Part shown: positions 1 through 64,000 of the stretch, in pieces
Position numbering within the stretch: position 1 is the stretch's first letter
How the letters are laid out: each line of letters opens with the position of its first letter
Origin: a virus
DNA: 64,000 nucleotides
IMG/VR virus record: IMGVR_UViG_3300020034_000005
Location: 26,319 to 90,318 of that record
Reading direction: 5' to 3' (one strand)
Program-made: the position numbers and the translations under genes
Notes under the pieces: model-generated
What the model was told of the DNA's origin: nothing
What the model saw: only the letters and a program-made list of their open reading frames with translations
Databases searched by the model: none

Positions 1-321
1 GTCGCACGCTTCGATGACCGCGCCGGCGAGCCCCTCCCGCGCGCTGTCGGCGTCGATGGCGAGCGTCCCGATCCCGTCGTCGCGTACCCAGCAGTCGGGC
101 CCGTGGAGGATGGGCGGCCGGCCGTGGCGGGTCTGGGTGACGTAAGGCGGCCGGGGCAGCGGGGCGCGCGTTGGTTCCGGCGGGGGCTTGGGTTTCTGCT
201 GGTCGGCAAGTTGCTGTTCGGCTTGGGCGATCCACCGGTCGGTGCGGGCGAGGTCATCAACCTGGACGCGGCGCAGGAGACGGAGCGCGGTGAGTCGCTC
301 CTCGGCGGATGGTTCGATCAT
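1..321 (-). CDS. Hypothetical protein, C-terminus cut by window edge
   Basis: An open frame starts at ATG 321-319 and runs without a stop to base 1, giving 107 residues. The N-terminus is helical and charged (EERLTALRLLRRVQVDDLAR), followed by a Pro-rich linker and a DCWVRDDG segment. The layout recalls small Streptomyces DUF6233-type proteins of unknown function; this is recollection of the family only. Codon third positions are G/C as expected for a real gene. Confidence 0.6.
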   Translation of the reverse strand, partial: MIEPSAEERLTALRLLRRVQVDDLARTDRWIAQAEQQLADQQKPKPPPEPTRAPLPRPPYVTQTRHGRPPILHGPDCWVRDDGIGTLAIDADSAREGLAGAVIEACD

Positions 322-415
322 GTGTTCGAGTCTACGGTCACGGCGATCCACCACCATCCGAGCCCGCACACCCCCGCCCGCCTGCCACACTGGCCGGACA
401 CCCCAGGAGGACGCC

Positions 416-655
416 GTGCCGTACCGCCCGTACCCCAACGCCGACCGTGCGCTCCGGCAGATCGACCGCCACTACCCGCCGCAGCCGGTGCAGGTCTCCG
501 AGGCCACGCTCAAGCTGGCCGAGCAGGCGAACCTCGCACTCGCGAGGGCGGCTGAGGTCGTGCGGCCGATAGCGGAGGCCGCCGCGCGCATGATGGTCGC
601 GCCGCCTCGGATCCAGTTCGGCGACGCGCTGGCCAAGATTCGCCGCACCGCCTGA
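416..655 (+). CDS. Small hypothetical protein (79 aa)
   Basis: GTG start at 416 with an AGGAGG box at 405-410, spacing 5. The product is a soluble, Ala-rich protein, mostly helical (SEATLKLAEQANLALARAAE), with no recognised domain. It is divergent from the partial gene at the window start. Confidence 0.6.
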   Translation: MPYRPYPNADRALRQIDRHYPPQPVQVSEATLKLAEQANLALARAAEVVRPIAEAAARMMVAPPRIQFGDALAKIRRTA

Positions 656-799
656 CCCGCCGCACCGCCGTTGTCGTCCCCGCCTCTACTCTGGAGGCAT
701 CAACAACCCCTAGCCAGAGTGGGGGTTGCTCGCTGGCTGCGAGGTCGCCCCGTCACCGGTTCAGCGCCCGGGGGCGGGGCGCTCAGGCATCATGGGCGC

Positions 800-1030
800 A
801 TGCCGCCGTTCCTCTGGTTCATCCTGCCCGCCGAGCTGATCTACTGCGCTGCGTGCGTCTATTTCGGTGCGCGGTATGGTGCGCCGCTCTGGTTGCGATG
901 GCCGCACCTTCTGTGGGCTCGCATGCTGGGCACCGTCCCGCCTGAGGTTGGTCGCGTGCGGCCCGACTACCCGAAGATCCGGCGGCTTGAGCGGGAGCTC
1001 GGCATCAGCGATGAACGCCCGGCGCTGTGA
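800..1030 (+). CDS. Small membrane protein (76 aa)
   Basis: One hydrophobic segment at about residues 3-22 (FLWFILPAELIYCAACVYFG) is followed by a basic, soluble tail ending in RRLERELG. The start was chosen at ATG 800 because upstream codons look non-coding; the ribosome site is weak. Function unknown. Confidence 0.5.
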   Translation: MPPFLWFILPAELIYCAACVYFGARYGAPLWLRWPHLLWARMLGTVPPEVGRVRPDYPKIRRLERELGISDERPAL

Positions 1031-1054
1031 CCACCGTTCCGGCATCATGAACCC

Positions 1055-1207
1055 ATGACGACACAGACCCTTCGCGGAGCCCGCCAGCGTGTCCCGCTGA
1101 CCGAGATCGATGTCCGTGGCGCTGTCGCGGCCCGGCAGCTCGGCCGGATCCTCCCCGCGTCCACGGGCCGTTCTCTGCGGGTGTCGACGTTCAACTCGGC
1201 GCTGTAG
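1055..1207 (+). CDS. Short hypothetical protein (50 aa)
   Basis: ATG at 1055; the stop TAG (1205-1207) directly abuts the ATG of the next gene, which suggests translational coupling. The product is basic (net Arg-rich, VAARQLGRILPASTGRSLRV) with no known domain. Confidence 0.5.
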   Translation: MTTQTLRGARQRVPLTEIDVRGAVAARQLGRILPASTGRSLRVSTFNSAL

Positions 1208-1432
1208 ATGGACCGGTACGAATTCTGGGAGCGCGCGCACCGGCTCAAGGCAGCCGCCCACCGTGCTGCCGCCGCGCGTGAGGACATGGCGGCTGAAATG
1301 GTCAAGGCGACGAAGCCCATGCGGAACTTCGCTGCGATCATGCAGGGAGGTTTCGACCGTGATCTCGGCATGCACCCCGACCTGGCCGAACTGAACGTCC
1401 AGCTCGACGGCTACTACGGTGGGCGGCCGTAG
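1208..1432 (+). CDS. Hypothetical helical protein (74 aa)
   Basis: Begins on the base after the previous stop. The N-terminal half is an amphipathic Ala/Arg-rich helix (WERAHRLKAAAHRAAAARED); the C-terminus is acidic. It stops 1 base before the stop of the convergent gene at 1434. Function unknown. Confidence 0.6.
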   Translation: MDRYEFWERAHRLKAAAHRAAAAREDMAAEMVKATKPMRNFAAIMQGGFDRDLGMHPDLAELNVQLDGYYGGRP

Positions 1433-1433
1433 C

Positions 1434-1625
1434 TCACGTCTCCCGCGCCGCTTTCTTCGCCGCCATCTCCAGCTCGGTGTTCCCAGCGCTCCGTAGGAAC
1501 GCCTCGGCCGCCTCCAGCCACGGCGCCCAACCCTCCCGCGAGTACGGCTCGGACAGGGCTTTCACCCGCGCCGCCTCGGCCTCGCGCGCCAGCTTCATCA
1601 CATGATCAGGGATCTCAATAGTCAC
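1434..1625 (-). CDS. Hypothetical protein (63 aa)
   Basis: Short helical protein with an MTIEIPDHVMKLAREAEAAR start. The opening resembles the N-terminal strand plus helix of small antitoxin or ribbon-helix-helix-like proteins, but no clear DNA-binding motif follows, so no function is assigned. Confidence 0.55.
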   Translation of the reverse strand: MTIEIPDHVMKLAREAEAARVKALSEPYSREGWAPWLEAAEAFLRSAGNTELEMAAKKAARET

Positions 1626-1744
1626 AGCCGGGGATCATAAACGGGGGCACTGACACCGGGGCAGAGGCTCAGGCGACGGGCCCGTTGGCGGCCTTCTTCA
1701 GCAGCCTGAGCTGCTCGCGCGTCCATCCGGTGATGCGCGCGACG

Positions 1745-2224
1745 TCAGGCAACGAGCTGCAGGTGTGGGCCGTGCCGTCGCCACAGGGCCGCCCAAGTTG
1801 TTTTCGCCAGAGTGCGATCATGCGCGTTGAATCGCACCCACCTCTCGCCCTGTCGGCGCCAGACCCTACCTTGACGCGTCCGAACCTCGACCCCCTCGGA
1901 AGGTTCGGGCATGCGATCCCAGGTTGGGCCGTGGCCGCAGAGCATTACCTTGTACCAGGGTTCGGACAGGTAGCGCTTCACGGCCCCCTGTTCCAGAACG
2001 TGGACGTGCGAGTCGAGCATCGTGTTGCAGCGAGAGCACAGCAGTCCGCGAACCGCCCAGTCGCCGGCTGTCGCGTCGTGGTCAATCACGAGAAATCCGT
2101 GCGGTGTCTCGGTGCCCGGGGTGCCGCAGATTTCGCAGCACCGTTGTGCACGCACTTGTAGAGCCTCGTAGTCGGCGCAGCTGAGCTGGTACTTCTTGTG
2201 TTGGCAGCGGGCGTGACGGTTCAC
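1745..2224 (-). CDS. Recombination endonuclease VII-like nuclease (159 aa)
   Basis: Fits the phage endonuclease VII family, which cuts branched DNA such as Holliday junctions. A first zinc pair lies in CCEICGTPG (about residues 29-37), the DHDA segment (about 48-51) supplies the His-Asp active-site signature, and VRGLLCSRCN (about 58-67) carries the second zinc pair. The C-terminal part (about 90-159) is a basic extension with W/R-rich stretches that may bind DNA. Its start overlaps the stop of the upstream ribbon-helix-helix gene by ATGA, so the two are probably translationally coupled and under control of the same operators at 2433-2502. A restriction or homing role is the alternative. Confidence 0.85.
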   Translation of the reverse strand: MNRHARCQHKKYQLSCADYEALQVRAQRCCEICGTPGTETPHGFLVIDHDATAGDWAVRGLLCSRCNTMLDSHVHVLEQGAVKRYLSEPWYKVMLCGHGPTWDRMPEPSEGVEVRTRQGRVWRRQGERWVRFNAHDRTLAKTTWAALWRRHGPHLQLVA

Positions 2225-2415
2225 CGGTCCGCTTCTCCGCTGGCCTCCATCTCGGGTCGATGAGGCAGCTTCGCGCCGGGGCGTCGCAGGTACCAGGCGA
2301 CGAGTTCCTTGATGGCCGCCGACCGGTCGCCGCCGGGTGCACGCTCGGCCAGCTCCTTCCAGTCCTCGTCGGAGATCCGGACGGATCGGTGCTGAGTGCG
2401 CGGGGCGTTTGGCAT
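2221..2415 (-). CDS. Ribbon-helix-helix regulator (64 aa)
   Basis: The core RSVRISDEDWKELAERA, then GGDRSAAIKELVAWYL, matches the beta strand, helix A and helix B order of Arc/CopG-type repressors; the strand RSVRI would enter the DNA major groove. It is the first gene of a leftward pair with the endonuclease VII-like gene. It starts 18 bases from the first of three TGTACGTAC repeats in the divergent promoter region, so autoregulation is likely. An antitoxin role is possible but no toxin partner is evident. Confidence 0.75.
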   Translation of the reverse strand: MPNAPRTQHRSVRISDEDWKELAERAPGGDRSAAIKELVAWYLRRPGAKLPHRPEMEASGEADR

Positions 2416-2432
2416 GCGTCGATGCTAACCGG

Positions 2433-2502
2433 GTGTACGTACAAAAAGCTAGCCCAAAGGGGTTGTGGTGTACGTACGCCCCGGGTTACGGTGTACGTAC
2501 AC
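2433..2502. promoter_or_regulatory. Divergent promoter with three palindromic operators
   Basis: The motif GTGTACGTAC occurs at 2433-2442, 2468-2477 and 2491-2500; the third copy is a perfect 12-base palindrome (2491-2502). For the rightward gene a possible -35 TTGTGG (2463-2468) and -10 TACGGT (2487-2492) are separated by 18 bases, so the second copy overlaps the -35 edge and spacer, and the third overlaps the -10 edge. The first copy lies just upstream of the leftward regulator gene. This is the arrangement expected of operators bound by the ribbon-helix-helix protein. Confidence 0.6.
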
Positions 2503-2527
2503 CAAGCGGCGAGCAGGGGAGACGGAA

Positions 2528-3193
2528 ATGACGCAGACCATGACCAACCTGGGGACCGTCACCTACAACGGTGAGCCGCTTGCCCTGGTCGAGTCCAGCT
2601 GGAACTCCTGGACCGCCGACGGCATCACCCTCCACATCCTCCCGACCGGCCTGTGGGGAGCCAGCCGCACGGGCAGCTACCCCACCGGTGCCGACACCCC
2701 GCAGGAAGCCCTCGACAACCTCGTCGACCAGGAGCGCAAGGCAGCCCGCGCCGCGACCATCCGGGCCGGGCTCACCGACGGGCAGAGGTTCGCCCGAGAC
2801 ATGCGCCGCTACCTCGCCATCGGCGCCACCACCCGCCGCTACCGCAAAGGCGCCGACCTCCACGCAGAGATCCTGCGCCTTGGAATGGAACTGGTCACCA
2901 GCGGAACCGAGTACGGATACAGCGAGGACCTGATCAACGCCATCCGTCCGGCCTTCGGCGCGCTGCGGTCCTACGACTCGCACATCACGACCGGACGGCT
3001 CGGCGGGCTCATCTGCCAGTACATCAACGCGATGTCCCCGTGGCAGCTGCTGGATCTGCTCGCGGAGATGACCGACGCCGGAATCACCCACACTGGTGGC
3101 GGCGAGCGGTGGCTCCAGGACCTGGCCAAGACCCTCGTCGTCGCCGACGTCAACGCCCTTACCGGACGTCAGACCATCCGCCGCGCCGCTTAA
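2528..3193 (+). CDS. Hypothetical protein (221 aa) under operator control
   Basis: ATG at 2528 preceded by GGGGAGACGGAA; upstream in-frame codons cover the operators and are not coding. The N-terminal 60 residues look like a beta-rich fold (YNGEPLALVESSWNSWTADG), the rest is helical with a basic patch (RRYRKGADLHAEILRLGMEL). No family recognised. It is divergent from and probably repressed by the ribbon-helix-helix protein. Confidence 0.75.
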   Translation: MTQTMTNLGTVTYNGEPLALVESSWNSWTADGITLHILPTGLWGASRTGSYPTGADTPQEALDNLVDQERKAARAATIRAGLTDGQRFARDMRRYLAIGATTRRYRKGADLHAEILRLGMELVTSGTEYGYSEDLINAIRPAFGALRSYDSHITTGRLGGLICQYINAMSPWQLLDLLAEMTDAGITHTGGGERWLQDLAKTLVVADVNALTGRQTIRRAA

Positions 3194-3218
3194 TCCGAGC
3201 CACCTCAGAGGCGGAGGC

Positions 3219-3401
3219 TCACGCCGCGCGCCCGACCTCGGCCTTCCACGCCTCCGTGTACCCGTGCCGCAACCGCTCGTACTCCACCCGCTCCACCGAC
3301 GACAGCGACCGCCCGTGCCGGGACCGCAGGAACACGCGGATCGCCTCATTCCACACGGACGACGGCCGTGAAGGGCCAGACGAGGTGGGGGTGGGGGGCA
3401 T
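3219..3401 (-). CDS. Hypothetical protein (60 aa)
   Basis: Convergent with the 2528 gene. The C-terminal two thirds are charged and helical (EAIRVFLRSRHGRSLSSVER). No good ribosome site is visible for the ATG at 3401; a GTG near residue 16 is an alternative start. Confidence 0.45.
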   Translation of the reverse strand: MPPTPTSSGPSRPSSVWNEAIRVFLRSRHGRSLSSVERVEYERLRHGYTEAWKAEVGRAA

Positions 3402-3476
3402 GGATCAAGAATACGACGGCGGGCCGCAGATCAGGGCGTCGCAGACGAGACGGCATATGCCGGGTTGGGGCTTTCG

Positions 3477-3722
3477 TCAGGCCCGCGGCGGGTGGTCAAC
3501 CACGAACGTCCCGATGCCGCTCTCGCCACGCAGCCACCCCTCCGCACGCAGATGCGCCAAGGCTTTCTGGCTGGTGGAACTGGCGATCCCCAGCTCGGTG
3601 GCCAGACCAAGCGTCGACGGGACACGGCTCCCCGGCGGATAGGTGCCGTCCTCGATCCGTGCAATGACGATCGCGACGACCTGCCGCCACATCGCCCGCG
3701 TCCGGTCCAACTCTCCGCTCAT
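3477..3722 (-). CDS. GntR-type winged-helix regulator (81 aa)
   Basis: A stand-alone GntR DNA-binding domain. The signature is seen in order: QVVAIVIARIEDGTYPPGSR, then VPSTLGLATELGIASSTSQKAL (helix-turn-helix) and a wing GESGIGTFV. It lacks any ligand-binding C-terminal domain, as is usual for the small GntR proteins of Streptomyces plasmids and ICEs (KorSA-like copy or transfer repressors). The start MSGELDR was chosen because the longer upstream frame is arginine-rich shadow sequence. Confidence 0.8.
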   Translation of the reverse strand: MSGELDRTRAMWRQVVAIVIARIEDGTYPPGSRVPSTLGLATELGIASSTSQKALAHLRAEGWLRGESGIGTFVVDHPPRA

Positions 3723-3870
3723 GATCCAGACCGTGCCATCCCGCACCCTGCCGCGCGACCGCAGCAACCATCGCCATGGCGCGGTATGCCGCAGTAAGGT
3801 TGCGGGACGAATTGCCCCCGCGACCGATGACGCGGCCCGGGGGTACGGACGACACCGGAGGAGCGCCGCC

Positions 3871-4059
3871 ATGAAGCAGACTACCCACCGCCCCGCGCAC
3901 GCGGCAGAGCCCGCCACCGGGTGGTGCCACTGGCACAAAGGCGCATCCGAGACCGCGGTCCTGGTCCAGATCATCGAGCAGGCGTCGGCGTCCGGGGCCC
4001 GCCTGTACGCGTGCACCCCGTGCAGGGAACAGCACCACTTGGTCCCGGAGGCGTCATGA
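3871..4059 (+). CDS. Small Cys/His protein (62 aa)
   Basis: ATG after GGAGGAGCGCCGCC. Contains W-C-H-W-H near residue 18 and a CTPC pair with following H-H (about 50-57), which could bind one zinc. It overlaps the next gene by ATGA. Function unknown. Confidence 0.65.
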   Translation: MKQTTHRPAHAAEPATGWCHWHKGASETAVLVQIIEQASASGARLYACTPCREQHHLVPEAS

Positions 4060-4268
4060 CCGAGGGCTACAAGATCGGCGACTGGGTGTTCAGTGAGGAC
4101 TACGGGCGCGGCGCCGGCGAGGTCATCATGGACCTCGGCGACGGACTGCTGCGCGCCGTGTTCGCGCGCGCCGAGGCCACGGTCCGCACCTACGCTGTAC
4201 GCCGGGCGACCGATGAGGAGATCGCGGCGGCCCGTCAGGTACGCCAGGCCCGTGAGGCCTCCCGGTGA
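4056..4268 (+). CDS. Hypothetical protein, possible small beta-barrel (70 aa)
   Basis: ATGA overlap with the upstream gene. The sequence KIGDWVFSEDYGRGAGEVIM with following VRTYAVRRATDEE has the look of a small SH3-like or CarD/Tudor-type barrel and a charged C-terminal helix. No family assignment. Confidence 0.65.
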   Translation: MTEGYKIGDWVFSEDYGRGAGEVIMDLGDGLLRAVFARAEATVRTYAVRRATDEEIAAARQVRQAREASR

Positions 4269-4435
4269 GCGCCCCCACCGGGTACCGCAGCCCCGAATGC
4301 CGGGCCGCGGGCACCGACTGGCCGGACGGACACCGCCTCTGCCACGGACCCTGCGCCACCCCTGCGCCCGGTGGCGGGATACCCGTTCAGGTCCTGCACT
4401 GCGCCTGCCCCTGCCATCGCAGGCCGCGCCCCTGA
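4265..4435 (+). CDS. Small cysteine-rich protein (56 aa)
   Basis: GTGA overlap with the previous stop. Five Cys and three His are arranged as C...CHGPC...HCACPCH, consistent with one zinc site. The same C-x-C-P-C-H ending is seen in the protein at 31439. This is the last gene of a three-gene coupled set and is followed by a hairpin terminator. Confidence 0.6.
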   Translation: MSAPTGYRSPECRAAGTDWPDGHRLCHGPCATPAPGGGIPVQVLHCACPCHRRPRP

Positions 4436-4438
4436 ACT

Positions 4439-4476
4439 CCCCGCCCGCGCGTCCGACGGCGGTCCCGCGGGCGGGG
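4439..4476 (+). terminator. Hairpin terminator after the 3871-4435 operon
   Basis: Perfect 11-bp stem CCCCGCCCGCG (4439-4449) with CGCGGGCGGGG (4466-4476), 16-base loop, 3 bases after the stop at 4435. No T-run, as is common in Streptomyces. Confidence 0.7.
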
Positions 4477-4640
4477 TCAACCGCTTCACCGGTGGCCTAG
4501 ACCTCTGCTGTTGATGAAGGCTCTGGCCAGCGGTTTATACGGTGCGCGATCAGTTCACACCCCCTGAGTGCCGTGTGCATATATCTGCATGTAGGCGCCC
4601 TTGCGCTTACCGTCACAACAAGGAATGGTCAAGGCAAAGA

Positions 4641-4660
4641 AGCTGACTCCCCAGTCAGCT
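4641..4660 (-). terminator. Terminator of the XRE regulator gene
   Basis: AGCTGACT (4641-4648), 4-base loop, AGTCAGCT (4653-4660); read leftward it is followed by TCTTT. It lies 37 bases past the stop of the leftward gene at 4698. The stretch 4477-4697 is otherwise non-coding and AT-richer than its neighbours. Confidence 0.6.
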
Positions 4661-4697
4661 CATGCACCCCGGACCCCGGTGCGCGCGTCCATGCATG

Positions 4698-4925
4698 TCA
4701 GCTCAGGAGGTCCTTCACGTGCACCCGCAGCGCACGCGCGATCCGCAACAAGTGGCTGGTCTTCGACTCCCCGCCGTACTCGATGCGCTGAATCGTGCTG
4801 CGGTCCAACTCCGACAGCTCGGCAAGCCGCTCCTGGGTCATGTCGAGGTACAGCCGGCGCACGCGCACGCGGTCGCCGATGGCCCGTCGGGCATCGAGGA
4901 TCCACTGCGGCTGGTCGGCTGGCAT
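4698..4925 (-). CDS. XRE-family helix-turn-helix regulator (75 aa)
   Basis: A single HTH_XRE domain fills the protein: IGDRVRVRRLYLDMTQERLA, then ELSELDRSTIQRIEYG as recognition region, then IARALRVHVKDLL. It is monocistronic with its own terminator. Such minimal cI/SinR-like proteins act as repressors; the target here is not evident. Confidence 0.85.
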   Translation of the reverse strand: MPADQPQWILDARRAIGDRVRVRRLYLDMTQERLAELSELDRSTIQRIEYGGESKTSHLLRIARALRVHVKDLLS

Positions 4926-5249
4926 CAGACAAACGCTCGACCGCAGATGATCTTATGTCAGCAGCAGATTTGCGGCATCTTTCGATCATGAAGAGCTGAC
5001 CGGGCGCCCCAGACCCCGCCGCCCGGTCTCACCACCCATACCGCTCCAGCCCTGCGGCGCTCTGGCATATGCCGCAGGGCTGGGGCTAGTGTCCATAAAT
5101 CGAACGTGCGTTCACTCGAAAGGATGAACAACCACGTGGGAACCGCATCCGTTGGACAGGGAAATTTGGTAGCGCTCTGGCTCAGGCCGGCGCGCCCACA
5201 CGGGACCGCCGCTCCTGCCGCGGCGGTCCACGCCGACGGAGAGACACCG
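4926..5249. other. Non-coding stretch with two hairpins
   Basis: No convincing gene. Holds two strong hairpins, GACCGGGCG (4998-5006) with CGCCCGGTC (5020-5028), and a 13-bp perfect stem at 5046-5058 with 5071-5083. A lower-GC stretch around 5090-5135 may be the promoter and leader of the 5250 gene. An in-frame GTG at 5106 would extend that gene by 48 residues, but those residues look non-coding. Confidence 0.5.
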
Positions 5250-5480
5250 ATGACCCCCGACGCAATCCTCGCCCTCTACCCCTGGACGACCGGGTCGTGC
5301 TTCCGCTGCAGCGAGGACGACGTGTTCGTCACGCACATCGACGACATCGTCACCCCCTCCGGCGACGTCTACCGGCTGAGCGCCTGCGGCAGCTGCGTCA
5401 TCATCCTCGAGACCGAGCGCTGGCGGCACGCCCTCCGCAAGGGAGAGGTGTACGAGCCGGGCCTACTCGGCGCATCGTAG
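5250..5480 (+). CDS. Small zinc-binding-like protein (76 aa)
   Basis: Two Cys pairs, C-F-R-C (about residues 16-19) and C-G-S-C (about 48-51), flank a beta-rich stretch (DDVFVTHIDDIVTPSGDVYR), consistent with a small zinc ribbon. Start chosen at MTPDAIL with GGAGAG upstream. It is the last gene before the attachment region. Function unknown. Confidence 0.65.
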   Translation: MTPDAILALYPWTTGSCFRCSEDDVFVTHIDDIVTPSGDVYRLSACGSCVIILETERWRHALRKGEVYEPGLLGAS

Positions 5481-5845
5481 AGACACCCCGCCCATCACGC
5501 CGCCCCGCAGACCGCGAGGCGGCTTTCCGCTGGAGACACCCTGGCGGAGGGCCCGTTTCTGGGGAGCGCCTGGGGAGAATCTGGGGGTGGGCGGCACCTG
5601 GGGAGAGGTGGATCGGAACCCAACGACCCACCATCGGAACTCAACGCAACGCATCGGAACAGTCAAAAGGGCAGTTCAGCACCATCCCGCAAAACGATTG
5701 AGGGGAACCCGCAGGCCCAGGATGCACGGCTAACAAAACCCGGCGTACAGGCCGACTCGTCCGCTGTCTGAACCTCTGACCTGGGAACTCTTGCCGAGTT
5801 CCTAGATCAACTGGGGTGCTGGGGAGAATCTGGGGAGATCCATTT
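5481..5845. other. Candidate phage attachment (attP) region
   Basis: A 365-base gap next to the integrase stop. TGGGGAG occurs five times (5560, 5571, 5599, 5820, 5831); two of these sit in an exact 16-base direct repeat (5571-5586 and 5820-5835). ATCGGAAC occurs three times at 20-21 base spacing (5612, 5633, 5653). An inverted repeat GGAACTC-N5-GAGTTCC lies at 5784-5802 and another, CCATTT-CT-AAATGG, at 5840-5853. Clustered short direct repeats on both sides of a dyad are what integrase arm and core sites look like. No tRNA 3' end was recognised, so the bacterial target is unknown. Confidence 0.5.
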
Positions 5846-7183
5846 CTAAATGGAGTCCTCGGGCGCCTCATCCGCTCCACCGGCGTCATCCGAGCCGACG
5901 TCGGGGGTGAGCCACCGGCCGAGCGCCGTCAGCCCCATTGTCCCAGACGTCGGCAAGAAGTGGGCGTAGGTCCGCAACGTGAACGCCGGATCTCCATGGC
6001 CGAGCCACGACGCCAGCTGAGTGATCGTCTCACCGGCCGCCAGCACGATCGACGAGAACGTATGGCGGGTGACGTGAAACCCGTCCTCCCGCGGCATGGC
6101 CCACTTCTTGCGCAGCGCGCGCTTGCCCTTCGCCGTCACGCTCTCCACGACCGTCGGCTCGGGCAGCACACCCGCCCGGCCGAGCGCCGGCTTCCACTGC
6201 TTCTCATCGAAGGTCGACCGGTTGATCGCGCCCCCGGCGCCGCCGTTGATCCTGGAGGTGACCACAAGAAGACGTACTGTCCGCATCGGCCGGCTCGTCC
6301 ACGCGATGTTCGGCCGGTCGGGGTCAACCCAGCGCAGCGTCACCTCGACCGTGGGGTACGAGTTCGCGTACTCCTTCACCGCCGCGGCGAGCTCTACAGG
6401 GCACGGTGCGTCACGCAGCTTCCCCCGCTTCGGCGGGGCGAACGCCAGCTTCCCCCCGACCTTCACGATCTGCCGACGGACATGGATGATCTCACCGTCG
6501 ATGTCGTCGGGGGAGAAGCCGAAGCATTCGCCCTGACGGAGGCCGGCCGCCACGCCCAGGTCCAGCAGGATCCGGTAACGCGCATCGAGCCCAGCTCGCA
6601 CAGCGGCCACAGTCTCTGGCGACCAGGCCTTTGCCGTCGACGGTGGTGACGCAGGCGGCGACAAGTCCTCGTCGCGGAAAGGGTTCTCCGCAATCCGCTT
6701 CGCCTTGTGCGCGGCCTGGAGAATCGACGAGAAGTACCGCCACGTGGTGCGCACCGTGTTGACGTCGACATCCTCCTCGACCCGGATCAACCAACCCTTG
6801 ATCTCGTCCGAGCCGATGCGGTTCAGAGGCATGCTGCCCATGTGCGGCAGGATGTGCTTGAACACTCGCGGGCGCATCGACTCCTTGGTCGTCGGAGGCA
6901 CCCGCAGGTTCGGCCACCACGTTTTGCGCACGTACTCGTCGAGGGTGATGTTGCCGTCCCGCGGGTCGTAGAACGTGCCGCGGGTCGAGTCGGTGGCGGA
7001 CGCCTTCAACCAGGCCTTGGCCGGGACTTCCTTGGTGAACGAACGGTCGCGCACTCCGGGGATCCCGGCGACCCGCCAGCGTTTGCCCTTGCCGTGCCGG
7101 TCCGTGGGAACCCGGGTCGGCTTGCCCGTCTCAGGGTCTGCGGGGCCCTTCTTGTACCAGCGGTCCTCGATATACCCGGCCAT
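5846..7183 (-). CDS. int: Tyrosine recombinase (integrase, 445 aa)
   Basis: Catalyses site-specific insertion and excision of the element. N-terminal basic arm-binding region (about 1-65), SAM-like core-binding domain (about 78-165), catalytic domain (about 190-420). The full active-site set is visible: R216 (AGLRQGE), K252, H370 with R373 (HVTRH), H396 (LGHGD) and nucleophile Y406 (TYAHF). Length is typical of actinobacterial phage and ICE integrases. The acidic tail after 428 is variable in the family. Its start lies inside the end of the upstream gene (7131-7415), suggesting coupled expression, and it reads toward the candidate attP region. Confidence 0.95.
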   Translation of the reverse strand: MAGYIEDRWYKKGPADPETGKPTRVPTDRHGKGKRWRVAGIPGVRDRSFTKEVPAKAWLKASATDSTRGTFYDPRDGNITLDEYVRKTWWPNLRVPPTTKESMRPRVFKHILPHMGSMPLNRIGSDEIKGWLIRVEEDVDVNTVRTTWRYFSSILQAAHKAKRIAENPFRDEDLSPPASPPSTAKAWSPETVAAVRAGLDARYRILLDLGVAAGLRQGECFGFSPDDIDGEIIHVRRQIVKVGGKLAFAPPKRGKLRDAPCPVELAAAVKEYANSYPTVEVTLRWVDPDRPNIAWTSRPMRTVRLLVVTSRINGGAGGAINRSTFDEKQWKPALGRAGVLPEPTVVESVTAKGKRALRKKWAMPREDGFHVTRHTFSSIVLAAGETITQLASWLGHGDPAFTLRTYAHFLPTSGTMGLTALGRWLTPDVGSDDAGGADEAPEDSI

Positions 7184-7415
7184 GACGCGCCCCCTTGAAC
7201 GCCGGTGAGCGCGCCGTTATGACCTCGCCACGCCACAGTTGGAACCACTGTCCCCCGGCGAGGAGCTGCGTGACGGCCGAATTGAGAGCCGCTACCCCTT
7301 CCGGGAGGAACAGTCCGCCGGCGAGCTCGTAGTTCACCCACCCCCGGCCTTCCTTGATACGGACGGGCGCGTCCTCGGAAAGGCTGGCCGACAACTCGAA
7401 GTTGATATTGAGCAC
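7131..7415 (-). CDS. Hypothetical protein upstream of int (94 aa)
   Basis: ATG at 7415. Beta-rich N-terminus (LNINFELSASLSEDAPVRIK) and a WFQLWRGEVI segment. It overlaps the integrase start by 53 bases in another frame. No excisionase motif is seen. Function unknown; the overlap makes a shorter true C-terminus or a wrong integrase start conceivable. Confidence 0.6.
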   Translation of the reverse strand: MLNINFELSASLSEDAPVRIKEGRGWVNYELAGGLFLPEGVAALNSAVTQLLAGGQWFQLWRGEVITARSPAFKGARHGRVYRGPLVQEGPRRP

Positions 7416-7570
7416 GATCTACCCCCTCTGGGGCAATCAGGGAGGTGGGGGACCCCTGTGGTGAAAGTGTCCGGACCCGGAAACATAACCCGACTTGGGT
7501 CGGTCTTCAACGGTCTGTTATGGATCCAGTTCAGGCATCAAGTAGAACCGCAGGCCAGCGACTTGTATGA

Positions 7571-8029
7571 CTATTCGGCGTCCCGTTTTGCGCGCTCGTC
7601 GGCCTCGATCATCGCCTTCCAGCGGCGGATCTCACCCTTCTCCATGCCCGCGAGGTGGGCGACGATGACGCGCACGTCCTCGTCGTAGCCGGCGAGCTCA
7701 GTGGCCTTGTAGTTCAGAAACTGGATCGCGGCGGCGCGCTGCACCACGGTGAGCGGCCTCTGGAGGCCGAAGGAGATGGCTTCCAGTCGCTCAGGAGTGG
7801 GGGCGGTGGCAATGGAGTTCGTGGCCATCTTCTGGAAATACGGCTTGGACAGCGGGACGCCGGCTGCTGCCGAGCGGTCGGCCATCTGCCGGTAGGAGAC
7901 GCCGCGCCCGTCGTCGTTGATCTCGCGGATCATCTGGCTCAGGGCGTCGCGGTCCATGTCCCTGACAAGGTTGTCGGGAAGACCGGACGTGGTGTCGTCG
8001 CGGGTGGGGGTGGGGGCAGGTGCCTCCAT
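7571..8029 (-). CDS. Repressor-like HTH protein (152 aa)
   Basis: Start at ATG 8029 with GAGGAGA upstream; the longer frame would read through the control region. An XRE-like fold is visible at about 28-95: VSYRQMADRSAAAGVPLSKP, then PTPERLEAISFGLQRPLTVV. The C-terminal part (about 95-152) is helical and charged and may dimerise. Position between int and a divergent Cro/Xis-like pair matches an immunity repressor. There is no peptidase-type LexA/CI C-terminal domain, so induction would not be by self-cleavage. Confidence 0.7.
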   Translation of the reverse strand: MEAPAPTPTRDDTTSGLPDNLVRDMDRDALSQMIREINDDGRGVSYRQMADRSAAAGVPLSKPYFQKMATNSIATAPTPERLEAISFGLQRPLTVVQRAAAIQFLNYKATELAGYDEDVRVIVAHLAGMEKGEIRRWKAMIEADERAKRDAE

Positions 8030-8271
8030 GCCGCTGTCTCCTCGGGTCTCATTCACACCGACTGTCTCTCGTGTAGTCCGCGCTGACTCTACAAATGGCA
8101 GGCCAGGCCGTACAACCATCGACGCACAAAGACGAATCGTCTACAGGTTGATGGTAACTAAGCGGTCGGTTCAGGGAAACTTCACTTCCGGCCGTTCGGA
8201 TCTGTAGACGCAGCGGGTTTGATCTGATTCACTGTTCCCATCGAGAGCCGCACCGTTCCGATGGAGATCCT
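8030..8271. promoter_or_regulatory. Switch intergenic region with CTGTAGAC dyad sites
   Basis: Separates the leftward repressor from the rightward early genes. GTCTACAG at 8139-8146 and its exact inverse CTGTAGAC at 8202-8209 are 63 bases apart; weaker relatives GTGTAG (8071) and TCTACAA (around 8089) lie near the repressor start. AT-rich spots around 8150-8160 and 8215-8240 could be promoters. Likely operator region of the lysogeny switch. Confidence 0.45.
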
Positions 8272-8592
8272 TTGAACGTCCGCTATAACCTCCGCGCCCC
8301 ACACATCCTGAGATGGGTGATGGATCACCCCGGGAGAGGGGTGCCCTACAGCACGCGAGAGCTCGCCAAGGAGATCGGACTCAGCTACCACAGCCTGATC
8401 GGACACCTCCTCACCGGCAAGCTCACCGACTGCCCCATCGAAGTCGCCCACCGCATCGCGGAGGTCACCGGCGTCGCCGTACTGGTGCTTTTCGCGCCCC
8501 CAGCGTCTCCAGAACAGAACGAATCGGATCAAGACCGCAGTCGAAAGTCAGATGCGCTGCCCCCGCCCCCACCCCCAGGAGTACCCCAGTGA
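8272..8592 (+). CDS. Cro-like HTH protein (106 aa), TTG start
   Basis: TTG start at 8272 after GGAGATCC. An XRE-type helix-turn-helix lies at about 27-75 (STRELAKEIGLSYHSLIGHL, then CPIEVAHRIAEVTGVAVLVL). The tail is Pro-rich (PPPPPPGVPQ). First gene of the rightward early transcript and divergent from the repressor-like gene, so it may act like Cro. GTGA overlap couples it to the next gene. Confidence 0.75.
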   Translation: MNVRYNLRAPHILRWVMDHPGRGVPYSTRELAKEIGLSYHSLIGHLLTGKLTDCPIEVAHRIAEVTGVAVLVLFAPPASPEQNESDQDRSRKSDALPPPPPPGVPQ

Positions 8593-8924
8593 CGAAGACC
8601 AGGAAGTTGGCCCAGCAGAAGCCCCCGCCCGGGGTTGTCTGGATCTACGACTACACGGACCCCGAGACCGGTGAAGTACTCCTCCCCGGAATCGCGACCC
8701 GTCTGGGCATCTCCCCGAACACCTTCCGGAAGTGGCGGATGGCCGACAAAGGGCCGAAGTCGTTCCTTCTCGGCAAGCCCGTCGCCGCGTTCATCGAGGA
8801 CATAGACGCCTGGATCGCAGAGCAGGGCGGCCGGGAGTACGCGGCGGCAGTAGAGGCCCGCGCCGAGGGCCGGCCGCCGGAGCCCCGCCGCTCCACCGCC
8901 AAGCCGCTCGTACCTGCCGCCTGA
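8589..8924 (+). CDS. Excisionase/AlpA-like HTH protein (111 aa)
   Basis: GTGA overlap with the Cro-like gene. The stretch GIATRLGISPNTFRKWRMAD, then LLGKPVAAFIEDIDAWIAEQ fits the winged-helix fold of Xis/AlpA/MerR-type proteins that bend attachment-site DNA or activate int. In this place an excisionase or recombination directionality factor is the best guess. Confidence 0.65.
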   Translation: MTKTRKLAQQKPPPGVVWIYDYTDPETGEVLLPGIATRLGISPNTFRKWRMADKGPKSFLLGKPVAAFIEDIDAWIAEQGGREYAAAVEARAEGRPPEPRRSTAKPLVPAA

Positions 8925-9022
8925 CGCGGCAAACAGCCCCAACCACCGGTGGTCAGAGACCGGCAGCCGGGGCCTAGAGGACTCCCTCACCTGCAACTAC
9001 CTGCAAGCGAAAGAAGACCGTC

Positions 9023-9430
9023 GTGTCTCCATCCAACCAGAACCCTGACCCTGCCGCCTTCTTCGGCCTGGTCGAAGACATCCCTGAGCTGTCCGTGTGG
9101 GAGGCGTCGTTCGATGCCGCCGAGGACTTTCTGACGGAGACCCGTCCGGAGGGCTTCCAGGTCGAGGACATCGGCCGCCACGCCTGGGACCGCCTGCCCG
9201 AGAGGGACCGTCCGGCCGCGCTGAACGCCCTGTTCTACACGTACTGGTCGGCGATGGTGAGTGACCGCGAGGAGTTGGCCCGGTTCGAGCGGGACAACGA
9301 CATGCGGGTCCTCCTCCGGGGCCGCCTGGATGAGTACGAGGACCTGGCCGCGGTCTCGATCCCCGCGCCTGCCGCCCTCGTCGCGGACATCGCAGCACTG
9401 GCCCGCCAGCTCGTCGGAGGTGCGGCATGA
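9023..9430 (+). CDS. Hypothetical early protein (135 aa)
   Basis: GTG start at 9023 after AAGAAG. Acidic, helical protein (VWEASFDAAEDFLTETRPEG). First gene of a run of 15 overlapping genes reaching 14758. Upstream, 8942-8953 holds a 12-base palindrome ACCACCGGTGGT inside a larger hairpin. Function unknown. Confidence 0.7.
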   Translation: MSPSNQNPDPAAFFGLVEDIPELSVWEASFDAAEDFLTETRPEGFQVEDIGRHAWDRLPERDRPAALNALFYTYWSAMVSDREELARFERDNDMRVLLRGRLDEYEDLAAVSIPAPAALVADIAALARQLVGGAA

Positions 9431-9990
9431 ACGCCGTGAAGTGCAGCTGCATGTTCGGCCCGCGCACGGTCGACGGCGAAGTTGTCCACGAGGATGGCTG
9501 CCGGGTGACCCACCCGGTCCGTCACGCCTCCTGGCAGTCCATCCTCACGCTGGTCGCCGACCTGCCGGAGGGGACGGGTGGCACGTCCCGGAGCATCGGG
9601 GAGTTCACCGAGGACGGCTTGGGCGGCAGTGCGATGCACGCCGCTTACACAGTGGGTCAGCCGGACGGTTCCGACACGGTCTACACGATCACCGTGGCTG
9701 TCGAGCGGTCTGTCGACCATAACGACTCGTTCTGGGGTCCGGGCGGCACCCGTGACGGCGACGACCCGACGAAGCGGGTTGTGGTCGACGGGACGCACTA
9801 CATCCTCGGTGACGACCGCCCCGGCGACACCTTCAAGGGATTCAGTGGGCACCGCTTCGACATCGAGTTCTTCGACGGCCGCACAGTTGCCACTCGGGAT
9901 CTCTGGTACCAGGGCGTGATCCCGCCGAAGTGGCGCGAGCGCTACCCCGACAACGCTCGCTTCATCCCCGCATCGGCGGTGACGTCATGA
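9427..9990 (+). CDS. Hypothetical beta-rich protein (187 aa)
   Basis: ATGA overlap. N-terminal CSCMF with two further Cys; the body is rich in aromatic and charged strands (YTITVAVERSVDHNDSFWGP) and a C-terminal RDLWYQGVIPPKWRERYPD. Unrecognised. Confidence 0.7.
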   Translation: MNAVKCSCMFGPRTVDGEVVHEDGCRVTHPVRHASWQSILTLVADLPEGTGGTSRSIGEFTEDGLGGSAMHAAYTVGQPDGSDTVYTITVAVERSVDHNDSFWGPGGTRDGDDPTKRVVVDGTHYILGDDRPGDTFKGFSGHRFDIEFFDGRTVATRDLWYQGVIPPKWRERYPDNARFIPASAVTS

Positions 9991-10289
9991 GCGCCCGCAA
10001 GGCCTTGTATGCCGCGCTGATGGTGGGCGGCCCGCACTCTCCGGAGCGATCCGACCGGGCGAGCGCACGGATCGATGCCTACCGCGCCGAGATCGTGGCC
10101 GCCACTCTCGCCGAGGTCGACCGCCTGCGCGCCGAGCTGGCCCGCCGGACTCCGGACACCTACCTGGCTGCTGCTGCTCTGATCGAGGACCGGGCGTGCG
10201 ACGCCGATTTCACCCACACCCCGCAGCACATTGCCGGGCTGCGTGAGGCCGTCGAGCTGCTGACCCGACGGGCCGGTGAAGTCCGATGA
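9987..10289 (+). CDS. Hypothetical helical protein (100 aa)
   Basis: ATGA overlap. Helical with a possible short coiled coil (EIVAATLAEVDRLRAELARR). This pattern, a coiled coil plus AAALIEDRACDADF, recurs in small proteins of Streptomyces phages. Function unknown. Confidence 0.7.
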   Translation: MSARKALYAALMVGGPHSPERSDRASARIDAYRAEIVAATLAEVDRLRAELARRTPDTYLAAAALIEDRACDADFTHTPQHIAGLREAVELLTRRAGEVR

Positions 10290-10339
10290 GCGCCCGAGCT
10301 GACAACCTGCGCCGCCAGACCGAGGAGGCGACCTCATGA
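10286..10339 (+). CDS. 17-residue coupled peptide
   Basis: An 18-codon frame that overlaps the previous stop by ATGA and the next start by ATGA. It contains the ribosome site of the next gene (GAGGAG). Its product, if made, is basic and hydrophilic. It may only serve to carry ribosomes to the next start. Confidence 0.35.
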   Translation: MSARADNLRRQTEEATS

Positions 10340-10551
10340 GTGTGCGAACTGTCCGCTTCCTGGACTGCGAGGGGCACGCCCTCCGCAACGACATCTCACT
10401 GTGCGGCGAGACGGAGCAGGGATTCCCCTGGGAGGCCGCCGTCGAACTGCGCCGCCGGGCTCGCTCTGAGGGGTGGCGGCGGATCGACGGGCGCGACATT
10501 GGCCCCGAGTGTGCCGAGGTCCTCACCCAAGCGACGGAGGCGTCCCGATGA
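10336..10551 (+). CDS. Hypothetical protein (71 aa)
   Basis: ATGA overlap on both sides. Contains two Cys and a compact charged fold (WEAAVELRRRARSEGWRRID). Unrecognised. Confidence 0.6.
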   Translation: MSVRTVRFLDCEGHALRNDISLCGETEQGFPWEAAVELRRRARSEGWRRIDGRDIGPECAEVLTQATEASR

Positions 10552-10760
10552 CTGCCGCCGACATCGCCCGCCTGGACGTACCGCAGGCCTCGCTGGAGCA
10601 GCAGATCGCGGAGCTGCGGGCGCACGCCGAGCAGCACCTCGCCGAGCGCGGAGAGTCCCCGTCGTCCTATCTCCTCGTCGACTGGCACGACTTCCTCGAC
10701 ATCGACCCCGACCTGCGGGGCCGCAACTACACGCCACCGGAGGCGTCCGATGAGCACTGA
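10548..10760 (+). CDS. Hypothetical protein (70 aa)
   Basis: Helical first half (SLEQQIAELRAHAEQHLAER) and an acidic WHDFLDIDPDLRGR segment. Its end overlaps the next start by 11 bases. Unrecognised. Confidence 0.6.
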   Translation: MTAADIARLDVPQASLEQQIAELRAHAEQHLAERGESPSSYLLVDWHDFLDIDPDLRGRNYTPPEASDEH

Positions 10761-10986
10761 ACCGAATCTCCCCGACGTCCCGTCAGGGCCGGTGGAGTCC
10801 TCACCGGGGCCGTGGCTGGACGGCAACGGCAACACGGCGGTCCTGCACCACGTGCTGGCGCAAGCCGGAGTCGAGCTGGGCGCCTATGACCTGTCGACGC
10901 TCGCCTGGCTCGCCGGGTGGGAGTCCTCGACGGTCCTCACCATCGCCTCCTGGGTACACCGCGCATCGGCTGGAGGCCCGGCATGA
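10750..10986 (+). CDS. Hypothetical protein (78 aa)
   Basis: ATG at 10750. Pro-rich start, then VLHHVLAQAGVELGAYDLST and a Trp-rich helix (LAWLAGWESSTVLTIASWV). The second half may be a small helix-turn-helix. Unrecognised. Confidence 0.6.
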   Translation: MSTEPNLPDVPSGPVESSPGPWLDGNGNTAVLHHVLAQAGVELGAYDLSTLAWLAGWESSTVLTIASWVHRASAGGPA

Positions 10987-11585
10987 CCGACTACCCCGAG
11001 GCGGCTGCCCGCTTCGCCCGCGAGACCCGTGGCCACGAGATGACCGTCCTGCACGACGACGGCCTGTACCGGCACCTCGTGTTCGCCGACCCTGACGGCG
11101 GCTTCTACCGCTTCGACCTGATCACCTGGCCGCACAACGCGTTCCTGCGCGGCGACGGCTTCAGCTTCGGCTTCTCGATCTACCCGACCAAGGACATCTT
11201 CGACGTGTTCCGGGGTTCGAGCAGCGGCGGCATCAACCCCGGCTACTGGCAGGAGAAGGTGACTGCCGGGAAGGTTCAGGACTGGTCGGAGGACCTCTTC
11301 CGCACCTGGGTGATCGGCGAGGCCGCAAAGGGCGAGAGTCGCCATCCGGGTCTGGTCGAAGCGGTCGGCAAGCAGATCCTGCACTCGGACGAGCACAGCC
11401 TGGAGTACCGGGGCACCGCCGAGTACGCGGTTGCCTCGTTCCGCCACGGCGACTACCGGCTGCGCTTCCCGAACGACTGGGAGAAGGACTTCGAGGACTT
11501 CTCGTGGGAGTACCTGTTCGCCTGCCACGCCATCCTGTTCGGCATCCGCCAGTACGACGCCGCACGTCAGGCGGTGGCCGCATGA
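10983..11585 (+). CDS. Hypothetical early protein (200 aa)
   Basis: ATGA overlap. Mixed alpha/beta with many aromatic residues (YRHLVFADPDGGFYRFDLIT, FGFSIYPTKDIFDVF). No signal peptide or membrane segment. One of the larger proteins of this operon; family not recognised. Confidence 0.7.
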   Translation: MTDYPEAAARFARETRGHEMTVLHDDGLYRHLVFADPDGGFYRFDLITWPHNAFLRGDGFSFGFSIYPTKDIFDVFRGSSSGGINPGYWQEKVTAGKVQDWSEDLFRTWVIGEAAKGESRHPGLVEAVGKQILHSDEHSLEYRGTAEYAVASFRHGDYRLRFPNDWEKDFEDFSWEYLFACHAILFGIRQYDAARQAVAA

Positions 11586-11830
11586 CCGCCACCTTCCGGC
11601 TCCGCGTCGGCACGGACATCCGCATCGAGCACGACGACTACACCAACGCAGCCCCGGCACTCACCTTCCTGAACCCGGGCCACCAGATCGCTGTGACCCT
11701 CCTCGCCGCGTTCGATGACGAGGACGCAGTAGCCGGAGCTGATCGGCTGGTTGCGGCCGTCAGCGAGTGGCGCGACGGAGTACGAGCAGCCGTCGCCAAG
11801 CAGGCCGCAGCAGTGAAGGCGGCGGCGTGA
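11582..11830 (+). CDS. Hypothetical protein (82 aa)
   Basis: ATGA overlap. Beta-rich N-terminus (TATFRLRVGTDIRIEHDDYT) and a C-terminal helix ending in AAAVKAAA. Unrecognised. Confidence 0.6.
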   Translation: MTATFRLRVGTDIRIEHDDYTNAAPALTFLNPGHQIAVTLLAAFDDEDAVAGADRLVAAVSEWRDGVRAAVAKQAAAVKAAA

Positions 11831-12006
11831 TGGTCACCCTCACGAAGCTCCCCGCCGCTGACCTCGAAGTTTTCCAACTCGCCCAGGCCGACCACCGGTT
11901 CCTCGCCGAGCACGGCCGGGAGGCGGGCTGGCAGCCCTGCGAGCGCGAGCACTACGAGGCGCTCATGGACGTCATCCACAACCAGCGCAGGCGGAGGGCG
12001 GCATGA
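11830..12006 (+). CDS. Hypothetical protein (58 aa)
   Basis: TGATG overlap chosen (ATG 11830; an in-frame GTG lies 3 bases before). Charged helical protein with C-terminal HNQRRRRAA. Unrecognised. Confidence 0.55.
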   Translation: MVTLTKLPAADLEVFQLAQADHRFLAEHGREAGWQPCEREHYEALMDVIHNQRRRRAA

Positions 12007-12266
12007 CGATCCTCCGCCCCGAGACGACCATCCTGGCCGCCGCCCTATGCGACCTCCCCGACGCCGACCCGGCCGTTCAGCAGCGGCTAGGCGCCGGGCT
12101 GGTCCGGGCGCTCCACGTCACCAACCGCGACCCCGACTTCGAGGACAGCTACAACTCCGGCCACGTCGAGACCGACCTCGACGCCTGGGCGGCCCGCGTC
12201 GACACGAAAAACCACCGGCACAAGCCGCCCGCCCCGACACTCCGCCGCACCGGGGGGACCGCATGA
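12003..12266 (+). CDS. Hypothetical protein (87 aa)
   Basis: ATGA overlap. Acidic with a basic tail (KNHRHKPPAPTLRRTGG). Unrecognised. Confidence 0.6.
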   Translation: MTILRPETTILAAALCDLPDADPAVQQRLGAGLVRALHVTNRDPDFEDSYNSGHVETDLDAWAARVDTKNHRHKPPAPTLRRTGGTA

Positions 12267-12469
12267 GCATCCGCCGCACCCACGGCATCGGCCCGGAGAT
12301 CGTCGCCACGGAAGCCACGCTCATCGGCACCAGCGAGCTGGAGGCCCGCGACATGGCCGCCGCAGCCCGCACCGTCCGCGCCCACGCCCGTGATGAAGAC
12401 GACCGCGCCATGTTGCTCGCCGTCCTCGGGCTCACCGCATACGACCGCACCAGGGGGAACCGATCATGA
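12263..12469 (+). CDS. Hypothetical protein (68 aa)
   Basis: ATGA overlap. Helical, Ala/Arg-rich (DMAAAARTVRAHARDEDDRA). Unrecognised. Confidence 0.6.
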   Translation: MSIRRTHGIGPEIVATEATLIGTSELEARDMAAAARTVRAHARDEDDRAMLLAVLGLTAYDRTRGNRS

Positions 12470-12828
12470 GCACTGAGACCTGCACCTGCGGCGAGATCGC
12501 TGAGGCTGTCGAGATCGCCCGGATCCGTGAGGCTCAGACGCTGCGCCTCGACGCAGAGGTTGCCCGGCTGGCTAAGGAGCTCGCGGACACCACAGAATCC
12601 CGCGACTTCTACGCCCGCTCCGCCCGGCACATCGCGGCGAAACGGAACCTGGCCGAGGTCGTCATCTGCCTGTGGGACTCGGGCGATCTGCCCGCCGACA
12701 CGGCGCTGCGAATGATCCGGTCCGCGCTCGATGTCGGGGACGTCCAGACGTTCGACGCGCTGACGGCGGCAACCACCTGCGCCAACTCCCGTACCCAGCA
12801 GGACCAGCGGAAGGCGGCGGAACTGTGA
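12466..12828 (+). CDS. Hypothetical coiled-coil protein (120 aa)
   Basis: ATGA overlap. Begins with a CTCG pair, followed by a predicted coiled coil (RLDAEVARLAKELADTTESR) and a helical body. Unrecognised. Confidence 0.65.
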   Translation: MSTETCTCGEIAEAVEIARIREAQTLRLDAEVARLAKELADTTESRDFYARSARHIAAKRNLAEVVICLWDSGDLPADTALRMIRSALDVGDVQTFDALTAATTCANSRTQQDQRKAAEL

Positions 12829-13343
12829 GCACCGTAGACACCGTGAAGGCCGTCGCCCGGCACCGGAAGCTGTCGTGGTTGGGCCTCGCCGCACTCGCCG
12901 GCGTGCAGGGCAAGGAGCTGAACACACTCCGGCCGCGGGTCGCCGAACTGGAGGCGGCGCTGGACAACGCGGCGTTCCGCCTCGACGGGGCCCTGCTCCT
13001 CGCCGGGGGGCTCCGCCTGCAGCTCGACGAAGCCCACGACATCCGCGACGACATCAACGCCAAGGCCGTCCGCTACGACGAAGCCGAACACCGTGCCACC
13101 GCAGCCGAGCAGCAGCTCGCCGCTAAGGACGAAGAACTGATCGCGCTCCGCCAGTTCAAGGCCAACGTCCAGTCCGTCGACGTCACCCAGCTCGGCCACC
13201 GCGACATCGACCCCGGCGACGCGGTCACCGTGCCCGTCCCGATCGTCAAGACGCTCGCCGAGGCGTTCGGCCAGGGCCGCGCCAGCACCGACCCCGCACG
13301 CACCACCTGGGGCCGCCGCAACGAGCAGGCAGGGGTGGCGTAG
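12825..13343 (+). CDS. Hypothetical coiled-coil protein (172 aa)
   Basis: GTGA overlap. Long coiled coil at about 30-110 (RVAELEAALDNAAFRLDGAL, then HRATAAEQQLAAKDEELIAL), with a basic N-terminus (VKAVARHRKLSW) that is weakly hydrophobic. Its stop TAG shares one base with the GTG of the methyltransferase gene. Confidence 0.65.
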   Translation: MSTVDTVKAVARHRKLSWLGLAALAGVQGKELNTLRPRVAELEAALDNAAFRLDGALLLAGGLRLQLDEAHDIRDDINAKAVRYDEAEHRATAAEQQLAAKDEELIALRQFKANVQSVDVTQLGHRDIDPGDAVTVPVPIVKTLAEAFGQGRASTDPARTTWGRRNEQAGVA

Positions 13344-14758
13344 TGGACGCCTACTGGGAGGACACGGACGCCGGGATCACCCTGTACCTCGGCGACTGCC
13401 TCACCGTGCTGCCCACCCTGGCCGACGCGTCCGTGGACTCCATCGTCACCGACCCGCCCTACGGGTTGACCGAGTTGGCAGCCGCGACGGTTCTGTCAGC
13501 GATAGCCGCATGGATGGCAGGCGACCGGACGCACGTGCCGGATGGGCGCGGGTTCATGGGCCGCGAGTGGGATCGTTTCGTGCCACCGCCTGGTGTGTGG
13601 GACGAGTGCCTACGGGTCCTGAAGCCGGGCGGTCACGTGCTGGCGTTCGCTGGTGCCCGCACCGTGGACCTGATGACGCTGTCGATCCGCATCGCCGGGT
13701 TCGAGATCCGCGACAGCATCGACTGGATCTACGGCAGTGGCTTCCCGAAATCACACGATGTTTCCAAGGCCATCGACAAGGCGGCCGGGGCGCAGCGCGA
13801 GGTAGTAGGGGCAAGCGCGCATAGCGCTAACCGGTCGGCCGGTTCCTGGCAGGCGGACGGCCGGGCCCCTACGAGAATGGCGAAAGGCAACGAGGGGGAA
13901 CGCCAGATCACCGCCCCGGCCACCGCCGATGCGGCCCGCTGGGACGGGTGGGGCACGGCACTCAAGCCCGCCCACGAGCCCATCGTTCTCGCCCGTAGGC
14001 CGCTCTCCGGGACCGTCGTCGTGAACGTCCTTCAGCACGGCACCGGGGCCCTCAACATCGACGACTGTCGGACCGTCGCCGGGCAGGACTACCGGCAGAA
14101 GTGCGCGTCCGTGGTGGGCATCGACAGTCCCCGCAACGGCGACACCGGCGGCGAACGGACCGGGGCCCGGGAGGACTCCGCGCACGTTGCGGGCCGTTGG
14201 CCGACGAACGTGATCCTCACCCACCCGCCGCTCCTCGATGACGACGGGCAGGTCGTGGGAGACGCGTGCGCAGACGGGTGCGTACCCGGCTGCCCCGTCG
14301 CGGAGATGGACGCGCAGAGCGGGGGCAGCACCAGCGCAGCAAAGGGCAAGGCCGGGGGCGCCTTCAAGTCCACGAGCCTGTACGCGCAGGACGCGACCTC
14401 GCGCGGCATGGCCCGGACCGAACGCCCGACACACGGCGACAAGGGCGGCGCATCCCGCTTCTTCACCGTCTTCCGCTACGAGGCGAAGGCCCCGGCCTCA
14501 GAGCGTCCCCGGCTGGCGGACGGCACCGCGCACACCACGGTCAAACCGCTCGCCCTGATGCGGTGGCTGATCCGGCTCGTCACCCCGCCCGGCGGAGCCG
14601 TCCTCGATCCGTTCGTCGGCTCCGGCACCACGCTGGAAGCGGCCCTCATCGAAGGGTTCCCCGCCATCGGTATCGAGCGCGAAGCCGACCACGCCGAACT
14701 GTGCGTGACCCGGCTCGCCAAGCCCATCACGTCGACCCTCTTCGGCGCCACCCCCTGA
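13343..14758 (+). CDS. Site-specific DNA amino-methyltransferase (471 aa)
   Basis: Transfers a methyl group from S-adenosylmethionine to an exocyclic amino group of A or C. The catalytic motif DPPYG sits at 37-41 and the AdoMet motif DPFVGSGTT at about 420-430, so the order is beta-class (catalytic first). The region between about 140 and 380 is an insertion with several Cys (DACADGCVPGCPVAEMD) and is probably the target-recognition part. No restriction gene is adjacent, so it is a solitary phage-type enzyme that could protect the DNA or alter expression. It closes the early operon and is followed by a hairpin at 14761-14802. Confidence 0.9.
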   Translation: MDAYWEDTDAGITLYLGDCLTVLPTLADASVDSIVTDPPYGLTELAAATVLSAIAAWMAGDRTHVPDGRGFMGREWDRFVPPPGVWDECLRVLKPGGHVLAFAGARTVDLMTLSIRIAGFEIRDSIDWIYGSGFPKSHDVSKAIDKAAGAQREVVGASAHSANRSAGSWQADGRAPTRMAKGNEGERQITAPATADAARWDGWGTALKPAHEPIVLARRPLSGTVVVNVLQHGTGALNIDDCRTVAGQDYRQKCASVVGIDSPRNGDTGGERTGAREDSAHVAGRWPTNVILTHPPLLDDDGQVVGDACADGCVPGCPVAEMDAQSGGSTSAAKGKAGGAFKSTSLYAQDATSRGMARTERPTHGDKGGASRFFTVFRYEAKAPASERPRLADGTAHTTVKPLALMRWLIRLVTPPGGAVLDPFVGSGTTLEAALIEGFPAIGIEREADHAELCVTRLAKPITSTLFGATP

Positions 14759-14760
14759 CC

Positions 14761-14802
14761 GGGCGCGCTGTCGCGGATGTCACCGACCCCCACAGCGCGC
14801 CC
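14761..14802 (+). terminator. Terminator after the first methyltransferase
   Basis: Perfect 11-bp stem GGGCGCGCTGT (14761-14771) with ACAGCGCGCCC (14792-14802), two bases after the stop. It separates the early operon from the VWA gene. Confidence 0.7.
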
Positions 14803-14838
14803 TCACCACGTACCGCACCCGCCGAGGACAAGTCGGCG

Positions 14839-14860
14839 GGCGCCCACCCAGCACCCCAAC
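14839..14860 (+). repeat. 22-base repeat, copy 1 (copy 2 at 28223-28244)
   Basis: The sequence beginning GGCGCCCACCCAGCA is shared with 28223-28244 with one mismatch in 22. Each copy lies after a methyltransferase gene and its hairpin and just before the ribosome site of the next gene. Confidence 0.6.
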
Positions 14861-14872
14861 AAGGAGATCACC

Positions 14873-15604
14873 GTGTTCCGTAAGACCCCCAGCGCCCCGC
14901 TCCCCACCCCGACCAGCACCGGTCCGGCGATCAGCTTCGACAAGGTGCCCGCCGGCCTCGTCAACCTGACCAAGACCGCCGCCGTCAGCCTGGAGAAGTC
15001 CGGGCTCACCGGGCAGCGCGCCGCCGTATACCTGGTCCTCGACCACTCCGGGAGCATGACCAGCTTCTACCGCGACGGGTCAGTGCAGCGCCTCGCCGAG
15101 CAGGCGCTCGGCCTGTCCGCGAACCTCGACGACGACGGCACCGTCCCCATCGGCTACTTCGGATCGACCGCCGAGCCCATGCTCGACGCCCGCCTCGACA
15201 ACTACGCGGGGATCGTCGACCGCACCCACCCCGCGGTCCGCTGGGGGTCCACCAACTACGTGGCCGCCATGCAGGCCGTCATCGACGAGCACCAGCGGTC
15301 CGGTGCCACAGACCCCGCGTTCGTGATCTTCCAGACGGACGGGTCCCCCGACGACCGTGGCGCAGCCGAGCGGATGCTCCGTGACGCCTCCCGGCTGCCG
15401 ATCTTCTGGGCGTTCGTCGGGTTCGGAAACAACATCCACTTCCTGGAGAAGCTCGACGACCTTCGCGGCAGGGCTGTCGACAACGCGTCGTTCTTCCACG
15501 CCGCGAACCCGCACCAGGTGACGGACGCCGACCTGTACGACGGCATCACGCACGAGTACGCGGGCTGGCTCGCCGCAGCGACGGCCGCCGGAATCGTCGC
15601 CTGA
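14873..15604 (+). CDS. VWA-domain protein (243 aa)
   Basis: Start at GTG 14873 with AAGGAG. A von Willebrand A domain with a complete metal site: D57-x-S59-x-S61 in DHSGSM, a Thr near VRWGSTNY, and a later Asp in FQTDGSPDD. This type resembles the VWA domain of TerF/TerY-like stress proteins and binds a partner protein through a divalent metal. No ATPase or MoxR partner gene is next to it. It is bounded by terminators on both sides (14761-14802 and 15660-15696), so it is a transcription unit of its own. Role in the element unknown. Confidence 0.85.
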   Translation: MFRKTPSAPLPTPTSTGPAISFDKVPAGLVNLTKTAAVSLEKSGLTGQRAAVYLVLDHSGSMTSFYRDGSVQRLAEQALGLSANLDDDGTVPIGYFGSTAEPMLDARLDNYAGIVDRTHPAVRWGSTNYVAAMQAVIDEHQRSGATDPAFVIFQTDGSPDDRGAAERMLRDASRLPIFWAFVGFGNNIHFLEKLDDLRGRAVDNASFFHAANPHQVTDADLYDGITHEYAGWLAAATAAGIVA

Positions 15605-15659
15605 CAGCCCCCTGACCGCTGTGGTGCAGCGCCCCCCTTCGCGCGCCACGGCACCCAGG

Positions 15660-15696
15660 CCCGCCGAGCCCGAACCCCCCGCCCGGGCTCGGCGGG
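15660..15696 (+). terminator. Terminator after the VWA gene
   Basis: 13-bp perfect stem: 15660-15672 pairs with 15684-15696, 11-base loop. It isolates the VWA gene from the recombination genes. Confidence 0.75.
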
Positions 15697-15727
15697 TCCC
15701 CATCACTGCACCCGAAAGGCACGGCAC

Positions 15728-16729
15728 ATGAGCACCACAGAGCAGGCGAGCTTCTCGCCGCCACTCACTTACCCGACCGGGGCGACGGTCATCCTCGAGC
15801 CCGGAGCACCCAGAGAGGACTGGCACGCCGCCCGCCAAGGGGGCATCGGAGGCTCCGACATGGCCGCCATCTGCGGCCTCAACCCCTACACCAGCCCGCT
15901 CGAGATCTGGTTCCAGAAGACCGGCCGGCCTGTCCCTCGCCGCGACAACCCGGTCCTCGACGAGGCCGCCATCTACGGCCACCTCCTCGAGCCCGTCGTC
16001 GCCACCCGCTTCCTCGCCATCACCGGCCTGTACGCAGCCGAAGGGCCCGGCACTCTGGGGCGCCCCGATAAGCCGTGGATCGCCAACCTCGACCGCGTCA
16101 CCCACGAAGACGGCCAGCCCGGCGTTGTCGAGATCAAGACCCGCTCGAGCTACGCCCTCAAGGACTGGCTCGACGAAGTGCCCGTCGCCGTCCAGATCCA
16201 GACCCAGTGGTATCTCGCCGTCACCGGCTGGCAGTTCGCCTACAGCGCCTGCTCCATCGGCGGCCAGCGCACGGTCATCCACCGCCTCGAGCGCGACGAC
16301 CAGATGATCGCAGACCTGGAGAAGATCGCAGACGAGTTCTGGGACCAGGTGCAGACCGGCACCCAGCCCGCCATCGACGGATCCGCGGCCACCGGCGACC
16401 TCCTCGACCGGCTTCACGCGAACCCTCTCGAGTCCGTGGTCGTCGCCGACGCGCTCGAGGTCGAGGGCTGGCTCAAGCAGCGCGCCCACGCCAAAGAACA
16501 GATGGCCGCTGCGGACCTCGCCCTCACCGACGCCGAGAACCACCTCAAGGCCATCGCCGGGGACGCCACCGACGTCCACATCCGCGGCGAACTCGCCTAC
16601 TCCTGGCGCCGCCGCAAAGGCCAGGTCTCGTGGAAGGCCGCAGCGCTCGAGGCCGACCCCGACATCAACCCCGAGGACTACCGGGGCGAACCCACCCGCG
16701 TCTTCAACATCCACCTGGAGAACCTGTGA
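15728..16729 (+). CDS. YqaJ-family phage exonuclease (333 aa)
   Basis: Lambda-exonuclease-type 5'-3' nuclease that makes 3' single-stranded tails for the annealing protein encoded next. Visible motifs: RQGGIGGSDMAAICGLNPY (about 37-53), E88 in LLEP, D122, and E135-x-K137 (VEIKTRS), followed by Q-x-Q-W-Y (VQIQTQWYLAVTG). The C-terminal third (about 230-300) is helical with a possible coiled coil. The stop overlaps the RecT start by GTGA. The pair sits between two strong terminators. Confidence 0.92.
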   Translation: MSTTEQASFSPPLTYPTGATVILEPGAPREDWHAARQGGIGGSDMAAICGLNPYTSPLEIWFQKTGRPVPRRDNPVLDEAAIYGHLLEPVVATRFLAITGLYAAEGPGTLGRPDKPWIANLDRVTHEDGQPGVVEIKTRSSYALKDWLDEVPVAVQIQTQWYLAVTGWQFAYSACSIGGQRTVIHRLERDDQMIADLEKIADEFWDQVQTGTQPAIDGSAATGDLLDRLHANPLESVVVADALEVEGWLKQRAHAKEQMAAADLALTDAENHLKAIAGDATDVHIRGELAYSWRRRKGQVSWKAAALEADPDINPEDYRGEPTRVFNIHLENL

Positions 16730-17529
16730 CCGACGCCCGCAACGCCGTCGCCCGCCGCGCCGAGAACGTCGGCGCCGTCCAGCAGAACGGCGAGCAGCAG
16801 CAGCCGACCATGGCGCAGCAGATCGAGAAGATGAAGCCGGAGCTGGCCCGCGCGCTGCCCAAGCACATGGACGCCGACCGGATCGCCCGCATCGCCCTGA
16901 CGTTGATCCGCAAGAACCCCGACCTGGCCACCTGCAGCACTGCATCGTTCCTCGGCGCGCTGATGACCTGCTCGCAGCTGGGCTTCGAGCCGGGCTCGCC
17001 CACGCAGGAGGCATTCATCGTCCCCTACAAGGGGGAGGCCTCGTTCCAGCTCGGTTACCAGGGCATGGTGACGCTCTTCTACCAGCACCCGATGGCCTCG
17101 TCGGTGAAGGTCGAGACCGTCCGCGAGAACGACTACTTCGAGCACGAAGAGGGCCTCGAGGAGACGCTCGTCCACCGGCCGTTCGCCGGCGGGCCGCGGG
17201 GCCGCGCAGTCGCCTACTACTCCGTCGCCCGCCTCATCAACGGTGGCCGGACCTTCAAGGTCATGTACCCGTCGGAGATTGAGGAGCGGCGCCTGAAGAT
17301 GCCCTCCAAGAACAGCCCTGCCTGGCGGAACAGTTACGACGAGATGGCCAAGAAGACCGTCCTGCGTAACCACTTCAAGGCCCTGCCGAAGAGCGCATCC
17401 CTGGCCCGCGCCATGGCCCACGACGGGACCGTGCGCACCGACATCCAGGCCGACGCCATTGACGTCGCGCCCCAGCACGACGGGCCGCCCGAGCTCACCG
17501 CCGGGGCCTCGAGCGACCAGCAGCAGTAA
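16726..17529 (+). CDS. recT: RecT-family single-strand annealing protein (267 aa)
   Basis: Anneals complementary single strands produced by the YqaJ exonuclease. The RecT core runs from about residue 25 to 210 and shows the family's ATCSTASFLGALMTCSQLGF and GYQGMVTLFYQ segments. The Gln/Gly-rich N- and C-termini are variable in the family. GTG start by GTGA overlap. Length is in the normal RecT range. Confidence 0.95.
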   Translation: MTDARNAVARRAENVGAVQQNGEQQQPTMAQQIEKMKPELARALPKHMDADRIARIALTLIRKNPDLATCSTASFLGALMTCSQLGFEPGSPTQEAFIVPYKGEASFQLGYQGMVTLFYQHPMASSVKVETVRENDYFEHEEGLEETLVHRPFAGGPRGRAVAYYSVARLINGGRTFKVMYPSEIEERRLKMPSKNSPAWRNSYDEMAKKTVLRNHFKALPKSASLARAMAHDGTVRTDIQADAIDVAPQHDGPPELTAGASSDQQQ

Positions 17530-17539
17530 CCGCCCCGTT

Positions 17540-17576
17540 GGGGCCCCCTGCCCGTCCGAAGCAGGCAGGGGGCCCC
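17540..17576 (+). terminator. Terminator after recT
   Basis: 13-bp perfect stem, 17540-17552 with 17564-17576, 11-base loop, 10 bases after the stop. Confidence 0.75.
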
Positions 17577-17612
17577 GGAACCCCATCGCACCACACCCGG
17601 AAGGAAACCGGC

Positions 17613-17891
17613 ATGACCGATCCCACCGCCACCCGCATGTACGACGCCGTTGAGTACGGGCTCTGGCAAGACCTCGCCGACGCACTCAACCGCATCGAGG
17701 AGTACGGCCTCGACCCCATCGCTCAACTCTGTGAGCAGCTCAACGCCAAGCCTGTTCAGGCCATCGACGCAGGTGACGTCATCCACGGGAGTGGTGTCCG
17801 CAAGCCCGGCGGCTACCTCCTGCGCCACCGGTCCAGCCGGTTCGGCTGGACCGTCCAGGACCGCGCCAAGGCCCCGGAGGTCACGTCATGA
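17613..17891 (+). CDS. Hypothetical protein (92 aa)
   Basis: ATG after GGAAGGAAACCGGC. Helical first half (LWQDLADALNRIEEYGLDPI), basic second half (YLLRHRSSRFGWTVQDRAK). First gene of a coupled run reaching 23003. Unrecognised. Confidence 0.65.
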   Translation: MTDPTATRMYDAVEYGLWQDLADALNRIEEYGLDPIAQLCEQLNAKPVQAIDAGDVIHGSGVRKPGGYLLRHRSSRFGWTVQDRAKAPEVTS

Positions 17892-18319
17892 CGACCCCCC
17901 TGTACGTCCTCGACATCCGCGAGGACGACGACGGCATCGAACAGCCCAACGAAGCCCTCTTCACCCCCACCCCGGAGAACGCCGCCGAGTACGGCTTCAT
18001 GACCCGCGACGGCATCCACCTCACCGGAGTCGGCGAGGAGGACGAGCCGCCCACCGAGTTCGTTGCCCTCGGCCACAACCACACCTGGACGGCGCTCGCG
18101 CTCCTCGCCGACGCATGGATGCGGAAGAACCACCCCGACGCCGACCTCCCCGTACACACCCGGCCGCCCGTCCGGAAGCACGCCGTGTTCATCACCCACC
18201 CCCACCCCGACCACCCGTGCGGCTGCGCATGGGACGGCCAGTGGCGGCTCGTCTACGCCCCCGCCACCGAACCCGGGGCTGTTGCGGTCACCGTCATCCC
18301 CGCAGGGAGGACGACATGA
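17888..18319 (+). CDS. Hypothetical protein (143 aa)
   Basis: ATGA overlap. Acidic N-terminus (YVLDIREDDDGIEQPNEALF) and a His/Cys cluster near the C-terminus (HPHPDHPCGCAWDG) that could bind metal. Unrecognised. Confidence 0.65.
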   Translation: MTTPLYVLDIREDDDGIEQPNEALFTPTPENAAEYGFMTRDGIHLTGVGEEDEPPTEFVALGHNHTWTALALLADAWMRKNHPDADLPVHTRPPVRKHAVFITHPHPDHPCGCAWDGQWRLVYAPATEPGAVAVTVIPAGRTT

Positions 18320-18711
18320 GGGCCCTGACGATCAAGCAGCCGTGGGCGGGTGCCATCGCCCACCAGACGAAGCGCGTCGAAAACCGCACCTGGAAACTCC
18401 CCGCCAAGCACCACGGGGCCCGCATCCTCATCCACGCCGGCGCGGAACGAGACCGGTGGGCAGTCGTCCACGGCGACCACCTCGACGTGTACAGCGCGAT
18501 CGTCGCCGTCGCCACGCTCACCGGCTGCCACTGGGCCGAGAGCGACCGCCTGTGCAGCCCCTGGAGCCAGGACGACGCCTACCACTGGACGCTCGACGAC
18601 GTCATTGCCCTTCCGCAGCCCGTGCCCGCGAAGGGGCGGCTGGGTCTCTGGGCACCCGACGCCGAACTGATCACCGCCGTCGAGCAGCAGCTGCAGGCGG
18701 TGACCCGATGA
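18316..18711 (+). CDS. ASCH-domain protein (131 aa)
   Basis: The opening MRALTIKQPWAGAIAHQTKR with following VENRTW is the signature of ASCH domains, PUA-like folds that bind RNA or modified nucleotides. A Gly-x-Arg-x-Leu-I-H-A strand (HGARILIHAGAERD) completes the core. ASCH proteins are frequent in phages; some hydrolyse acylated cytidines, but no catalytic assignment can be made here. ATGA overlaps on both sides. Confidence 0.85.
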   Translation: MRALTIKQPWAGAIAHQTKRVENRTWKLPAKHHGARILIHAGAERDRWAVVHGDHLDVYSAIVAVATLTGCHWAESDRLCSPWSQDDAYHWTLDDVIALPQPVPAKGRLGLWAPDAELITAVEQQLQAVTR

Positions 18712-19466
18712 ACCGCTGGTACGTGGGTCAGCCCACGAAGCGTGGCGGCGTCCACCCTCCCCGCACGAAGACCAACCGGTACGGCGAGCACTCGTCCGCC
18801 ATGCGGCGCCAGGAGCAGCGCATCCACGACAAGGAGTTCCTCGCCAACTACGTGCAGCTCAAGCCCGGCATCCTCGTCGTCTGGGACGGGCAGCCGTACC
18901 GCGTCGTCGAGCTTGCCGAACGACCCCTCGACCTGTGGGGCGACAAGCATGAGGAGCGCTTCAAGGAAGCCCTCACCTACTGGGAGCGCTACCCGCGCGG
19001 CGACCGCCCCGAGAAGCTGACGTGGACCGGACGCCCCTACGCGTTCATCCTCGCCCCCGACGGCAGGCCGCAGGAGAAGCCCCTCCACCTGATCGGCCCC
19101 GCAGACCACTCCTGGGACGTGCTGCCCGAGCACTACGCGATCTGTTCCGCGTGCGGTGAACTCCCGCCCTGCCACGACGAACTCGCCGAACGTGAAGGCG
19201 ACCGGCAGGCCGCCCGCGCCGACGTCCTCATGGACATCGCACCCGGCCACTGCCTCGGCTGCGGCGAGTACGTCAACGCCCGCCAGAAGGCCGCCCGCTT
19301 CCCCGGCCCGAACCTGTGGCGGCCGGACCTCCCGGAGAACTCGGCGGTGTTCCACGCCCGGCAGGAGTGCTCCGACGAAGTCGACCGCTACCGCACCCAG
19401 TGGGAAGCGCGCGGCAACAACAACCCGCAGAGCAGCCTCTTCGCCGACGAGGAGAACACGTCATGA
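18708..19466 (+). CDS. Hypothetical zinc-binding protein (252 aa)
   Basis: Basic N-terminus (QPTKRGGVHPPRTKTNRYGE), beta-rich middle (GILVVWDGQPYRVVELAERP) and a C-terminal set of Cys pairs: C-S-A-C, then PPCHDE, then C-L-G-C-G, suggesting one or two zinc sites. Unrecognised phage-type protein. Confidence 0.7.
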   Translation: MNRWYVGQPTKRGGVHPPRTKTNRYGEHSSAMRRQEQRIHDKEFLANYVQLKPGILVVWDGQPYRVVELAERPLDLWGDKHEERFKEALTYWERYPRGDRPEKLTWTGRPYAFILAPDGRPQEKPLHLIGPADHSWDVLPEHYAICSACGELPPCHDELAEREGDRQAARADVLMDIAPGHCLGCGEYVNARQKAARFPGPNLWRPDLPENSAVFHARQECSDEVDRYRTQWEARGNNNPQSSLFADEENTS

Positions 19467-19849
19467 CCATCACCTCCGCCGAGGCCCGCGACCTGGCGAA
19501 CGCCGCGCTGGCCCGCCTGTACGGCAACGTCACCCAGTACGACCGGCTCCTCCTGGAGCAGGCCATCGACTCCATCGCCGGAGACGGCAGCCGGTTCAGC
19601 ATGAACGAACTGCGCGCCGTGCTCCCCGAGATCGGCTACAAGGCCGCCGGCCTGTTCTTCCACGGCCTCGTCGCACCGCACAAGGTGCCGCTCGTCGAGA
19701 TCGTCGACGAAGTCACCTCGGTCAACAAGAAAGCCCACGGGAAGACCGTCAAGGTCTACGTCCTCACCCCGCACGGCCGCGTCGCGTTCAGCAAGCGGCG
19801 GCGCGAGCGGGCAGCCCTCCGGGACCAGAACGCGAGGGCCGCCGCATGA
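19463..19849 (+). CDS. Hypothetical winged-helix-like protein (128 aa)
   Basis: ATGA overlap. The pattern SRFSMNELRAVLPEIGYKAA, then GLFFHGLV suggests a helix-turn-helix with a beta wing (KTVKVYVLTPHGRVAF) and a basic tail. May bind DNA. Unrecognised. Confidence 0.65.
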   Translation: MTITSAEARDLANAALARLYGNVTQYDRLLLEQAIDSIAGDGSRFSMNELRAVLPEIGYKAAGLFFHGLVAPHKVPLVEIVDEVTSVNKKAHGKTVKVYVLTPHGRVAFSKRRRERAALRDQNARAAA

Positions 19850-19935
19850 GCAACCTCGCCTGGATCATCCCCGCGCTCATCATCGCCGGGGCCCTCATCG
19901 CCGCAGCCGGAGCCTGGTTCAGGGGGCGGCGATGA
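19846..19935 (+). CDS. 29-residue single-span membrane peptide
   Basis: Almost all of the peptide is one membrane segment (LAWIIPALIIAGALIAAAGA) with a basic end FRGRR, so it is probably inserted N-out, C-in. ATGA overlaps on both sides argue it is translated. Size and charge are compatible with a regulatory or holin-like peptide; no further claim. Confidence 0.55.
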   Translation: MSNLAWIIPALIIAGALIAAAGAWFRGRR

Positions 19936-20093
19936 GCTTCGAGACCTACGTCAACACCTTCTTCATCATCGCGTTCGCCGGCGCCCTCATCGTCACCGCC
20001 ACCAAATGGCTGTTCGTCGCGACCGTCACCTTCTGGCTGCTGTACGGCCTCTGGTACGCCGCGATCCGCCTCGACACCTGGAGGCGGACGTGA
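19932..20093 (+). CDS. Small two-span membrane protein (53 aa)
   Basis: ATGA overlap. Two hydrophobic segments at about 9-24 and 27-44 (FFIIAFAGALIVTATKWLFV) and a basic end TWRRT. With the preceding peptide it forms a pair of tiny membrane proteins inside the replication/recombination operon. Confidence 0.55.
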   Translation: MSFETYVNTFFIIAFAGALIVTATKWLFVATVTFWLLYGLWYAAIRLDTWRRT

Positions 20094-20344
20094 AGCTCCC
20101 CTGGTGGCTCCGACGGTCCTGGCAGCAAGCACAACGGACCGTGCACGAAGCCGAGATGAGCGTCGCCGCGTACCGGTTCCTCACCGCCATCGAAGCCGAA
20201 GCCGCATGCCTCGACCAGCTCGCCGACGGCGTACCCGCCGCACCCGACAACCGGCCCGGCATCAACCTCGCCGCACACGACACCTGCGAACTCATCTACG
20301 GCATGCCCGCCGACGACCACGACACCGAACGGGGGAAGCGATGA
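20090..20344 (+). CDS. Hypothetical protein (84 aa)
   Basis: GTGA overlap. Basic, Trp-rich start (KLPWWLRRSWQQAQ) followed by a helical body (AAYRFLTAIEAEAACLDQLA). Might associate with the membrane through its start. Unrecognised. Confidence 0.6.
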   Translation: MKLPWWLRRSWQQAQRTVHEAEMSVAAYRFLTAIEAEAACLDQLADGVPAAPDNRPGINLAAHDTCELIYGMPADDHDTERGKR

Positions 20345-21318
20345 CCACCGCAACCAACGAACCGCCCGCACACGGGACCTACGCCCGCGGCAACGGCGCC
20401 CCCGGCTACCGACCGCCGTGCGACTGCCCGCCCTGCCGCAAAGCCCGGCTGCGGACCAAGAAGCACAACAAGGCCATGCGAGACCTCGGCAAGGGCGCCC
20501 GCGTACCGGCAGACCAGGCCCGCACCCGACTCCAAGCCCTCTGCCAGACCATGACGTGGGACCAGATCGCCGCGGCCACCGGCTGCGAACCCGGCAACCT
20601 CCGCCTGATCAGCTCGGGCAGGCGGGCCGCGATCAACCGCAGCACCCAGAACAAGATCCTCGCCGTGGCACCGCAGCCCCCCAGCGCGCGCGGCAAATAC
20701 GTCGACGCCACCGGAAGCCGCCGCCGACTCCAAGCCCTCCGCGCACTCGGCTACTCCGCCCGCCACATCGCCGACATCGGCGGGTTCGCCACCAGCGAGA
20801 GCCGCGTACACACCATCTGCGCCACCCGCCAGCCCACCGTCCGCCACCACCTGGCCGCGAAGATCACCGCCGCCTACACCGTCCTCGCCGGAACACTCCC
20901 GCCGCCCAGCGCCGGAACCACCATCGCCCGCAACTACGCCGCGAAACAGGGCTGGGCACCGCCCGGGGCCTGGGACAACATCGACGACCCGGCCGCCGTC
21001 CCCGACTCAACAGGGCACTGCGGCACCGACCGAGGCTGGTGGACCCACCGCAATACACACCTCCCCGTCTGCCAGCGGTGCGAGGCCGCCCACCAGGAGT
21101 GGAAGCGGGACCACCAGCACCTGGCCAGGACCGAGTTCATGAAGGCCCTCACGGCCGCCCGCTCCGCCGCCTCCCACCGCGGCGCCGACATTGCCGACGA
21201 CGGCCGCGAACTCATCCGCCACGGCTGCGACTACGACACCGCCGCCGCCCGCATCGGCGTCACCCGCCAACACCTCCAACAAGAACTCCAACGCCACCCC
21301 GAAGGAGCCGCAGCATGA
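20341..21318 (+). CDS. Tandem HTH DNA-binding protein (325 aa)
   Basis: N-terminal HGTYARGNGAPGYRPPCDCP with PCRKARLR is a Cys-rich module seen in actinophage DNA-binding proteins. Two related helix-turn-helix units follow: about 57-112 (RLQALCQTMTWDQIAAATGC) and about 123-185 (RLQALRALGYSARHIADIGG); both begin with the same RLQAL. A second Cys group and an HTH (YDTAAARIGVTRQHLQQEL) close the protein. Likely a transcriptional regulator or replication accessory. ATGA overlap with the methyltransferase downstream. Confidence 0.75.
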   Translation: MTTATNEPPAHGTYARGNGAPGYRPPCDCPPCRKARLRTKKHNKAMRDLGKGARVPADQARTRLQALCQTMTWDQIAAATGCEPGNLRLISSGRRAAINRSTQNKILAVAPQPPSARGKYVDATGSRRRLQALRALGYSARHIADIGGFATSESRVHTICATRQPTVRHHLAAKITAAYTVLAGTLPPPSAGTTIARNYAAKQGWAPPGAWDNIDDPAAVPDSTGHCGTDRGWWTHRNTHLPVCQRCEAAHQEWKRDHQHLARTEFMKALTAARSAASHRGADIADDGRELIRHGCDYDTAAARIGVTRQHLQQELQRHPEGAAA

Positions 21319-23003
21319 GCTACCGCAACGACGACGACGCGCTCACCGTCATGGACTGGTTCTGCGGGGCCGGCGGGTCTTCCCAGGGCATGCACTCGGT
21401 GCCCGGGGTGCGGGTGGAGCGGGCCGCGAACCACTGGGCCAAGGCCATCGAGTCGCACGCAGCGAACTTCCCCCTCGTCGACCACTACCGCGGCGACATC
21501 CGCGAGGCCCCGGTCGAGCGGTGGCCCGTCACCGACATCTTCTGGGCCAGCCCCGAGTGCCCGCAGTGGTCGAACGCCCGCGGCAAGAAGCGGGACTTCG
21601 CGAACACCCTGCAGGGCGACCTGTTCGGCGACGGCGCCCCCTCCGAAGAGGTCGAACGCTCCCGCGCCCTCATGGAGGAAGTCCCCATGTACCTGCGCGG
21701 GGTGCAGCAGCGCGGCGGACTCGTCAAGGCGGGCGTCGTCGAGAACGTCGTCGACGTCCGGGCCTGGGACCAGTGGGACCGGTGGATCGGCGAGATCAAG
21801 AAGCTCGGGTACGAGACCCGCACCATCGCCCTGAACTCCATGCACGCCGACCCGCGCACCGTCCACCAAGCACCCCAGTCCCGCGACCGCCTGTACGTCG
21901 CCTACTGGCACCAGTCCCTGGGCCGCACCCCCGACTGGAACAAGTGGCTCCGCCCGCGCGCCTGGTGCACCGGCTGCCAGGAATGGGTGCGCGCCGTCCA
22001 GGTCTTCAAGGACCCCACCCGCGACATGGGCCGCTACCGCCAGCAGTACGTCTACCGCTGCCCTGAGGTGAAGTGCCGCAACCAGATCGTCGAACCCTCC
22101 ACCCTGCCCGCCGCCGTCGCCATCGACTGGAACCTCCCCGGCCAGCGCATCGGGGACAGGGCCAAACCGCTCGCCGACAAGACCCTCGCCCGCATCCAGG
22201 CCGGCCTCGACAAGTTCGCCCGCCCCATGGTCGTCCCCGCTGGAGGGACCTGGCGCAACGACCCGGTGCCGCTCGACCAGCCCATGCCGACCCGCACCAC
22301 CCGGGAGAACGACGGCCTCGCCATACCGCCCTTGCTCATCCCTGTTGAAGGACGGGACGGGAAGGAGCCCGCCTCCGCGAACAACCCGCTCCGCACGCAG
22401 ACCGCCCGCAACGAAACCGGCCTGGCCTGGCTGCCATTCATGGTCACCATGCGCGGCGGCGGCGACCAGCTCCGCGGTAAGTCCATCGGTGAGGCGCTCG
22501 GCACGGTCTCCGCGAACGGCAACCACCACGGGCTCGTCGCCCCGAACGTTCCCGCCATGGTCATGCGGAACAACGGCTCCAAAGGCGACGGCGGCGAACA
22601 CTGCACCAGCGCCGCCGACTACCTCCGCACCATGACGACAGCCGGCCACCAGTCCCTCATCACCTGGGAGCACCTCCTCGTCCCCTACTACGGCACCGGA
22701 ACCGCGCGCCCCGTCGCCGACCCGATCGGCACCCTGTCCACCCGCGACCGGTACGCCCTCGTCAAGGGCGACGTCGACATCAACGACGTGCTCTTCCGGA
22801 TGCTGGAGCCCCACGAGATCGGCCGGGCCATGAGCTTCGCCGACGAGTACGTGGTCCTCGGCAACAAGCGGGAGAAAGTCCGCCAGTACGGCAACGCCGT
22901 CACCCCGCCCGCCGCCGAAGTCATCGTCGCCGCCCTCGTCGAAGCCATCACCGGCGAAGAGATGTCCCGGCACGCGGCGCCCGAGCTGGCAGCCGCCGCA
23001 TGA
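21315..23003 (+). CDS. C5-cytosine DNA methyltransferase (562 aa)
   Basis: Makes 5-methylcytosine. Motifs in order: I FCGAGG (16-21), IV ECPQW with nucleophile C82 (usual PCQ is here ECPQ), VI ENV (143-145), VIII QSRDRLY (188-194), then a large target region, and IX/X near the C-terminus (LEPHEIGRAMSF, QYGNAVTPPAA). A zinc ribbon of C218, C221, C249 and C254 interrupts the usual order and is unusual. At 562 residues it is longer than typical bacterial enzymes because of inserts at about 200-470. No cognate endonuclease is adjacent. Last gene of its coupled run. Confidence 0.92.
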   Translation: MSYRNDDDALTVMDWFCGAGGSSQGMHSVPGVRVERAANHWAKAIESHAANFPLVDHYRGDIREAPVERWPVTDIFWASPECPQWSNARGKKRDFANTLQGDLFGDGAPSEEVERSRALMEEVPMYLRGVQQRGGLVKAGVVENVVDVRAWDQWDRWIGEIKKLGYETRTIALNSMHADPRTVHQAPQSRDRLYVAYWHQSLGRTPDWNKWLRPRAWCTGCQEWVRAVQVFKDPTRDMGRYRQQYVYRCPEVKCRNQIVEPSTLPAAVAIDWNLPGQRIGDRAKPLADKTLARIQAGLDKFARPMVVPAGGTWRNDPVPLDQPMPTRTTRENDGLAIPPLLIPVEGRDGKEPASANNPLRTQTARNETGLAWLPFMVTMRGGGDQLRGKSIGEALGTVSANGNHHGLVAPNVPAMVMRNNGSKGDGGEHCTSAADYLRTMTTAGHQSLITWEHLLVPYYGTGTARPVADPIGTLSTRDRYALVKGDVDINDVLFRMLEPHEIGRAMSFADEYVVLGNKREKVRQYGNAVTPPAAEVIVAALVEAITGEEMSRHAAPELAAAA

Positions 23004-23076
23004 CCGCCGCCGGGCCCTGACCGGCCGGCCACCACCGCACCTCCTATCCGCACCGTACTTTCGAGAGAAGCTGCAC

Positions 23077-23994
23077 ATGCCTTGGGCCAAGTTCGACGAC
23101 CGGTTCCCGATGAACCGCAAGGTGCGTCCGCTCTCCGACCGCGCCTTCCGCCTGTACGTCTCCGCGATCTGCTGGTCCGCCGAGAACCTCACGGACGGCT
23201 TCGTCGCCGAGACCGAACTGCGCCTCGTCGCCGACATCCGGGGAGCCAAAGGTGCGGCCGCGGAGCTCGTTGACGTCGGCCTGTGGGTGCCGTCGACGCG
23301 CGTTCGTGCCGCGTTCGTGCCGCCGTCGCGTCAAGTTCGTGCCGCCGTCGTGTCGAAGTCGCGTCAAAGTCGCGTCGAAGTTCGTGCCGCGAACAACGAC
23401 ACGAAAGTACGCGGTTGGGAGATCCACGACTACCACGAGTACAACCCCACCGCCGAGCAGGTTCGCGCCGAGCGTGAGGCCAAGTCTGCACGTCAGCAGC
23501 GGTGGCGGAAGAAGTCCCGGGGCAACGGACCTGAGCCGGAACCGCCTGCCGACGACCAGGATGTAGACGCATCTACAGATGCGTCTCAAGACGCGTCGCG
23601 AGACGGTGCCGGAGACGCTGCCCCGCGCACGCGCGTTCCCGACCCGACCCGTACCCGTACCCCTTCTATGGCTGATGTAGGTGGGGAGGGTGCAGGTAGT
23701 AGTGCGCGCGAGTCCGCGCCGCCCGGCGAAGCCCCCATCGACGACGCAGGCTTCGCCGTCACCGACACGATGCGCCGCTGGGCGAACCTCACCTTCGGGG
23801 CGGCCGTCGACATCGAGCACTCCACGCAGCAGTTCGTCAGCCACTACCGATCCACCGGCGTCGACCGCCGCTCCTGGCCCGACGCCTGGCAGAAGTGGAT
23901 CAGGGATGACGCGAAGAAGACCGCCGACCGACAGCAGCGTTCCCATCTCCGCGCCGTCGCCGGCCAGAGCCCCGAAGAACGAGGGATCTTCTGA
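23077..23994 (+). CDS. Replication initiator-like protein (305 aa) with internal repeats
   Basis: The N-terminal winged-helix region (about 1-75: WAKFDDRFPMNRKVRPLSDR, then LYVSAICWSAENLTDGFV) matches phage replisome organisers of the DnaD/lambda O kind. An acidic linker follows (about 160-225), then a C-terminal helical domain (about 235-305, WPDAWQKWIRDDAKK) probably contacting the helicase. Between residues 76 and 105 the DNA carries iteron-like repeats (23302-23390), as the lambda origin lies within gene O. The helicase gene follows with TGATG overlap. Confidence 0.8.
   Translation: MPWAKFDDRFPMNRKVRPLSDRAFRLYVSAICWSAENLTDGFVAETELRLVADIRGAKGAAAELVDVGLWVPSTRVRAAFVPPSRQVRAAVVSKSRQSRVEVRAANNDTKVRGWEIHDYHEYNPTAEQVRAEREAKSARQQRWRKKSRGNGPEPEPPADDQDVDASTDASQDASRDGAGDAAPRTRVPDPTRTRTPSMADVGGEGAGSSARESAPPGEAPIDDAGFAVTDTMRRWANLTFGAAVDIEHSTQQFVSHYRSTGVDRRSWPDAWQKWIRDDAKKTADRQQRSHLRAVAGQSPEERGIF
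23291..23395 (+). repeat. Iteron-like repeats, candidate replication origin
   Basis: GTTCGTGCCGC occurs four times at 23302, 23313, 23335 and 23380, at offsets of 11, 22 and 45 bases, near-multiples of one helical turn. CGTCGCGTCAAG-like boxes are interspersed (GTCGCGTC at about 23326, 23358 and 23370). The encoded peptide has matching V-R-A-A repeats. The position inside an O-like gene next to a helicase supports an origin. Confidence 0.55.
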
Positions 23995-25322
23995 TGACCA
24001 CCGACCTCGAACCCACCGACGACCTCGACACCCCGCGCACCCCACCCCAGGACATCTCCGCCGAGATCACCGCGCTGGGCTCCAGCCTCTTCAGCCGCCC
24101 CGCCCTGCGCGCCGTCCTCGACCGCCTCGACCCCGCCGCCTGCTACCAGCCCGCCCACACGCTGATCCTCACCGCCATGGGCGAGATGGCCGCGGCCGGC
24201 AAGGCAGTCGACCCGATCACCCTGTCCAAGCACCTTGGCGACACCGGACGCCTCACCCGGGCCGGCGGGCCCTCGTACATCCACCAGCTGGCCAGCTGGA
24301 CATTTACCGCGACCAGCCCCGCGAACGCCGCCGAGTACGCGGACATCGTCATGGACCGTGCGCAGCGCCGGGCCGTCATCAGTCTCGCCACCGACCTCAG
24401 CGAAACCGCCTACGGCACGACCACTGCAACGCCCGAGCTCGTCGAGCGGGCCGTCACCCAGATCCGCGAACTCCGCGACCAGGGCGCCGCAGCCGAAGAA
24501 CTGCCCACCGAGGACATTCTCGACTTCGTCAACCACGAGGACACCTACGACTGGGTCGTCCCCGGCCTCCTCGAACACCAGGACCGGCTGATCCTCACCG
24601 CGTCCGAAGGCGGCGGGAAGTCCACCCTGCTGCGCCAGATCTCCGTCACCCTCGCCGCGGGCCTCCACCCGTTCCGGACCGGGGAGACCATCGAGCCCGT
24701 CCGCGTCCTGACCCTCGACTGCGAGAACGGGGCGCCCGCCTCCCGCCGCAAGTTCCGGCCCATGCTCGCCGCTGCCGAGTCCGTCGAACGGCCCGTCAAG
24801 CGCGGCCAGTTCCACATCGAGTGCCGCCCCCAGGGCCTCGACCTGACCCGCCCCGCAGACCGGGCGTGGCTGATGCGCCGCATCGAGAAGATCAAACCCC
24901 AGGTGCTGATCATCGGCCCCGTCTACCGGCTGCACGCCGGGAACCCCAACGACGAAGAGCTCGCCCGCAAGGTGTCCGTCGTGATCGACGAGGCCCGCGC
25001 CACCGCCGGATGCGCCGTCCTCATGGAAGCCCACGCCCCCCACGGCAACGGCATCGGACCCCGCAGCCTGCGCCCCCTCGGCAGCTCGCTGTGGATGCGC
25101 TGGCCCGAGTTCGGGTTCGGCCTGCGACCCGTCGACGACGAGAAGTCCGCACAGAACCACGAAGGCGCCCGTGGCCGGGCCGTCGTCCCCTGGCGCGGTA
25201 TGCGCGACGAACGCGACTGGCCCAAGTTCATCAAGCAGGGCATCGCCTGGCCGTGGACCTCCTACCAGCCCATCGACGCCGACCCGTACACGGGCTACTC
25301 CCCGACAGGAGCGATCTGGTGA
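23994..25322 (+). CDS. DnaB/RepA-like replicative helicase (442 aa)
   Basis: N-terminal DnaB-type helical domain (about 22-125) joined to a RecA-fold ATPase of the RepA/AAA_25 kind. Walker A is 203-211 (ASEGGGKST, with Gly where the usual second residue varies), Walker B is near D242 (VLTLDCEN), and a sensor strand VLIIGPVYRLH lies near 305. It is probably loaded at the origin by the upstream initiator. The C-terminus (about 380-442) is rich in Trp and Pro. Could alternatively act as a primase-helicase loader, but the DnaB N-domain favours helicase. Confidence 0.85.
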   Translation: MTTDLEPTDDLDTPRTPPQDISAEITALGSSLFSRPALRAVLDRLDPAACYQPAHTLILTAMGEMAAAGKAVDPITLSKHLGDTGRLTRAGGPSYIHQLASWTFTATSPANAAEYADIVMDRAQRRAVISLATDLSETAYGTTTATPELVERAVTQIRELRDQGAAAEELPTEDILDFVNHEDTYDWVVPGLLEHQDRLILTASEGGGKSTLLRQISVTLAAGLHPFRTGETIEPVRVLTLDCENGAPASRRKFRPMLAAAESVERPVKRGQFHIECRPQGLDLTRPADRAWLMRRIEKIKPQVLIIGPVYRLHAGNPNDEELARKVSVVIDEARATAGCAVLMEAHAPHGNGIGPRSLRPLGSSLWMRWPEFGFGLRPVDDEKSAQNHEGARGRAVVPWRGMRDERDWPKFIKQGIAWPWTSYQPIDADPYTGYSPTGAIW

Positions 25323-26041
25323 GCCAACGCAACGCCTTCGAAGCCTTCCTCGACCGCATCGAATCAAGGCATGCCCGACAGGAGAACCCGGCCGGCAGCC
25401 CCGGCGCCCTCGCCGGCGGCATGACCATCGAGGCCCTGCCCACCGTCTACCGCGGCACGACGTTCCGCTCAGCCCTGGAGGCGTCGTGGGCGTGCACCCT
25501 CGATGAGCTCAACGTCGCCTGGGAGTACGAACCGCAGACGATCGACCTCCCCTCGGGAGCCCGGTACATACCCGACTTCTGGCTCCCGCTGACAGGCACT
25601 TGGATCGAGGTCAAAGGGCCAGGCGTCCCGAGGATCGAGAAGGCCTACGAGCTTGGATCAACCAGGGCGTGCGATTGCCACGGCCTCACCTGCGACTGCC
25701 CGTTCCCCGGCGGTGAACTGGTCCTCATAGGCCACCCGCCCAAGTCGCTGGACACCACGGCCGGCGGCCCGTTCAACCACTGGCCGCTGCACTCCCTGGC
25801 CAGACTTCGCCGCCGCCACGGTGGCCACCCCACCTGGACATCCACGCGCCGCAGCAACGCCTGGCTGACCCGATGCCCCGACTGCGCCCAGGTCACCTGG
25901 TTCGACTCGCCGTGCTGCCGGGCCTGCCGCGGCCCGCTCGCGGGCGCACACGGGGCCAGCTCCGGCGACCCCGACTTCACGTTCCACCGCGTCACCGGAC
26001 CTCGCGCCGACACCGACGACCCAGAGGAGATGTCCGCATGA
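25319..26041 (+). CDS. PD-(D/E)xK nuclease with zinc tail (240 aa)
   Basis: GTGA overlap with the helicase. The restriction-fold active site is visible: E54 (RSALEASW), P-D86 (RYIPDFWLP), E97-x-K99 (WIEVKG). This is the arrangement of phage resolvase-like and VSR/T7 endonuclease I-type enzymes. The C-terminal half holds Cys groups (CDCHGLTCDC; CPDC; CRAC) that may form zinc ribbons for DNA contact. Likely role: processing branched replication intermediates. Confidence 0.8.
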   Translation: MSQRNAFEAFLDRIESRHARQENPAGSPGALAGGMTIEALPTVYRGTTFRSALEASWACTLDELNVAWEYEPQTIDLPSGARYIPDFWLPLTGTWIEVKGPGVPRIEKAYELGSTRACDCHGLTCDCPFPGGELVLIGHPPKSLDTTAGGPFNHWPLHSLARLRRRHGGHPTWTSTRRSNAWLTRCPDCAQVTWFDSPCCRACRGPLAGAHGASSGDPDFTFHRVTGPRADTDDPEEMSA

Positions 26042-27297
26042 CCACCATCTGCGCCCGCTGCAAGGGCACGAAGATCGACCCGGTGTTCGCCGCCATGGAG
26101 GACCACGGCAACGGTGATGTCCGGGAGGTCCCGGAGCCGTGCGCGGACTGCCAGGTCCCCGCCCCGGCGCCTGAGTTCGGCACTGACGGCTGTACGTGTG
26201 TCCCGTGGACCCGGCAGGGCGGCGAGCCCCGGCTGTGCGGGCCGAACGACACCGTCGACATGATCGGCGGCTGGCATTTCGGGAGCGACTGCCCGCACCA
26301 CGCGCCGCGCAAGCCGTCGGACTCCGATCACCGCCTGGCCCTGTCGGAGGCGTTGGGTCTCGGGACGGGTGCGCCGTGGGATGCGATCGAGGAGCGGGCG
26401 GCGGAGTTGACGGCGGCCGCCCTCACCGCACCCGCCGACCGGGCGCACCGCAGAGCGTGCCCGTCCCGTGAGCCGCTGCTCGACGTCCAGTGCGCGAAGG
26501 AGGCCGGGCACGAGACGCACTCGGACCGGCCGGGGCGGATCTGGTATCCCGCACCCGCCGAACGGGCGGCCGTCAAGATGGGGGCCACCATCACGCGGCT
26601 GCGGGCTGAACGCGCCGAGCTCAACCGCCAGCTGGCCTGCATTCGTGGGGACATGCGGGACATGGAGGCCCACCTGCGCGAGCAGGACGCCGAGTTCGAG
26701 CGCCTCCGCGGGGGCCGGGCGGCTGTGCTGGCGGATGCCGAGGAACTGGCCGAACTCGACCGCGAGGGCGCGGAACTGGTCTGCGTGGACACGTGCGGCA
26801 GCTGCGACGCCTGCGGGATGGAGCCCTTCGGCACCCCCGCAGAGGGCTGGCGCGAGGCGGCCCGCTTCCTGCGCCGCACGGACCGCGACTCGCCGGACTT
26901 CCTCGGCGCGATCCGGGGGGCCCGCCTCATCGAGACCGAGCTCCGCCGCCGGGCCGACGAGGCACAGCAGACCAAGCCCGACGCGGATGATCTGACCGCC
27001 GAGGAGAACCGCGATCTCGCCGACGACCTTGGCCTCCAGCTGTACCGCGCGCAGGACGCCCTGGCGTTCGTCGCCGAATGCTGCGACATCGCCGACCGGG
27101 AACAGCGGCCTGTCACCACGGGCGTCGTGCGGGAGTGGTTGAAGGGCGCGCGCTGCGGACGGGAGTTGCGGGCCGACGAGGCGCAGCAGGGCGAGGCGGA
27201 GCGACCTGTCCAGCACGCTCCCGGGATCGCGATCCGGTGCCCTGCCTGCCGCTCCAAGGGCTACTCGGTCTGCCTGGCCGAGGGGGCGCAGCGATGA
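26038..27297 (+). CDS. Large zinc/coiled-coil hypothetical protein (419 aa)
   Basis: ATGA overlap. Starts with a DnaJ-like zinc motif (C-A-R-C-K-G-T-K, then C-A-D-C), has a second Cys/His region (about 50-90), a long coiled coil at about 180-245 (LRAERAELNRQLACIRGDMR), a CGSCDACGM motif (about 258-266) and a terminal C-P-A-C-x-S-K-G. Zinc motifs at both ends around a coiled coil suggest a scaffold or nucleic-acid binding role. Related in style to the 30570 protein. Not recognised. Confidence 0.7.
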   Translation: MTTICARCKGTKIDPVFAAMEDHGNGDVREVPEPCADCQVPAPAPEFGTDGCTCVPWTRQGGEPRLCGPNDTVDMIGGWHFGSDCPHHAPRKPSDSDHRLALSEALGLGTGAPWDAIEERAAELTAAALTAPADRAHRRACPSREPLLDVQCAKEAGHETHSDRPGRIWYPAPAERAAVKMGATITRLRAERAELNRQLACIRGDMRDMEAHLREQDAEFERLRGGRAAVLADAEELAELDREGAELVCVDTCGSCDACGMEPFGTPAEGWREAARFLRRTDRDSPDFLGAIRGARLIETELRRRADEAQQTKPDADDLTAEENRDLADDLGLQLYRAQDALAFVAECCDIADREQRPVTTGVVREWLKGARCGRELRADEAQQGEAERPVQHAPGIAIRCPACRSKGYSVCLAEGAQR

Positions 27298-28187
27298 GCG
27301 AGCAGCCGCCCTACTACCAGGACGAGCAAGTGACGCTCCTCCTCGGCGACGCGCTGGAGCAGCTGCGTACCCTCCCCGACGGGTCCGTGGACTGCATCGT
27401 CACCAGCCCGCCCTACTACGGGCTCCGCTCATACGGCATCGACGGGCAGTACGGGCTGGAGGCAACGCTTCCGGAGTATGTCGCCACCATGCGTGCCGTA
27501 TTCACCGAAGCGCGCCGGGTGTTGACCGATGACGGAACGCTGTGGTTGAACCTCGGCGACTCCTACAGCGCTGGCGGGCAAGGCGGCAACCGCGGCGGCA
27601 GGCTCATAGGCGGCGCACACCTGGATCGCGTCCCCGGTCGAACCCGGGTCCCAGGCTTCGCCCCGAAAAACCTGCTCATGATTCCGGCGCGGGTAGCCAT
27701 GGCGCTCCAGGACGACGGATGGGTCCTCCGTAACGAGATCGCCTGGCACAAGATCAACGCCAAGCCTGAGCCGGTCCGTGACCGCATGTCCAGCAGGCAC
27801 GAGAAGCTCTATCTGCTGACCAAGAGCCAGCGGTATGCGTTCAACCTTGACGCGGTCCGGGAGCCCTACACCTGCCCCAACGACTCGCGGCTGAATCCGG
27901 AGCAGGTGGCTCGGGGCCGTAATCCCGGCGACGTGTGGGCCATCCCTACGGGTTCTTATCCGGGAGCCCATGAGGCTGTGTTCCCCATCGACCTGCCGCT
28001 GCGCTGCATTCGGGCTGGTTGCCGTCCTGGCGGAACCGTGCTGGATCTGTTCTCCGGGTCTGGGACGACGGGCGCTGCAGCCGTACAGCTCGGATGCCAG
28101 TACGTCGGTATCGACCTCAACGCGGCGTACCACGACCTCGCCAGAGAGCGGTTCACGCAGGGCGTTCTCGCGTTCGACACCCCGTGA
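27294..28187 (+). CDS. N4-cytosine/N6-adenine DNA methyltransferase (297 aa)
   Basis: Beta-class DNA methyltransferase: catalytic TSPPY at 37-41 and AdoMet motif FSGSGTT at about 253-259 with downstream VGIDLN. TSPPY is usual for N4-cytosine enzymes, so m4C is the favoured product. A loop with Gly-rich SAGGQGGNRGG (about 91-101) lies between. No restriction partner is seen. ATGA overlap with the previous gene; a terminator follows. Confidence 0.9.
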   Translation: MSEQPPYYQDEQVTLLLGDALEQLRTLPDGSVDCIVTSPPYYGLRSYGIDGQYGLEATLPEYVATMRAVFTEARRVLTDDGTLWLNLGDSYSAGGQGGNRGGRLIGGAHLDRVPGRTRVPGFAPKNLLMIPARVAMALQDDGWVLRNEIAWHKINAKPEPVRDRMSSRHEKLYLLTKSQRYAFNLDAVREPYTCPNDSRLNPEQVARGRNPGDVWAIPTGSYPGAHEAVFPIDLPLRCIRAGCRPGGTVLDLFSGSGTTGAAAVQLGCQYVGIDLNAAYHDLARERFTQGVLAFDTP

Positions 28188-28201
28188 CCCCACCCCACAC
28201 T

Positions 28202-28222
28202 GCCCCGGCTGCCGACCGGGGC
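28202..28222 (+). terminator. Terminator after the third methyltransferase
   Basis: GCCCCGG (28202-28208), 7-base loop, CCGGGGC (28216-28222). It is followed by a 22-base box (28223-28244) that is 21/22 identical to 14839-14860 after the first methyltransferase. Confidence 0.6.
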
Positions 28223-28264
28223 GGCGCCCACCCAGCATCCCAACCCGACCCGAAGGAGAACCCC

Positions 28265-28486
28265 ATGCCCGAGAACATCACCGCCCTCGCGTACTTCATC
28301 CAGTCCCGCCCCGCCCCGGGTCAGCCGTGGCAGCAGGCGTCAGGGGTCCACTTCACCTGGAGGTCCAAGCCCCAGGCCCTGGCGAAGCTCGCCGCCCGCC
28401 GCGAGCAGCAGCCGAGTTGGGAGCACCGGCTGATGGAGCGGATCACCACCGTCACTGAGCGGCCCGCCGCGGAAGAGGGCCAGTGA
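28265..28486 (+). CDS. Hypothetical protein (73 aa)
   Basis: ATG after GAAGGAGAACCCC. The pattern QSRPAPGQPWQQASGVHFTW, then RSKPQALAKLAARREQQPSW suggests a small beta-alpha fold. Found in this style next to regulatory genes of Streptomyces elements. Unrecognised. Confidence 0.65.
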   Translation: MPENITALAYFIQSRPAPGQPWQQASGVHFTWRSKPQALAKLAARREQQPSWEHRLMERITTVTERPAAEEGQ

Positions 28487-28671
28487 CCGACCGAACCCCG
28501 GCCCGCCGTCCGCAGGCCCGCAGCCTCCTGACCTCCCAGTCGGAGGCCATCCTCACGACCCTGTACCCGGGGCAGGTGCGGGCTGTCGTCATCGAGCGGG
28601 CGCTGCAGTGTCTGGCCGCCGCCGACCGGAAGCGGGCACGGCGGGCGGCACGTGAAGGGGCGGGGTCGTGA
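28483..28671 (+). CDS. Hypothetical basic protein (62 aa)
   Basis: GTGA overlap. Strongly basic at both ends (RTPARRPQARS and DRKRARRAAREG) around a helical core (RAVVIERALQCLAAA). The core resembles a ribbon-helix-helix second helix, so DNA binding is possible. Confidence 0.6.
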   Translation: MTDRTPARRPQARSLLTSQSEAILTTLYPGQVRAVVIERALQCLAAADRKRARRAAREGAGS

Positions 28672-28940
28672 GCGGGCCGACGATCGCCGAGCTCCTGCAT
28701 CTCGTCGACCGGGCGGAGCGGGGCACGTTGCTCGCCGGGGAGGCGGTTCAGCTCCGGGCGGGGATACGGGCGCTGGGGGCGGCTCGGGTCGCATCCGAGG
28801 ATCCGGTCGGACCGCAGGAGGCCCGGGAGTGTGGCTGTGCGCCCGCCTCCCGGCCTCAGGACCAGAAAACGCAAAGCTCTAGCGGTCAACGAACTACAGG
28901 CCCCTCAGGGGCCCCTGAGGGGATTCGGCAGTGGAAGTAG
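28668..28940 (+). CDS. Hypothetical protein with altered C-terminus (90 aa)
   Basis: GTGA overlap. The first 45 residues (AELLHLVDRAERGTLLAGEA) match a motif common in small Streptomyces phage proteins. The rest is low-complexity, and its codons cover a 22-base perfect palindrome (28901-28922) and the start of the HNH gene. The true gene may have been shorter before the HNH gene arrived. Confidence 0.55.
   Translation: MSGPTIAELLHLVDRAERGTLLAGEAVQLRAGIRALGAARVASEDPVGPQEARECGCAPASRPQDQKTQSSSGQRTTGPSGAPEGIRQWK
28901..28922. other. 22-base perfect palindrome before the HNH gene
   Basis: CCCCTCAGGGG (28901-28911) is followed directly by its inverse CCCCTGAGGGG (28912-28922) with no loop. It ends 8 bases before the HNH start. 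It may be an operator, a hairpin in the mRNA leader, or a recombination scar. Confidence 0.5.
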
Positions 28941-29350
28941 ATCGGCACCTGAAGCACTGGACCGACACTCAGCGATGGATCATCGCCGCGGAAACGGGTT
29001 TCGCCTGCGCCTACTGCCAGATCATCTTCGGGTCGGTCGTCAGCAGGCCCGGCCATGAACCGCGCGTCCTTCGGATGCAGGTCGACCACTTCATCCCCGT
29101 CTCCTGGACCGGCCGGGAGGGCGACAGAGCGAACTGCGTCGCGGCCTGCCAGATATGCAACGCCCTCAAGCAAGACGCGATCTTCGACTCTGTGGTCAAC
29201 GCGCGCCGGCAACTTGACCGGCTGTGGGTCAAAGGCGGGTACCGGGTCGAGTTCATACCCGCGCGGTCCAACTTCGAGGACCCCGACGGATGGGCTCGTG
29301 ACTACGCGCGATACCTGCGGACCGTCGGCGTCCGGATGGATGCCGAGTAG
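28931..29350 (+). CDS. HNH endonuclease (139 aa)
   Basis: GTG start. HNH core with zinc pairs: CAYC (about 26-29), DHFIPVSW (about 52-59, His-Asp pair and catalytic His), NCVAACQICNALK (about 67-79). The C-terminal part is basic and aromatic. GC content and codon bias are slightly lower than its neighbours, and it overlaps the end of the previous gene, as free-standing homing nucleases often do. A restriction-like role is the alternative. Confidence 0.85.
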   Translation: MEVDRHLKHWTDTQRWIIAAETGFACAYCQIIFGSVVSRPGHEPRVLRMQVDHFIPVSWTGREGDRANCVAACQICNALKQDAIFDSVVNARRQLDRLWVKGGYRVEFIPARSNFEDPDGWARDYARYLRTVGVRMDAE

Positions 29351-29387
29351 CGCCAGCCACCACCAACTCGACCTGAATGGAACCGAT

Positions 29388-29867
29388 ATGACCGACCCCA
29401 CGATCACCGACCTCCGCCGCGAACTGGAGAAAGCGCAGATCGCCCTGATCGCCGCGCTGAAACATCTCGGCGCGCACGCCGAAATGAACGCCGCCCTCCA
29501 CTGCGCGGACCGCGTCATGTATTCACCACTCCACGCCAAGATCGAAAGCACCATCGACGGCATCGACCACGCCCTCGCCCGCACCGAACAGACCGAACCC
29601 TCCACGCTGTTCGCGCGGTCTCTCGCGGACACCGCCGGACTCGTCAAGATCCTCACGGACCTCGACCGGTGCCAGCACGGCCGCCACCAAGGCGACGACT
29701 GCGGGCCCGCCGACGCCTGCACCGGCACCTCCGCAGGCAACCCGCACATGCAGCCGGGCGACGTCATCGGCTACGGCCTGCGTCGCGACACCATCGTCAT
29801 GCCCGACCGCGACCACAAACACGACCCGAAGGCGTGGCGCGGCACGGACATCGAGGAGCCGAAGTGA
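29388..29867 (+). CDS. Hypothetical protein (159 aa)
   Basis: ATG at 29388. N-terminal coiled coil (DLRRELEKAQIALIAALKHL), helical middle, and a Cys/His set (C-Q-H-G-R-H-Q-G-D-D-C) at about 88-98. The tail has VIGYGLRRDTIVMPDRDHKH. Unrecognised. First of a coupled run of zinc-type genes. Confidence 0.65.
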   Translation: MTDPTITDLRRELEKAQIALIAALKHLGAHAEMNAALHCADRVMYSPLHAKIESTIDGIDHALARTEQTEPSTLFARSLADTAGLVKILTDLDRCQHGRHQGDDCGPADACTGTSAGNPHMQPGDVIGYGLRRDTIVMPDRDHKHDPKAWRGTDIEEPK

Positions 29868-30190
29868 TCACACCGCCGCTCGGCCGGGAGATGGACACCA
29901 GCCGCCAGCCCTGCGGGTACTCGCCCGGCGACACCGACGCCGACACCTGCATGCGGCCCGCCACCTGGCACATCGCCTGGGACGTCGCGATGGAGAACGG
30001 GCTCGCCTGCGACGAACACATGGCATCCGCCAAGAAGTTCGCCTACGTCGACCGGCACCCCGTCGGCGCCGACTGCTCCATGCCCGGCAGTGCCTGGTTC
30101 TTCGAGGAACAGCGCTGCGGATACCCCGATGAGGCTCCGGTTCTGCAACTGGCCGAAGCCCTCACAGTGCCCACCAAGGAGCCGAAGTGA
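29864..30190 (+). CDS. Hypothetical protein (108 aa)
   Basis: GTGA overlap. Contains spaced Cys/His residues (QPCGYSPGDTDADTCMRPAT, then LACDEHMASA) similar to small zinc proteins that recur in Streptomyces plasmids. Unrecognised. Confidence 0.6.
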   Translation: MITPPLGREMDTSRQPCGYSPGDTDADTCMRPATWHIAWDVAMENGLACDEHMASAKKFAYVDRHPVGADCSMPGSAWFFEEQRCGYPDEAPVLQLAEALTVPTKEPK

Positions 30191-30573
30191 CCGACCCCCG
30201 CCAGCCTGCGTCCTTCACCTGTCCGACCTGCACCGAGACGTATCAGCCGCACTGGCGTGACCCAGGCTCCGACCTGTGCCGCTCGTGCGGCCAAAGCCGC
30301 GACGGGTTCTGCAAGTGGGCCGACGAACACCCCCAGCACCTCGACCAGCATCCGTGCAGCGGCAGCAGTGAGGAACCCGGTAGTCCGTGCCGGTACTGCG
30401 CGGCCCCGGTACCGCTCAACGGTGATCCATGCCCGCACTGTTGGCAGACCTTCGACGGCATGAGCATCGCCGACGTCAAGGCCGTGTTCGCGGCCGACGC
30501 GGAGGCCATGGAGGGAGAGCCCGTCTTCAACATCACGCCCATCCTCGACGCGCCCACCGAGGAGACCCGATGA
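30187..30573 (+). CDS. Zinc-ribbon protein (128 aa)
   Basis: GTG start with GTGA overlap. Four CxxC pairs: CPTC, CRSC, CRYC and CPHC, making two zinc ribbons in the first 90 residues, then an acidic tail. Probably binds nucleic acid or protein. Unrecognised. Confidence 0.65.
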   Translation: MTDPRQPASFTCPTCTETYQPHWRDPGSDLCRSCGQSRDGFCKWADEHPQHLDQHPCSGSSEEPGSPCRYCAAPVPLNGDPCPHCWQTFDGMSIADVKAVFAADAEAMEGEPVFNITPILDAPTEETR

Positions 30574-31442
30574 CCGACCAGCCGACCTCCGACCCGATCA
30601 CCGCCCTCCTCGCCCACCTGGAGGCGGAGCAGGCGAAAGCCCAACGCACCGCCGACGAGGCGGGTCGGCGCCCTGCGGATGACCTCACCGCCGTCGAGGC
30701 CCTGTACGCGGCCGGCGGGATGGCGTGCGGGTTCCGGCAGGCCGCGGTCCTCGCCGTCCACCACCTGCGCGGGCCGGAAGCCCGGGACGCGTACATCGCC
30801 GCGACCGAGGGGCAGCAGGCGGTGGGGACCGACGCCACCCCCGTCGGCCGATGCGTGTCCAGCCACTGCGTCGAAGGCGATCACATCTTCATGAGCCCCG
30901 AAGAGACGCCCGCGACCAGCACGGACACGCCGGACACCTGCTGCTCCTGCGGCGGCACCCCGGTCGTCTACCGGAACTACCGCGACCTGTCGTTCTGCGC
31001 CCACTGCGCGAACTGTGCGTGCGGGGAACGGCCGTGCGTGCGGGCGACCGACATAGCTGGCGACGACAGCGAGCTGGCCCAGCTGCGTGCCGAGCTGGCC
31101 CGGATGCAGGAGGCGGGCGACCACCACCTCGGCGGCGCCGAACGGGAACGCGCCGACGTCCAGCGGGACCGCGACCAGCACGCCGCCGTACTCACCGACG
31201 TACTGGGCCGGTTCTCACGCGACGCCAACGAGGAGGGCGCCGCCGGGTACCAGTGCCTCCTGACCGTTCCGGGCCCGATCTTCGAGCGCTGGCGCAGCAT
31301 GGTCGCGCCGACCGTCGAGCGCCCGTGGTGGGAACAGGTCAGGCAGTACGAGCAGGCGGCCGTCGACGCCACACGCCACGTGCTGGAGCTGAAGGCCATC
31401 ATCAACGCCGTCCGCGCCGCCCTCGACGGAGACCCGAAGTGA
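30570..31442 (+). CDS. Zinc and coiled-coil hypothetical protein (290 aa)
   Basis: ATGA overlap. N-terminal helical repeat (HLEAEQAKAQRTADEAGRRP), central Cys cluster (CCSCGG, CAHCANCACG at about 118-152), coiled coil at about 168-205 and a helical C-terminus. Same design as the 26038 protein, suggesting related functions. Unrecognised. Confidence 0.65.
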   Translation: MTDQPTSDPITALLAHLEAEQAKAQRTADEAGRRPADDLTAVEALYAAGGMACGFRQAAVLAVHHLRGPEARDAYIAATEGQQAVGTDATPVGRCVSSHCVEGDHIFMSPEETPATSTDTPDTCCSCGGTPVVYRNYRDLSFCAHCANCACGERPCVRATDIAGDDSELAQLRAELARMQEAGDHHLGGAERERADVQRDRDQHAAVLTDVLGRFSRDANEEGAAGYQCLLTVPGPIFERWRSMVAPTVERPWWEQVRQYEQAAVDATRHVLELKAIINAVRAALDGDPK

Positions 31443-31669
31443 TCGCCGACCTGGCGGGCCGTCTCGCCATCCACCTCACCCGGTACGCACACCGCCACGG
31501 GGTGCACCGGTACCTGGCCACGTCGTGTTTGCACGGTGATCACGCGTACTGCGCCGGGGAGACCGGCCGGGTCGGGGCGAAGGCGCCGGCGCGGTGCAAG
31601 TTCTGCCCGGACGGTGCGGGCAGCTGCGTCTGCCCGTGCCACCGGATCGGGGTGGCCGACCATGCCTGA
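31439..31669 (+). CDS. Cys/His-rich protein (76 aa)
   Basis: GTGA overlap. Motif set CLHGDHAYC, CKFCPDG, CVCPCH gives eight potential zinc ligands. The C-terminal CxCPCH is shared with the protein at 4265. Unrecognised. Confidence 0.6.
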   Translation: MIADLAGRLAIHLTRYAHRHGVHRYLATSCLHGDHAYCAGETGRVGAKAPARCKFCPDGAGSCVCPCHRIGVADHA

Positions 31670-31823
31670 CCCGATCGCGTTGATGCCGCCGGGGGTCGAC
31701 CTCTGGCTGAACGCCGGCGAGAGGTGGATCCACATCCCCGCGCCGCCCACCCCCGCCGAGAAGGCGTTGGCCATCCTGCGCCCGCACCTCGCCTGGCAGC
31801 CCCGGTACCGCCCCACCCCCTGA
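31662..31823 (+). CDS. Hypothetical protein (53 aa)
   Basis: ATG at 31662 overlaps the previous gene by 8 bases. Contains GVDLWLNAGERWIHIPAPPT and a short helix. Unrecognised. Confidence 0.55.
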   Translation: MPDPIALMPPGVDLWLNAGERWIHIPAPPTPAEKALAILRPHLAWQPRYRPTP

Positions 31824-31841
31824 CCCACCAGGAGACCCACC

Positions 31842-32252
31842 GTGACCAAACCGGCAGCAACCGACCCGCTGGCCAAGTCCAACGAGTCCTGCCCCTTCTG
31901 CCTGATCAACCTCGGCCGCGCGCCCGCCACGTTCGTGGGCGAGTGGGCCGACGCCTTCGCGATCGTCCCGCGCCAACCGGTGGTCGAGGGGCACATCCTC
32001 GTCATCCCGAAGAGCCACGTCGTCGATTTCGCGGACGACCCCGACGTGACCGGGGCGACCGCGCGGCGGGCGGCGCAGCTCTGCCGCGACCTGGACCTGG
32101 TGCACGCCAACCTGATCACCAGCCGAGGCGTACACGCCACGCAGTCCGTTTCCCACCTTCACCTGCACCTGATTCCCCGGACGGAGAACGACGGACTGGC
32201 CCTGCCCTGGCACTCCGGCCGCACCCGGCGCACCTCGGGAGACGCGCCATGA
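31842..32252 (+). CDS. HIT-family nucleotide hydrolase/transferase (136 aa)
   Basis: GTG start. The histidine triad VSHLHLHLIPR (about 103-113) and an N-terminal zinc pair CPFC (17-20) identify a HIT protein of the Hint/Fhit type, which cleaves nucleoside phosphoramidates or dinucleoside polyphosphates. The conserved EGHILVIPKSHV segment is present. HIT genes are uncommon in phage genomes; here it may recycle nucleotides or hydrolyse a signalling dinucleotide. ATGA overlap with the next gene. Confidence 0.88.
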   Translation: MTKPAATDPLAKSNESCPFCLINLGRAPATFVGEWADAFAIVPRQPVVEGHILVIPKSHVVDFADDPDVTGATARRAAQLCRDLDLVHANLITSRGVHATQSVSHLHLHLIPRTENDGLALPWHSGRTRRTSGDAP

Positions 32253-32419
32253 AGCGGCAACCGCCCCCGTGCCCGTCGGGGAAGTGGCGCTACCGCGACC
32301 GCATCGCCGCCATGTTCGCGCTCGCGGGTATCGACCGCACTGGATCGAAGCGGCGCGAGCAGCGCGCGTACCGGTGTTCCGCCTGCCGCGGCTGGCACCT
32401 CACCAGCCGACCTGCCTGA
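32249..32419 (+). CDS. Small basic zinc-ribbon protein (56 aa)
   Basis: ATGA overlap. CPSGK...Y followed by YRCSACRGWHLTSRP; three Cys and a His could hold a zinc. The ending C-x-x-C-x-x-W-H-L-T is common in small Streptomyces phage proteins. Followed by a hairpin at 32428-32453. Confidence 0.6.
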   Translation: MKRQPPPCPSGKWRYRDRIAAMFALAGIDRTGSKRREQRAYRCSACRGWHLTSRPA

Positions 32420-32427
32420 CCCACCGC

Positions 32428-32453
32428 GCCTGCGTAGGAACCCCTACGCAGGC
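32428..32453 (+). terminator. Terminator after the 29388-32419 run
   Basis: Perfect 11-bp stem GCCTGCGTAGG with CCTACGCAGGC, 4-base loop. Confidence 0.75.
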
Positions 32454-32571
32454 CACGGCCCGCACCCTCATCACCCAGGCGCAACAACCGAACCCATTCA
32501 CCCCAACAGCCCGCAAGCCGCCACCACAACCTGATGCACTCCCACATTCAACAGAAAGCCCGGGGGAACCC

Positions 32572-32742
32572 ATGTCAGACCACGGCCAACTCGCACACAC
32601 CGGAATCGGCACCGTCGTCATCGGCGGCACCGCCTACTACATCGGCGGCTGGATGATCCTCGCCGCGCTCCTCCTCGTCGCCACCGGAACCCTCCTCATC
32701 CGCCTCCGCTTCCGCCGCGGACGCACCGTCGGTGAGAAGTGA
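32572..32742 (+). CDS. Mini membrane protein with sorting-signal-like motif (56 aa)
   Basis: ATG after GGGGGAACCC. It has LAHTG at residues 7-11, then a long hydrophobic stretch (about 13-45, GGWMILAALLLVATGTLLIR) and a basic tail RLRFRRGR. LAxTG, membrane span, basic tail is the order of sortase cell-wall sorting signals, but there is no secretory signal or mature protein in front. Overlaps the glycosyltransferase start by GTGA and is likely its partner. Confidence 0.6.
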   Translation: MSDHGQLAHTGIGTVVIGGTAYYIGGWMILAALLLVATGTLLIRLRFRRGRTVGEK

Positions 32743-34232
32743 CCGGACGCCGCCGCCGGACCCCGGTACTGGCCGCCCACCAGCACCGCTCCGGCACCAT
32801 CCTCATCGGCATCGTCGTCCTCGGATGCGCCGCCGCCTGGGCCGCACAACACGCCCTCGCCGCCTCCGATTACGCCCACACAAGCAGCCGCCTCAGCCTC
32901 GTCTGGGTGGCCCTGTTCTTCGCGTTCATGACGCAGACGCTCATGTACCACCTGGAGCGCCCCAGGAAGGTCAGCGCCCGGCAGCAGCGGTATCTCGACA
33001 GCCTCCACATATCGATCCTCGTGCCCGTCTACAACGAGGACCCCGGATACCTGCGCCTCGGTCTGGAATCGTTCCTCCGCCAGACCCGCATGCCGGACTC
33101 CGTGCACATCGTCGACGACGGCAGCACCAGCTCCGACTACACCCACATCCGCACCTGGTGGCAGCAGGCAGCCCGTAACGCCGGACTTCACACCACCTGG
33201 CAGCGCATCCCCAACGCGGGGAAACGGCACGCCCAGGCCAACGCCGTCGACCGCAGCGGCGACGCGGACATTTACATCACGTGCGACTCCGACAGCTGCT
33301 TTGCCCCCAACGCTGTTGCCGAAGCCCTCGCCCCGTTCGCCCGGCCGCGCGTGCAGTCGGTCGCCGGGATCGTCATCGCCACGAACAACCACGCCAGTCT
33401 CCTGGCCCGTGTCACTGACCTGTGGTTCACCACCACCCAGCTCGTCGACCGGTCCGGGCAGTCCGCGGTCGGCGCCGTCATGGTGAACTCCGGTCCCCTC
33501 GCCGCGTACCGGGCGGGCATCATCCGCGACAACCTCGGCAGCTATTTGAACGAAACGTTCATGGGCCGCCCGGTGATGTTCTCCGACGACAGCCTCCTCA
33601 CCCTGTACGCGCAGGAGCGCGGCCTGACCGTTCAGCAGCCGTCCGCGGTGGTGTTCACGGCGATGCCGGAGAGCTGGGGGCATTTCTCCCGCATGTACCT
33701 GCGGTGGATGCGCGGCTCCACGATCCGGTCGGTGTGGCGGATGCGGTACCTGTCGGTGGCGCGGCCTGCGTTCTGGCTGCACCTGCTGCGCTGGTTCCAG
33801 GTGTTCCTCGTCCAGATGGTCACCGTGTGGCTGGTGCTCGTCGAGCCGATCGCGTACACGAATCTGCCGCCGTTGAGCATGCTGTGGGTGCCGTTCCTCA
33901 TCGGCTGGGCGCAGGGGTTGCGCTACCTGAGTGTGATCCGCAGCGATGAGCGGATCCGGTCGCGGGCGGTGACGTGGCTCCTGATGCCCCTGGCGATCGT
34001 CCTGGCGTGGACGGCGCTGCGGTGGTTGCGCTGGTACGGCATCGCGACGTGCGCCCGCACCGGCTGGGGGACCCGCCAGAACGGCGCCGAAGTGTCCCTC
34101 GCCACCGCGGTCGGCCCGCAGCCCCTGGCGGCGGCGATGCTCGCAGACTTCCCGACGGCGCGAGTGCGGGCCGTCAAGCTCCTCGATGTGGACACCGAGA
34201 CCACCCTGCAAACCGCCCTGCCCCGCCGGTAG
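32739..34232 (+). CDS. Processive GT2 glycosyltransferase, hyaluronan-synthase-like (497 aa)
   Basis: An integral membrane polysaccharide synthase. Two N-terminal membrane spans (about 20-40 and 52-70), a cytosolic GT-A domain with VDDGS (125-129), D-x-D in CDSDS (182-186), SDDS acceptor/base motif (282-285) and RMYLRWMRGS (318-327) standing for Q/RxxRW, then four or five C-terminal spans (about 343-465). This order is that of HasA, chitin and NodC-type synthases that add sugars and push the chain across the membrane. The product cannot be read from sequence. It is cargo for a mobile element and could change the cell surface. A terminator follows. Confidence 0.88.
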   Translation: MTGRRRRTPVLAAHQHRSGTILIGIVVLGCAAAWAAQHALAASDYAHTSSRLSLVWVALFFAFMTQTLMYHLERPRKVSARQQRYLDSLHISILVPVYNEDPGYLRLGLESFLRQTRMPDSVHIVDDGSTSSDYTHIRTWWQQAARNAGLHTTWQRIPNAGKRHAQANAVDRSGDADIYITCDSDSCFAPNAVAEALAPFARPRVQSVAGIVIATNNHASLLARVTDLWFTTTQLVDRSGQSAVGAVMVNSGPLAAYRAGIIRDNLGSYLNETFMGRPVMFSDDSLLTLYAQERGLTVQQPSAVVFTAMPESWGHFSRMYLRWMRGSTIRSVWRMRYLSVARPAFWLHLLRWFQVFLVQMVTVWLVLVEPIAYTNLPPLSMLWVPFLIGWAQGLRYLSVIRSDERIRSRAVTWLLMPLAIVLAWTALRWLRWYGIATCARTGWGTRQNGAEVSLATAVGPQPLAAAMLADFPTARVRAVKLLDVDTETTLQTALPRR

Positions 34233-34244
34233 GCCCCATGCGAT

Positions 34245-34278
34245 TGCGGCCCCCGACCCGTGTGGGCCGGGGGCCGCA
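34245..34278. terminator. Bidirectional terminator between convergent genes
   Basis: TGCGGCCCCCG (34245-34255) pairs with CGGGGGCCGCA (34268-34278), between the rightward glycosyltransferase and the leftward gene at 34306. Confidence 0.75.
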
Positions 34279-34305
34279 GACGTGTACGGACGGTGAGGGT
34301 CGCCG

Positions 34306-34491
34306 CTACTCCGACGGCAGCCGGCCCGCGATCTGCCCGGCCAGGATGTGCGCGTCCGTGGCGTGCTCGCCGGATCCGCCGGCCAGCACCTGCAGCAGCC
34401 GGACCGCCTCCCGCGCCTCGTCCAATGTGATCAGCGGGAGGCGGGTGGGCTCGGGGAAGTCGCCGGTGACCGGGGGTGCGATGCCGTCCAT
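34306..34491 (-). CDS. Hypothetical protein (61 aa)
   Basis: Helical, with LDEAREAVRLLQVLAGGSGE and a Pro-rich start. It ends the leftward block that begins near 37.5 kb. Unrecognised. Confidence 0.55.
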   Translation of the reverse strand: MDGIAPPVTGDFPEPTRLPLITLDEAREAVRLLQVLAGGSGEHATDAHILAGQIAGRLPSE

Positions 34492-34522
34492 GACCAGGGC
34501 AACGGGGCGGGGGAGGGTCCGG

Positions 34523-34810
34523 TTACGGCACGTCGACGATCCTCACGTAGCCCGCCGCGTCCAGCTCGGCCAGCAGCTCGTCGATGTCCTCCGGTGGCAG
34601 CCCCGTGGCGCGCCGCTCCAGCTCAGCAGCCCGCGCGTCCTCGATGCTCCAGTCGCCAGCTGCCGCGAGGAGCTCGCTGAGGAGACCGACCGCACCGAGG
34701 CTCAACGGGGCGTTCTGGATCAAGTCGTTGGGGATGTACGTCACCGGCCTCTCCGGATCACGGAGCACGCTGTCGAGGATGTGCGGCTGTACGTGGACTT
34801 CCTTCGTCAC
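34523..34810 (-). CDS. Winged-helix-like protein (95 aa)
   Basis: Start at GTG 34810 (AAGGGG upstream); the longer frame covers the leader. The order YIPNDLIQNAPLSLGAVGLL, helix, ELDAAGYVRIVDV is like DnaD/RepA-type winged helices where the last strand is the wing. It resembles the neighbouring 35030 protein in plan, so both may control plasmid-type replication or transfer genes. Confidence 0.65.
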   Translation of the reverse strand: MTKEVHVQPHILDSVLRDPERPVTYIPNDLIQNAPLSLGAVGLLSELLAAAGDWSIEDARAAELERRATGLPPEDIDELLAELDAAGYVRIVDVP

Positions 34811-34979
34811 GGTCGTTCGCCCCTTCGTTGCCAGCCTGCAATCGATCAAGCCTCGCGCGCACGCACTAAGGCCGAAGGGCCACCACGGGCGTGTTGGCAA
34901 GCCGGATATTGATGCCTTCTCCGTATTGGGTAACCCGTCTTGGTAGTGAAGACCCCGGACCGCCGAACCCCTCGCCCGT

Positions 34980-35027
34980 GACACCTTCGCCGAAGGCGTC
35001 GTCACCGAAGGTGTCGCCAGTGGCGAC
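34980..35027 (-). terminator. Hairpins after the 35030 gene
   Basis: GTCGCC-AGT-GGCGAC (35013-35027) sits directly past the stop of the leftward gene; a larger stem GACACCTTCG (34980-34989) with CGAAGGTGTC (35006-35015) overlaps it. The two stems are mutually exclusive. Confidence 0.5.
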
Positions 35028-35029
35028 CT

Positions 35030-35374
35030 CTAAATGTCCGGTTTCGTGGAGCGGTTGTAGACCGTCAACGTCGTCACGAAGCCGCCCCCACCCGGCTGTC
35101 CCGCAGGAACCTTCGATCGCACACGGGTCAGGTAGCCGTACTCCTCCAGCTCGGCGAACGCCATACGGAAAGCCCTCTTGCTCTCCGCCCGATCACCCCG
35201 ATGCCGGTGGGCCTTCTCCCACATCTTCTGGGCGTTCGTCTGCCATCCCGGCGGCCGCGCCAGGATCTCGACCAGCACCATGCGGGACAGCATCCCGAGC
35301 CGCTCGTCGAACACCATCTCGTTCGGGGGCTGGGAGAAGCCCTTCTTGATCTCGGACCGTTGGACTATCAGCAC
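35030..35374 (-). CDS. Winged-helix replication/regulatory-type protein (114 aa)
   Basis: QPPNEMVFDERLGMLSRMVL, then LVEILARPPGWQTNAQKMWE and a wing around LEEYGYLTRVR match the winged-helix domain of replication initiators and phage regulators in actinobacteria. There is no second domain. It has an approximately 110-base leader with a strong hairpin (35485-35519). Confidence 0.65.
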   Translation of the reverse strand: MLIVQRSEIKKGFSQPPNEMVFDERLGMLSRMVLVEILARPPGWQTNAQKMWEKAHRHRGDRAESKRAFRMAFAELEEYGYLTRVRSKVPAGQPGGGGFVTTLTVYNRSTKPDI

Positions 35375-35484
35375 CTTTCGGCCTCCGTCTGGCAGGCGGA
35401 GGCCGGGGCGGCTATCGTCATGAGAGGTGCCTTACTTCGAGGTGGGACACTGACGAGGCGGGCTGGTAACCCGCTCCATACGCA

Positions 35485-35526
35485 CAGCGGCCGGACGGAG
35501 AACCCCCGTCCGGCCGCTGCCGTTTT
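35485..35526. terminator. Strong hairpin in the leader of the 35030 gene
   Basis: 14-bp perfect stem (35485-35498 with 35506-35519), 7-base loop, then CCGTTTT on the + strand. As a rightward terminator it would end a short antisense RNA; as a leftward structure it lies in the leader of the 35030 gene. A related hairpin is at 35974-35998. Confidence 0.6.
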
Positions 35527-35599
35527 GCTGACATTCTACGTGGCGCATGTGACCCAAGTGGCATATTCACGCGGGCAGTTACGCCTGATCCGCACCGCT

Positions 35600-35911
35600 C
35601 TACAGCTCGGTGATCTCGAACGGTTCTGGCAGTGGCAGCAACGGCACGCCCAGCGCCGTCCCGATCAGTGCGCGGGCCAGAATGTCGTGCTCGACCGGGT
35701 CGCGGCCAGGCGGCATCAGCACGCAGAACGACCCGTCCGCGCGGACCGCGACACCACCGCAGAACGTCCGGTCGGTGATCGAGGACGTCACCAGGGCCAC
35801 ACCCAGCTCGGCCAGCAGGTCCGGCAGCGGGGCGTTGAGGAGGTGGGCGGGGGTCGGCCGAGGTCCCACAGGGGTGCGGGTTGTAGACGGCGTTGCTAAG
35901 GTTGCAGACAC
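35600..35911 (-). CDS. Hypothetical protein (103 aa)
   Basis: Start at GTG 35911 with AAGGAG at a good distance; a GTG at 35941 would cover the ribosome site. Pro/Thr-rich start, then LLAELGVALVTSSITDRTFC and VLMPPGRDPVEHDILARALI. The spacing of repeated turns suggests a compact alpha/beta fold. Unrecognised. Confidence 0.6.
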   Translation of the reverse strand: MSATLATPSTTRTPVGPRPTPAHLLNAPLPDLLAELGVALVTSSITDRTFCGGVAVRADGSFCVLMPPGRDPVEHDILARALIGTALGVPLLPLPEPFEITEL

Positions 35912-35973
35912 GAGTGCTCCTTCTTCGCGGTAGGAACTCACTGATCAGCAGGTGGCAACCCGCTGGTTGGGCT

Positions 35974-36001
35974 GGCCGGACGTTCGCAGCGTCCGGCCTT
36001 T
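35974..36001. terminator. Second leader hairpin
   Basis: GGCCGGACG (35974-35982), 7-base loop, CGTCCGGCC (35990-35998), then TTTC on the + strand. It shares stem sequence and an adjoining AACCCGCT box with the hairpin at 35485. Confidence 0.6.
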
Positions 36002-36047
36002 CACGTCCCCCCCAATTCAACGACGTGGGCGGGGATGCGTCTCGGTG

Positions 36048-36461
36048 TCAGTGCGGGAGTACGCCATCGAGGTACTCCTGCACCGGTCCGAACAGCCCGT
36101 AGGGCACGTACTCCGCGATCTCCGAGTGCGCGATCCAGGCGACCGCGTCCAACTCCTCGTCGTCAGCGACCCGGGCCTCACCGCCGACGGGGCGGACCGC
36201 GACGTAGTGCATCGGCACCTTCGACTTCGGGTGGACTCGATCACCGAGCACCTTGATCACTTCCACCTTCAGGCCGGTCTCCTCGTCGACCTCGCGGACC
36301 GCCGCCTCCTCCGGGGACTCGCCGGCCTCGATCGCGCCCCCCGGGAAGACCCAGGAGATCTCACCCTCAGAGGCGCGGCGGCGGGCCATGAGGACCTTCC
36401 CGCCATCGGTGATGATCGCCACCGACACGGGGGGCTTCTCGGCAGTCGTCTCGGTCGTCAT
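36048..36461 (-). CDS. Nudix hydrolase (137 aa)
   Basis: Complete Nudix box GX5EX7REUXEEXGU at residues 42-64 (AIEAGESPEEAAVREVDEET in the middle), so it should hydrolyse a nucleoside diphosphate linked to another group with Mg2+. The start at ATG 36461 overlaps the stop of the upstream HTH-Nudix gene by ATGA, so the two proteins are made together. Substrate unknown; MutT-like size. Confidence 0.9.
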   Translation of the reverse strand: MTTETTAEKPPVSVAIITDGGKVLMARRRASEGEISWVFPGGAIEAGESPEEAAVREVDEETGLKVEVIKVLGDRVHPKSKVPMHYVAVRPVGGEARVADDEELDAVAWIAHSEIAEYVPYGLFGPVQEYLDGVLPH

Positions 36462-37096
36462 ACGGTGGCCTCCAGGGCGTCCAGGATCGGCGGGTAGATG
36501 CGGTCGGCGGGGATGTAGCGGGAGAGCTCCGCTATGGGAGCCCATGCCACGTCGGCGTTTTCGGAAGCGTCCCCATTGACCGCTTCGCCGCGCACGAAAT
36601 CGCAGAGATAGTAGTTGCAGTAGGCGCGGGTTACGGGATGAAGTCGTTCACCGAGGTGCTCACGGACCATGCAGTGGATGCCTGTTTCGTCGAGCGTTTC
36701 GCGGACCGCGACCTTGGTGGCGGATCCGCCCGGCTTGACGATTCCGGCAGGGAACTGCCAGGTGATGTCCGTGCCGTCCTGCCTGCAGACGAGGAGCACC
36801 TCACCCCCGCGGCGCACCACGGCGATGGCTACACGCAAGGCCTGTGCCTGCATCTGCTGGGGCTGGGCGCGCGTGTAGTGGATGAACCGCCGACGCACCG
36901 CATCACCTGCCTTCTCCGTGTAGGCCGTATTCAGAATCCGGCGGGTTTCCAACTTCGGGACCATGTCCGGCGACTTGTGCCATGACGCGACACTCCGGAC
37001 GGAGACCCCGAGGCGCGCAGCGAATTCCTCCTGCGAGTCCTCGAATGCGTCCTGGAGACAGCACGCGTGTCGTCCGGTCCACTGGGTGACATCCAC
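36458..37096 (-). CDS. HTH-Nudix fusion protein with degenerate box (212 aa)
   Basis: Start at GTG 37096 with AAGGAG. An N-terminal XRE-type HTH (about 18-45, EEFAARLGVSVRSVASW) is fused to a Nudix fold (about 85-205). Its box is altered: the first Glu is Gly (GIVKPGG) and one Glu of the EE pair is Asp (RETLDETGI), so catalysis may be reduced. HTH-Nudix proteins of this kind occur in Streptomyces as possible ligand-sensing regulators. Paired with an intact Nudix enzyme. Confidence 0.85.
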   Translation of the reverse strand: MDVTQWTGRHACCLQDAFEDSQEEFAARLGVSVRSVASWHKSPDMVPKLETRRILNTAYTEKAGDAVRRRFIHYTRAQPQQMQAQALRVAIAVVRRGGEVLLVCRQDGTDITWQFPAGIVKPGGSATKVAVRETLDETGIHCMVREHLGERLHPVTRAYCNYYLCDFVRGEAVNGDASENADVAWAPIAELSRYIPADRIYPPILDALEATV

Positions 37097-37246
37097 TATC
37101 GGCTCCTTGGCCGCGCCTGTGGGGGCTGTTGCGGCGAAGCTGCAGGGTGCCTGCATGTCCGCTGCATGATCACTGCATGTTGCTGCAGGGTGACTTCATG
37201 GTCCAGGGACGCGCACGCGCGTTGACTCGATCCCATGAAGCCACCG

Positions 37247-37501
37247 TCACTCTCCCTTGCCGTACTGGAAGGCGCGTTGGTACGTGACGCCTCCCATGAT
37301 CTTGCCGATCTGCTTCCAGGTCGTCGTGGGGGTCTTGAGCCCCTGGGCGATCTCTTGGCGTTGGCGTCTGCGGAACAGTTCGAGTTCCTCTTCGAGGTGC
37401 TTGGCGAGGTTGACGAATGCGGCCCAGCGCTCGGGGAGGTCTTCGATCGCGCGCAGCTCGTCGTCGTAGCGCGTGTAGGGAGCGTCGGAAGAGATGGCCA
37501 T
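37247..37501 (-). CDS. HTH protein (84 aa)
   Basis: Helical protein ending in a helix-turn-helix (TTTWKQIGKIMGGVTYQRAF) with an acidic, coiled N-terminal half (ERWAAFVNLAKHLEEELELF). Short proteins of this type are frequent regulators in Streptomyces plasmids. Divergent from the conjugation operon and thus a candidate regulator of it. Confidence 0.7.
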   Translation of the reverse strand: MAISSDAPYTRYDDELRAIEDLPERWAAFVNLAKHLEEELELFRRRQRQEIAQGLKTPTTTWKQIGKIMGGVTYQRAFQYGKGE

Positions 37502-37565
37502 GACGTGAGAGTACGGGCGATCCGACGCTCACTCAAGACTCAGCTAGAGAAAGTGAGTTGGGTGC

Positions 37566-37594
37566 TTGACTCCCCGTCGTGCGACCTCTACGGT
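37566..37594 (+). promoter_or_regulatory. Sigma-70-type promoter of the conjugation operon
   Basis: -35 TTGACT (37566-37571), 17-base spacer, -10 TACGGT (37589-37594). It points to the operon that starts at 37752 and leaves a leader of about 150 bases with no clear gene. Confidence 0.65.
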
Positions 37595-37751
37595 CGAGAC
37601 ATCGAAGCCTCAAGCTGCGATTTGAGAATGATCGTCGTCCACTCCTACCGGACCCAGTCCGCGGACGATGAACAACCAAACAAAGCGGGCCGGCCGCGAC
37701 TCCTACATCGCAGGCCGACCCTGACCAACAGGCTCTAACGAGGAGACCCTG

Positions 37752-38066
37752 ATGGGTAAGCCGTACTCTAACGCGCCGCTCAAGGGCGCCGATCATGTGG
37801 CGTCCCGCCCCGGCCGCACGCCGCAATCCCACTATGCGGCGGCGCGGTCTGCCGAGGATGTTGCTCGCGGTCTGTCGCTTCGCTTCACGGTCCGTAGCTT
37901 CACGGGCAGGTTCGCCGACGACGTCGACGCGGTCGCCGTCGAGCGGGCGGAGTTGAAGGCGGCGCGCGACAGCTACAGCCTGCTGGCCGCGGCGCACCGG
38001 TCGGCGGCTCGCCGGATGGAGCGCGTTCAGCGCCTGCGGTCGCTGGTTCGCCGGGCGGTGGCCTGA
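37752..38066 (+). CDS. Hypothetical protein (104 aa), first of the conjugation operon
   Basis: ATG after GAGGAGACCCTG. Basic and Ser/Ala-rich start (KGADHVASRPGRTPQSHYAA), C-terminal long helix (ERAELKAARDSYSLLAAAHR) ending in Arg-rich turns. Unrecognised. Confidence 0.7.
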   Translation: MGKPYSNAPLKGADHVASRPGRTPQSHYAAARSAEDVARGLSLRFTVRSFTGRFADDVDAVAVERAELKAARDSYSLLAAAHRSAARRMERVQRLRSLVRRAVA

Positions 38067-38248
38067 TGCCCTCCACCGACAAGCGCAAGGTCCTGAAGGA
38101 GTTCCCTGCCGGCGACCCGCGCGGCTCCTGGCCGGCGGAGCGGTATGCCGACAAGCAGCGTGCGAACGGACGGCGGGTCGAGGTCGTCTTGGACCTGGCC
38201 AGCGACAAGTTCGTGGTCTTCATCCCGGCCGGGGCGGTGTCGTCGTGA
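38066..38248 (+). CDS. Hypothetical basic protein (60 aa)
   Basis: TGATG overlap. KVLKEFPAGDPRGSWPAERY and a C-terminal beta pair (VEVVLDLASDKFVVFIPAG). Could be a small DNA-binding protein. Unrecognised. Confidence 0.6.
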   Translation: MPSTDKRKVLKEFPAGDPRGSWPAERYADKQRANGRRVEVVLDLASDKFVVFIPAGAVSS

Positions 38249-38685
38249 TGCACCCGCCGAACTTTTCGCTCCCGTTGACGCAGGTGGATGTCAAGACCGC
38301 CCCGGTTCCGGTTGTCTCGCTCGCCGAGCTGTGGGACGGCATGACGGCGTCGGTGGCTGCGACGGTCACCACCGTGGATCGGCGGGCGACCGGATATGGC
38401 AGCCCGTGGGCGGTCGTGACCCTGGAGGACGACTCGGGTTCGGTCAAGTGCGCGGTGTTCCCAGCCACGTACCGGGTTGTCGCCGAGTCCCTCACTGTCG
38501 GCGCCCGTCTGGTCGTCCGTGGCCGGGTTGACGCCCGTGAGGCCGAGGTCCGGCTCATCGCGATGACCGTGACTAAGGCGGAGATGGCTGCTGCGGAGCG
38601 GTGGCGCTGCCCGGGCTGCGACACGTGGAACACGGCCAAGCGCGATCCGAAGCGCTGTCACGTGTGCGGCGAGAAGCGCAACTAA
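38248..38685 (+). CDS. OB-fold plus RanBP2-type zinc protein (145 aa)
   Basis: ATG 38248 chosen (an in-frame GTG lies 3 bases before). Residues about 28-105 form an OB fold of the DnaE/tRNA-anti type (VATVTTVDRRATGYGSPWAV, LEDDSGSVKCAVFP, LVVRGRVDARE). A C-terminal zinc finger W-R-C-P-G-C, W-N, C-H-V-C is RanBP2-like. Both domains bind single-stranded nucleic acid, suggesting an SSB-like accessory of replication or transfer. Confidence 0.8.
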   Translation: MHPPNFSLPLTQVDVKTAPVPVVSLAELWDGMTASVAATVTTVDRRATGYGSPWAVVTLEDDSGSVKCAVFPATYRVVAESLTVGARLVVRGRVDAREAEVRLIAMTVTKAEMAAAERWRCPGCDTWNTAKRDPKRCHVCGEKRN

Positions 38686-38774
38686 CCCCCGATCCAGCCG
38701 CGGGCGAATCACCCCCCGCTTCCGCCCGCGGCTTCCACCCCACCCCACCGTCCCGAGAGGATCCGTGATTCCCC

Positions 38775-39020
38775 ATGTCTCCATCCGTTCTGTCCGACGC
38801 CGATCTGGCTGCCACGACCGCGCTGGGTGCCCGTCGCAGGGCTGCTGTGTCGGTGGCTGAGGCGCACGACGAGCACGTCGCGGAGTTGCTCACCGACTTC
38901 GCTGTGGCGCGTGCCGCTGGCCGTTTCGACGTGATGCAGCTGATCCGTGACCACGCGGCTGCGATCGATCCCGGGCTCGTCGCCGAGCTCGACGGGTTCG
39001 ACTACCTCGCGGCTGCGTGA
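38775..39020 (+). CDS. Hypothetical helical protein (81 aa)
   Basis: ATG at 38775. All-helical, Ala/Asp-rich (VAEAHDEHVAELLTDFAVAR). GTGA overlap with the next gene. Unrecognised. Confidence 0.6.
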   Translation: MSPSVLSDADLAATTALGARRRAAVSVAEAHDEHVAELLTDFAVARAAGRFDVMQLIRDHAAAIDPGLVAELDGFDYLAAA

Positions 39021-39280
39021 CTGCCATGGACACCGTCTACCGGTACGCCGCGGTCCTGGCCGCGATCTGCACGCTGCTCGTCGCGGACGCTGCGCTCGGC
39101 GCACACACCTGGTGGTGCCGACTGCGCGGTGCGCACGACGAGACCCCGATGTTCTTGCGGCTCAACCGGGCCGTGGGGTGGGCCGATCGCGACCCGAACC
39201 TCCCTGACCGGTGGCGCGACCCCCGCGACGTCGCCGCAGCCCGGCAGGGCAGTGACGCCTACAACGCCCTGGAGGGCTGA
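39017..39280 (+). CDS. Membrane-anchored FLRLN-family protein (87 aa)
   Basis: GTG start. One membrane span at about 7-30 (RYAAVLAAICTLLVADAALG), then the motif ETPMFLRLNRAVGWA, then LPDRWRDPRD. The same motif occurs in the proteins at 45101 and 45578. Those lack the membrane segment, so this one may fix the family to the membrane near the transfer machinery. Confidence 0.65.
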   Translation: MTAMDTVYRYAAVLAAICTLLVADAALGAHTWWCRLRGAHDETPMFLRLNRAVGWADRDPNLPDRWRDPRDVAAARQGSDAYNALEG

Positions 39281-39283
39281 CCC

Positions 39284-39493
39284 ATGCCGATCACGTTCCG
39301 TAAGTCCTTCCAGGTCTTCCCCGGCATCCGCCTCAACATCAACGCGAAGTCGATCTCCCGGACGTTCGGGCTCAAGGGCGGCCCGCACCACACCCGCAGC
39401 AGCACCGGGCGCCACACCACGTCGATGAATCTTCCCGGCCCGTTCGGATACCGCTCGACCAGCACCCGCAGCCGTCGCCGGCGGGGGGAGTGA
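39284..39493 (+). CDS. DUF4236-like protein (69 aa)
   Basis: The opening MPITFRKSFQVFPGIRLNIN, then SISRTFGLKG matches the beta-rich DUF4236 pattern (FRKSFKLFPGVRLN-type). These short domains are of unknown function. Basic C-terminus (RSTSTRSRRRRGE). Confidence 0.75.
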   Translation: MPITFRKSFQVFPGIRLNINAKSISRTFGLKGGPHHTRSSTGRHTTSMNLPGPFGYRSTSTRSRRRRGE

Positions 39494-39498
39494 TCGGC

Positions 39499-40014
39499 AT
39501 GAAGCTGACCACCCACCGTCTCAGCCGGAAGCACCAGCCCGTCGTGGACCGCGTGACGTTGATCCTCGATGAGGCGGCGCGGGTCGTGAAGCGCCACAGC
39601 GGATGCGGCGTCGGCCGGACCGAGGTCGCGGTCACGACGAGGCGCGGCGTGACCGATCTGGCGTGCAGGGCGCATGAGGGTCTGTTCGGCGTGAGTGATC
39701 CGGACGACTGGGACAACTCGGCCGGGACGACGACGTTGACCCGCACCGGAACCCTGGTGATCGTCAACGCTGATGCGCACCTGCGACACCTCGAGGAGGT
39801 CGACAGGACTCTCCTCCATGAGCTGGCGCATGCCGCGCAGTTCAACCGGCCCGGTGCCCGCAAGCAGAACCTGCGCGCCATCGAGTATGGCCTCGGCCTC
39901 CGCGAACTGTCGGCCACCGAATGCAGGGCCGGAACGCGGCGGATGGACGCCGACGAGCTGGAAGCGGAGCGGGCCGAGGACCTGCTCCGGCAGCTCGCGA
40001 AGGCGGTGCGCTGA
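39499..40014 (+). CDS. Zinc metallopeptidase-like protein (171 aa)
   Basis: ATG 39499 with GGGGGAG at the right distance. The motif LLHELAHAAQF (about 105-115) is a HExxH zinc site (H107, E108, H111), and the helix ends with E in an AIEYGLGLRE region that could supply the third ligand. SprT/ImmA-like size. A C-terminal acidic helix follows. Possibly a peptidase acting on a regulator or cell-wall partner. Confidence 0.75.
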   Translation: MKLTTHRLSRKHQPVVDRVTLILDEAARVVKRHSGCGVGRTEVAVTTRRGVTDLACRAHEGLFGVSDPDDWDNSAGTTTLTRTGTLVIVNADAHLRHLEEVDRTLLHELAHAAQFNRPGARKQNLRAIEYGLGLRELSATECRAGTRRMDADELEAERAEDLLRQLAKAVR

Positions 40015-40187
40015 TGCCGACCTGGATCCTCACCGTGACCTCCCGCACCGGCGCCAAGGTCGAACCGCTCACCGGTGCTCCGTCGCACAGCTTCGCCGTC
40101 TACGACCGGGACGTCCTCGAGCAGCACCTCGACGCCGCGAAGTACGACCCGCGTGACCTGCACATCGACGTCCGCAAGATCGCCTGA
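40014..40187 (+). CDS. Hypothetical protein (57 aa)
   Basis: TGATG overlap. Beta-rich (WILTVTSRTGAKVEPLTGAP) with an acidic helix. Unrecognised. Confidence 0.6.
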   Translation: MPTWILTVTSRTGAKVEPLTGAPSHSFAVYDRDVLEQHLDAAKYDPRDLHIDVRKIA

Positions 40188-40222
40188 CCACCCAGCCCGT
40201 CACCACACCGAAGGGATCACCG

Positions 40223-41584
40223 ATGAGCAGCGGATTCCGCTCCTGGGAGGAGCGCAACGCGGACACGGCGAGGACCCGTGCCGAAGCCGCGAAGCTCACC
40301 GCCGAAGCCAAGACCGCCGAGCAGAACGCCACCGTCGGGGCTGCGAAGGTTGTCACCGATCAGCTCGCCGAGCAGATCAAGCAGACGAAGCTCCGCAACC
40401 AGCTCGCCGATGTCAAAGGCCGCGCCGATGATGACAAGGACCGGCGCCAGGCCAGGCGTCGCGAGCAGCGGGCCGACGACGGCACCACGTTCAAGGTCCT
40501 CGTCAACATCGTCATGACGCTGGGCCTGCTCGCCGCGCTGCCCGCCCAGATGTCGTACTTCCTCACCCTGCACCGCAAGGACGACCAGCACCCCGGCTAC
40601 GCCTGGACGCTCACCCCCGTCCCGTTCTTCCTCGAACTCCTCGCCTGGGTCGGCGTCATGGGCACCCGGTGGGCGCACCGCAAAGGTCTGCCCCGCTGGC
40701 CGTTCTGGCTGATGACCGCAGCGCTCGCCTCGGTCGCCGGCTACATCAACCTGGCGCACGGCAGCACCGAGTACGGGATCGTCGCCGGGATCGCCCTGGC
40801 CGCGACGTCGATCATCGGTCCGCTGCTCGCGGAGGTCCGCCAGTTCCTGGAGACCAAGGCCGCCGAAGACGGGCGGACCCTACAGCAGCGGGCCCGAGAC
40901 CGTCGTACCGCCCGTGAAGAGTCGAAGCAGCGGCGTGCGCAGGAGCGCATCGAGAAGGACGAAGACGGCCGACGCAAGGAACTCTTCAAGGACGAGTTCG
41001 ACGAGTTCCGGCGGATCATCGCCGCGCACCCCACCGGAGGCATCAGCCGCGAGTCGGCGTGGGAGCAGGCGTGGGACACCATGCACCTCCTCCCGCTGTC
41101 CGTGACGGTGGAGAGCCTCGCCTCACGGGAGGTCGCCAGGGAGGCCATCGAAGAGGTCATGGCGGACCACGGGTCCACCCGCGAAAGCCTCGCCGTCGAC
41201 CTCTGGCTCGCTGAGATTTTCCCACCCGACCGCGGCGACGACGGACCCGCAGGAGCGCCCGCAGAGGGTGCGCCCATCGAGCCCACGGGGGGAGGGTCAC
41301 GGGCCCGCAGTGAGAGGCACCCCGAGGGCACCGAAGGCCTTGTGGGGAAAAGGAAGCAGGCACCTCGCGGCTCGACAAACGGCGCCGCCCTGAAGCCCCT
41401 TGATGACGCGGACTTGGAGAAGGTCCGGAAGCTCGCCGCCGCCCTCGGGTCGGCAGCACATCTCTCCCATAGCGCCGTGAAGAAAGCGGTCGGCGGGGGC
41501 CGCAACGAGTACCTCGCTCGGCTCCGCAAGACCGTGCAGGCGGAAGCGCGACAGGGGCAAGCCAAGCCCGGAACAGACGACTGA
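40223..41584 (+). CDS. SpdB-like membrane protein (453 aa)
   Basis: Coiled-coil N-terminus (about 10-90), four membrane spans at about 93-112, 130-150, 157-176 and 182-200, a second coiled coil (about 210-255), a helical domain and a basic C-terminal region with a likely HTH (AAHLSHSAVKKAVGGGRNEY). The plan and its place before the TraB-like gene fit Streptomyces intermycelial spread proteins (SpdB, DUF2637-type). Confidence 0.75.
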   Translation: MSSGFRSWEERNADTARTRAEAAKLTAEAKTAEQNATVGAAKVVTDQLAEQIKQTKLRNQLADVKGRADDDKDRRQARRREQRADDGTTFKVLVNIVMTLGLLAALPAQMSYFLTLHRKDDQHPGYAWTLTPVPFFLELLAWVGVMGTRWAHRKGLPRWPFWLMTAALASVAGYINLAHGSTEYGIVAGIALAATSIIGPLLAEVRQFLETKAAEDGRTLQQRARDRRTAREESKQRRAQERIEKDEDGRRKELFKDEFDEFRRIIAAHPTGGISRESAWEQAWDTMHLLPLSVTVESLASREVAREAIEEVMADHGSTRESLAVDLWLAEIFPPDRGDDGPAGAPAEGAPIEPTGGGSRARSERHPEGTEGLVGKRKQAPRGSTNGAALKPLDDADLEKVRKLAAALGSAAHLSHSAVKKAVGGGRNEYLARLRKTVQAEARQGQAKPGTDD

Positions 41585-41612
41585 TCCACAACCCTCAACC
41601 AGGAGACCCCTC

Positions 41613-42197
41613 ATGAACACCACCATCCGCCGGATCGCCGTCTCGGGCAGTGCGGCCGTCGCCCTCCTAGGAGGCGCCGCCGCGATCAACATGAGCGCCG
41701 CGCCCGACGCGTCCGCCACCGAAATCAGCACCGCCATCGACCAGGCCACCGGCGCCCCCGTCAACCTCCCCGACGGGCGGGTCATGCACATCCGCGGCCT
41801 CGACACGGCCGGCTACCAGGCCGACGCCGCCCACCACACCGCAGTCGTGCGACTCGCCGCCGACACCAACCCCGGCACCACCGGCGGTACGTACAACGAC
41901 CAGACCGGGACCGGCACCGGCCAGCAGAACCCGACGGTGGGGAACGGGGTCAGTTACACCCCCGCGCAGGTGCAGACCCAGGCGGGCGGCGGCACCATCG
42001 CCATCGGCATCGTCGTGATCATCGTTCTCGGCACCATTGCCTTCTTCCGGGTCAAGGGCAGCGCCAAGGTCGGCGACGCAGTCCTCTTCGCCTTCCTGGG
42101 TGTTGCCATGTCGGGAACGGTCTTCGGAGTCATGGCGAAGACGATGTCGGAGCAGGGAGTCGGCTCCCTCGGCGGCATCCTCGGCGGCCTCGGCTAA
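41613..42197 (+). CDS. Secreted/membrane transfer-associated protein (194 aa)
   Basis: Sec signal peptide (about 1-36, AVALLGGAAAINMSAAPDAS), a Gly/Thr-rich exported middle with NPGTTGGTYNDQTGTG, then two membrane spans (about 126-148 and 155-180) and a Gly-rich end. Similar small proteins flank TraB in Streptomyces plasmids. It might form part of the transfer channel. Pilin is considered unlikely. Confidence 0.7.
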   Translation: MNTTIRRIAVSGSAAVALLGGAAAINMSAAPDASATEISTAIDQATGAPVNLPDGRVMHIRGLDTAGYQADAAHHTAVVRLAADTNPGTTGGTYNDQTGTGTGQQNPTVGNGVSYTPAQVQTQAGGGTIAIGIVVIIVLGTIAFFRVKGSAKVGDAVLFAFLGVAMSGTVFGVMAKTMSEQGVGSLGGILGGLG

Positions 42198-42235
42198 CCC
42201 CCACCACCCCCAACCACTCTGAAAGGACTTGGCCA

Positions 42236-44425
42236 GTGGCCACCGACCAGAAGCCCACCCCCGAGCCGACCAAGCAGGAAACCACCTGGCGGGACAAGCT
42301 GCGCGGCCGCGGCGCCGACCAGGCAGCGAAAGCGCGCGCCGCCCTCGCCGTACAGCGCGACCACGCCAAAGCCCGCACCGGGGACTGGCTGAAGGGCGCC
42401 GACCTCACCGACGAGGACCTTCAGCAGATGGTGACAGAGAAGGCCCGGGAACACCGCGCTCAGCGGGTGGCGGAAGCCGAGCAGCAGGTCGCCATCCTGG
42501 AGAACCGTCTCGACATGGCCCGGTCCATGGGGAAACGCGGCAAGGACATGGTCTCGCAGCTCAAGATGCAACTCGTTGTTGCCGAGGACGCCCTGGACGC
42601 GGTCGCCAGCGAGCCGGACCCGCCCCCCACCCAGCGTCAGCTCAACTCGGCCCGGCTGAAGAAGCGCGCCACCCGGGCCGGCTACCTGGTCGGCGGCGGG
42701 CTCCTGGCCCTGAAAGGTGCGGCCACCGACCCGACGCTACTCGGCTTCCTGGGCGTCGCGGGCGGCTACGGCTGGTACCTGGTGTCGCGCCCTTTCACCG
42801 ACGGCCAGACCCCTGCACCTGCACCGAGCACCCCGCAGGGACTGGCCACCCCGCAGAGTCCGGCACCTTCGATCAACCTGACCAAGCCCGAACCGGCGCC
42901 CGGGGTGAGGGAGTTCAACGCCCCACCGCCGCCCGCGCTCACAGTTAGCCAGTTGGACGAAGCCCTCCGCAGTGTCGGCATGGTGCGACCAGGCGAGAAG
43001 ATCCAGATCCTGGCCGTGCCGCAGCGAGAGAAGGACGGCAACACTACCGTCGTTTTCGATCTGCCCGCAGGCCAGAAAGTCGCCAACCTCCAGCTGAAGA
43101 TCGAGGAGTTCGCCGGGGCGCTCGGCCGCGACTCCACCATGGTCGACATCGAGAAGGCGGGCAGTGCGGTCCGCACCAGCCTGTGGATCACCGACGAGGA
43201 CCCGTTCGCGAACACCCGCCCCTCACCGCTGATCACGCACCCGACGCAGATCGACGCGTTCAGAGACGGCATCCCGGTCGGGTGGGGGAAGCGCGGGAAC
43301 ACCATCAAGCTCCCCATCAGCAGCTCGAACATCGTGATCGGCGGCGGTGCCCGCTCCGGCAAGGGCGTCGGCGCCTCGAACCTCGCCGTCGGCGCCACCT
43401 TCGACCCGCGCATCAACCCCCGGATCGTCGCGGGCAAGCAGAACGCCGAATGGGACGCCTACGCCCGTGCCGGAATCGCCTGCACGTACTTCAAGCCGGA
43501 CCCGGCCCGGCTTCTGGCACTTCTCGATGCCGAGATCGCGGACAAGGACCGGCGCGAGGCGGCGCTGGGCAGGCTCGGCAAGAGCAAGCTGGTCGGCCCC
43601 GCGATCGAGCAACTCGGAGGCATCGAGCTCATCATCATCGACGAGCTCGCCACATACACACGCCCCGGAAAACCGCTCCGGGACGAGATCCTGGAACGCC
43701 TCGTACTCCTCGCGTCCGTAGCACCGGCCGCCGGGATCCTCCTGGTCGTCCTCACCCAGTACCCGGGCGTCGACATCTTTCCGACCGAGCTGGCCGTGAA
43801 CTTCACCACGAAGTGGGCGATGCGCGTCGACACGGCGACGCAGTCCAACGCGATCCTCGGCGCCGGTTCGTCCGGCATGGGCCGCGATGCATCCAAGTTC
43901 GACCCTCCCCGGCCGGGCTTGGGCTGGCTCGTCAACCCCTTCGTCGGGGTCACCGACCGGGCTCGCAGCTTCGACATTGACGAGGATGAGCGCGGCGAAA
44001 TCAGCATGCTGCAGGAGAAGGCCGCGAAGATCCGTGAAGCTGCGGGGCGTCTCGCCGGGCAGTGGGACGACCCGATCGAGCGACACCTCCTCAACGCAAC
44101 CGGACTGTCCTCGGCGGCCGGCGGACCGAAGCGCGACGGCATCCCGGGACGGAACGTTCTGAATCACACGCCGGACCAGAAGTTCCAGATCGGCTGCTGC
44201 CGTCAGGCACTTGAGGCCATGGATCAGCTGGGTCGTGATGTGGCGCAGCTCGACGAGATGGCTCAGATCATCGGTGCGATCCAGAGCGACGAGCTTGGGA
44301 GGGCGCTTCGTTCCGCAGGCGCCGGCGGAACCGTGAAGATCACGGTTCCCGGCCGGGAGGGGCAGGTTCGCGGCTACCAGCGGGCCGACGTCAAGGACGC
44401 GCTGGACTTGCTGCTCGGCTCCTGA
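42236..44425 (+). CDS. FtsK/TraB-like DNA translocase (729 aa)
   Basis: Conjugative double-stranded DNA pump. N-terminal coiled coils (about 25-125), two membrane spans (about 143-182), a beta-rich linker (about 230-320), and a RecA-fold motor with Walker A GGGARSGKG (about 364-372) and Walker B LIIIDELATYT (about 464-474). The C-terminus (about 650-729) carries a helical module that could be the recognition domain for short repeats in the transfer locus. Size fits septal TraB translocases of Streptomyces. GTG start. Confidence 0.88.
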   Translation: MATDQKPTPEPTKQETTWRDKLRGRGADQAAKARAALAVQRDHAKARTGDWLKGADLTDEDLQQMVTEKAREHRAQRVAEAEQQVAILENRLDMARSMGKRGKDMVSQLKMQLVVAEDALDAVASEPDPPPTQRQLNSARLKKRATRAGYLVGGGLLALKGAATDPTLLGFLGVAGGYGWYLVSRPFTDGQTPAPAPSTPQGLATPQSPAPSINLTKPEPAPGVREFNAPPPPALTVSQLDEALRSVGMVRPGEKIQILAVPQREKDGNTTVVFDLPAGQKVANLQLKIEEFAGALGRDSTMVDIEKAGSAVRTSLWITDEDPFANTRPSPLITHPTQIDAFRDGIPVGWGKRGNTIKLPISSSNIVIGGGARSGKGVGASNLAVGATFDPRINPRIVAGKQNAEWDAYARAGIACTYFKPDPARLLALLDAEIADKDRREAALGRLGKSKLVGPAIEQLGGIELIIIDELATYTRPGKPLRDEILERLVLLASVAPAAGILLVVLTQYPGVDIFPTELAVNFTTKWAMRVDTATQSNAILGAGSSGMGRDASKFDPPRPGLGWLVNPFVGVTDRARSFDIDEDERGEISMLQEKAAKIREAAGRLAGQWDDPIERHLLNATGLSSAAGGPKRDGIPGRNVLNHTPDQKFQIGCCRQALEAMDQLGRDVAQLDEMAQIIGAIQSDELGRALRSAGAGGTVKITVPGREGQVRGYQRADVKDALDLLLGS

Positions 44426-44433
44426 GTGCCTCG

Positions 44434-44489
44434 TTTGCCCCGTCTTGTCGGGTGGCGATCGGTCGTTTTGCCCCGTCTTGTCGGGTGGC
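44434..44489 (+). repeat. 23-base direct repeat, candidate TraB recognition locus
   Basis: TTTGCCCCGTCTTGTCGGGT plus GGC is exactly repeated at 44434-44456 and 44467-44489, 33 bases (three helical turns) apart. Each copy holds a small dyad CCCG-N6-CGGG. Position right after the TraB-like gene suits a clt-type transfer locus. Confidence 0.5.
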
Positions 44490-44513
44490 CGCTGGGTGGA
44501 TTCCATCCGGCTG

Positions 44514-44544
44514 CTATCCACCCTCGAAGATCGACTATCCACCC
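44514..44544 (+). repeat. CTATCCACCC direct repeat
   Basis: CTATCCACCC at 44514-44523 and 44535-44544, two helical turns apart, in the gap between the translocase and the gene at 44649. May be regulatory or part of the same locus. Confidence 0.45.
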
Positions 44545-44648
44545 CCCAAGGCGGGGCGAATGATCCCATAACCACCCTGTTTAGTGCGCAGATCGCCCGA
44601 CATCAGCTCTAACTGTCCAGCAGGGATCACTACTCGAAGGAGATCGAC

Positions 44649-45059
44649 ATGAAAGAGATTTACGAGCGTTCGAAGCGCGGCGCCAAGCAGCTCGAACGTG
44701 ATGTTCGGATCGGCACCGTCCTCTACACCGTCGTGGACGTCGCCCAGAACTACGCCCCGTGGGAGGACGCGCAGCTGTACAGCCGCTGCGTCGTGACCTT
44801 CAGGAGCCGCGTCACCGGCAACCTGATGATCAGCGGCAGCATGTCGGTGATCGGCCTGGCCCTCCGCGAAGGCCCCGTCTACACGGAGAAGCCCAAGGGT
44901 CTGCGGAACCTCGCCAAGCCCGGACGGCAGGTCTCCGGCCCGCTGCCCGACGGCTATGAGGGTGTCCTCGACGAGGCCGAACTCAAGGGCCTGGAGAAGC
45001 GGGTCCGCAACGGCAGTGACCCCCGTAAGCGCCGCCGCCTCGGCGGCTGGCGCGTCTGA
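44649..45059 (+). CDS. Hypothetical basic protein (136 aa)
   Basis: ATG after GAAGGAGATCGAC. Mixed beta sheet (VLYTVVDVAQNYAPWEDAQL, YSRCVVTFRSRVTG) and a basic tail (KRVRNGSDPRKRRRLGGW). Unrecognised; follows the repeat locus. Confidence 0.7.
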   Translation: MKEIYERSKRGAKQLERDVRIGTVLYTVVDVAQNYAPWEDAQLYSRCVVTFRSRVTGNLMISGSMSVIGLALREGPVYTEKPKGLRNLAKPGRQVSGPLPDGYEGVLDEAELKGLEKRVRNGSDPRKRRRLGGWRV

Positions 45060-45100
45060 CCGCACCGGAACAACCACCAACCCCCGAGAAGGAGCACGTG

Positions 45101-45286
45101 ATGCCGAAGCAACCGCGGGCCGACCGTAAGGCCGTCAACCGGGCGAGCCGTGAGGCGGACGCCGCCCTGCATGAGAACCAGCGCAAGGAGAAGGCTGCCG
45201 GTGTCACCGAGGTGACACCGGAGTTCCTCCGCCTGAACGCGATCGCCACCGAGGCCGCGAGCAACGCCTCCTGGTACCGCCGCTAG
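45101..45286 (+). CDS. FLRLN-family protein (61 aa)
   Basis: AAGGAG at 45089-45094; ATG 45101 preferred over GTG 45098. Basic N-terminal helix (ADRKAVNRASREADAALHEN), then AAGVTEVTPEFLRLN and an EAASNASWYRR ending. Shares TPEFLRLN with 39017 and 45578. Probably a soluble interaction module; function unknown. Confidence 0.65.
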   Translation: MPKQPRADRKAVNRASREADAALHENQRKEKAAGVTEVTPEFLRLNAIATEAASNASWYRR

Positions 45287-45339
45287 ATCCGTATGACGAC
45301 CAGTACGACCGTCGCCAACACACACCCAAGGAGCCAGAT

Positions 45340-45549
45340 ATGAGCAACGAACCGCAGAAGTACGCCGACGGCCTCACCGACGCTCAGCACCGGGCACTGA
45401 GGGCGTCGCGCCAGGAAGACACGAAGCATGCACGCCGCGAGGCGAGCGGCGACGTCCCCATGCACTGCGGGGAGTCGATGGGGCACGCCGGAGACGGCTA
45501 TTACCGGTGCGTGAACTGCCCCACGAACTTCGACGTCAACAGTTTCTGA
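45340..45549 (+). CDS. Small zinc-binding protein (69 aa)
   Basis: MHCGESMGHAGDGYYRCVNC gives two Cys/His pairs for one zinc (about 41-60). N-terminus is helical and charged. Unrecognised. Confidence 0.6.
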   Translation: MSNEPQKYADGLTDAQHRALRASRQEDTKHARREASGDVPMHCGESMGHAGDGYYRCVNCPTNFDVNSF

Positions 45550-45577
45550 ATCCGTACACAACCCGAAGGGGAGACCG

Positions 45578-45781
45578 ATGGGCATCCGCGAACGCCGCGC
45601 CGCCATTAAGGCGTACAAGGCCGCTGACAAGGCGCTTGAGGAGAAAGGGCAGCGCGACCAAGCAGCCGGGATCGACTACGAAACCCCGGAATTCCTTCGA
45701 CTCAACCGTGCGGTCGCCGAGGCAGAGGACAACCCGCACCTGCCCGACCGCTACCGCGACCCCCGCGACCTGCACGACTGA
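45578..45781 (+). CDS. FLRLN-family protein (67 aa)
   Basis: Basic N-terminal helix (RRAAIKAYKAADKALEEKGQ), then ETPEFLRLNRAVAEAE, NPHLPDRYRDPRD. This is the fullest copy of the motif shared with 39017 (LPDRWRDPRD) and 45101. Followed by a terminator hairpin. Confidence 0.65.
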   Translation: MGIRERRAAIKAYKAADKALEEKGQRDQAAGIDYETPEFLRLNRAVAEAEDNPHLPDRYRDPRDLHD

Positions 45782-45786
45782 TGACC

Positions 45787-45826
45787 GGGGGCGTCCCCTC
45801 CGCCTGGACAGCAACGGGACGCCCCC
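45787..45826 (+). terminator. Terminator after the FLRLN gene
   Basis: Perfect 11-bp stem GGGGGCGTCCC (45787-45797) with GGGACGCCCCC (45816-45826). Confidence 0.7.
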
Positions 45827-45868
45827 ACCACCCCAGCACAGCCCAACGACCGTGAGGAGCACTACGAC

Positions 45869-46486
45869 ATGACCACGCCCGTCACCACGGCGGCAACCCC
45901 GCACGCACCGCCCGACGCCACCAGCACGCTGATCGTCGAGATTGAGCAGTACCTCGCCGACCACGCCCCGCAGGCCGCGCCCCCGCAGCCGCGCCCGGCG
46001 ACCGCACACCAGCTCGTCACCAAGACCACCGCGGAGTTGGTCGCCGAAGCGTTGGGCGCCCCTGTGGCGGCGGCCGTGCCCGCGGCGCCCGTACTCCAGC
46101 CGCCGCCCGCCTTCCTGCGGCGCCTTCCGGACTGGGCACTCACCCTGCCCATGATCCGCAACCGGTTCGGTGGCGGCGGGCAGGACGTCACTGTTGCCCA
46201 GCACCTCCAGTTGACCGCCATGGTCATCGAGCGCTGGGGATGGGCCCAGGGCACCCTCCGCAAGAGCGGGTGCATCTGCATCGAGGGCGCCCAGTTCGTG
46301 CTCCTGCGCCTCGGCTACGGCAACGGCGACACCCTCCACGCCGCCACCCTCCACCTCCACCAGCTCCTCGCCAACGTCGGCGCCGGATCCCTCACCGCCT
46401 GGAACGACCACCCCGGCCGCACCCAGCAGGAAGTCCTCCAACTCATCCGCATGGCCGCCACCAGCGCACAGGAGATCCGACGATGA
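45869..46486 (+). CDS. DUF6197-like protein (205 aa)
   Basis: N-terminal helical segment (VEIEQYLADHAPQAA), Pro/Ala linker, and a conserved C-terminal domain (about 110-205): ERWGWAQGTLRKSGCICIEG, LHLHQLL, AWNDHPGRTQQEVLQLI. This agrees with the Streptomyces DUF6197 family as I remember it. Function unknown. Confidence 0.75.
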   Translation: MTTPVTTAATPHAPPDATSTLIVEIEQYLADHAPQAAPPQPRPATAHQLVTKTTAELVAEALGAPVAAAVPAAPVLQPPPAFLRRLPDWALTLPMIRNRFGGGGQDVTVAQHLQLTAMVIERWGWAQGTLRKSGCICIEGAQFVLLRLGYGNGDTLHAATLHLHQLLANVGAGSLTAWNDHPGRTQQEVLQLIRMAATSAQEIRR

Positions 46487-46674
46487 CGAAGAAACGCGAC
46501 CTGAAGATCGACACGTTCGAAACGGTCCGCCCCGGCAAGAGCAACGTGCAGTGGGTGTCCGCGATCCACGACGAGAACGACCCGTGGTTCAGCCTGCAGT
46601 CCGAACCCCACACCACCAGGCAGGCATCCATCGACGACGTCACCCGCAAGGCCCGGAAGGCGGGGGTGGCCTGA
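46483..46674 (+). CDS. Hypothetical protein (63 aa)
   Basis: ATGA overlap. DTFETVRPGKSNVQWVSAIH and a basic C-terminus. Could be a small beta fold with a DNA-binding tail. Unrecognised. Confidence 0.6.
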   Translation: MTKKRDLKIDTFETVRPGKSNVQWVSAIHDENDPWFSLQSEPHTTRQASIDDVTRKARKAGVA

Positions 46675-46973
46675 TGGGCGCGAGGATCAGCCACTACGAC
46701 GGGGCACCCTCCTGGCACACCATCGAGAACCTCGGCGTACAGCTCGAGCACGTCACCACGTCCGGTCAGTGGCGGCACCTCAAGCCGCTCTTCGACGGGA
46801 GTCTCCGCGGCCCCGTCTCCGTGTCGCCCCGCGACGCCGCCCGCATCGGCGACTACCTCGAGTCCGCCGCCGGCCACCGCTTGATGCCCGGCAACTGGGC
46901 CGACCTCGCCCGCAAGATCGCCAAGGCCGCCCACCGGGCCGCCAACCGCAACCAGCAATGGACCTGGGAGTGA
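46674..46973 (+). CDS. Hypothetical protein (99 aa)
   Basis: TGATG overlap. Contains DAARIGDYLESAAGHRLMPG and a helical basic end (KIAKAAHRAANRNQQWTWE). Unrecognised. Confidence 0.6.
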   Translation: MGARISHYDGAPSWHTIENLGVQLEHVTTSGQWRHLKPLFDGSLRGPVSVSPRDAARIGDYLESAAGHRLMPGNWADLARKIAKAAHRAANRNQQWTWE

Positions 46974-46978
46974 CCTGC

Positions 46979-47404
46979 ATGCCTGCCGAGACCACGACGA
47001 TCACCCTGACCCCGCTGACTGCCGATGAAGTATTCGAAGGCGGTGCCTTCCGCAGCGACGGAGGCCTCGATGAAGGACGCTGGTTCTTCCGCGGGCACCT
47101 CACCGCCGGACAGGTCGACAAGGTCTACTTCGAGGCGTACCCGGAGCAGCGCTTCCCAGATGTGCTTGACGCCGACAGCGTTGAGCAGGTCTGGCAGGTG
47201 TTCACCGCCCACGGGGACGACTGCTACCTCGTCGGCGAGAACAACTCGGACACCCCGTTCACCGACACCGACTGCATGCTCTGCACCTGCGAGTCCGGCC
47301 CCGCCATGGACCACGACGGGGTCGAGTACCGGCACCCGCATAAGGCAGACGCCACCACCCCGGGCGCCATCGCCGTCACCTGGGCAACCATCCGCGCCGT
47401 CTGA
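46979..47404 (+). CDS. Hypothetical protein with Cys cluster (141 aa)
   Basis: ATG at 46979. Alpha/beta (RWFFRGHLTAGQVDKVYFEA) with a CMLCTC group near residue 105. Last gene of the rightward operon; a convergent terminator follows. Confidence 0.65.
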   Translation: MPAETTTITLTPLTADEVFEGGAFRSDGGLDEGRWFFRGHLTAGQVDKVYFEAYPEQRFPDVLDADSVEQVWQVFTAHGDDCYLVGENNSDTPFTDTDCMLCTCESGPAMDHDGVEYRHPHKADATTPGAIAVTWATIRAV

Positions 47405-47605
47405 TCACCCAGAAGCGGAAGGGCCCCGGCCGTCTCGCTCGGTCGGGGCCTTCGTTGTGGGTGCGGGTACGGCGCGGGCGATCCACCGGCCGGCCGTCAC
47501 CATCCGCGGGTCCATGGCCGGCTCCAGCCCCAACGCGACCAACGCCCGCAGCCCTTCGGCGCATTCGTGTTCGTCGTCACCCTGCACCGTGAAACGCAAC
47601 GCCAT
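47405..47605 (-). CDS. Hypothetical protein (66 aa)
   Basis: MALRFTVQGDDEHECAEGLR, then EPAMDPRMVTAGRWIARAVP; the last 17 residues are encoded by the terminator hairpin. Unrecognised. Confidence 0.5.
   Translation of the reverse strand: MALRFTVQGDDEHECAEGLRALVALGLEPAMDPRMVTAGRWIARAVPAPTTKAPTERDGRGPSASG
47419..47452. terminator. Terminator between convergent genes
   Basis: AAGG-CCCCGGCCG (47419-47432) pairs with CGGTCGGGGCCTT (47440-47452) with one bulge and one G-U; on the + strand it is followed by TTC. It overlaps the end of the leftward gene. Confidence 0.6.
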
Positions 47606-47653
47606 ACGGGGAGTGTGCCCGGGGCGGGTGATGCGGCGGGGCGGAACGTGGAT

Positions 47654-47977
47654 TCAGCCCCGGATCTCGGAGGACTGGGCGTCCAGGCGCGCCCGCACCT
47701 TGGCGACCCTGTCCATGTCTGGCTGTACTTCCGGAGCGTCGATGTCGAGCTCAGCGTGGATGCGCTGATAGATGCCGAGTTCGAGGAGCGGGATCTGGAT
47801 CTCGTCCCAGGGCGTCGGGCCGACCGCCGCGGTCAGGTCCTTGATCCGCTGGGTGATGTCGTCGCAGCTGACGGACCAGGTACCGTTGATGGCGGACCGC
47901 CTGGCGATCTCCAGATCGCCCCACAGGCAGGCCAGTTCCTCGCGGGCCACAACTTCGAGCTTCATTGTGTCGATCAT
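47654..47977 (-). CDS. Hypothetical helical protein (107 aa)
   Basis: ATG at 47977 overlapping the previous stop (ATGA). Helical with coiled-coil tendency (LACLWGDLEIARRSAINGTW). Last of a leftward three-gene set. Unrecognised. Confidence 0.6.
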   Translation of the reverse strand: MIDTMKLEVVAREELACLWGDLEIARRSAINGTWSVSCDDITQRIKDLTAAVGPTPWDEIQIPLLELGIYQRIHAELDIDAPEVQPDMDRVAKVRARLDAQSSEIRG

Positions 47978-48156
47978 TCGGACTCCCCGCGGTCGGGTAG
48001 CGGCCCGTAGCCTGCCTGTTGGAGTTCGTACATGAGGTCCCCGACGTCCGAGCCGAGCCCGTCGTTGGCGTCCTCGATCCACTTCCAGACGATGCCGAGC
48101 AGCGCGCGAGCGTCGTTGCCGTTCAGCGGCTGCGATCCCATCTGGCCTTCGGTCAC
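47974..48156 (-). CDS. Hypothetical protein (60 aa)
   Basis: Overlaps both neighbours by ATGA. Acidic and helical (ARALLGIVWKWIEDANDGLG). Unrecognised; position suggests an accessory of the upstream HTH protein. Confidence 0.6.
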   Translation of the reverse strand: MTEGQMGSQPLNGNDARALLGIVWKWIEDANDGLGSDVGDLMYELQQAGYGPLPDRGESE

Positions 48157-48446
48157 GACTGCGCATCCGTGACCGGCGTCTTCTTCATTCGGTCGGCTCG
48201 GTCCCGGTATCGCTCGTCAGGTTCGATGTCTGCTGCGCGTGCCAGCTTCCGGACGTGGGCGCCGGTCCAGCCAGACGCCTTCGCGACTTCGGTCGGCTTC
48301 AAGTGGCCCTCGCGTAGCGCGGCGAGGACAAGGTCTTTCAGGTCGTCGCTGGACTTCTTGAGGCGGTCGGCGTCGCGCTGGCGGCGGGTGCCAGCTGCGG
48401 CGATGTCCTCCAGTGAAGGCGGCTCGACGGGCGGGGTCGGGTTCAT
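48153..48446 (-). CDS. HTH protein (97 aa)
   Basis: A helix-turn-helix at about 55-75 (KPTEVAKASGWTGAHVRKLA) after a charged coiled coil (RRQRDADRLKKSSDDLKDLV). First gene of a leftward trio and divergent from the 48588 gene, so it probably regulates this locus. Confidence 0.7.
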   Translation of the reverse strand: MNPTPPVEPPSLEDIAAAGTRRQRDADRLKKSSDDLKDLVLAALREGHLKPTEVAKASGWTGAHVRKLARAADIEPDERYRDRADRMKKTPVTDAQS

Positions 48447-48469
48447 GGCATCAATCTAGCGCAAGTGGG

Positions 48470-48498
48470 TTGTGGTGCCCATGCCTCAGGCGTACTGT
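48470..48498 (+). promoter_or_regulatory. Promoter for the 48588 gene
   Basis: -35 TTGTGG (48470-48475), 17-base spacer, -10 TACTGT (48493-48498), upstream of the ribosome site GAGGAGACGCC. Confidence 0.6.
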
Positions 48499-48587
48499 CG
48501 GAGTCATCGCCAGCGCAACCGATGATCGCTAGTCGGTGGTGATGGTGATTAAGTGAATCGCCACGGAAGACCGACCGAGGAGACGCC

Positions 48588-48821
48588 ATGAAGACCAGGG
48601 CCCGCATCAACTGGATCGCCGGAACCGTCGCCAACTTCGACAACTACGGGTCCCTTTGGGGCTACGAGGCGGTTGAGCAGGCCGAGATCGGCATCGCCAA
48701 CGAGCGCGCCGCCGGCACCGTCGTCGACGAGTGGAACGTCACCGATCGCGACGGCCGGCCGATGCGCATCGTCCGCATGGCCGACCCCGAGTTCCTGAAC
48801 ACCATCGCCGTCTTCGCCTGA
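48588..48821 (+). CDS. Hypothetical protein (77 aa)
   Basis: ATG after GAGGAGACGCC. Mixed alpha/beta (INWIAGTVANFDNYGSLWGY, VTDRDGRPMRIVRMADP). Followed by a short hairpin. Unrecognised. Confidence 0.65.
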   Translation: MKTRARINWIAGTVANFDNYGSLWGYEAVEQAEIGIANERAAGTVVDEWNVTDRDGRPMRIVRMADPEFLNTIAVFA

Positions 48822-48829
48822 CGCACCCA

Positions 48830-48853
48830 GGGCCCGGTCCGCCGGCCGGGCCC
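48830..48853 (+). terminator. Short hairpin after the 48588 gene
   Basis: GGGCCCGG (48830-48837) with CCGGGCCC (48846-48853), 8-base loop. Confidence 0.5.
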
Positions 48854-48883
48854 GCCGATCCACCGCACTCAGGGGGGAACCTG

Positions 48884-49612
48884 ATGATCGTCTCGAACCG
48901 CATCCGCCGCCAGCCGCCGAGGATCCATGCGACTGCCCAGCTGATCGGCGGCCGTTCCCACCAGTGCGACGTCACCGCCACCTACACCCACAACGGTGCC
49001 CGCGCCTACACCCTCCTCGACGGCATCGGCAGCTCCGACGAGATCCGCGACTGGACGCGTACCGCCGCCCGACAGGTCGCCCGTGCTGCGGCCCGCCGCG
49101 GCGACGCCGAAGCCGGGCTGCGGGCCGTGTACAACCGGTACGCGGCCGACCCGGAACGCCACGACGTGTGGGCGGACCTGCCGGACGCGTGCGCGGTCGT
49201 CGCAGTCCACACCCCCGGCCTACTGACCGTCGCCTGGTGTGGTGACGTCCGGGCTTACGTACTCGCCGGCGGGACCCTGCACCGGCTCACCAACGACCAC
49301 AACATGCGGCGCGTCATCGGTGGGTCCCGGAACCGGGTCACGTCGTGGCTCGGCTCCGAACTCACCGAGGAGCAGGTCCTCGACCAGGTGGGGCATCCGG
49401 CGATCGAAACCGCCACCCGGCACCCGGTGCGGGAGCGGCTGATCCTCGCTTCGGACGGGGCTTACGAACCGCTCGAGGACAACGGGTGCCGTCTCCCTGA
49501 CTACCTCATCGGCACACCTGCCGAAGCGGCTGCCGACTTCACCGAGTCCGCTATCGCTTTCGCCGGCGGGCACGCCGACAACGCCACTGTCCTCGTCGCC
49601 GACCTCGGCTGA
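48884..49612 (+). CDS. PP2C-like protein phosphatase (242 aa)
   Basis: A PPM/PP2C fold with metal-site residues: DGIG at 46-49, GDVRAYV (about 121-127), ASDGAYEPL (about 190-198) and HADNATVLVADL (about 228-239). The usual first motif is shortened (YTLLDGIG instead of a longer V-D-G-H/G), so activity may be limited. No kinase is encoded next to it. It would act on serine/threonine phosphoproteins. Confidence 0.78.
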   Translation: MIVSNRIRRQPPRIHATAQLIGGRSHQCDVTATYTHNGARAYTLLDGIGSSDEIRDWTRTAARQVARAAARRGDAEAGLRAVYNRYAADPERHDVWADLPDACAVVAVHTPGLLTVAWCGDVRAYVLAGGTLHRLTNDHNMRRVIGGSRNRVTSWLGSELTEEQVLDQVGHPAIETATRHPVRERLILASDGAYEPLEDNGCRLPDYLIGTPAEAAADFTESAIAFAGGHADNATVLVADLG

Positions 49613-49653
49613 GGCGGCCTGCCAGAACGCCACCGATAGGAGAAATCGTCACC

Positions 49654-50400
49654 ATGGAACGCATTTTCAACACCCGCACGAGCGGCCCGGTCGTACTGGT
49701 CCTGCCGATCGGAACCGCCCGAGTGAAGGTCGACCAGACCGTCAAGACCGCGACCATCCGTCTCCACACCGTCGACAGTGAGGGTCCGTCCGTCGACGCG
49801 ATCAACCGCGCCGCCGCTGGCACTGTCGAAGGCCTCAGCGTCACCGTCTCCAAGATTCCGGGCAGTGGCGGCGGCGTGACCATCATCAACGGCGGTCGAG
49901 GCGGCAGCTACAGCAGCGTCGTCTCCTCCGGGGGCGGCACCGTTATCGTCAACGGGCAGGTCATCAGTGGAAGCGGCATCTCCAACGGCATCACCGCCGA
50001 GGTGACCATGCCCCCCGGTACGGCTCTGAGGTTCCGATCCGAGTCCGCCAACCTGCACGCCAGCGGACCGCTCCCGTCGCTGGATGCAACCAGCATCTCG
50101 GGCGACATCGAAGCAGGCGTCGTCGGTACCGCATCAGCCAAGACCACGTCCGGGGATGTCGACATCGACGTCGTCACGCACCAGATCGTCGCGACCAGCG
50201 TCTCCGGCGACATCGAAGTCGGCTCCTACAGCGGCGAGAGCGCTGTTCTGTCCTCCGCGTCGGGCGACATCGCGCTGTCGGCTACCCGTGAGGCCAGGGG
50301 GGCCCTCTCCGCCTCTTCCATCTCCGGGGATGTCCGACTGCGCGGAGCCGCTCACCTCAACCCGCAGGCCTCCAGCGTTTCCGGTCGGGTTCGTGCGTGA
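49654..50400 (+). CDS. DUF4097-like beta-repeat protein (248 aa)
   Basis: Repeated strand-turn units with S-G-D at the turns (ATSISGDIEAGVV, TTSGDVDIDVV, TSVSGDIEVG, SSASGDIALS, SSISGDVRL) make a right-handed beta helix from about 140 to 248. This is the DUF4097 putative adhesin plan. There is no signal peptide or anchor, so it is probably cytosolic or peripheral. It follows the phosphatase gene closely. Confidence 0.85.
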   Translation: MERIFNTRTSGPVVLVLPIGTARVKVDQTVKTATIRLHTVDSEGPSVDAINRAAAGTVEGLSVTVSKIPGSGGGVTIINGGRGGSYSSVVSSGGGTVIVNGQVISGSGISNGITAEVTMPPGTALRFRSESANLHASGPLPSLDATSISGDIEAGVVGTASAKTTSGDVDIDVVTHQIVATSVSGDIEVGSYSGESAVLSSASGDIALSATREARGALSASSISGDVRLRGAAHLNPQASSVSGRVRA

Positions 50401-50543
50401 CCGCCACCCCCTCAGATGTAACCGTCGGCGACGAGCCGCCGCCTGCTCCCCGCCCCTTCGAGGAGTCCCTGCGTGAGGTGATTCGCGCCGACCGCGCCCA
50501 CTTCGACCGCGACGACGATGACGACGACCGAGACGAGGACTGA
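50397..50543 (+). CDS. Acidic-tailed small protein (48 aa)
   Basis: GTGA overlap. Pro-rich start, short helix (FEESLREVIRADRAHF) and a tail of Asp/Arg (DRDDDDDDRDED). Unrecognised. Confidence 0.55.
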   Translation: MTATPSDVTVGDEPPPAPRPFEESLREVIRADRAHFDRDDDDDDRDED

Positions 50544-50545
50544 CC

Positions 50546-50674
50546 ATGGACGACTGCCCCGAGTGCGACGGAACCGGCCCCGACCCTGCATGTGACGGTG
50601 ACGGCTGCGACGGCTGCGACCAGACCGGGGACTGCCAGAACTGTGACGGCTCCGGAGAGGACCCCGAGGGATGA
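50546..50674 (+). CDS. DnaJ-like zinc-finger peptide (42 aa)
   Basis: CPECDGTG, CDGDGCDGC, CQNCDGSG repeats resemble the CxxCxGxG zinc repeats of DnaJ. Seven Cys could bind one or two zinc ions. Unrecognised partner. ATGA overlap with the next gene. Confidence 0.6.
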   Translation: MDDCPECDGTGPDPACDGDGCDGCDQTGDCQNCDGSGEDPEG

Positions 50675-50901
50675 CCGCCCCGAAGAAGCCGTCGCAGCCC
50701 TGGCGCGTGAAGATGATCACGGCAGGCAGCATCCTGGAGAGCAAGTACCGCTCCGAGCCCGCCACCTACCGGGCCGTTGCTGCCGAGAAGGAACGGATCG
50801 CCAACGGGGCCAGCCGCGTTACCCGCATCCGAGTCGAGAAGTGGAACGTCGACTACGGGCGCTGGGAGCACTTCGAGCCTGCGTACCCGGAGAAGCCGTG
50901 A
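50671..50901 (+). CDS. Hypothetical protein (76 aa)
   Basis: ATGA overlap. Basic with a ESKYRSEPATYRAVAAEKER helix and WNVDYGRWEHFEPAYP tail. Unrecognised. Confidence 0.6.
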   Translation: MTAPKKPSQPWRVKMITAGSILESKYRSEPATYRAVAAEKERIANGASRVTRIRVEKWNVDYGRWEHFEPAYPEKP

Positions 50902-51113
50902 CCGCCCCCGCCCCGTCGCCCGCCGAGGTGTACCCGATCCGTCAGGCCCGGTTCGTCAACGGCCGCACCTGGCACCGGGTCAAGACCCCCGAGGCCTGGC
51001 ATGACCTCCTCGAAGCGGCCTGCGGGAAGTCGGGGTACCAGGCCCGCGGGTACCCGGGCGGGAACGTCACCGAATGCCGAGGATGTATCCGCGCGATCGG
51101 CGCCGACACCTGA
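50898..51113 (+). CDS. Hypothetical protein (71 aa)
   Basis: GTGA overlap. VYPIRQARFVNGRTWHRVKT and ECRGCIRAIG; the WHRVKTPEAWHDLLEAACGK segment is typical of a small zinc-containing Streptomyces phage protein. A terminator follows. Confidence 0.6.
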   Translation: MTAPAPSPAEVYPIRQARFVNGRTWHRVKTPEAWHDLLEAACGKSGYQARGYPGGNVTECRGCIRAIGADT

Positions 51114-51138
51114 CCCCCGATGCCACACTGACCGGACT

Positions 51139-51170
51139 GGCCCGCCTCGCGTCCCCCGACGAGGCGGGCC
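51139..51170 (+). terminator. Terminator after the 48884-51113 run
   Basis: Perfect 11-bp stem GGCCCGCCTCG with CGAGGCGGGCC, 10-base loop, then TTC. Confidence 0.7.
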
Positions 51171-51257
51171 TTCACTGTGCCAATGGCCCACCGTGTCAAC
51201 CCTCTGGTGCACAATTGGCTCAGCATCGCCTCCCGTACTGCTGCCGAGGAGCCTGCC

Positions 51258-52076
51258 GTGCACGACCGCGCCGACGACGACATCTACGAGTGGCCGATAT
51301 GCGTGACCCCCCGGTGCAAGCGCCGGATGTGGGTCACCGAAACCGGGCGGCAAGCGTGCCGGCCGTGTGAGACCCAGGCGGCCGGTCATCTGGCCGAACT
51401 CTCGGGCCTGTTCGCCCGCCTCGACACCACCGCGGCCCTCATGCGCGGCTCCCGCACCGGTGGGGGCGCCACGTCCGGGAGCAGGGTCCCGCCGATCCCG
51501 CCCCGCATGGAAGTCCTCGCACTGACCGGGCCGGGCGGGGTCGCGGCCCGGCTCCAGGCCATTGAGGACGCGTGGCGGCAGGCCCTCGACTGGGCCACCC
51601 CGTTGACCGTCGAGCACTGCACCACATTCCCGGTGCGCCGGGACGACGACGGCACCGTGCTCGTCGGCCGGCCGGGGCACGGTGACCGGGTCTACCCCCA
51701 CTGGCGCACACAGCGCCCCGCCGTTGCCGTCCCGAAACGTGTCACGTTCTTGGCCAACAACCTGCTGTGGGCTTGCTCGTCATACGAGTCCGTCGGGCAG
51801 GACATCGTCGACCTGAGGCGAATGCACGGCGAAATGCAAGCCATCGTCCAGGGTAAGCAGCGGCACGGAGATGTGAAGATCGGCCTGTGTCCGGTCCTCA
51901 CCGAAGAGCAGCGTTGCGCCGAGCAGCTGTACGCCAGCGCGCGCAGCTACAAGACCGCCTGCGGCGCCTGCCGTACCCGCTGGGAGGGTGACGAAGAGTG
52001 GCGGGCACTGAGGGCCGCGCAGGAAGCCGTACTGCGAGCCGACGCGCTTCCGGACGATGTTGGGGTAGCGGCATGA
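51258..52076 (+). CDS. Hypothetical zinc-ribbon protein (272 aa)
   Basis: Start at GTG 51258 with GAGGAG. N-terminal zinc ribbon (C-V-T-P-R-C, then C-R-P-C), a long helical middle with EDAWRQALDWATPLTVEHCT and a C-terminal C-G-A-C motif (KTACGACRTRWEGD). Unrecognised phage-type protein, first of a coupled run to 52868. Confidence 0.7.
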   Translation: MHDRADDDIYEWPICVTPRCKRRMWVTETGRQACRPCETQAAGHLAELSGLFARLDTTAALMRGSRTGGGATSGSRVPPIPPRMEVLALTGPGGVAARLQAIEDAWRQALDWATPLTVEHCTTFPVRRDDDGTVLVGRPGHGDRVYPHWRTQRPAVAVPKRVTFLANNLLWACSSYESVGQDIVDLRRMHGEMQAIVQGKQRHGDVKIGLCPVLTEEQRCAEQLYASARSYKTACGACRTRWEGDEEWRALRAAQEAVLRADALPDDVGVAA

Positions 52077-52339
52077 GCCGTATCAGCCTCAGTCCGTCGC
52101 AGCTCAACGACATGGGGGAAGCCATTCGTGATCGTGAACGGACGATCCTTGCGGGGGCACCTCAGCGCCCGGACTACCCGCCCCTGCCGCCCTGCCCCGA
52201 GTGCGGGGCCGTGGCGGAACGGGTGGAGTCGATGATGGAGCTACCGAGCTTCGGCGTGTACGAGCAGGTGGTTCTGATCGACCTGACCCCATGCGGACAC
52301 CGATTCAAGGCCACCCTGGAACTTGACGAGTCGCCGTGA
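52073..52339 (+). CDS. Hypothetical protein (88 aa)
   Basis: ATGA overlap. CPECG motif and TPCGHRF give four possible zinc ligands. Begins with helical LSPSQLNDMGEAIRDRER. Unrecognised. Confidence 0.6.
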   Translation: MSRISLSPSQLNDMGEAIRDRERTILAGAPQRPDYPPLPPCPECGAVAERVESMMELPSFGVYEQVVLIDLTPCGHRFKATLELDESP

Positions 52340-52731
52340 CGGACCTCGCGGACTTCCTCCGTGCCCGGTACGCCGAACGCCGCGCCCTGGCCGAAGCGGC
52401 ACCGCCCTGGCCCTGGAAGCTGAACCCCGACGACCCCGACCAAGTCCTTGCCGCTGACGGCGTCCTCGTCGCCGAAGTGTTCGCGCTCAGCGGCCGTCAG
52501 CTCCGCGCCACCGTGGCATTCGTTGAAACCAACGACCCGGCGGACGTCCTCGCCGACTGCGACGCCAAGCTGGCGATCATCAATCTGGCAGACGAGACGC
52601 TTCGGTACGCCGAAGGAGACTCGGAAGTCGACCACTACGGTGCGCTGGATATGGCCGAACGAGCCCTCTGTCTGCTCGCCCAGCCGTTCGCCGGGCATCC
52701 GGACGACAAAGGGGAGGAGTGGGCGCCGTGA
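52336..52731 (+). CDS. DUF6221-like protein (131 aa)
   Basis: DLADFLRARYAERRALAEAA opening, a central beta part, NDPADVLADCDAKLAIINLA and a LLAQPFAGHPD ending match the DUF6221 layout of Streptomyces. The same family is represented at 60234. Function unknown. Confidence 0.75.
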   Translation: MTDLADFLRARYAERRALAEAAPPWPWKLNPDDPDQVLAADGVLVAEVFALSGRQLRATVAFVETNDPADVLADCDAKLAIINLADETLRYAEGDSEVDHYGALDMAERALCLLAQPFAGHPDDKGEEWAP

Positions 52732-52868
52732 GCGACACCGTGCGGATTGCCTTCGGCGTGTGCGGACTGGTCGGCGGGACCGCCGGACTGATCGGCGCCT
52801 ACATCGTCTGGAGAACAGGGCGGCGTTCCATCGACAACTTGAAGAAGCGGCTCGGCCTCACCGGCTGA
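52728..52868 (+). CDS. Small single-span membrane protein (46 aa)
   Basis: GTGA overlap. One membrane span (FGVCGLVGGTAGLIGAYIV, about 9-27) and a basic cytoplasmic tail (WRTGRRSIDNLKKRLG). Unrecognised. Confidence 0.6.
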   Translation: MSDTVRIAFGVCGLVGGTAGLIGAYIVWRTGRRSIDNLKKRLGLTG

Positions 52869-52882
52869 CCTGCGTGATCTGC

Positions 52883-52912
52883 TTGTCAAGCGCCTGTCGC
52901 GAACTGTATCGT
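52883..52912 (+). promoter_or_regulatory. Promoter ahead of the fibre-gene operon
   Basis: -35 TTGTCA (52883-52888), 18-base spacer, -10 TATCGT (52907-52912). About 40 bases downstream is a strong terminator, before the first gene. Confidence 0.6.
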
Positions 52913-52952
52913 CCGTATTCGACGCTGGAAGATCCGTCACAACAGCCACTGA

Positions 52953-52987
52953 GGCCCCCGCCGGGAGCATATCCGCGGGGGTCTTTT
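52953..52987 (+). terminator. Leader terminator with T-run (attenuator)
   Basis: GGCCCCCGC (52953-52961) pairs with GCGGGGGTC (52975-52983, one G-U), then TTTT. It lies between the promoter and the 53008 gene, so transcripts must read through it to reach the operon. Confidence 0.65.
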
Positions 52988-53007
52988 GCGTACCCGTGGG
53001 AGGTGTT

Positions 53008-53289
53008 GTGGTCGCCTACTCGAACCCCGACGGGCTCGACATCCATTTCGCTCAACTGGCAGGCGACGACAGCATCGGCGACCTCTGGGAAGCGGCACGC
53101 CACGCCGGAGTCAAACCCGGCACCATCAAGGTCTGGATGACCCGAGGGAAGATCGAGCCCATCCTCGACGGTGAAGCGGGCCAGTACTTTCACCTCCCCA
53201 CCATCCGGCAGGCAGCAGCAGGCGGCGCCAAGCACAAGCCCGCCGATCCCGCCGCCAACAGTCGCGGCCCCCACGCTCACGCCGCCTGA
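53008..53289 (+). CDS. HTH protein heading the fibre operon (93 aa)
   Basis: GTG start at 53008 just after GGGAGGT (an upstream GTG at 52996 is less likely). A helix-turn-helix of the MerR/terminase-small type: LWEAARHAGVKPGTIKVWMT, then RGKIEPILDGEAGQYFHLPT. Basic tail. Could control the downstream operon. Confidence 0.65.
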   Translation: MVAYSNPDGLDIHFAQLAGDDSIGDLWEAARHAGVKPGTIKVWMTRGKIEPILDGEAGQYFHLPTIRQAAAGGAKHKPADPAANSRGPHAHAA

Positions 53290-53388
53290 CCCCCAAACTC
53301 GGGGCGACCTTCACCCCCCAGGTGTGCGCCCCGATGTCCCGCCGTCCCCTCCGGCGCGGCGGGACCCCTACGTGATGGAGGCGCCCCT

Positions 53389-53505
53389 GTGGCCGACCAC
53401 GTGATCGTGCTGACCATCGAGGCGTCCGCCGAAGTGACGCCCGCACCAAAGACAGAAACCACTGAGGCCGAGCCTCGCGAGGATGAGGAGCTGACCGATG
53501 GCTGA
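53389..53505 (+). CDS. 38-residue acidic peptide
   Basis: GTG start after GGAGG. Short beta-like N-terminus (DHVIVLTIEASAEV) and an acidic tail (EAEPREDEELTDG). It overlaps the next gene start by 8 bases. Confidence 0.5.
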   Translation: MADHVIVLTIEASAEVTPAPKTETTEAEPREDEELTDG

Positions 53506-53896
53506 GGGCCTGTCAACGACGCTGGTCTCCAACCTGCTCAACACGCTGCGGGCTGCGGGTGCGGCCTTCGGTCCGGTGGCGGCCGAGTACGTGCAACTCC
53601 ATACCGCCAACCCGGGCGCCGCGGGCACCACCGCGGTCAGTGCGGGTTCCGCGACCCGCGTCATCTGCACGCACGCCGCATCCGCTGCTGGCTCGGCGCT
53701 GGCGCTCACCGGCACGAACCCTGCGTGGACGAACGGCGGCACGTCGGAGACGGTCACCGACGTCTCCGTGTGGACGGCGATCACCGGCGGAACGTTCCTT
53801 TTCTCCGTCGCGCTGACCGCGTCTAAGGCGTGGGCGAGTGCGGACGTGATCACGCTGAATTCGCTTGGTGTCAGCCTCGGTGCTCAGGCATCTTGA
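53498..53896 (+). CDS. Tail-fibre-like protein (132 aa)
   Basis: MAEGLSTTLVSNLLNTLRAA, then YVQLHTANPGAAGTTAVSAG and a beta-rich C-terminus match small actinophage tail-fibre or base-plate-type proteins. No signal peptide. First structural-type gene of the cluster; the large repeat protein follows. Confidence 0.75.
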   Translation: MAEGLSTTLVSNLLNTLRAAGAAFGPVAAEYVQLHTANPGAAGTTAVSAGSATRVICTHAASAAGSALALTGTNPAWTNGGTSETVTDVSVWTAITGGTFLFSVALTASKAWASADVITLNSLGVSLGAQAS

Positions 53897-53934
53897 CCCC
53901 CTGGGCGGTGTAGTGGCTGATCGGAGGCGTCGCC

Positions 53935-55671
53935 GTGACGACCTTCACCGACGACTTCAACCGCGCCGACTCCACCAGCCTGGGCGCCAACTGGGTTGAG
54001 GTGTCCGGCGACTGGTCGATCATCTCCAACCAGCTCAGCTCAGGATCCGCAGGCGGGACGATCATCCTGCGGGCCGCCGGGACGATGGCCACCAACGACA
54101 ACTCGGCGCAGGTGACGATCTCCACCACCGCAGCCGTCAGCCACGGGGTGTGGTGTCGCGGCAACACGAACATCACCTCCGGCTACCTGTGGCGCAACGA
54201 CGGATCATCGTGGACCTTGTTCAGCGTCGTCGGCGGCAGTTTCGTCAGCATCGGGACCTTCGCCGGAGCAGCCGTCAGCGGCGACGTCGCCAAGGTCCAG
54301 GCGGTCGGTTCGACGATCAAAGCTTTCGTCGGCGGCGTCCAACGCGTCTCCGTCACCAACACCGCTGTCACCACCGGAACCAGCGTCGGCCTCCGAGCCG
54401 AATCCGTCGCAGCCCTACGCTTCGACGACTTCACTGCCACGGACGTCACCTCCGGCACAACAGGCGATGCGGCACTCGCCGTCACCGCCACATCGACAGC
54501 CACAGGCCTTCGCAGCACCTCGGGAGCCTCGGCTCTCGCCGCCACCGCGACCCTGTCCGCAGCAGGCGTGCGAGCCACCACAGGCAGCGCGGCAGCGACC
54601 GCGACAGCCGGACTCGCAGCAACCGGCGTGCGCGCCACAACAGGCGACGCCAGTGCGACCGTTACGGTCGGCCTCACCGCCACGGGCACCCGGGGCACAG
54701 TCGGGGCGGCAGGTCTCACCGCGTCGGCGTCCCTGACGGCCGCCGGGCGGATCGCCACCACCGGGGCCGCCGGGCTCACCGCGACCGCAGCCCTGACCGC
54801 TGACGGACAGAGAACAGCCGTCGGCAACGCCCAGCTCGGGGCCACCGCCACCCTGGCAGCCACCGGGCAGCGCGACACCACCGGCAGTGCAGACCTCGCT
54901 GCGGCAGCCGCCTTCACCGCCAGCGGAGTACGCGGCACGCAGGCCGACGCAGGCCTCAGCGCCGCGGCCGCCCTGACCGCATCCGCCCTGACCGGAGTCT
55001 CCGGCGACGCCGCACTCGCGGGCGCCGCGACTCTCACGGCGAGCGGGCAACGCGAAGCGGCCGCCGGGGCGAGCCTCACCTCCATCGCCACCCTGGCCGC
55101 GACGGGGCAGGTCGACCACACCGGTACGGCAGCCCTGACCGCCATCGCCACCCTCACCGGTGACGCCGTTCGCAGCACCTCCGCCACCGCCGCAGCGACC
55201 GTCGCCGCCGAGCTCACCGCAGCGGCCACCGTCGGCACCCAGAGCAGCGCCGCAGTCACCATCAGCGCAGCCCTGACGGCCGCCGGCACCGTGTCCTCGG
55301 CGAGCGGCGCCACCGCCACCCTCGATGCCACAGCGACCCTCACCGCAGTCGCCCATACCGACATCACCGGCCAGACGGCCGTGGCCGGGATCGCGCAACT
55401 GACCGCTGCCGCAGCCCTCGGCGCCAACGCCACCACCGTGTGCGCTGTCACCGCGGGCCTCACCGCGGCTGCCAGCGCCGCCAGGACCGTCTCCGTGGGC
55501 CTCGCCGTCACGGCGACGCTCACGGCAGCCGTCACGACGACCTCCGCCCGCGACAACGCCGACATCACCATCGGACCGCCCGTCGGACGCTGGACCGCAT
55601 CCATCGGCCAACCCCGGTACAGCGCGGGCATCGGACCGAAACGGTGGGAGGTGGGCGAGCCATCGAGATAG
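53935..55671 (+). CDS. Repeat-containing fibre-like protein (578 aa)
   Basis: GTG start. A concanavalin/LamG-like N-terminal domain (about 1-178: TDDFNRADSTSLGANWVEVS, AALRFDDFTA) is followed by about 18 copies of a 20-residue repeat (about 180-540, consensus TTGxAALTATATLTAxGxR). The 60-base period is visible in DNA, with a very Thr/Ala-rich composition. The C-terminus (about 545-578) is different and ends in a basic stretch. Long Ala/Thr beta repeats make fibrous shafts; it may be the receptor-binding fibre of the virion. Confidence 0.8.
   Translation: MTTFTDDFNRADSTSLGANWVEVSGDWSIISNQLSSGSAGGTIILRAAGTMATNDNSAQVTISTTAAVSHGVWCRGNTNITSGYLWRNDGSSWTLFSVVGGSFVSIGTFAGAAVSGDVAKVQAVGSTIKAFVGGVQRVSVTNTAVTTGTSVGLRAESVAALRFDDFTATDVTSGTTGDAALAVTATSTATGLRSTSGASALAATATLSAAGVRATTGSAAATATAGLAATGVRATTGDASATVTVGLTATGTRGTVGAAGLTASASLTAAGRIATTGAAGLTATAALTADGQRTAVGNAQLGATATLAATGQRDTTGSADLAAAAAFTASGVRGTQADAGLSAAAALTASALTGVSGDAALAGAATLTASGQREAAAGASLTSIATLAATGQVDHTGTAALTAIATLTGDAVRSTSATAAATVAAELTAAATVGTQSSAAVTISAALTAAGTVSSASGATATLDATATLTAVAHTDITGQTAVAGIAQLTAAAALGANATTVCAVTAGLTAAASAARTVSVGLAVTATLTAAVTTTSARDNADITIGPPVGRWTASIGQPRYSAGIGPKRWEVGEPSR
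54472..55551 (+). repeat. 60-base tandem repeat within the fibre gene
   Basis: About 18 units, each encoding 20 residues; units differ at many third positions, so the repeats are old and selection is on protein sequence. Confidence 0.75.
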
Positions 55672-55955
55672 CCGAGACCTCCCGGGAGTTCATCCGGGTT
55701 GCAGCGTCCGCCAAGGCCACGATCGACGGTGCACCGATCGACCTGACCGAGGCGCCGAAGCTCGCCTTCCTGATCGGCAGCGACAACCCGGACGACGCCG
55801 ATTGGCATGACGCAACATGGGACGACGGATACGCCCGGCTGATGCTCGGCCCCGACGACGCCGGGCTCGGCGTCGGCAACTACTGGGTGTGGATCACCTT
55901 CGCCGCCGGAGCCGAACAACCCGTGGAGCGAGCCGGACGGCTCCGCGTTTTCTGA
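55644..55955 (+). CDS. Fibre-associated hypothetical protein (103 aa)
   Basis: GTG start 28 bases before the end of the fibre gene. Beta-rich (EFIRVAASAKATIDGAPIDL, GVGNYWVWITFAAGAEQPVE), like small phage structural or head-completion-type proteins. Unrecognised. Confidence 0.65.
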   Translation: MGGGRAIEIAETSREFIRVAASAKATIDGAPIDLTEAPKLAFLIGSDNPDDADWHDATWDDGYARLMLGPDDAGLGVGNYWVWITFAAGAEQPVERAGRLRVF

Positions 55956-55980
55956 CCAACCACCACCAGGAGCCCGCGCC

Positions 55981-56769
55981 ATGCCCGACGACCTGCTCGT
56001 CATCATCCCCACCCGAGGCCGACCCGACAGCGTGACCGCGATCGTGCAGGCCTGGAACGACACCGGGGCAACCGCAGACCTGCTGTTCGCCGTCGACACC
56101 GACGACCCCGAACTCGCCGGATACAAGAAGCAGGCGACCGAACTCAAGGGCGACAGCCGGATCCGGTTCACCTACGGCAAGCGGCTCCGCCTGTGCGGCA
56201 CCCTGAACGCCCAGGCGGTCAAGGCTGCGAAGAAGTACCGCTATCTGGCGTTCATGGGTGACGACCACCGGCCGCGACCGGCCGCCATGCCGTGGGACGC
56301 CCGGATCCGCGAGTGCCTGTCCGGTGGCCCCGGCGTCGTCTACGGCAACGACCTGCTGCAGGGCGAGAAGATGGCCACCGCTGTCGCGATGACCTCCGAC
56401 ATCGTCGACACGCTCGGGTATTTCAGCCCGCCCTGCCTGGTTCATCTCTGTATGGATCTTGTTTGGGTCGATTGGGGCCGCGGCATGGGGCGGATCACCT
56501 ACCTCGGCGACATGGTGATCGAGCACCTGCACCCCGCGGCGTCCAAGTCGGAGCTCGACCAGACCTACGAGGAGTGCAACAGCTCCGAGCAGGTCGCGAC
56601 CGATTCGGCCGCTTACTACGACTACCGCGACAACGGCGGGTTGGAAGCCGACCTCGTCAAGCTGCGGAGCCTCGTCGCTTACGACCAGGGCGACGTACCG
56701 GCCCCCGGCGCGACGCTCGCGACCAACAACACCGGCACCCCCGAGGCGGTCGTCGAGGGAGTCTCGTGA
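55981..56769 (+). CDS. GT2-like glycosyltransferase (262 aa)
   Basis: LLVIIPTRGRPDSVTAIVQA opens a GT-A fold; D94-D95-H in FMGDDHRPR takes the DxD role. A cytosolic enzyme without membrane spans. The segment HLCMDLVWVDWGRGMG is near the acceptor site. It could transfer a sugar to the fibre protein or to DNA. GTGA overlap with the RNase AS-like gene. Confidence 0.82.
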   Translation: MPDDLLVIIPTRGRPDSVTAIVQAWNDTGATADLLFAVDTDDPELAGYKKQATELKGDSRIRFTYGKRLRLCGTLNAQAVKAAKKYRYLAFMGDDHRPRPAAMPWDARIRECLSGGPGVVYGNDLLQGEKMATAVAMTSDIVDTLGYFSPPCLVHLCMDLVWVDWGRGMGRITYLGDMVIEHLHPAASKSELDQTYEECNSSEQVATDSAAYYDYRDNGGLEADLVKLRSLVAYDQGDVPAPGATLATNNTGTPEAVVEGVS

Positions 56770-57359
56770 CCGCCATCGACTACGACTTCGAGTTCCTGGA
56801 GAACGGCCGGACCATCGAGGTGATCTCGATCGGCATGGTCGCCGATGACGGCCGCGAGTACTACGCCGTCAACTCCGACGCCCCGTGGGATCGCATCAAG
56901 GGCCACCAATGGCTGATGGACAACGTCTGGCCGCACCTTCCCCTCCGGGGCCACAAGAGCGGCCTCGCCACCGTGGGCGACGGAATCGTCACGAAACTCC
57001 TTGAGCCCGGCGTTGTCGACACCAGCGACTCACGGGTCAAACCGCACTGGGTAATCGCCAACGAGGTCCGCGACTTCATCCAGGCCGCCCAGGAGGACGT
57101 GGATCAATCGACTGTGGAGCTCTGGGCGAACTACGGCGCCTACGACCACGTCGCGCTCGCCCAACTGTGGGGCCCGATGATCAGGCTCCCCAAGGGTGTG
57201 CCGATGTTCACCAACGACATTCAGCAGGAAGCTCGCCGTCTCCGTGTCGGCTGGGATGAGCTGCCGAAGCAGGAGTCCGGTGAGCACAACGCTCTCGCTG
57301 ACGCCCGTCACAACCAAGTCGTCCGGCGCTGGCTCGCGAGCAGGCAGGAGGCGTCGTGA
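56766..57359 (+). CDS. RNase AS-like 3'-5' exonuclease (197 aa)
   Basis: DEDDh fold: D7 and E9 (YDFEF), D127 (GAYDHVAL), H174 and D179 (HNALADARHN) are all present. The opening FLENGRTIEVISIGMVADDG and GAYDHVALAQLWGP closely follow mycobacterial RNase AS, a polyadenylate-specific exoribonuclease. GTG start. Unusual in a phage-type sugar cluster. Confidence 0.88.
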   Translation: MTAIDYDFEFLENGRTIEVISIGMVADDGREYYAVNSDAPWDRIKGHQWLMDNVWPHLPLRGHKSGLATVGDGIVTKLLEPGVVDTSDSRVKPHWVIANEVRDFIQAAQEDVDQSTVELWANYGAYDHVALAQLWGPMIRLPKGVPMFTNDIQQEARRLRVGWDELPKQESGEHNALADARHNQVVRRWLASRQEAS

Positions 57360-57952
57360 CCGCCGCTGACATCATCACCGCCTGGGATCAGGCAGCCCCG
57401 GACGCGATCCACCCGACACGCCGGATATCCGAGGACGCCTACTGGCAGTCCGGTGAAGCCCAGGCCAGCATGCTCGCCACCGTCATCCCCGACGGGGCGA
57501 AGGTCCTCGACTTCGGTTGTGGTGACGGCCGGGTCGCCATCCCCATGGCCGCCCTCGGCTACGAGGTCACCGCCGCCGATTCGTCGCAGCGCATGCTCGA
57601 CCGGCTCACCGAACGCGCACCCGACGTCACCACCGTGCACGCCGCAGCAGACGGGCTCGCCGGACACCTCGGCCGCCGGAAGATGGACGCCGTGTACTGC
57701 CTGGCCGTCCTCATCCACCACAGCTACGCGGACTGCCTCGACGTCATCGGCCGGCTGCGGGCGGCGACGAAGCTCGGCGGGATCCTCGTCCTCGACTGGC
57801 CCGTCTCCGACCGGCCCGAGGAGGGAACTGTCTGGTTGGACGTCACCACCTGGTCGGCGCAGCAGCAGGCCGACGCCTGCGCGCGGATCGGGCTGGAGCC
57901 CATCGACAACGGCCTGCCGTGGGGCGTCTACCGGGCCGTGAAGGCGGGCTGA
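57356..57952 (+). CDS. Class I SAM-dependent methyltransferase (198 aa)
   Basis: AdoMet motif VLDFGCGDGRVAIPMA (about 43-58), Asp at the end of strand 2 (VTAADSSQRMLD), and a motif-IV strand AVYCLAVLIHH. Small-molecule type; no target domain. GTGA overlap with the exonuclease. May modify a sugar or the product of the cluster. Confidence 0.88.
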   Translation: MTAADIITAWDQAAPDAIHPTRRISEDAYWQSGEAQASMLATVIPDGAKVLDFGCGDGRVAIPMAALGYEVTAADSSQRMLDRLTERAPDVTTVHAAADGLAGHLGRRKMDAVYCLAVLIHHSYADCLDVIGRLRAATKLGGILVLDWPVSDRPEEGTVWLDVTTWSAQQQADACARIGLEPIDNGLPWGVYRAVKAG

Positions 57953-57960
57953 CGACACGC

Positions 57961-58548
57961 ATGGCCGAATGGAAGCTGTTCGCAGGCAGAGATCCTCACG
58001 TCGCCACCCTCGATTTTCACCACGACCGTGAACGCGCACCCCACCTCGAACAGGCCGACCACCGAGCCCGCTTGAAACGCTGCGCTGGACTGATCCGGAA
58101 GGTCGGGCCCGCCAGCGTTGTCGACCTCGGATGCGGTGACGGCGGCCTCCTCAGCCTCATCAAGGACGTCCCGTCCTGGGGCTACGACTTCCAACCCAGC
58201 AACGAACCAGCCTGGGCCGAGCGAGGCGTCAGCGCCGAGCGCCGCGACGTCTTCAACACCCGCGACGTACCACGCTGGGGCCAACTCGCAGTCCTCACCG
58301 AAGTCCTCGAACACGTCGCCGACCCTCACGACACCGTCGAATGGGTCGCCCGCAACGCGTCCTGGATCGTCGCCTCATCGCCCCGACACGAGACCGCCGA
58401 CTTTCACGGCGACTGCCACGCATGGGCGTGGGACGAAGCCGGCTACCAAGCGCTGATCGAGCCGCATTTCGAGATCACCACTCATATCGGCCTGGACTGG
58501 TCGCAAATCATCGTCGCAAGGAGTCGCCGTCATGGCGCTGTGGGCTGA
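57961..58548 (+). CDS. Second class I methyltransferase (195 aa)
   Basis: VVDLGCGDGGLLSLIKD motif (about 47-63), LTEVLEHVADPHD (about 116-128) and a WDEAGYQALIEPHF segment; similar to Methyltransf_23-type O-methyltransferases of sugar pathways. Not a duplicate of the previous gene, which differs outside motif I. Overlaps the next gene by 17 bases. Confidence 0.85.
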   Translation: MAEWKLFAGRDPHVATLDFHHDRERAPHLEQADHRARLKRCAGLIRKVGPASVVDLGCGDGGLLSLIKDVPSWGYDFQPSNEPAWAERGVSAERRDVFNTRDVPRWGQLAVLTEVLEHVADPHDTVEWVARNASWIVASSPRHETADFHGDCHAWAWDEAGYQALIEPHFEITTHIGLDWSQIIVARSRRHGAVG

Positions 58549-58777
58549 AGACCAGGCTGGTAACTACCTCAACCTCGACCACTTCTTCAAGGTCACCGCG
58601 AACGATGAAGGCGCCGGTACGTTCCGCCTTTACGCGCTCCTCGCCGAGGAGACGACCACGACCTCCGAGGACTACGTCAAGCTCGCCGGAACCTGGTCCT
58701 CGCTGGCCGACGCACGCGAAGCGTTTCGTCGGCTTGCACGCGCCGAGGATCCGTCCACCTACGGCGACCTGGACTAG
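58532..58777 (+). CDS. Hypothetical small protein (81 aa)
   Basis: ATG after AAGGAGTCGCCGTC. Contains AGNYLNLDHFFKVTANDEGA and EETTTTSEDYVKLAGTWSSL, a compact beta-alpha pattern. Unrecognised. Confidence 0.65.
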   Translation: MALWAEDQAGNYLNLDHFFKVTANDEGAGTFRLYALLAEETTTTSEDYVKLAGTWSSLADAREAFRRLARAEDPSTYGDLD

Positions 58778-58780
58778 CCA

Positions 58781-59662
58781 GTGCGCGTCCTTCTAACCGG
58801 TGCCTCCGGATTCGTAGGCCGTCACCTGCACCGCGCGCTCCTGGACCGGGGCGATTTGGTCCTCGGGATCGATCTCAACGCCACCCTGCTGGCCCGCAGC
58901 GGTGACGCCCTCGACTTCTTCCGTACCGACGACCGCTCCTGGGACCTCGCCATCCACGCGGCGGCAATCGTCGGCGGGCGGGCCAGCATCGACGGCTCCC
59001 CGCTCGGAGTCGCAACGAACCTGGCGCTCGACAGCTGGTACTTCCGGTGGCTGGTCCGCAACAAGATTCCCCGCGCCGTGTACTTCAGCAGCAGCGCCGC
59101 GTACCCGGTCGACCTGCAGCAGCCGGGCGAGATCCACCGGCTCGTCGAGGACGACATCGACTACGAGCGGCCGGGACGGCCTGACTCGACCTACGGGCTC
59201 GCCAAGCTGGCCGGTGAACAGCTCTGCCAGTACGCCGAAGCTGAGGGCACCCGCATGACGGTCCTGCGCCCGTTCTCCGGGTTTGGAGAGGACCAGGACG
59301 AGGCGTACCCGTTCCCCGCGTTCATCCGGCGCGCGCGCGAGCGGCAGGATCCGTTCGAGGTGTGGGGCGACGGCGGCTCAACGCGGGATTGGATCCACAT
59401 CAGCGACCTCGTCGGCGCGACCCTCGCCGCCGTCGACCAGGACGTGCACGGACCGGTCAACCTCGGGTGGGGCAGAGCCACGAGCTTCGATGAGCTTGCC
59501 CAGTACGTCACCCAGGCCGCCGGGTACAGCCCGGTCATCAAGCACCGGGCGTCGGCGCCACAGGGCGTCCACCACCGGGTGTGCGACCCCAAGCAAATGC
59601 TCGCGTTCTACAACCCGCAGGTGACCTTGGAAGAGGGCATCCGGCGGGCACTCACAGGGTGA
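58781..59662 (+). CDS. NAD-dependent sugar epimerase/dehydratase (293 aa)
   Basis: Extended SDR with Rossmann motif G7-A-S-G-F-V-G13, S103-S105, and catalytic Y138-x3-K142 (STYGLAK), plus LRPFSGFGEDQDEAYPF and a C-terminal substrate domain (DWIHISDLVGATLAAV). It probably makes or inverts a nucleotide sugar used by the GT of the cluster. GTG start 4 bases after the previous stop. Confidence 0.92.
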   Translation: MRVLLTGASGFVGRHLHRALLDRGDLVLGIDLNATLLARSGDALDFFRTDDRSWDLAIHAAAIVGGRASIDGSPLGVATNLALDSWYFRWLVRNKIPRAVYFSSSAAYPVDLQQPGEIHRLVEDDIDYERPGRPDSTYGLAKLAGEQLCQYAEAEGTRMTVLRPFSGFGEDQDEAYPFPAFIRRARERQDPFEVWGDGGSTRDWIHISDLVGATLAAVDQDVHGPVNLGWGRATSFDELAQYVTQAAGYSPVIKHRASAPQGVHHRVCDPKQMLAFYNPQVTLEEGIRRALTG

Positions 59663-59675
59663 TCGGGGAGCCGAC

Positions 59676-59936
59676 GTGACGCGCTCGATCTACCGCTACG
59701 AGATCCCCGTCGACGACCAGTGGCACGCCCTCGACCTCACCGGCGACATCGTCCACGTCGACTCCCGCAGCGTGCACACCGTCGAACTGTGGGCCATCCA
59801 CGGAGACCGGCCACCCACCCGGCGCGGCTTCCGCGTCTACGGCACAGGCCAGCCCATCCCAGGCGACGTCACCCATGTCGGCACCACCATCCCGCCAGGC
59901 GGCCAACCCGTCTGGCACCTCATGGAACTGCCCTAA
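59676..59936 (+). CDS. DUF7352-like protein (86 aa)
   Basis: YRYEIPVDDQWHALDLTGDI, VHVDSR, VYGTGQPIP, PVWHLMELP is the pattern of small phage-borne DUF7352-type proteins as I remember it. Beta-rich, function unknown. Start by overlap-free GTG after the epimerase. Confidence 0.7.
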   Translation: MTRSIYRYEIPVDDQWHALDLTGDIVHVDSRSVHTVELWAIHGDRPPTRRGFRVYGTGQPIPGDVTHVGTTIPPGGQPVWHLMELP

Positions 59937-59952
59937 TCGGAAGGCCCGCGCC

Positions 59953-60237
59953 ATGGCTGAATCCCCCGTGCCCGACCTGCCCCTCTGGGCGTGGGACCTC
60001 ACCATCGCCATGCTCAACCACGAAGACGAACACGGCGCCGACAAGACCTGCCTCAACGCAGTCGTCAGCGCCATCCCCGTCGACGTCCGCGACCAGGCCG
60101 AAGCCATCCGCGCCTACGTCCAAGCCGCCGCGCAGAGCACGACGAAAGACCACATCGAGTCGACGTGGAGCGCGCTGGCAGACGCCTTCTCCCTGCCCCA
60201 GAGCCCGGACGGGGCCAGCGTAAAGGAGACGCCGTGA
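59953..60237 (+). CDS. Hypothetical helical protein (94 aa)
   Basis: ATG at 59953. All-helical, acidic (LTIAMLNHEDEHGADKTCLN, YVQAAAQSTTKDHIESTWSA). Unrecognised. Confidence 0.6.
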   Translation: MAESPVPDLPLWAWDLTIAMLNHEDEHGADKTCLNAVVSAIPVDVRDQAEAIRAYVQAAAQSTTKDHIESTWSALADAFSLPQSPDGASVKETP

Positions 60238-60794
60238 CGGATCTCCACGGCTGGATCACCCAGCAAGTCGACCGCGTTGAAGAGACCGCCCATGCAGTCG
60301 AAGACCACAGCGCCCCATGGGATGGCCAGTGGATGGCGGACGGCAACAGCGCGGTGCGCACCGTCAACGGGCACGTGCTGTTCTACCGGCACGGCCCCGA
60401 CCCGCTGAAGCCCGGTCTCGCCGGCCATGTCGCCCTACACGACCCGGCCGCCGCCCTCCGCCGCTGCGAGGCAGACCGCCGCATCCTCGAACGCCACCAC
60501 CTCGCCACCGAGTGGACTTGGCAACGCGATCCCGCCTGCCACGGCTGCGGTACCCAAGGCGACTGCGACGACCCCGTCACCGACAACCTCAACCAATGCC
60601 CGGAACTCTGGGACCTCGCCCACGCCCACGGGATCACCGACGAGATCCGCGCCGGGCTCGACATGCCAGAGATGCCGCCACGGCCCGAGCCGAAGCCGAT
60701 CGCCTCCCGGTACGCCAACGGCGGCTTCCTCACCCGCCCGATCACCACCAGCGATGTGCCCGAAGCGCTACGCGGGCACCGCTGGAAGCCGTAA
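60234..60794 (+). CDS. DUF6221-type protein (186 aa)
   Basis: The opening TDLHGWITQQVDRVEETAHA, then VALHDPAAALRRCEADRRIL and a zinc pair (C-H-G-C-G) plus CPELWDLAHAHG match Streptomyces DUF6221 proteins, which are abundant in phages and plasmids. Function unknown. Confidence 0.82.
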   Translation: MTDLHGWITQQVDRVEETAHAVEDHSAPWDGQWMADGNSAVRTVNGHVLFYRHGPDPLKPGLAGHVALHDPAAALRRCEADRRILERHHLATEWTWQRDPACHGCGTQGDCDDPVTDNLNQCPELWDLAHAHGITDEIRAGLDMPEMPPRPEPKPIASRYANGGFLTRPITTSDVPEALRGHRWKP

Positions 60795-60818
60795 CCCGAC
60801 TATCAGGAGCCCGCGCCC

Positions 60819-61127
60819 ATGGCTCAGTACCGCAAGAAGCCGATCGATATCGATGCCCACCAGTGGCACCAGAACGGCGACCACCCTGAGGACGGCCCCG
60901 CCGATCGAGAAGGCAGCGTCGTTCGCTACTACCGACACCCCTACGTGCCCGGCACGGCCGTGTGCCCCGGATGCCAGAAGACCGTCCACGAACACGGCTG
61001 GATCGACTCGGGCGACGACGGCCGCACCGTGTGCCCAAACGACTGGGTCATCACAACCGCCCAGGGCGAGCACTACCCCCTGAAACCTGACGTCTTCGCC
61101 GCCATCTTCGAGGCGGTGACCGGCTGA
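60819..61127 (+). CDS. PGDYG-like phage protein (102 aa)
   Basis: AQYRKKPIDIDAHQWHQNGD, a Cys pair C-P-G-C, C-P-N-D-W-V-I-T and HYPLKPDVFAAIFE agree with small phage proteins of the PGDYG/DUF kind that occur beside structural genes. Function unknown. TGATG overlap with the next gene. Confidence 0.7.
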   Translation: MAQYRKKPIDIDAHQWHQNGDHPEDGPADREGSVVRYYRHPYVPGTAVCPGCQKTVHEHGWIDSGDDGRTVCPNDWVITTAQGEHYPLKPDVFAAIFEAVTG

Positions 61128-61705
61128 TGGCCCGCCTGCAGATCCTCGAACTCCCCGAAGGCAGCAACGACGAACGGCCGCCGTTCGTGCTCGTCGTCGA
61201 CCAGGTGCCCAGCGACGAGGCAGCGTTCGACGCAATCCGCCGCGACTTGCTCGCCGACGGAGACCTTGCCGAACGGGTCGGCGCCCGCGCCGTCCTCGTC
61301 TTCGAAGACACCATCGACATCCCCGCCAACGACCTCACCGGTTATAGCGGCATCCCGGGTGGCGACTACACCGCCTTCACCGCGACCGTGGAACGCGCCC
61401 TCGGCATCGACACCAGCGCATGCGCACCCGACGTCGCAGGGTGGCTCCTCACCGCCTGCCGCGAACTGGAGAAGTCCGAAGCCGCCCGGGAACAGCTCCG
61501 TCAGGAACGTGACGCGCAAACCGCAGCAACGGACCGCGTCCGCAACCTGCATCGACCAGTCGAGCACCGAGACCAGGTCATCTGCTGGGAATGCTCGGCC
61601 TACGACTTCGCACGCCTCACCACCGACAACACGCCCGTCGCCCACGACCAGTGCGGCACGATGCGGGCGCTCAACAGCGACTCCGAACACAGCCCCGAGG
61701 AGTAG
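61127..61705 (+). CDS. Hypothetical protein (192 aa)
   Basis: TGATG overlap. Alpha/beta (LQILELPEGSNDERPPFVLV), C-terminal coiled coil (CRELEKSEAAREQLRQERDA) and a possible zinc pair (C-W-E-C). Unrecognised. Confidence 0.65.
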   Translation: MARLQILELPEGSNDERPPFVLVVDQVPSDEAAFDAIRRDLLADGDLAERVGARAVLVFEDTIDIPANDLTGYSGIPGGDYTAFTATVERALGIDTSACAPDVAGWLLTACRELEKSEAAREQLRQERDAQTAATDRVRNLHRPVEHRDQVICWECSAYDFARLTTDNTPVAHDQCGTMRALNSDSEHSPEE

Positions 61706-61707
61706 CC

Positions 61708-61950
61708 GTGGCCGACCAGCAGATCGGGCAGCTCCTCGACACGCTCGGCGTCACAGCAGACCTCGACGACGGCGACATGGTCACCGACGCCCACGTCACC
61801 CTGAAAGTCATCAAGGCCGACGGCGGGGTCACGCTCATCAAAGCCACATCCGAAGCCCTCGACTGGGTCACCGCCCTCGGCATGCTCACCGCCATCCTGG
61901 AAATCGAGAACGGTGGATACGTCAACAGTCGCGACGAGGAGGACGGATGA
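61708..61950 (+). CDS. Hypothetical protein (80 aa)
   Basis: GTG start. Compact alpha/beta (VTLKVIKADGGVTLIKATSE). ATGA overlap with the HNH gene. Unrecognised. Confidence 0.6.
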   Translation: MADQQIGQLLDTLGVTADLDDGDMVTDAHVTLKVIKADGGVTLIKATSEALDWVTALGMLTAILEIENGGYVNSRDEEDG

Positions 61951-62240
61951 GCGGCAGGTGGGCCGGTTCGGACCGAGTGAAGCGACTACCCCCGGGCTGG
62001 CCAAAGATCCGCGCGAAGATCTTGGAACGCGACCCGATCTGCATGGTCTGCCACGTGAGGCCGTCGGGGTTCTGCGATCACATCGTGGCCATGGCCGATG
62101 ATCACCGACCTGAAGGTCTTCAGGGACTTTGCGGTCCCTGTCATGATCAGAAATCTGCACGCGAAGGTGCAGCCGCAGCCAAAGCGAAAGGCTGGCCGAC
62201 GCGAGCCCGCCCAGGTGAGCGGCACCCCGGACTCCTGTAA
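61947..62240 (+). CDS. Small HNH endonuclease (97 aa)
   Basis: LPPGWPKIRAKILERDPICM, a C-M-V-C pair, CDHIVAMADD (catalytic His-Asp) and LQGLCGPCHDQKS give a phage HNH fold of the kind found beside terminase genes. Basic C-terminus. ATGA overlap. Packaging-related nicking is possible; a homing role is the alternative. Confidence 0.85.
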   Translation: MSGRWAGSDRVKRLPPGWPKIRAKILERDPICMVCHVRPSGFCDHIVAMADDHRPEGLQGLCGPCHDQKSAREGAAAAKAKGWPTRARPGERHPGLL

Positions 62241-62250
62241 GGCGGTGACC

Positions 62251-62466
62251 ATGCCCCGCTACCTGATCGTCCACAACGAGCGGCGCGGCGCCGACGTCCT
62301 CCTCGAAGACGACGCCCTCACCGTCGAGTTCACCCCCGACTGGGCCATCTTCCGAGATGAAGCCGGTGCCTGCTTCGCCGTACCGCGTGAGCAGATCCGC
62401 AGCGTCATGCGGGTAGACGAACCGACAGAACCCGAAGACCAGGAGCCCGCGCCGCAGAAGGAGTGA
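62251..62466 (+). CDS. Hypothetical protein (71 aa)
   Basis: ATG at 62251. YLIVHNERRGADVLLEDDAL and a C-terminal acidic stretch. Beta-rich. Unrecognised. Confidence 0.6.
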   Translation: MPRYLIVHNERRGADVLLEDDALTVEFTPDWAIFRDEAGACFAVPREQIRSVMRVDEPTEPEDQEPAPQKE

Positions 62467-62726
62467 CCGCCATGGCCAACCGAGCCAAGAGCAGCCGGCG
62501 CATCGTCCGCGAAGGCAGGCGGTATTGGAGCGACCAGCCCACGTCCAGGGGCAAGGCGGCCGGCATCGGGTACGGGCTCCGGACCGGATCGTTCACACGC
62601 TGCGTATCCCGCGTGCAGCGCTTCATGGGGCCGCGGGCGAAAGGCTACTGCGCGCTCAGGTTCAAGGAATCGACTGGCGTATGGCCAGGCAGTAAAGCCA
62701 ACCGCAGCCGAACCCGCAAGCGCTGA
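62463..62726 (+). CDS. Hypothetical basic protein (87 aa)
   Basis: GTGA overlap (ATG 62472 is an alternative). Very basic (SSRRIVREGRRYWSD; NRSRTRKR); might bind DNA. Unrecognised. Confidence 0.5.
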   Translation: MTAMANRAKSSRRIVREGRRYWSDQPTSRGKAAGIGYGLRTGSFTRCVSRVQRFMGPRAKGYCALRFKESTGVWPGSKANRSRTRKR

Positions 62727-62828
62727 ACCCCGCGACTGTCAGCGGCAGATGGGACAATGAACGAAAGGACTCCGGCGGATGCTTCAACACCCCCGGAGCC
62801 ATGGCCAGCCTGAGCGAACAGGACCGAC

Positions 62829-63677
62829 ATGGCCCAAGCTACACGCCCAGACTTCATCACCTGCGCCCGCTGCGGCACCGACAAGCAGGTTGGACAGCGC
62901 GGTCCCGTCCCGACCTACTGCTCGGGCGCTTGCCGAGCAGCCAGCACCCACGACGCCCGCCTTGAGATCCAGTGCGCCCACTGTGGCAGCGCCGTGAGCG
63001 CGAGACCTGGGACGTCATACTGCTCGCCGCGGTGCAGGAACGCCAGCACCCACGAGCGGGCACGCGCGGACGGCAGGTATGACCAAGCACTCCGCGACAG
63101 GCGAGAAGCGACGCGCGCACGACAGGCGGCCAATGCTCGCCCCTGTCCGTACTGCTCAGCGCCGATGCTGTCTCCCCGCGCGAAGCAGTGCGGTGCGCCG
63201 TGCTGTAAACGGCAGTTCAATGCCGACCGCATGCGCGAATGGAACCGGGCCTACCGCCACGAACACGGCGCCTGGTACGCGGGTCGCAACTACCCCGAGG
63301 GACAGCGCGCCTACGAGAAGCGCCGGCGCCAGGAGAAGGGGCACTGGCGGAGCCTGTATCCGGAGCGCGCCGCAGCCTACGATGCGCGCCGACGTGCGCT
63401 CGTGGAGCAGGCTCGCACCACGGAGACGTTCGCCCCTATCGACGTGCATACGAGGGACGACTGGACCTGCAGGCTGTGCTCGCTGCCCATTGATCCTGCA
63501 GTCGCCTGGCCTGACCCGATGAGTCCGAGCGTTGACCATGTCATCCCCTTGTCGCGAGGTGGCGCACACGCGATGGGCAACGTGCAGAGCGCCCATCTTG
63601 GGTGCAACAGCAGCAAAGGCAACAGACTGTTGAGCGAACTGATTCTTGATCTTCAAGCCAAAGCGCTGAGCAAGTAA
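62829..63677 (+). CDS. Zinc-ribbon HNH endonuclease (282 aa)
   Basis: Three N-terminal zinc ribbons of the C-x2-C-x(n)-Y-C-S-x2-C-R type (C-A-R-C; C-A-H-C; C-P-Y-C), a charged coiled region (about 120-195), then an HNH domain: DDWTCRLCSLPID, SVDHVIPLSRGGAHAMGNVQ, HLGCNSSKGN. Complete nuclease residues (D-H, then H/N). Stands just before a GATC-rich non-coding tract; in phages such genes lie next to terminase or cos. Confidence 0.85.
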   Translation: MAQATRPDFITCARCGTDKQVGQRGPVPTYCSGACRAASTHDARLEIQCAHCGSAVSARPGTSYCSPRCRNASTHERARADGRYDQALRDRREATRARQAANARPCPYCSAPMLSPRAKQCGAPCCKRQFNADRMREWNRAYRHEHGAWYAGRNYPEGQRAYEKRRRQEKGHWRSLYPERAAAYDARRRALVEQARTTETFAPIDVHTRDDWTCRLCSLPIDPAVAWPDPMSPSVDHVIPLSRGGAHAMGNVQSAHLGCNSSKGNRLLSELILDLQAKALSK

Positions 63678-64000
63678 CTTGAGGTCGACAGGCTAGGCGT
63701 GCCGCCCCTCACCCCCGAGGGGCAGGGCGTGGCGGCCGGGTAGGGTAGTGGGTCAGGTGCATGGTCATGGTCGTCGATGGTCATCTGCGTTAGGTGATCA
63801 ACGTTCGTGATCGTGAAGGAAGATCGAAGATCGATGATGAAGATCGATTCGAGTTGATCGAACAGTGATCGACCGAGCTTACGGATCTTGGGCAGAGATC
63901 AACACGGGAAGATCAACGATCATAAATCGGTGATCCAAACCGCAACTCTCCAGACCTGGGGGGAGATCCCCAAGGGTGATCTTCGGATATCGGACCCGTA
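63678..64000. other. GATC-rich non-coding tract
   Basis: No gene. GATC occurs 14 times in 63796-63981. Five are GATCGA (63822, 63829, 63842, 63856, 63867) and three are GATCAAC (63796, 63897, 63911). The tract is AT-richer than its surroundings. 63685-63740 holds a separate GC-rich hairpin-like stretch (CCCCTCACCCCCGAGGGGC) that may be the terminator of the HNH gene. The next gene is outside the window. Confidence 0.7.

Follow-up and report, generated by a model that had tools for sequence, protein, structure and literature searches.

A conserved, regularly spaced GATC array abuts the genome end of a putative temperate Streptomyces phage and is probably read by a protein other than the small terminase subunit

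The analysed window of 64,000 nucleotides covers bases 26319-90318 of virus record IMGVR_UViG_3300020034_000005 (90,318 bases), so that a GATC array close to its last base lies at the extreme right end of the record. The right arm of this phage genome contains the following features (window coordinates):

62098-62466, + strand: ORF co-inherited with the array
62472-62726, + strand: small basic protein (84 aa; phrog_6439), a near-constant right-arm neighbour and candidate array binder
62829-63677, + strand: zinc-finger HNH endonuclease (282 aa; Pfam HNH, PF01844, and PHROG HNH families)
63678-63795: non-coding DNA preceding the array; it contains GGTCATGGTC-like repeats and can be aligned with close relatives
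63796-63981: array of 14 GATC sites, mostly YGATCR/GATCRA, with 13-14 bp spacing (some 7 bp) and a conserved counterpart ahead of the cos cut in relatives
63955-63975: inverted repeat CCTGGGGGGAGATCCCCAAGG just before cosN, conserved in the alignment of relatives
63978-64000: predicted upstream (right-end) half of cosN, GATCTTCGGATATCGGACCCGTA (GATCTTC.GGATCGGGnCCGTAT^ in relatives, with the cut at ^), where the record terminates

All 14 GATC sites are placed in non-coding DNA; they start at positions 63796, 63809, 63822, 63829, 63842, 63856, 63867, 63884, 63897, 63911, 63918, 63932, 63965 and 63978 (final base, 63981), which gives successive distances of 13, 13, 7, 13, 14, 11, 17, 13, 14, 7, 14, 33 and 13 bp. 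The preliminary description of this DNA, which reported 14 sites in 186 bases and an excess beyond base composition, was correct on both points. In 20,000 shuffles of the tract's own bases GATC occurred 0.69 times on average and never more than 6 times, while the record-wide density predicts 1.27 sites (Poisson P = 1e-10 per window, approximately 1e-5 when corrected for all windows). The runner-up 183-bp windows of the 90,318-base record hold 6 sites, and GATC is modestly enriched across the whole 64,000 nucleotides (436 vs. 321 expected). The tract has a GC content of 50%, compared with 69% for the record, and this composition fails to explain the count. The GATCGA and GATCAAC subclasses proposed earlier are present (5/14 and 3/14 sites, respectively), but they cover only part of the array, and the regular 13-14 bp spacing had been overlooked.

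Two findings that would have spoken against a specific array, a similar density in other non-coding DNA and a gene across the tract, were sought. The tract is the densest of the 31 intergenic stretches that reach 150 b, as delimited by gene calls that are crude here as throughout the analysis, and it exceeds each of the other 30 more than twofold. No open frame spans it on either strand (short fragments only), and searches for RNA families and tRNAs found none. An explanation by simple repeats was rejected, since the inter-GATC segments differ between copies; perfect 7- or 14-bp GATC tandem repeats are common in many viral contigs.

Relatives were gathered via the large terminase subunit, yielding 80 viral contigs plus 35 contigs from sequenced hosts, with Streptomyces frequent among the latter; a direct search for DNA-level similarity to phage isolates found none. 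The left end of the record (L002) begins with ACACGCGACGG..GGGTCTGGGGATC and continues with the genes listed below (coordinates of the record), followed by portal and capsid genes, putatively named from their position and sequence:

153-761: primase-like ORF, between the cos cut and terS
775-1260: terminase small subunit, TerS (Pfam Terminase_7, PF25673)
1260-2891: terminase large subunit, TerL

A primase-polymerase-like ORF between the cut and terS is also carried by L046, L166 and L167, and probably by L095 and L056.

Judged by contig ends as given in the assemblies, 16 contigs, including the record, start at the identical base, 19 bp before the conserved GGGTCTGG, and the annotated genome of Gordonia phage Kuwabara starts at the same position, which indicates that the termini of the record are physical ends. 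Other relatives carry both ends joined, in the order array, inverted repeat (CCTGGGGG..CCCC), GATCGGGnCCGTAT^ACACGC..GGGTCTGGGG and terS. The CCTGGGGG..CCCC sequence recurs at the place of the inverted repeat in relatives, and Kuwabara has a similar repeat. The record is approximately one base short at this junction (..CCCGTA / ACACGC.., compared with CCGTATACACGC in the joined relatives). Two properties of a cos site were thus found, i.e., ends fixed at one base and terminase genes that become adjacent once the ends are joined, and we read the record as spanning one cos end to the other, with the junction as the cos site. The earlier suggestions of an array of binding sites and of a packaging site close to terminase genes that lie beyond the window agree well with this predicted position, the terminase genes lying at the opposite end of the record.

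The array is a conserved property of one group of cos sites. Twenty-one deduplicated loci share the upstream cos half GATCGGGnCCGTnT^, and their last 300 bp ahead of the cut contain a mean of 8.0 GATC sites against 2.2 expected; GATC ranks first in enrichment among the 256 tetramers (z 18), and the enrichment fades approximately 225-250 bp from the cut. No enrichment was found in 32 loci with other cos cores, e.g., GGGAAGGTGC^ (2.3 vs. 2.2 expected). Distances of 13-15 bp are preferred in the array loci, and a nearest-neighbour distance of 13 or 14 bp was counted 27 times vs. 8.9 in the null (0/2000). The sequence between the sites varies greatly in the alignment of relatives, and therefore only motif and spacing are kept, whereas the tract as such is not. 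The flanks of array sites favour YGATCR and GATCRA, top-strand GATCRA accounting for 41% of tract sites vs. 14% elsewhere. A pattern of four GATC sites at the array spacing is infrequent in ten Streptomyces genomes, and two of its occurrences there are these phage cos sites. Retention of the array is not universal, as shown by L056 and L047, which possess the upstream core yet have 1 and 4 GATC sites, respectively; nor is it a general requirement, since Streptomyces phages with other cos cores lack it. This evidence covers a single phage family (group A of an additional test set consisted mostly of contigs already used, L168, L170, L224 and L231, and was not counted as independent), and all array-bearing phages have one portal/right-arm family in common, so that linkage accounts for part of the association.

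The array was found together with the same upstream cos half beside three kinds of terminase: (i) the Terminase_7 small subunit, as in this record, (ii) a kind starting with MGTRGPIPKRSEER (L159, L160, L166, L167, L171 and L173), and (iii) phrog_1496 (L405). Arrays of 5-13 GATC sites occur in L160, L166, L167, L173 and L405, whose TerL is approximately 35% identical to that of the record, whose TerS has no clear match to that of the record and whose downstream cos half is different. The portal is 71-85% identical to that of the record wherever comparable, despite the exchanged terminase, and in a TerL tree the array is found in separate terminase clades. Where an ORF of 600-700 bp separates cos from terS, the array remains at cos (14 sites in the record, 9 in L046 and 14 in L095), and the 250 bp preceding terS contain 1-2 GATC sites in the record and L046. 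Since the array stays at cos and survives terminase exchange, it belongs to cos and does not depend on one particular small terminase; its inheritance follows the upstream cos half, not the small terminase. L405, L160, L166 and L167, compared with L002, illustrate modular swapping of the entire terminase module and the downstream cos half at cos, with portal genes that are still 75-85% identical.

The array abuts the genome end and is conserved, position-bound and regularly spaced in this phage family. In our main reading, to which we give a probability of approximately 0.78, this DNA forms the right-chromosome-end portion, upstream of the cut, of a cos packaging site in a temperate Streptomyces phage, and its reader is a GATC-binding protein distinct from TerS. 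Some such protein, of host or phage origin, probably reads the array and helps to recognise the genome end. Its copies would bind sites approximately every 14 bp and might form a nucleoprotein patch of approximately 200 bp beside cosN, marking the phage concatemer; the patch could then help the terminase, with the HNH protein, to cleave or to finish packaging at cos. TerS itself would read a conserved block approximately 20-30 bp downstream of the cut. TerS of HK97 contacts positions +15 to +29 on the downstream side of its cut (PMC11331095). In the present family GGGTCTGGG occupies this position whether or not a phage carries the array, and by analogy GGGTCTGGG is likely the TerS site. With the TerS site placed downstream of the cut, the upstream array needs a different reader.

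The preliminary description had also pointed out that the array follows an HNH gene. The HNH endonuclease is indeed next to cos here and is possibly a partner in cos cleavage, but the link is loose, as the gene is present in just 12 of the 22 array-core loci. The array as a homing site of the HNH gene was rejected, because the array occurs without that HNH gene; the HNH protein as a query against viral contigs gave no match.

Two candidates are the most likely binders, the host nucleoid protein Gbn and a small right-arm protein of the phage, and we do not decide between the two. The former, which would be the preferred reading with its binder named, makes the array a docking site for Gbn, acting like IHF at lambda cos or silencing phage DNA; we regard it as a tentative assignment. 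Gbn of Streptomyces (SCO1839) binds GATC with a preference for GATCWT, loads several copies on DNA with multiple sites, shows weaker binding to methylated GATC and leaves DNA unbent; its own promoter region contains 8 GATC sites, and Streptomyces coelicolor lacks Dam (PMC9239103). A host factor would account for the independence of terminase type. Of the 14 sites in this record 7 are GATCWT, which makes up 33% of array sites overall vs. 15.5% of the background, but the preference for GATCRA is stronger and is the main flank preference of the array. Moreover, related phages of Streptomyces hosts have no arrays, and a simple IHF-like role is doubtful for a protein that does not bend DNA. Gbn binding regions resemble the tract in being GATC-dense non-coding DNA in Streptomyces (PMC9239103), but the array lies at a phage cos, is regularly spaced and has GATCRA instead of GATCWT flanks. 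None of the papers searched links Gbn to phage packaging. In a more specific and still less probable form of this explanation, the array is a terminase-independent packaging mark, with the host chromatin protein Gbn reading unmethylated GATC, so that terminases are exchangeable and the label is kept.

The second candidate binder, to which we assign the same tentative standing as the Gbn docking site, is a small right-arm protein (62472-62726, or the ORF at 62098-62466) that would bind the array and recruit the terminase or protect the end. The 62472-62726 protein is encoded near the array in 21 of the 22 array-core loci vs. 3 of 32 others, accompanies terminase types I, II and III, and has strongly basic, K/R-rich tails in array phages, while the copies of L094, L018 and L024 are tail-less in the alignment; for the 62098-62466 ORF the respective numbers are 19/22 and 0/32. 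However, both genes belong to one right-arm block, and linkage alone may explain their co-occurrence with the array. Homologues of one of them are found in large phages of Gordonia and Microbacterium, in two cases under a match annotated as capsid maturation protease, which suggests a role in the virion, and the structure model is poor. Comparing gene content between records with and without the array brought up mostly shared structural and right-arm genes, and such shared blocks cannot by themselves name the binder.

Repeated sites are typical of terminase recognition, e.g., in lambda cosB, and in lambda the R sites lie on the cosB side. The resemblance of the array to such repeats, and its location beside terS and cosN, would fit a classical, cosB-like recognition site of the small terminase. 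We consider this unlikely, since the array persists with three small terminases lacking clear mutual similarity. Moreover, TerS of HK97 has its site downstream of the cut (PMC11331095), on the opposite side from the array. In addition, the modelled TerS appears to have no N-terminal HTH; this model has a pLDDT of 73 (moderate quality), and a fold search with it in the PDB returned nothing significant and no matching solved structure. The site shares with lambda cos (cosQ-cosN-cosB), a composite of approximately 200 bp combining the cleavage point with flanking recognition elements by the terminase genes (PMC4669245), its overall layout and genomic neighbourhood. It differs in that its repeats carry GATC and are placed on the cosQ side, upstream of the cut, and not on the terminase-gene side where the lambda cosB repeats bind terminase, and in being independent of TerS type. 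The HNH gene by cos and the likely TerS-binding block approximately 20-30 bp downstream of the cut recall HK97-type cos sites; the upstream GATC array is an additional element, not described for HK97 in the available part of that source (PMC11331095).

Slightly less probable again is an operator or silencer of the late (terminase) promoter. In most relatives the array precedes terS when the DNA is joined or in prophage form, and Gbn binding generally lowers expression (PMC9239103). Nevertheless, the array is kept at cos despite the 600-700 bp ORF separating cos from terS; it follows cos, not terS, which speaks against a terS operator.

A few genes located elsewhere in the window bear on the remaining proposals:

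13343-14758: N6/N4-type DNA methylase
20418-23003: C5 methylase
23077-23994: replication-initiator-like gene
23994-25322: DnaB
27078-28187: second N6/N4-type DNA methylase (phrog_67)

The window also encodes unusual cargo, comprising a TerF-like vWA protein (14777-15604), a PP2C phosphatase with a DUF4097 protein (48731-50400) and a methyltransferase block with an NAD-dependent epimerase (57356-59662).

Methylation control had been offered as another option, and packaging gated by adenine methylation of the array, as at P1 pac, is the least probable of the readings weighed here. The P1 pac site has seven TGATCA/G hexamers in 161 bp, is bound by PacA/PacB and requires Dam methylation (PMC10028697, PMC12707154). 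Both sites are GATC-centred hexamer clusters with similar YGATCR flanks at a DNA-packaging site; the P1-type hexamer is found at 61 of 147 array sites (41%) vs. 449 of 2392 background sites (19%), and the phage itself encodes two N6/N4-type methylases along with a C5 methylase. However, N6_N4, Dam and D12 methylases are absent from most array-bearing relatives, and methylation is not supported as a general explanation: across the 33 records examined, N6_N4 methylases occur in only two array-bearing records, this one included, Dam (PF05869) in none and D12 in one. Streptomyces coelicolor has no Dam (PMC9239103), and the ends are fixed at one base, unlike the variable ends of headfull packaging. 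The P1 site lies inside a terminase gene, whereas the array precedes a fixed cos end, has 14 sites at approximately 14-bp spacing and no consistent methylase, and persists across unrelated small terminases. The partition site and the origin proposed in the preliminary description found no support, as no ParA/ParB is present among the 40 larger proteins scanned with Pfam, the array position is the genome end, and the replication-initiator-like gene and DnaB are approximately 40 kb away.

How terminases choose phage DNA is known in detail for few phages only. An element of approximately 200 bp at cos, constant in position and spacing beside unrelated small terminases, points to a recognition layer outside the terminase, and it parallels the GATC hexamers of P1 pac in hosts without Dam. 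If the mark is read by Gbn, phages could swap terminases yet keep the same host-read label on the genome end. The defined ends together with the array could serve cos-based vectors for Streptomyces.

Non-identical GATC arrays with 13-14 bp spacing were also observed in two unrelated viral contigs (L395 and L424; GC 0.45), in non-coding DNA near terminator-like sequence.
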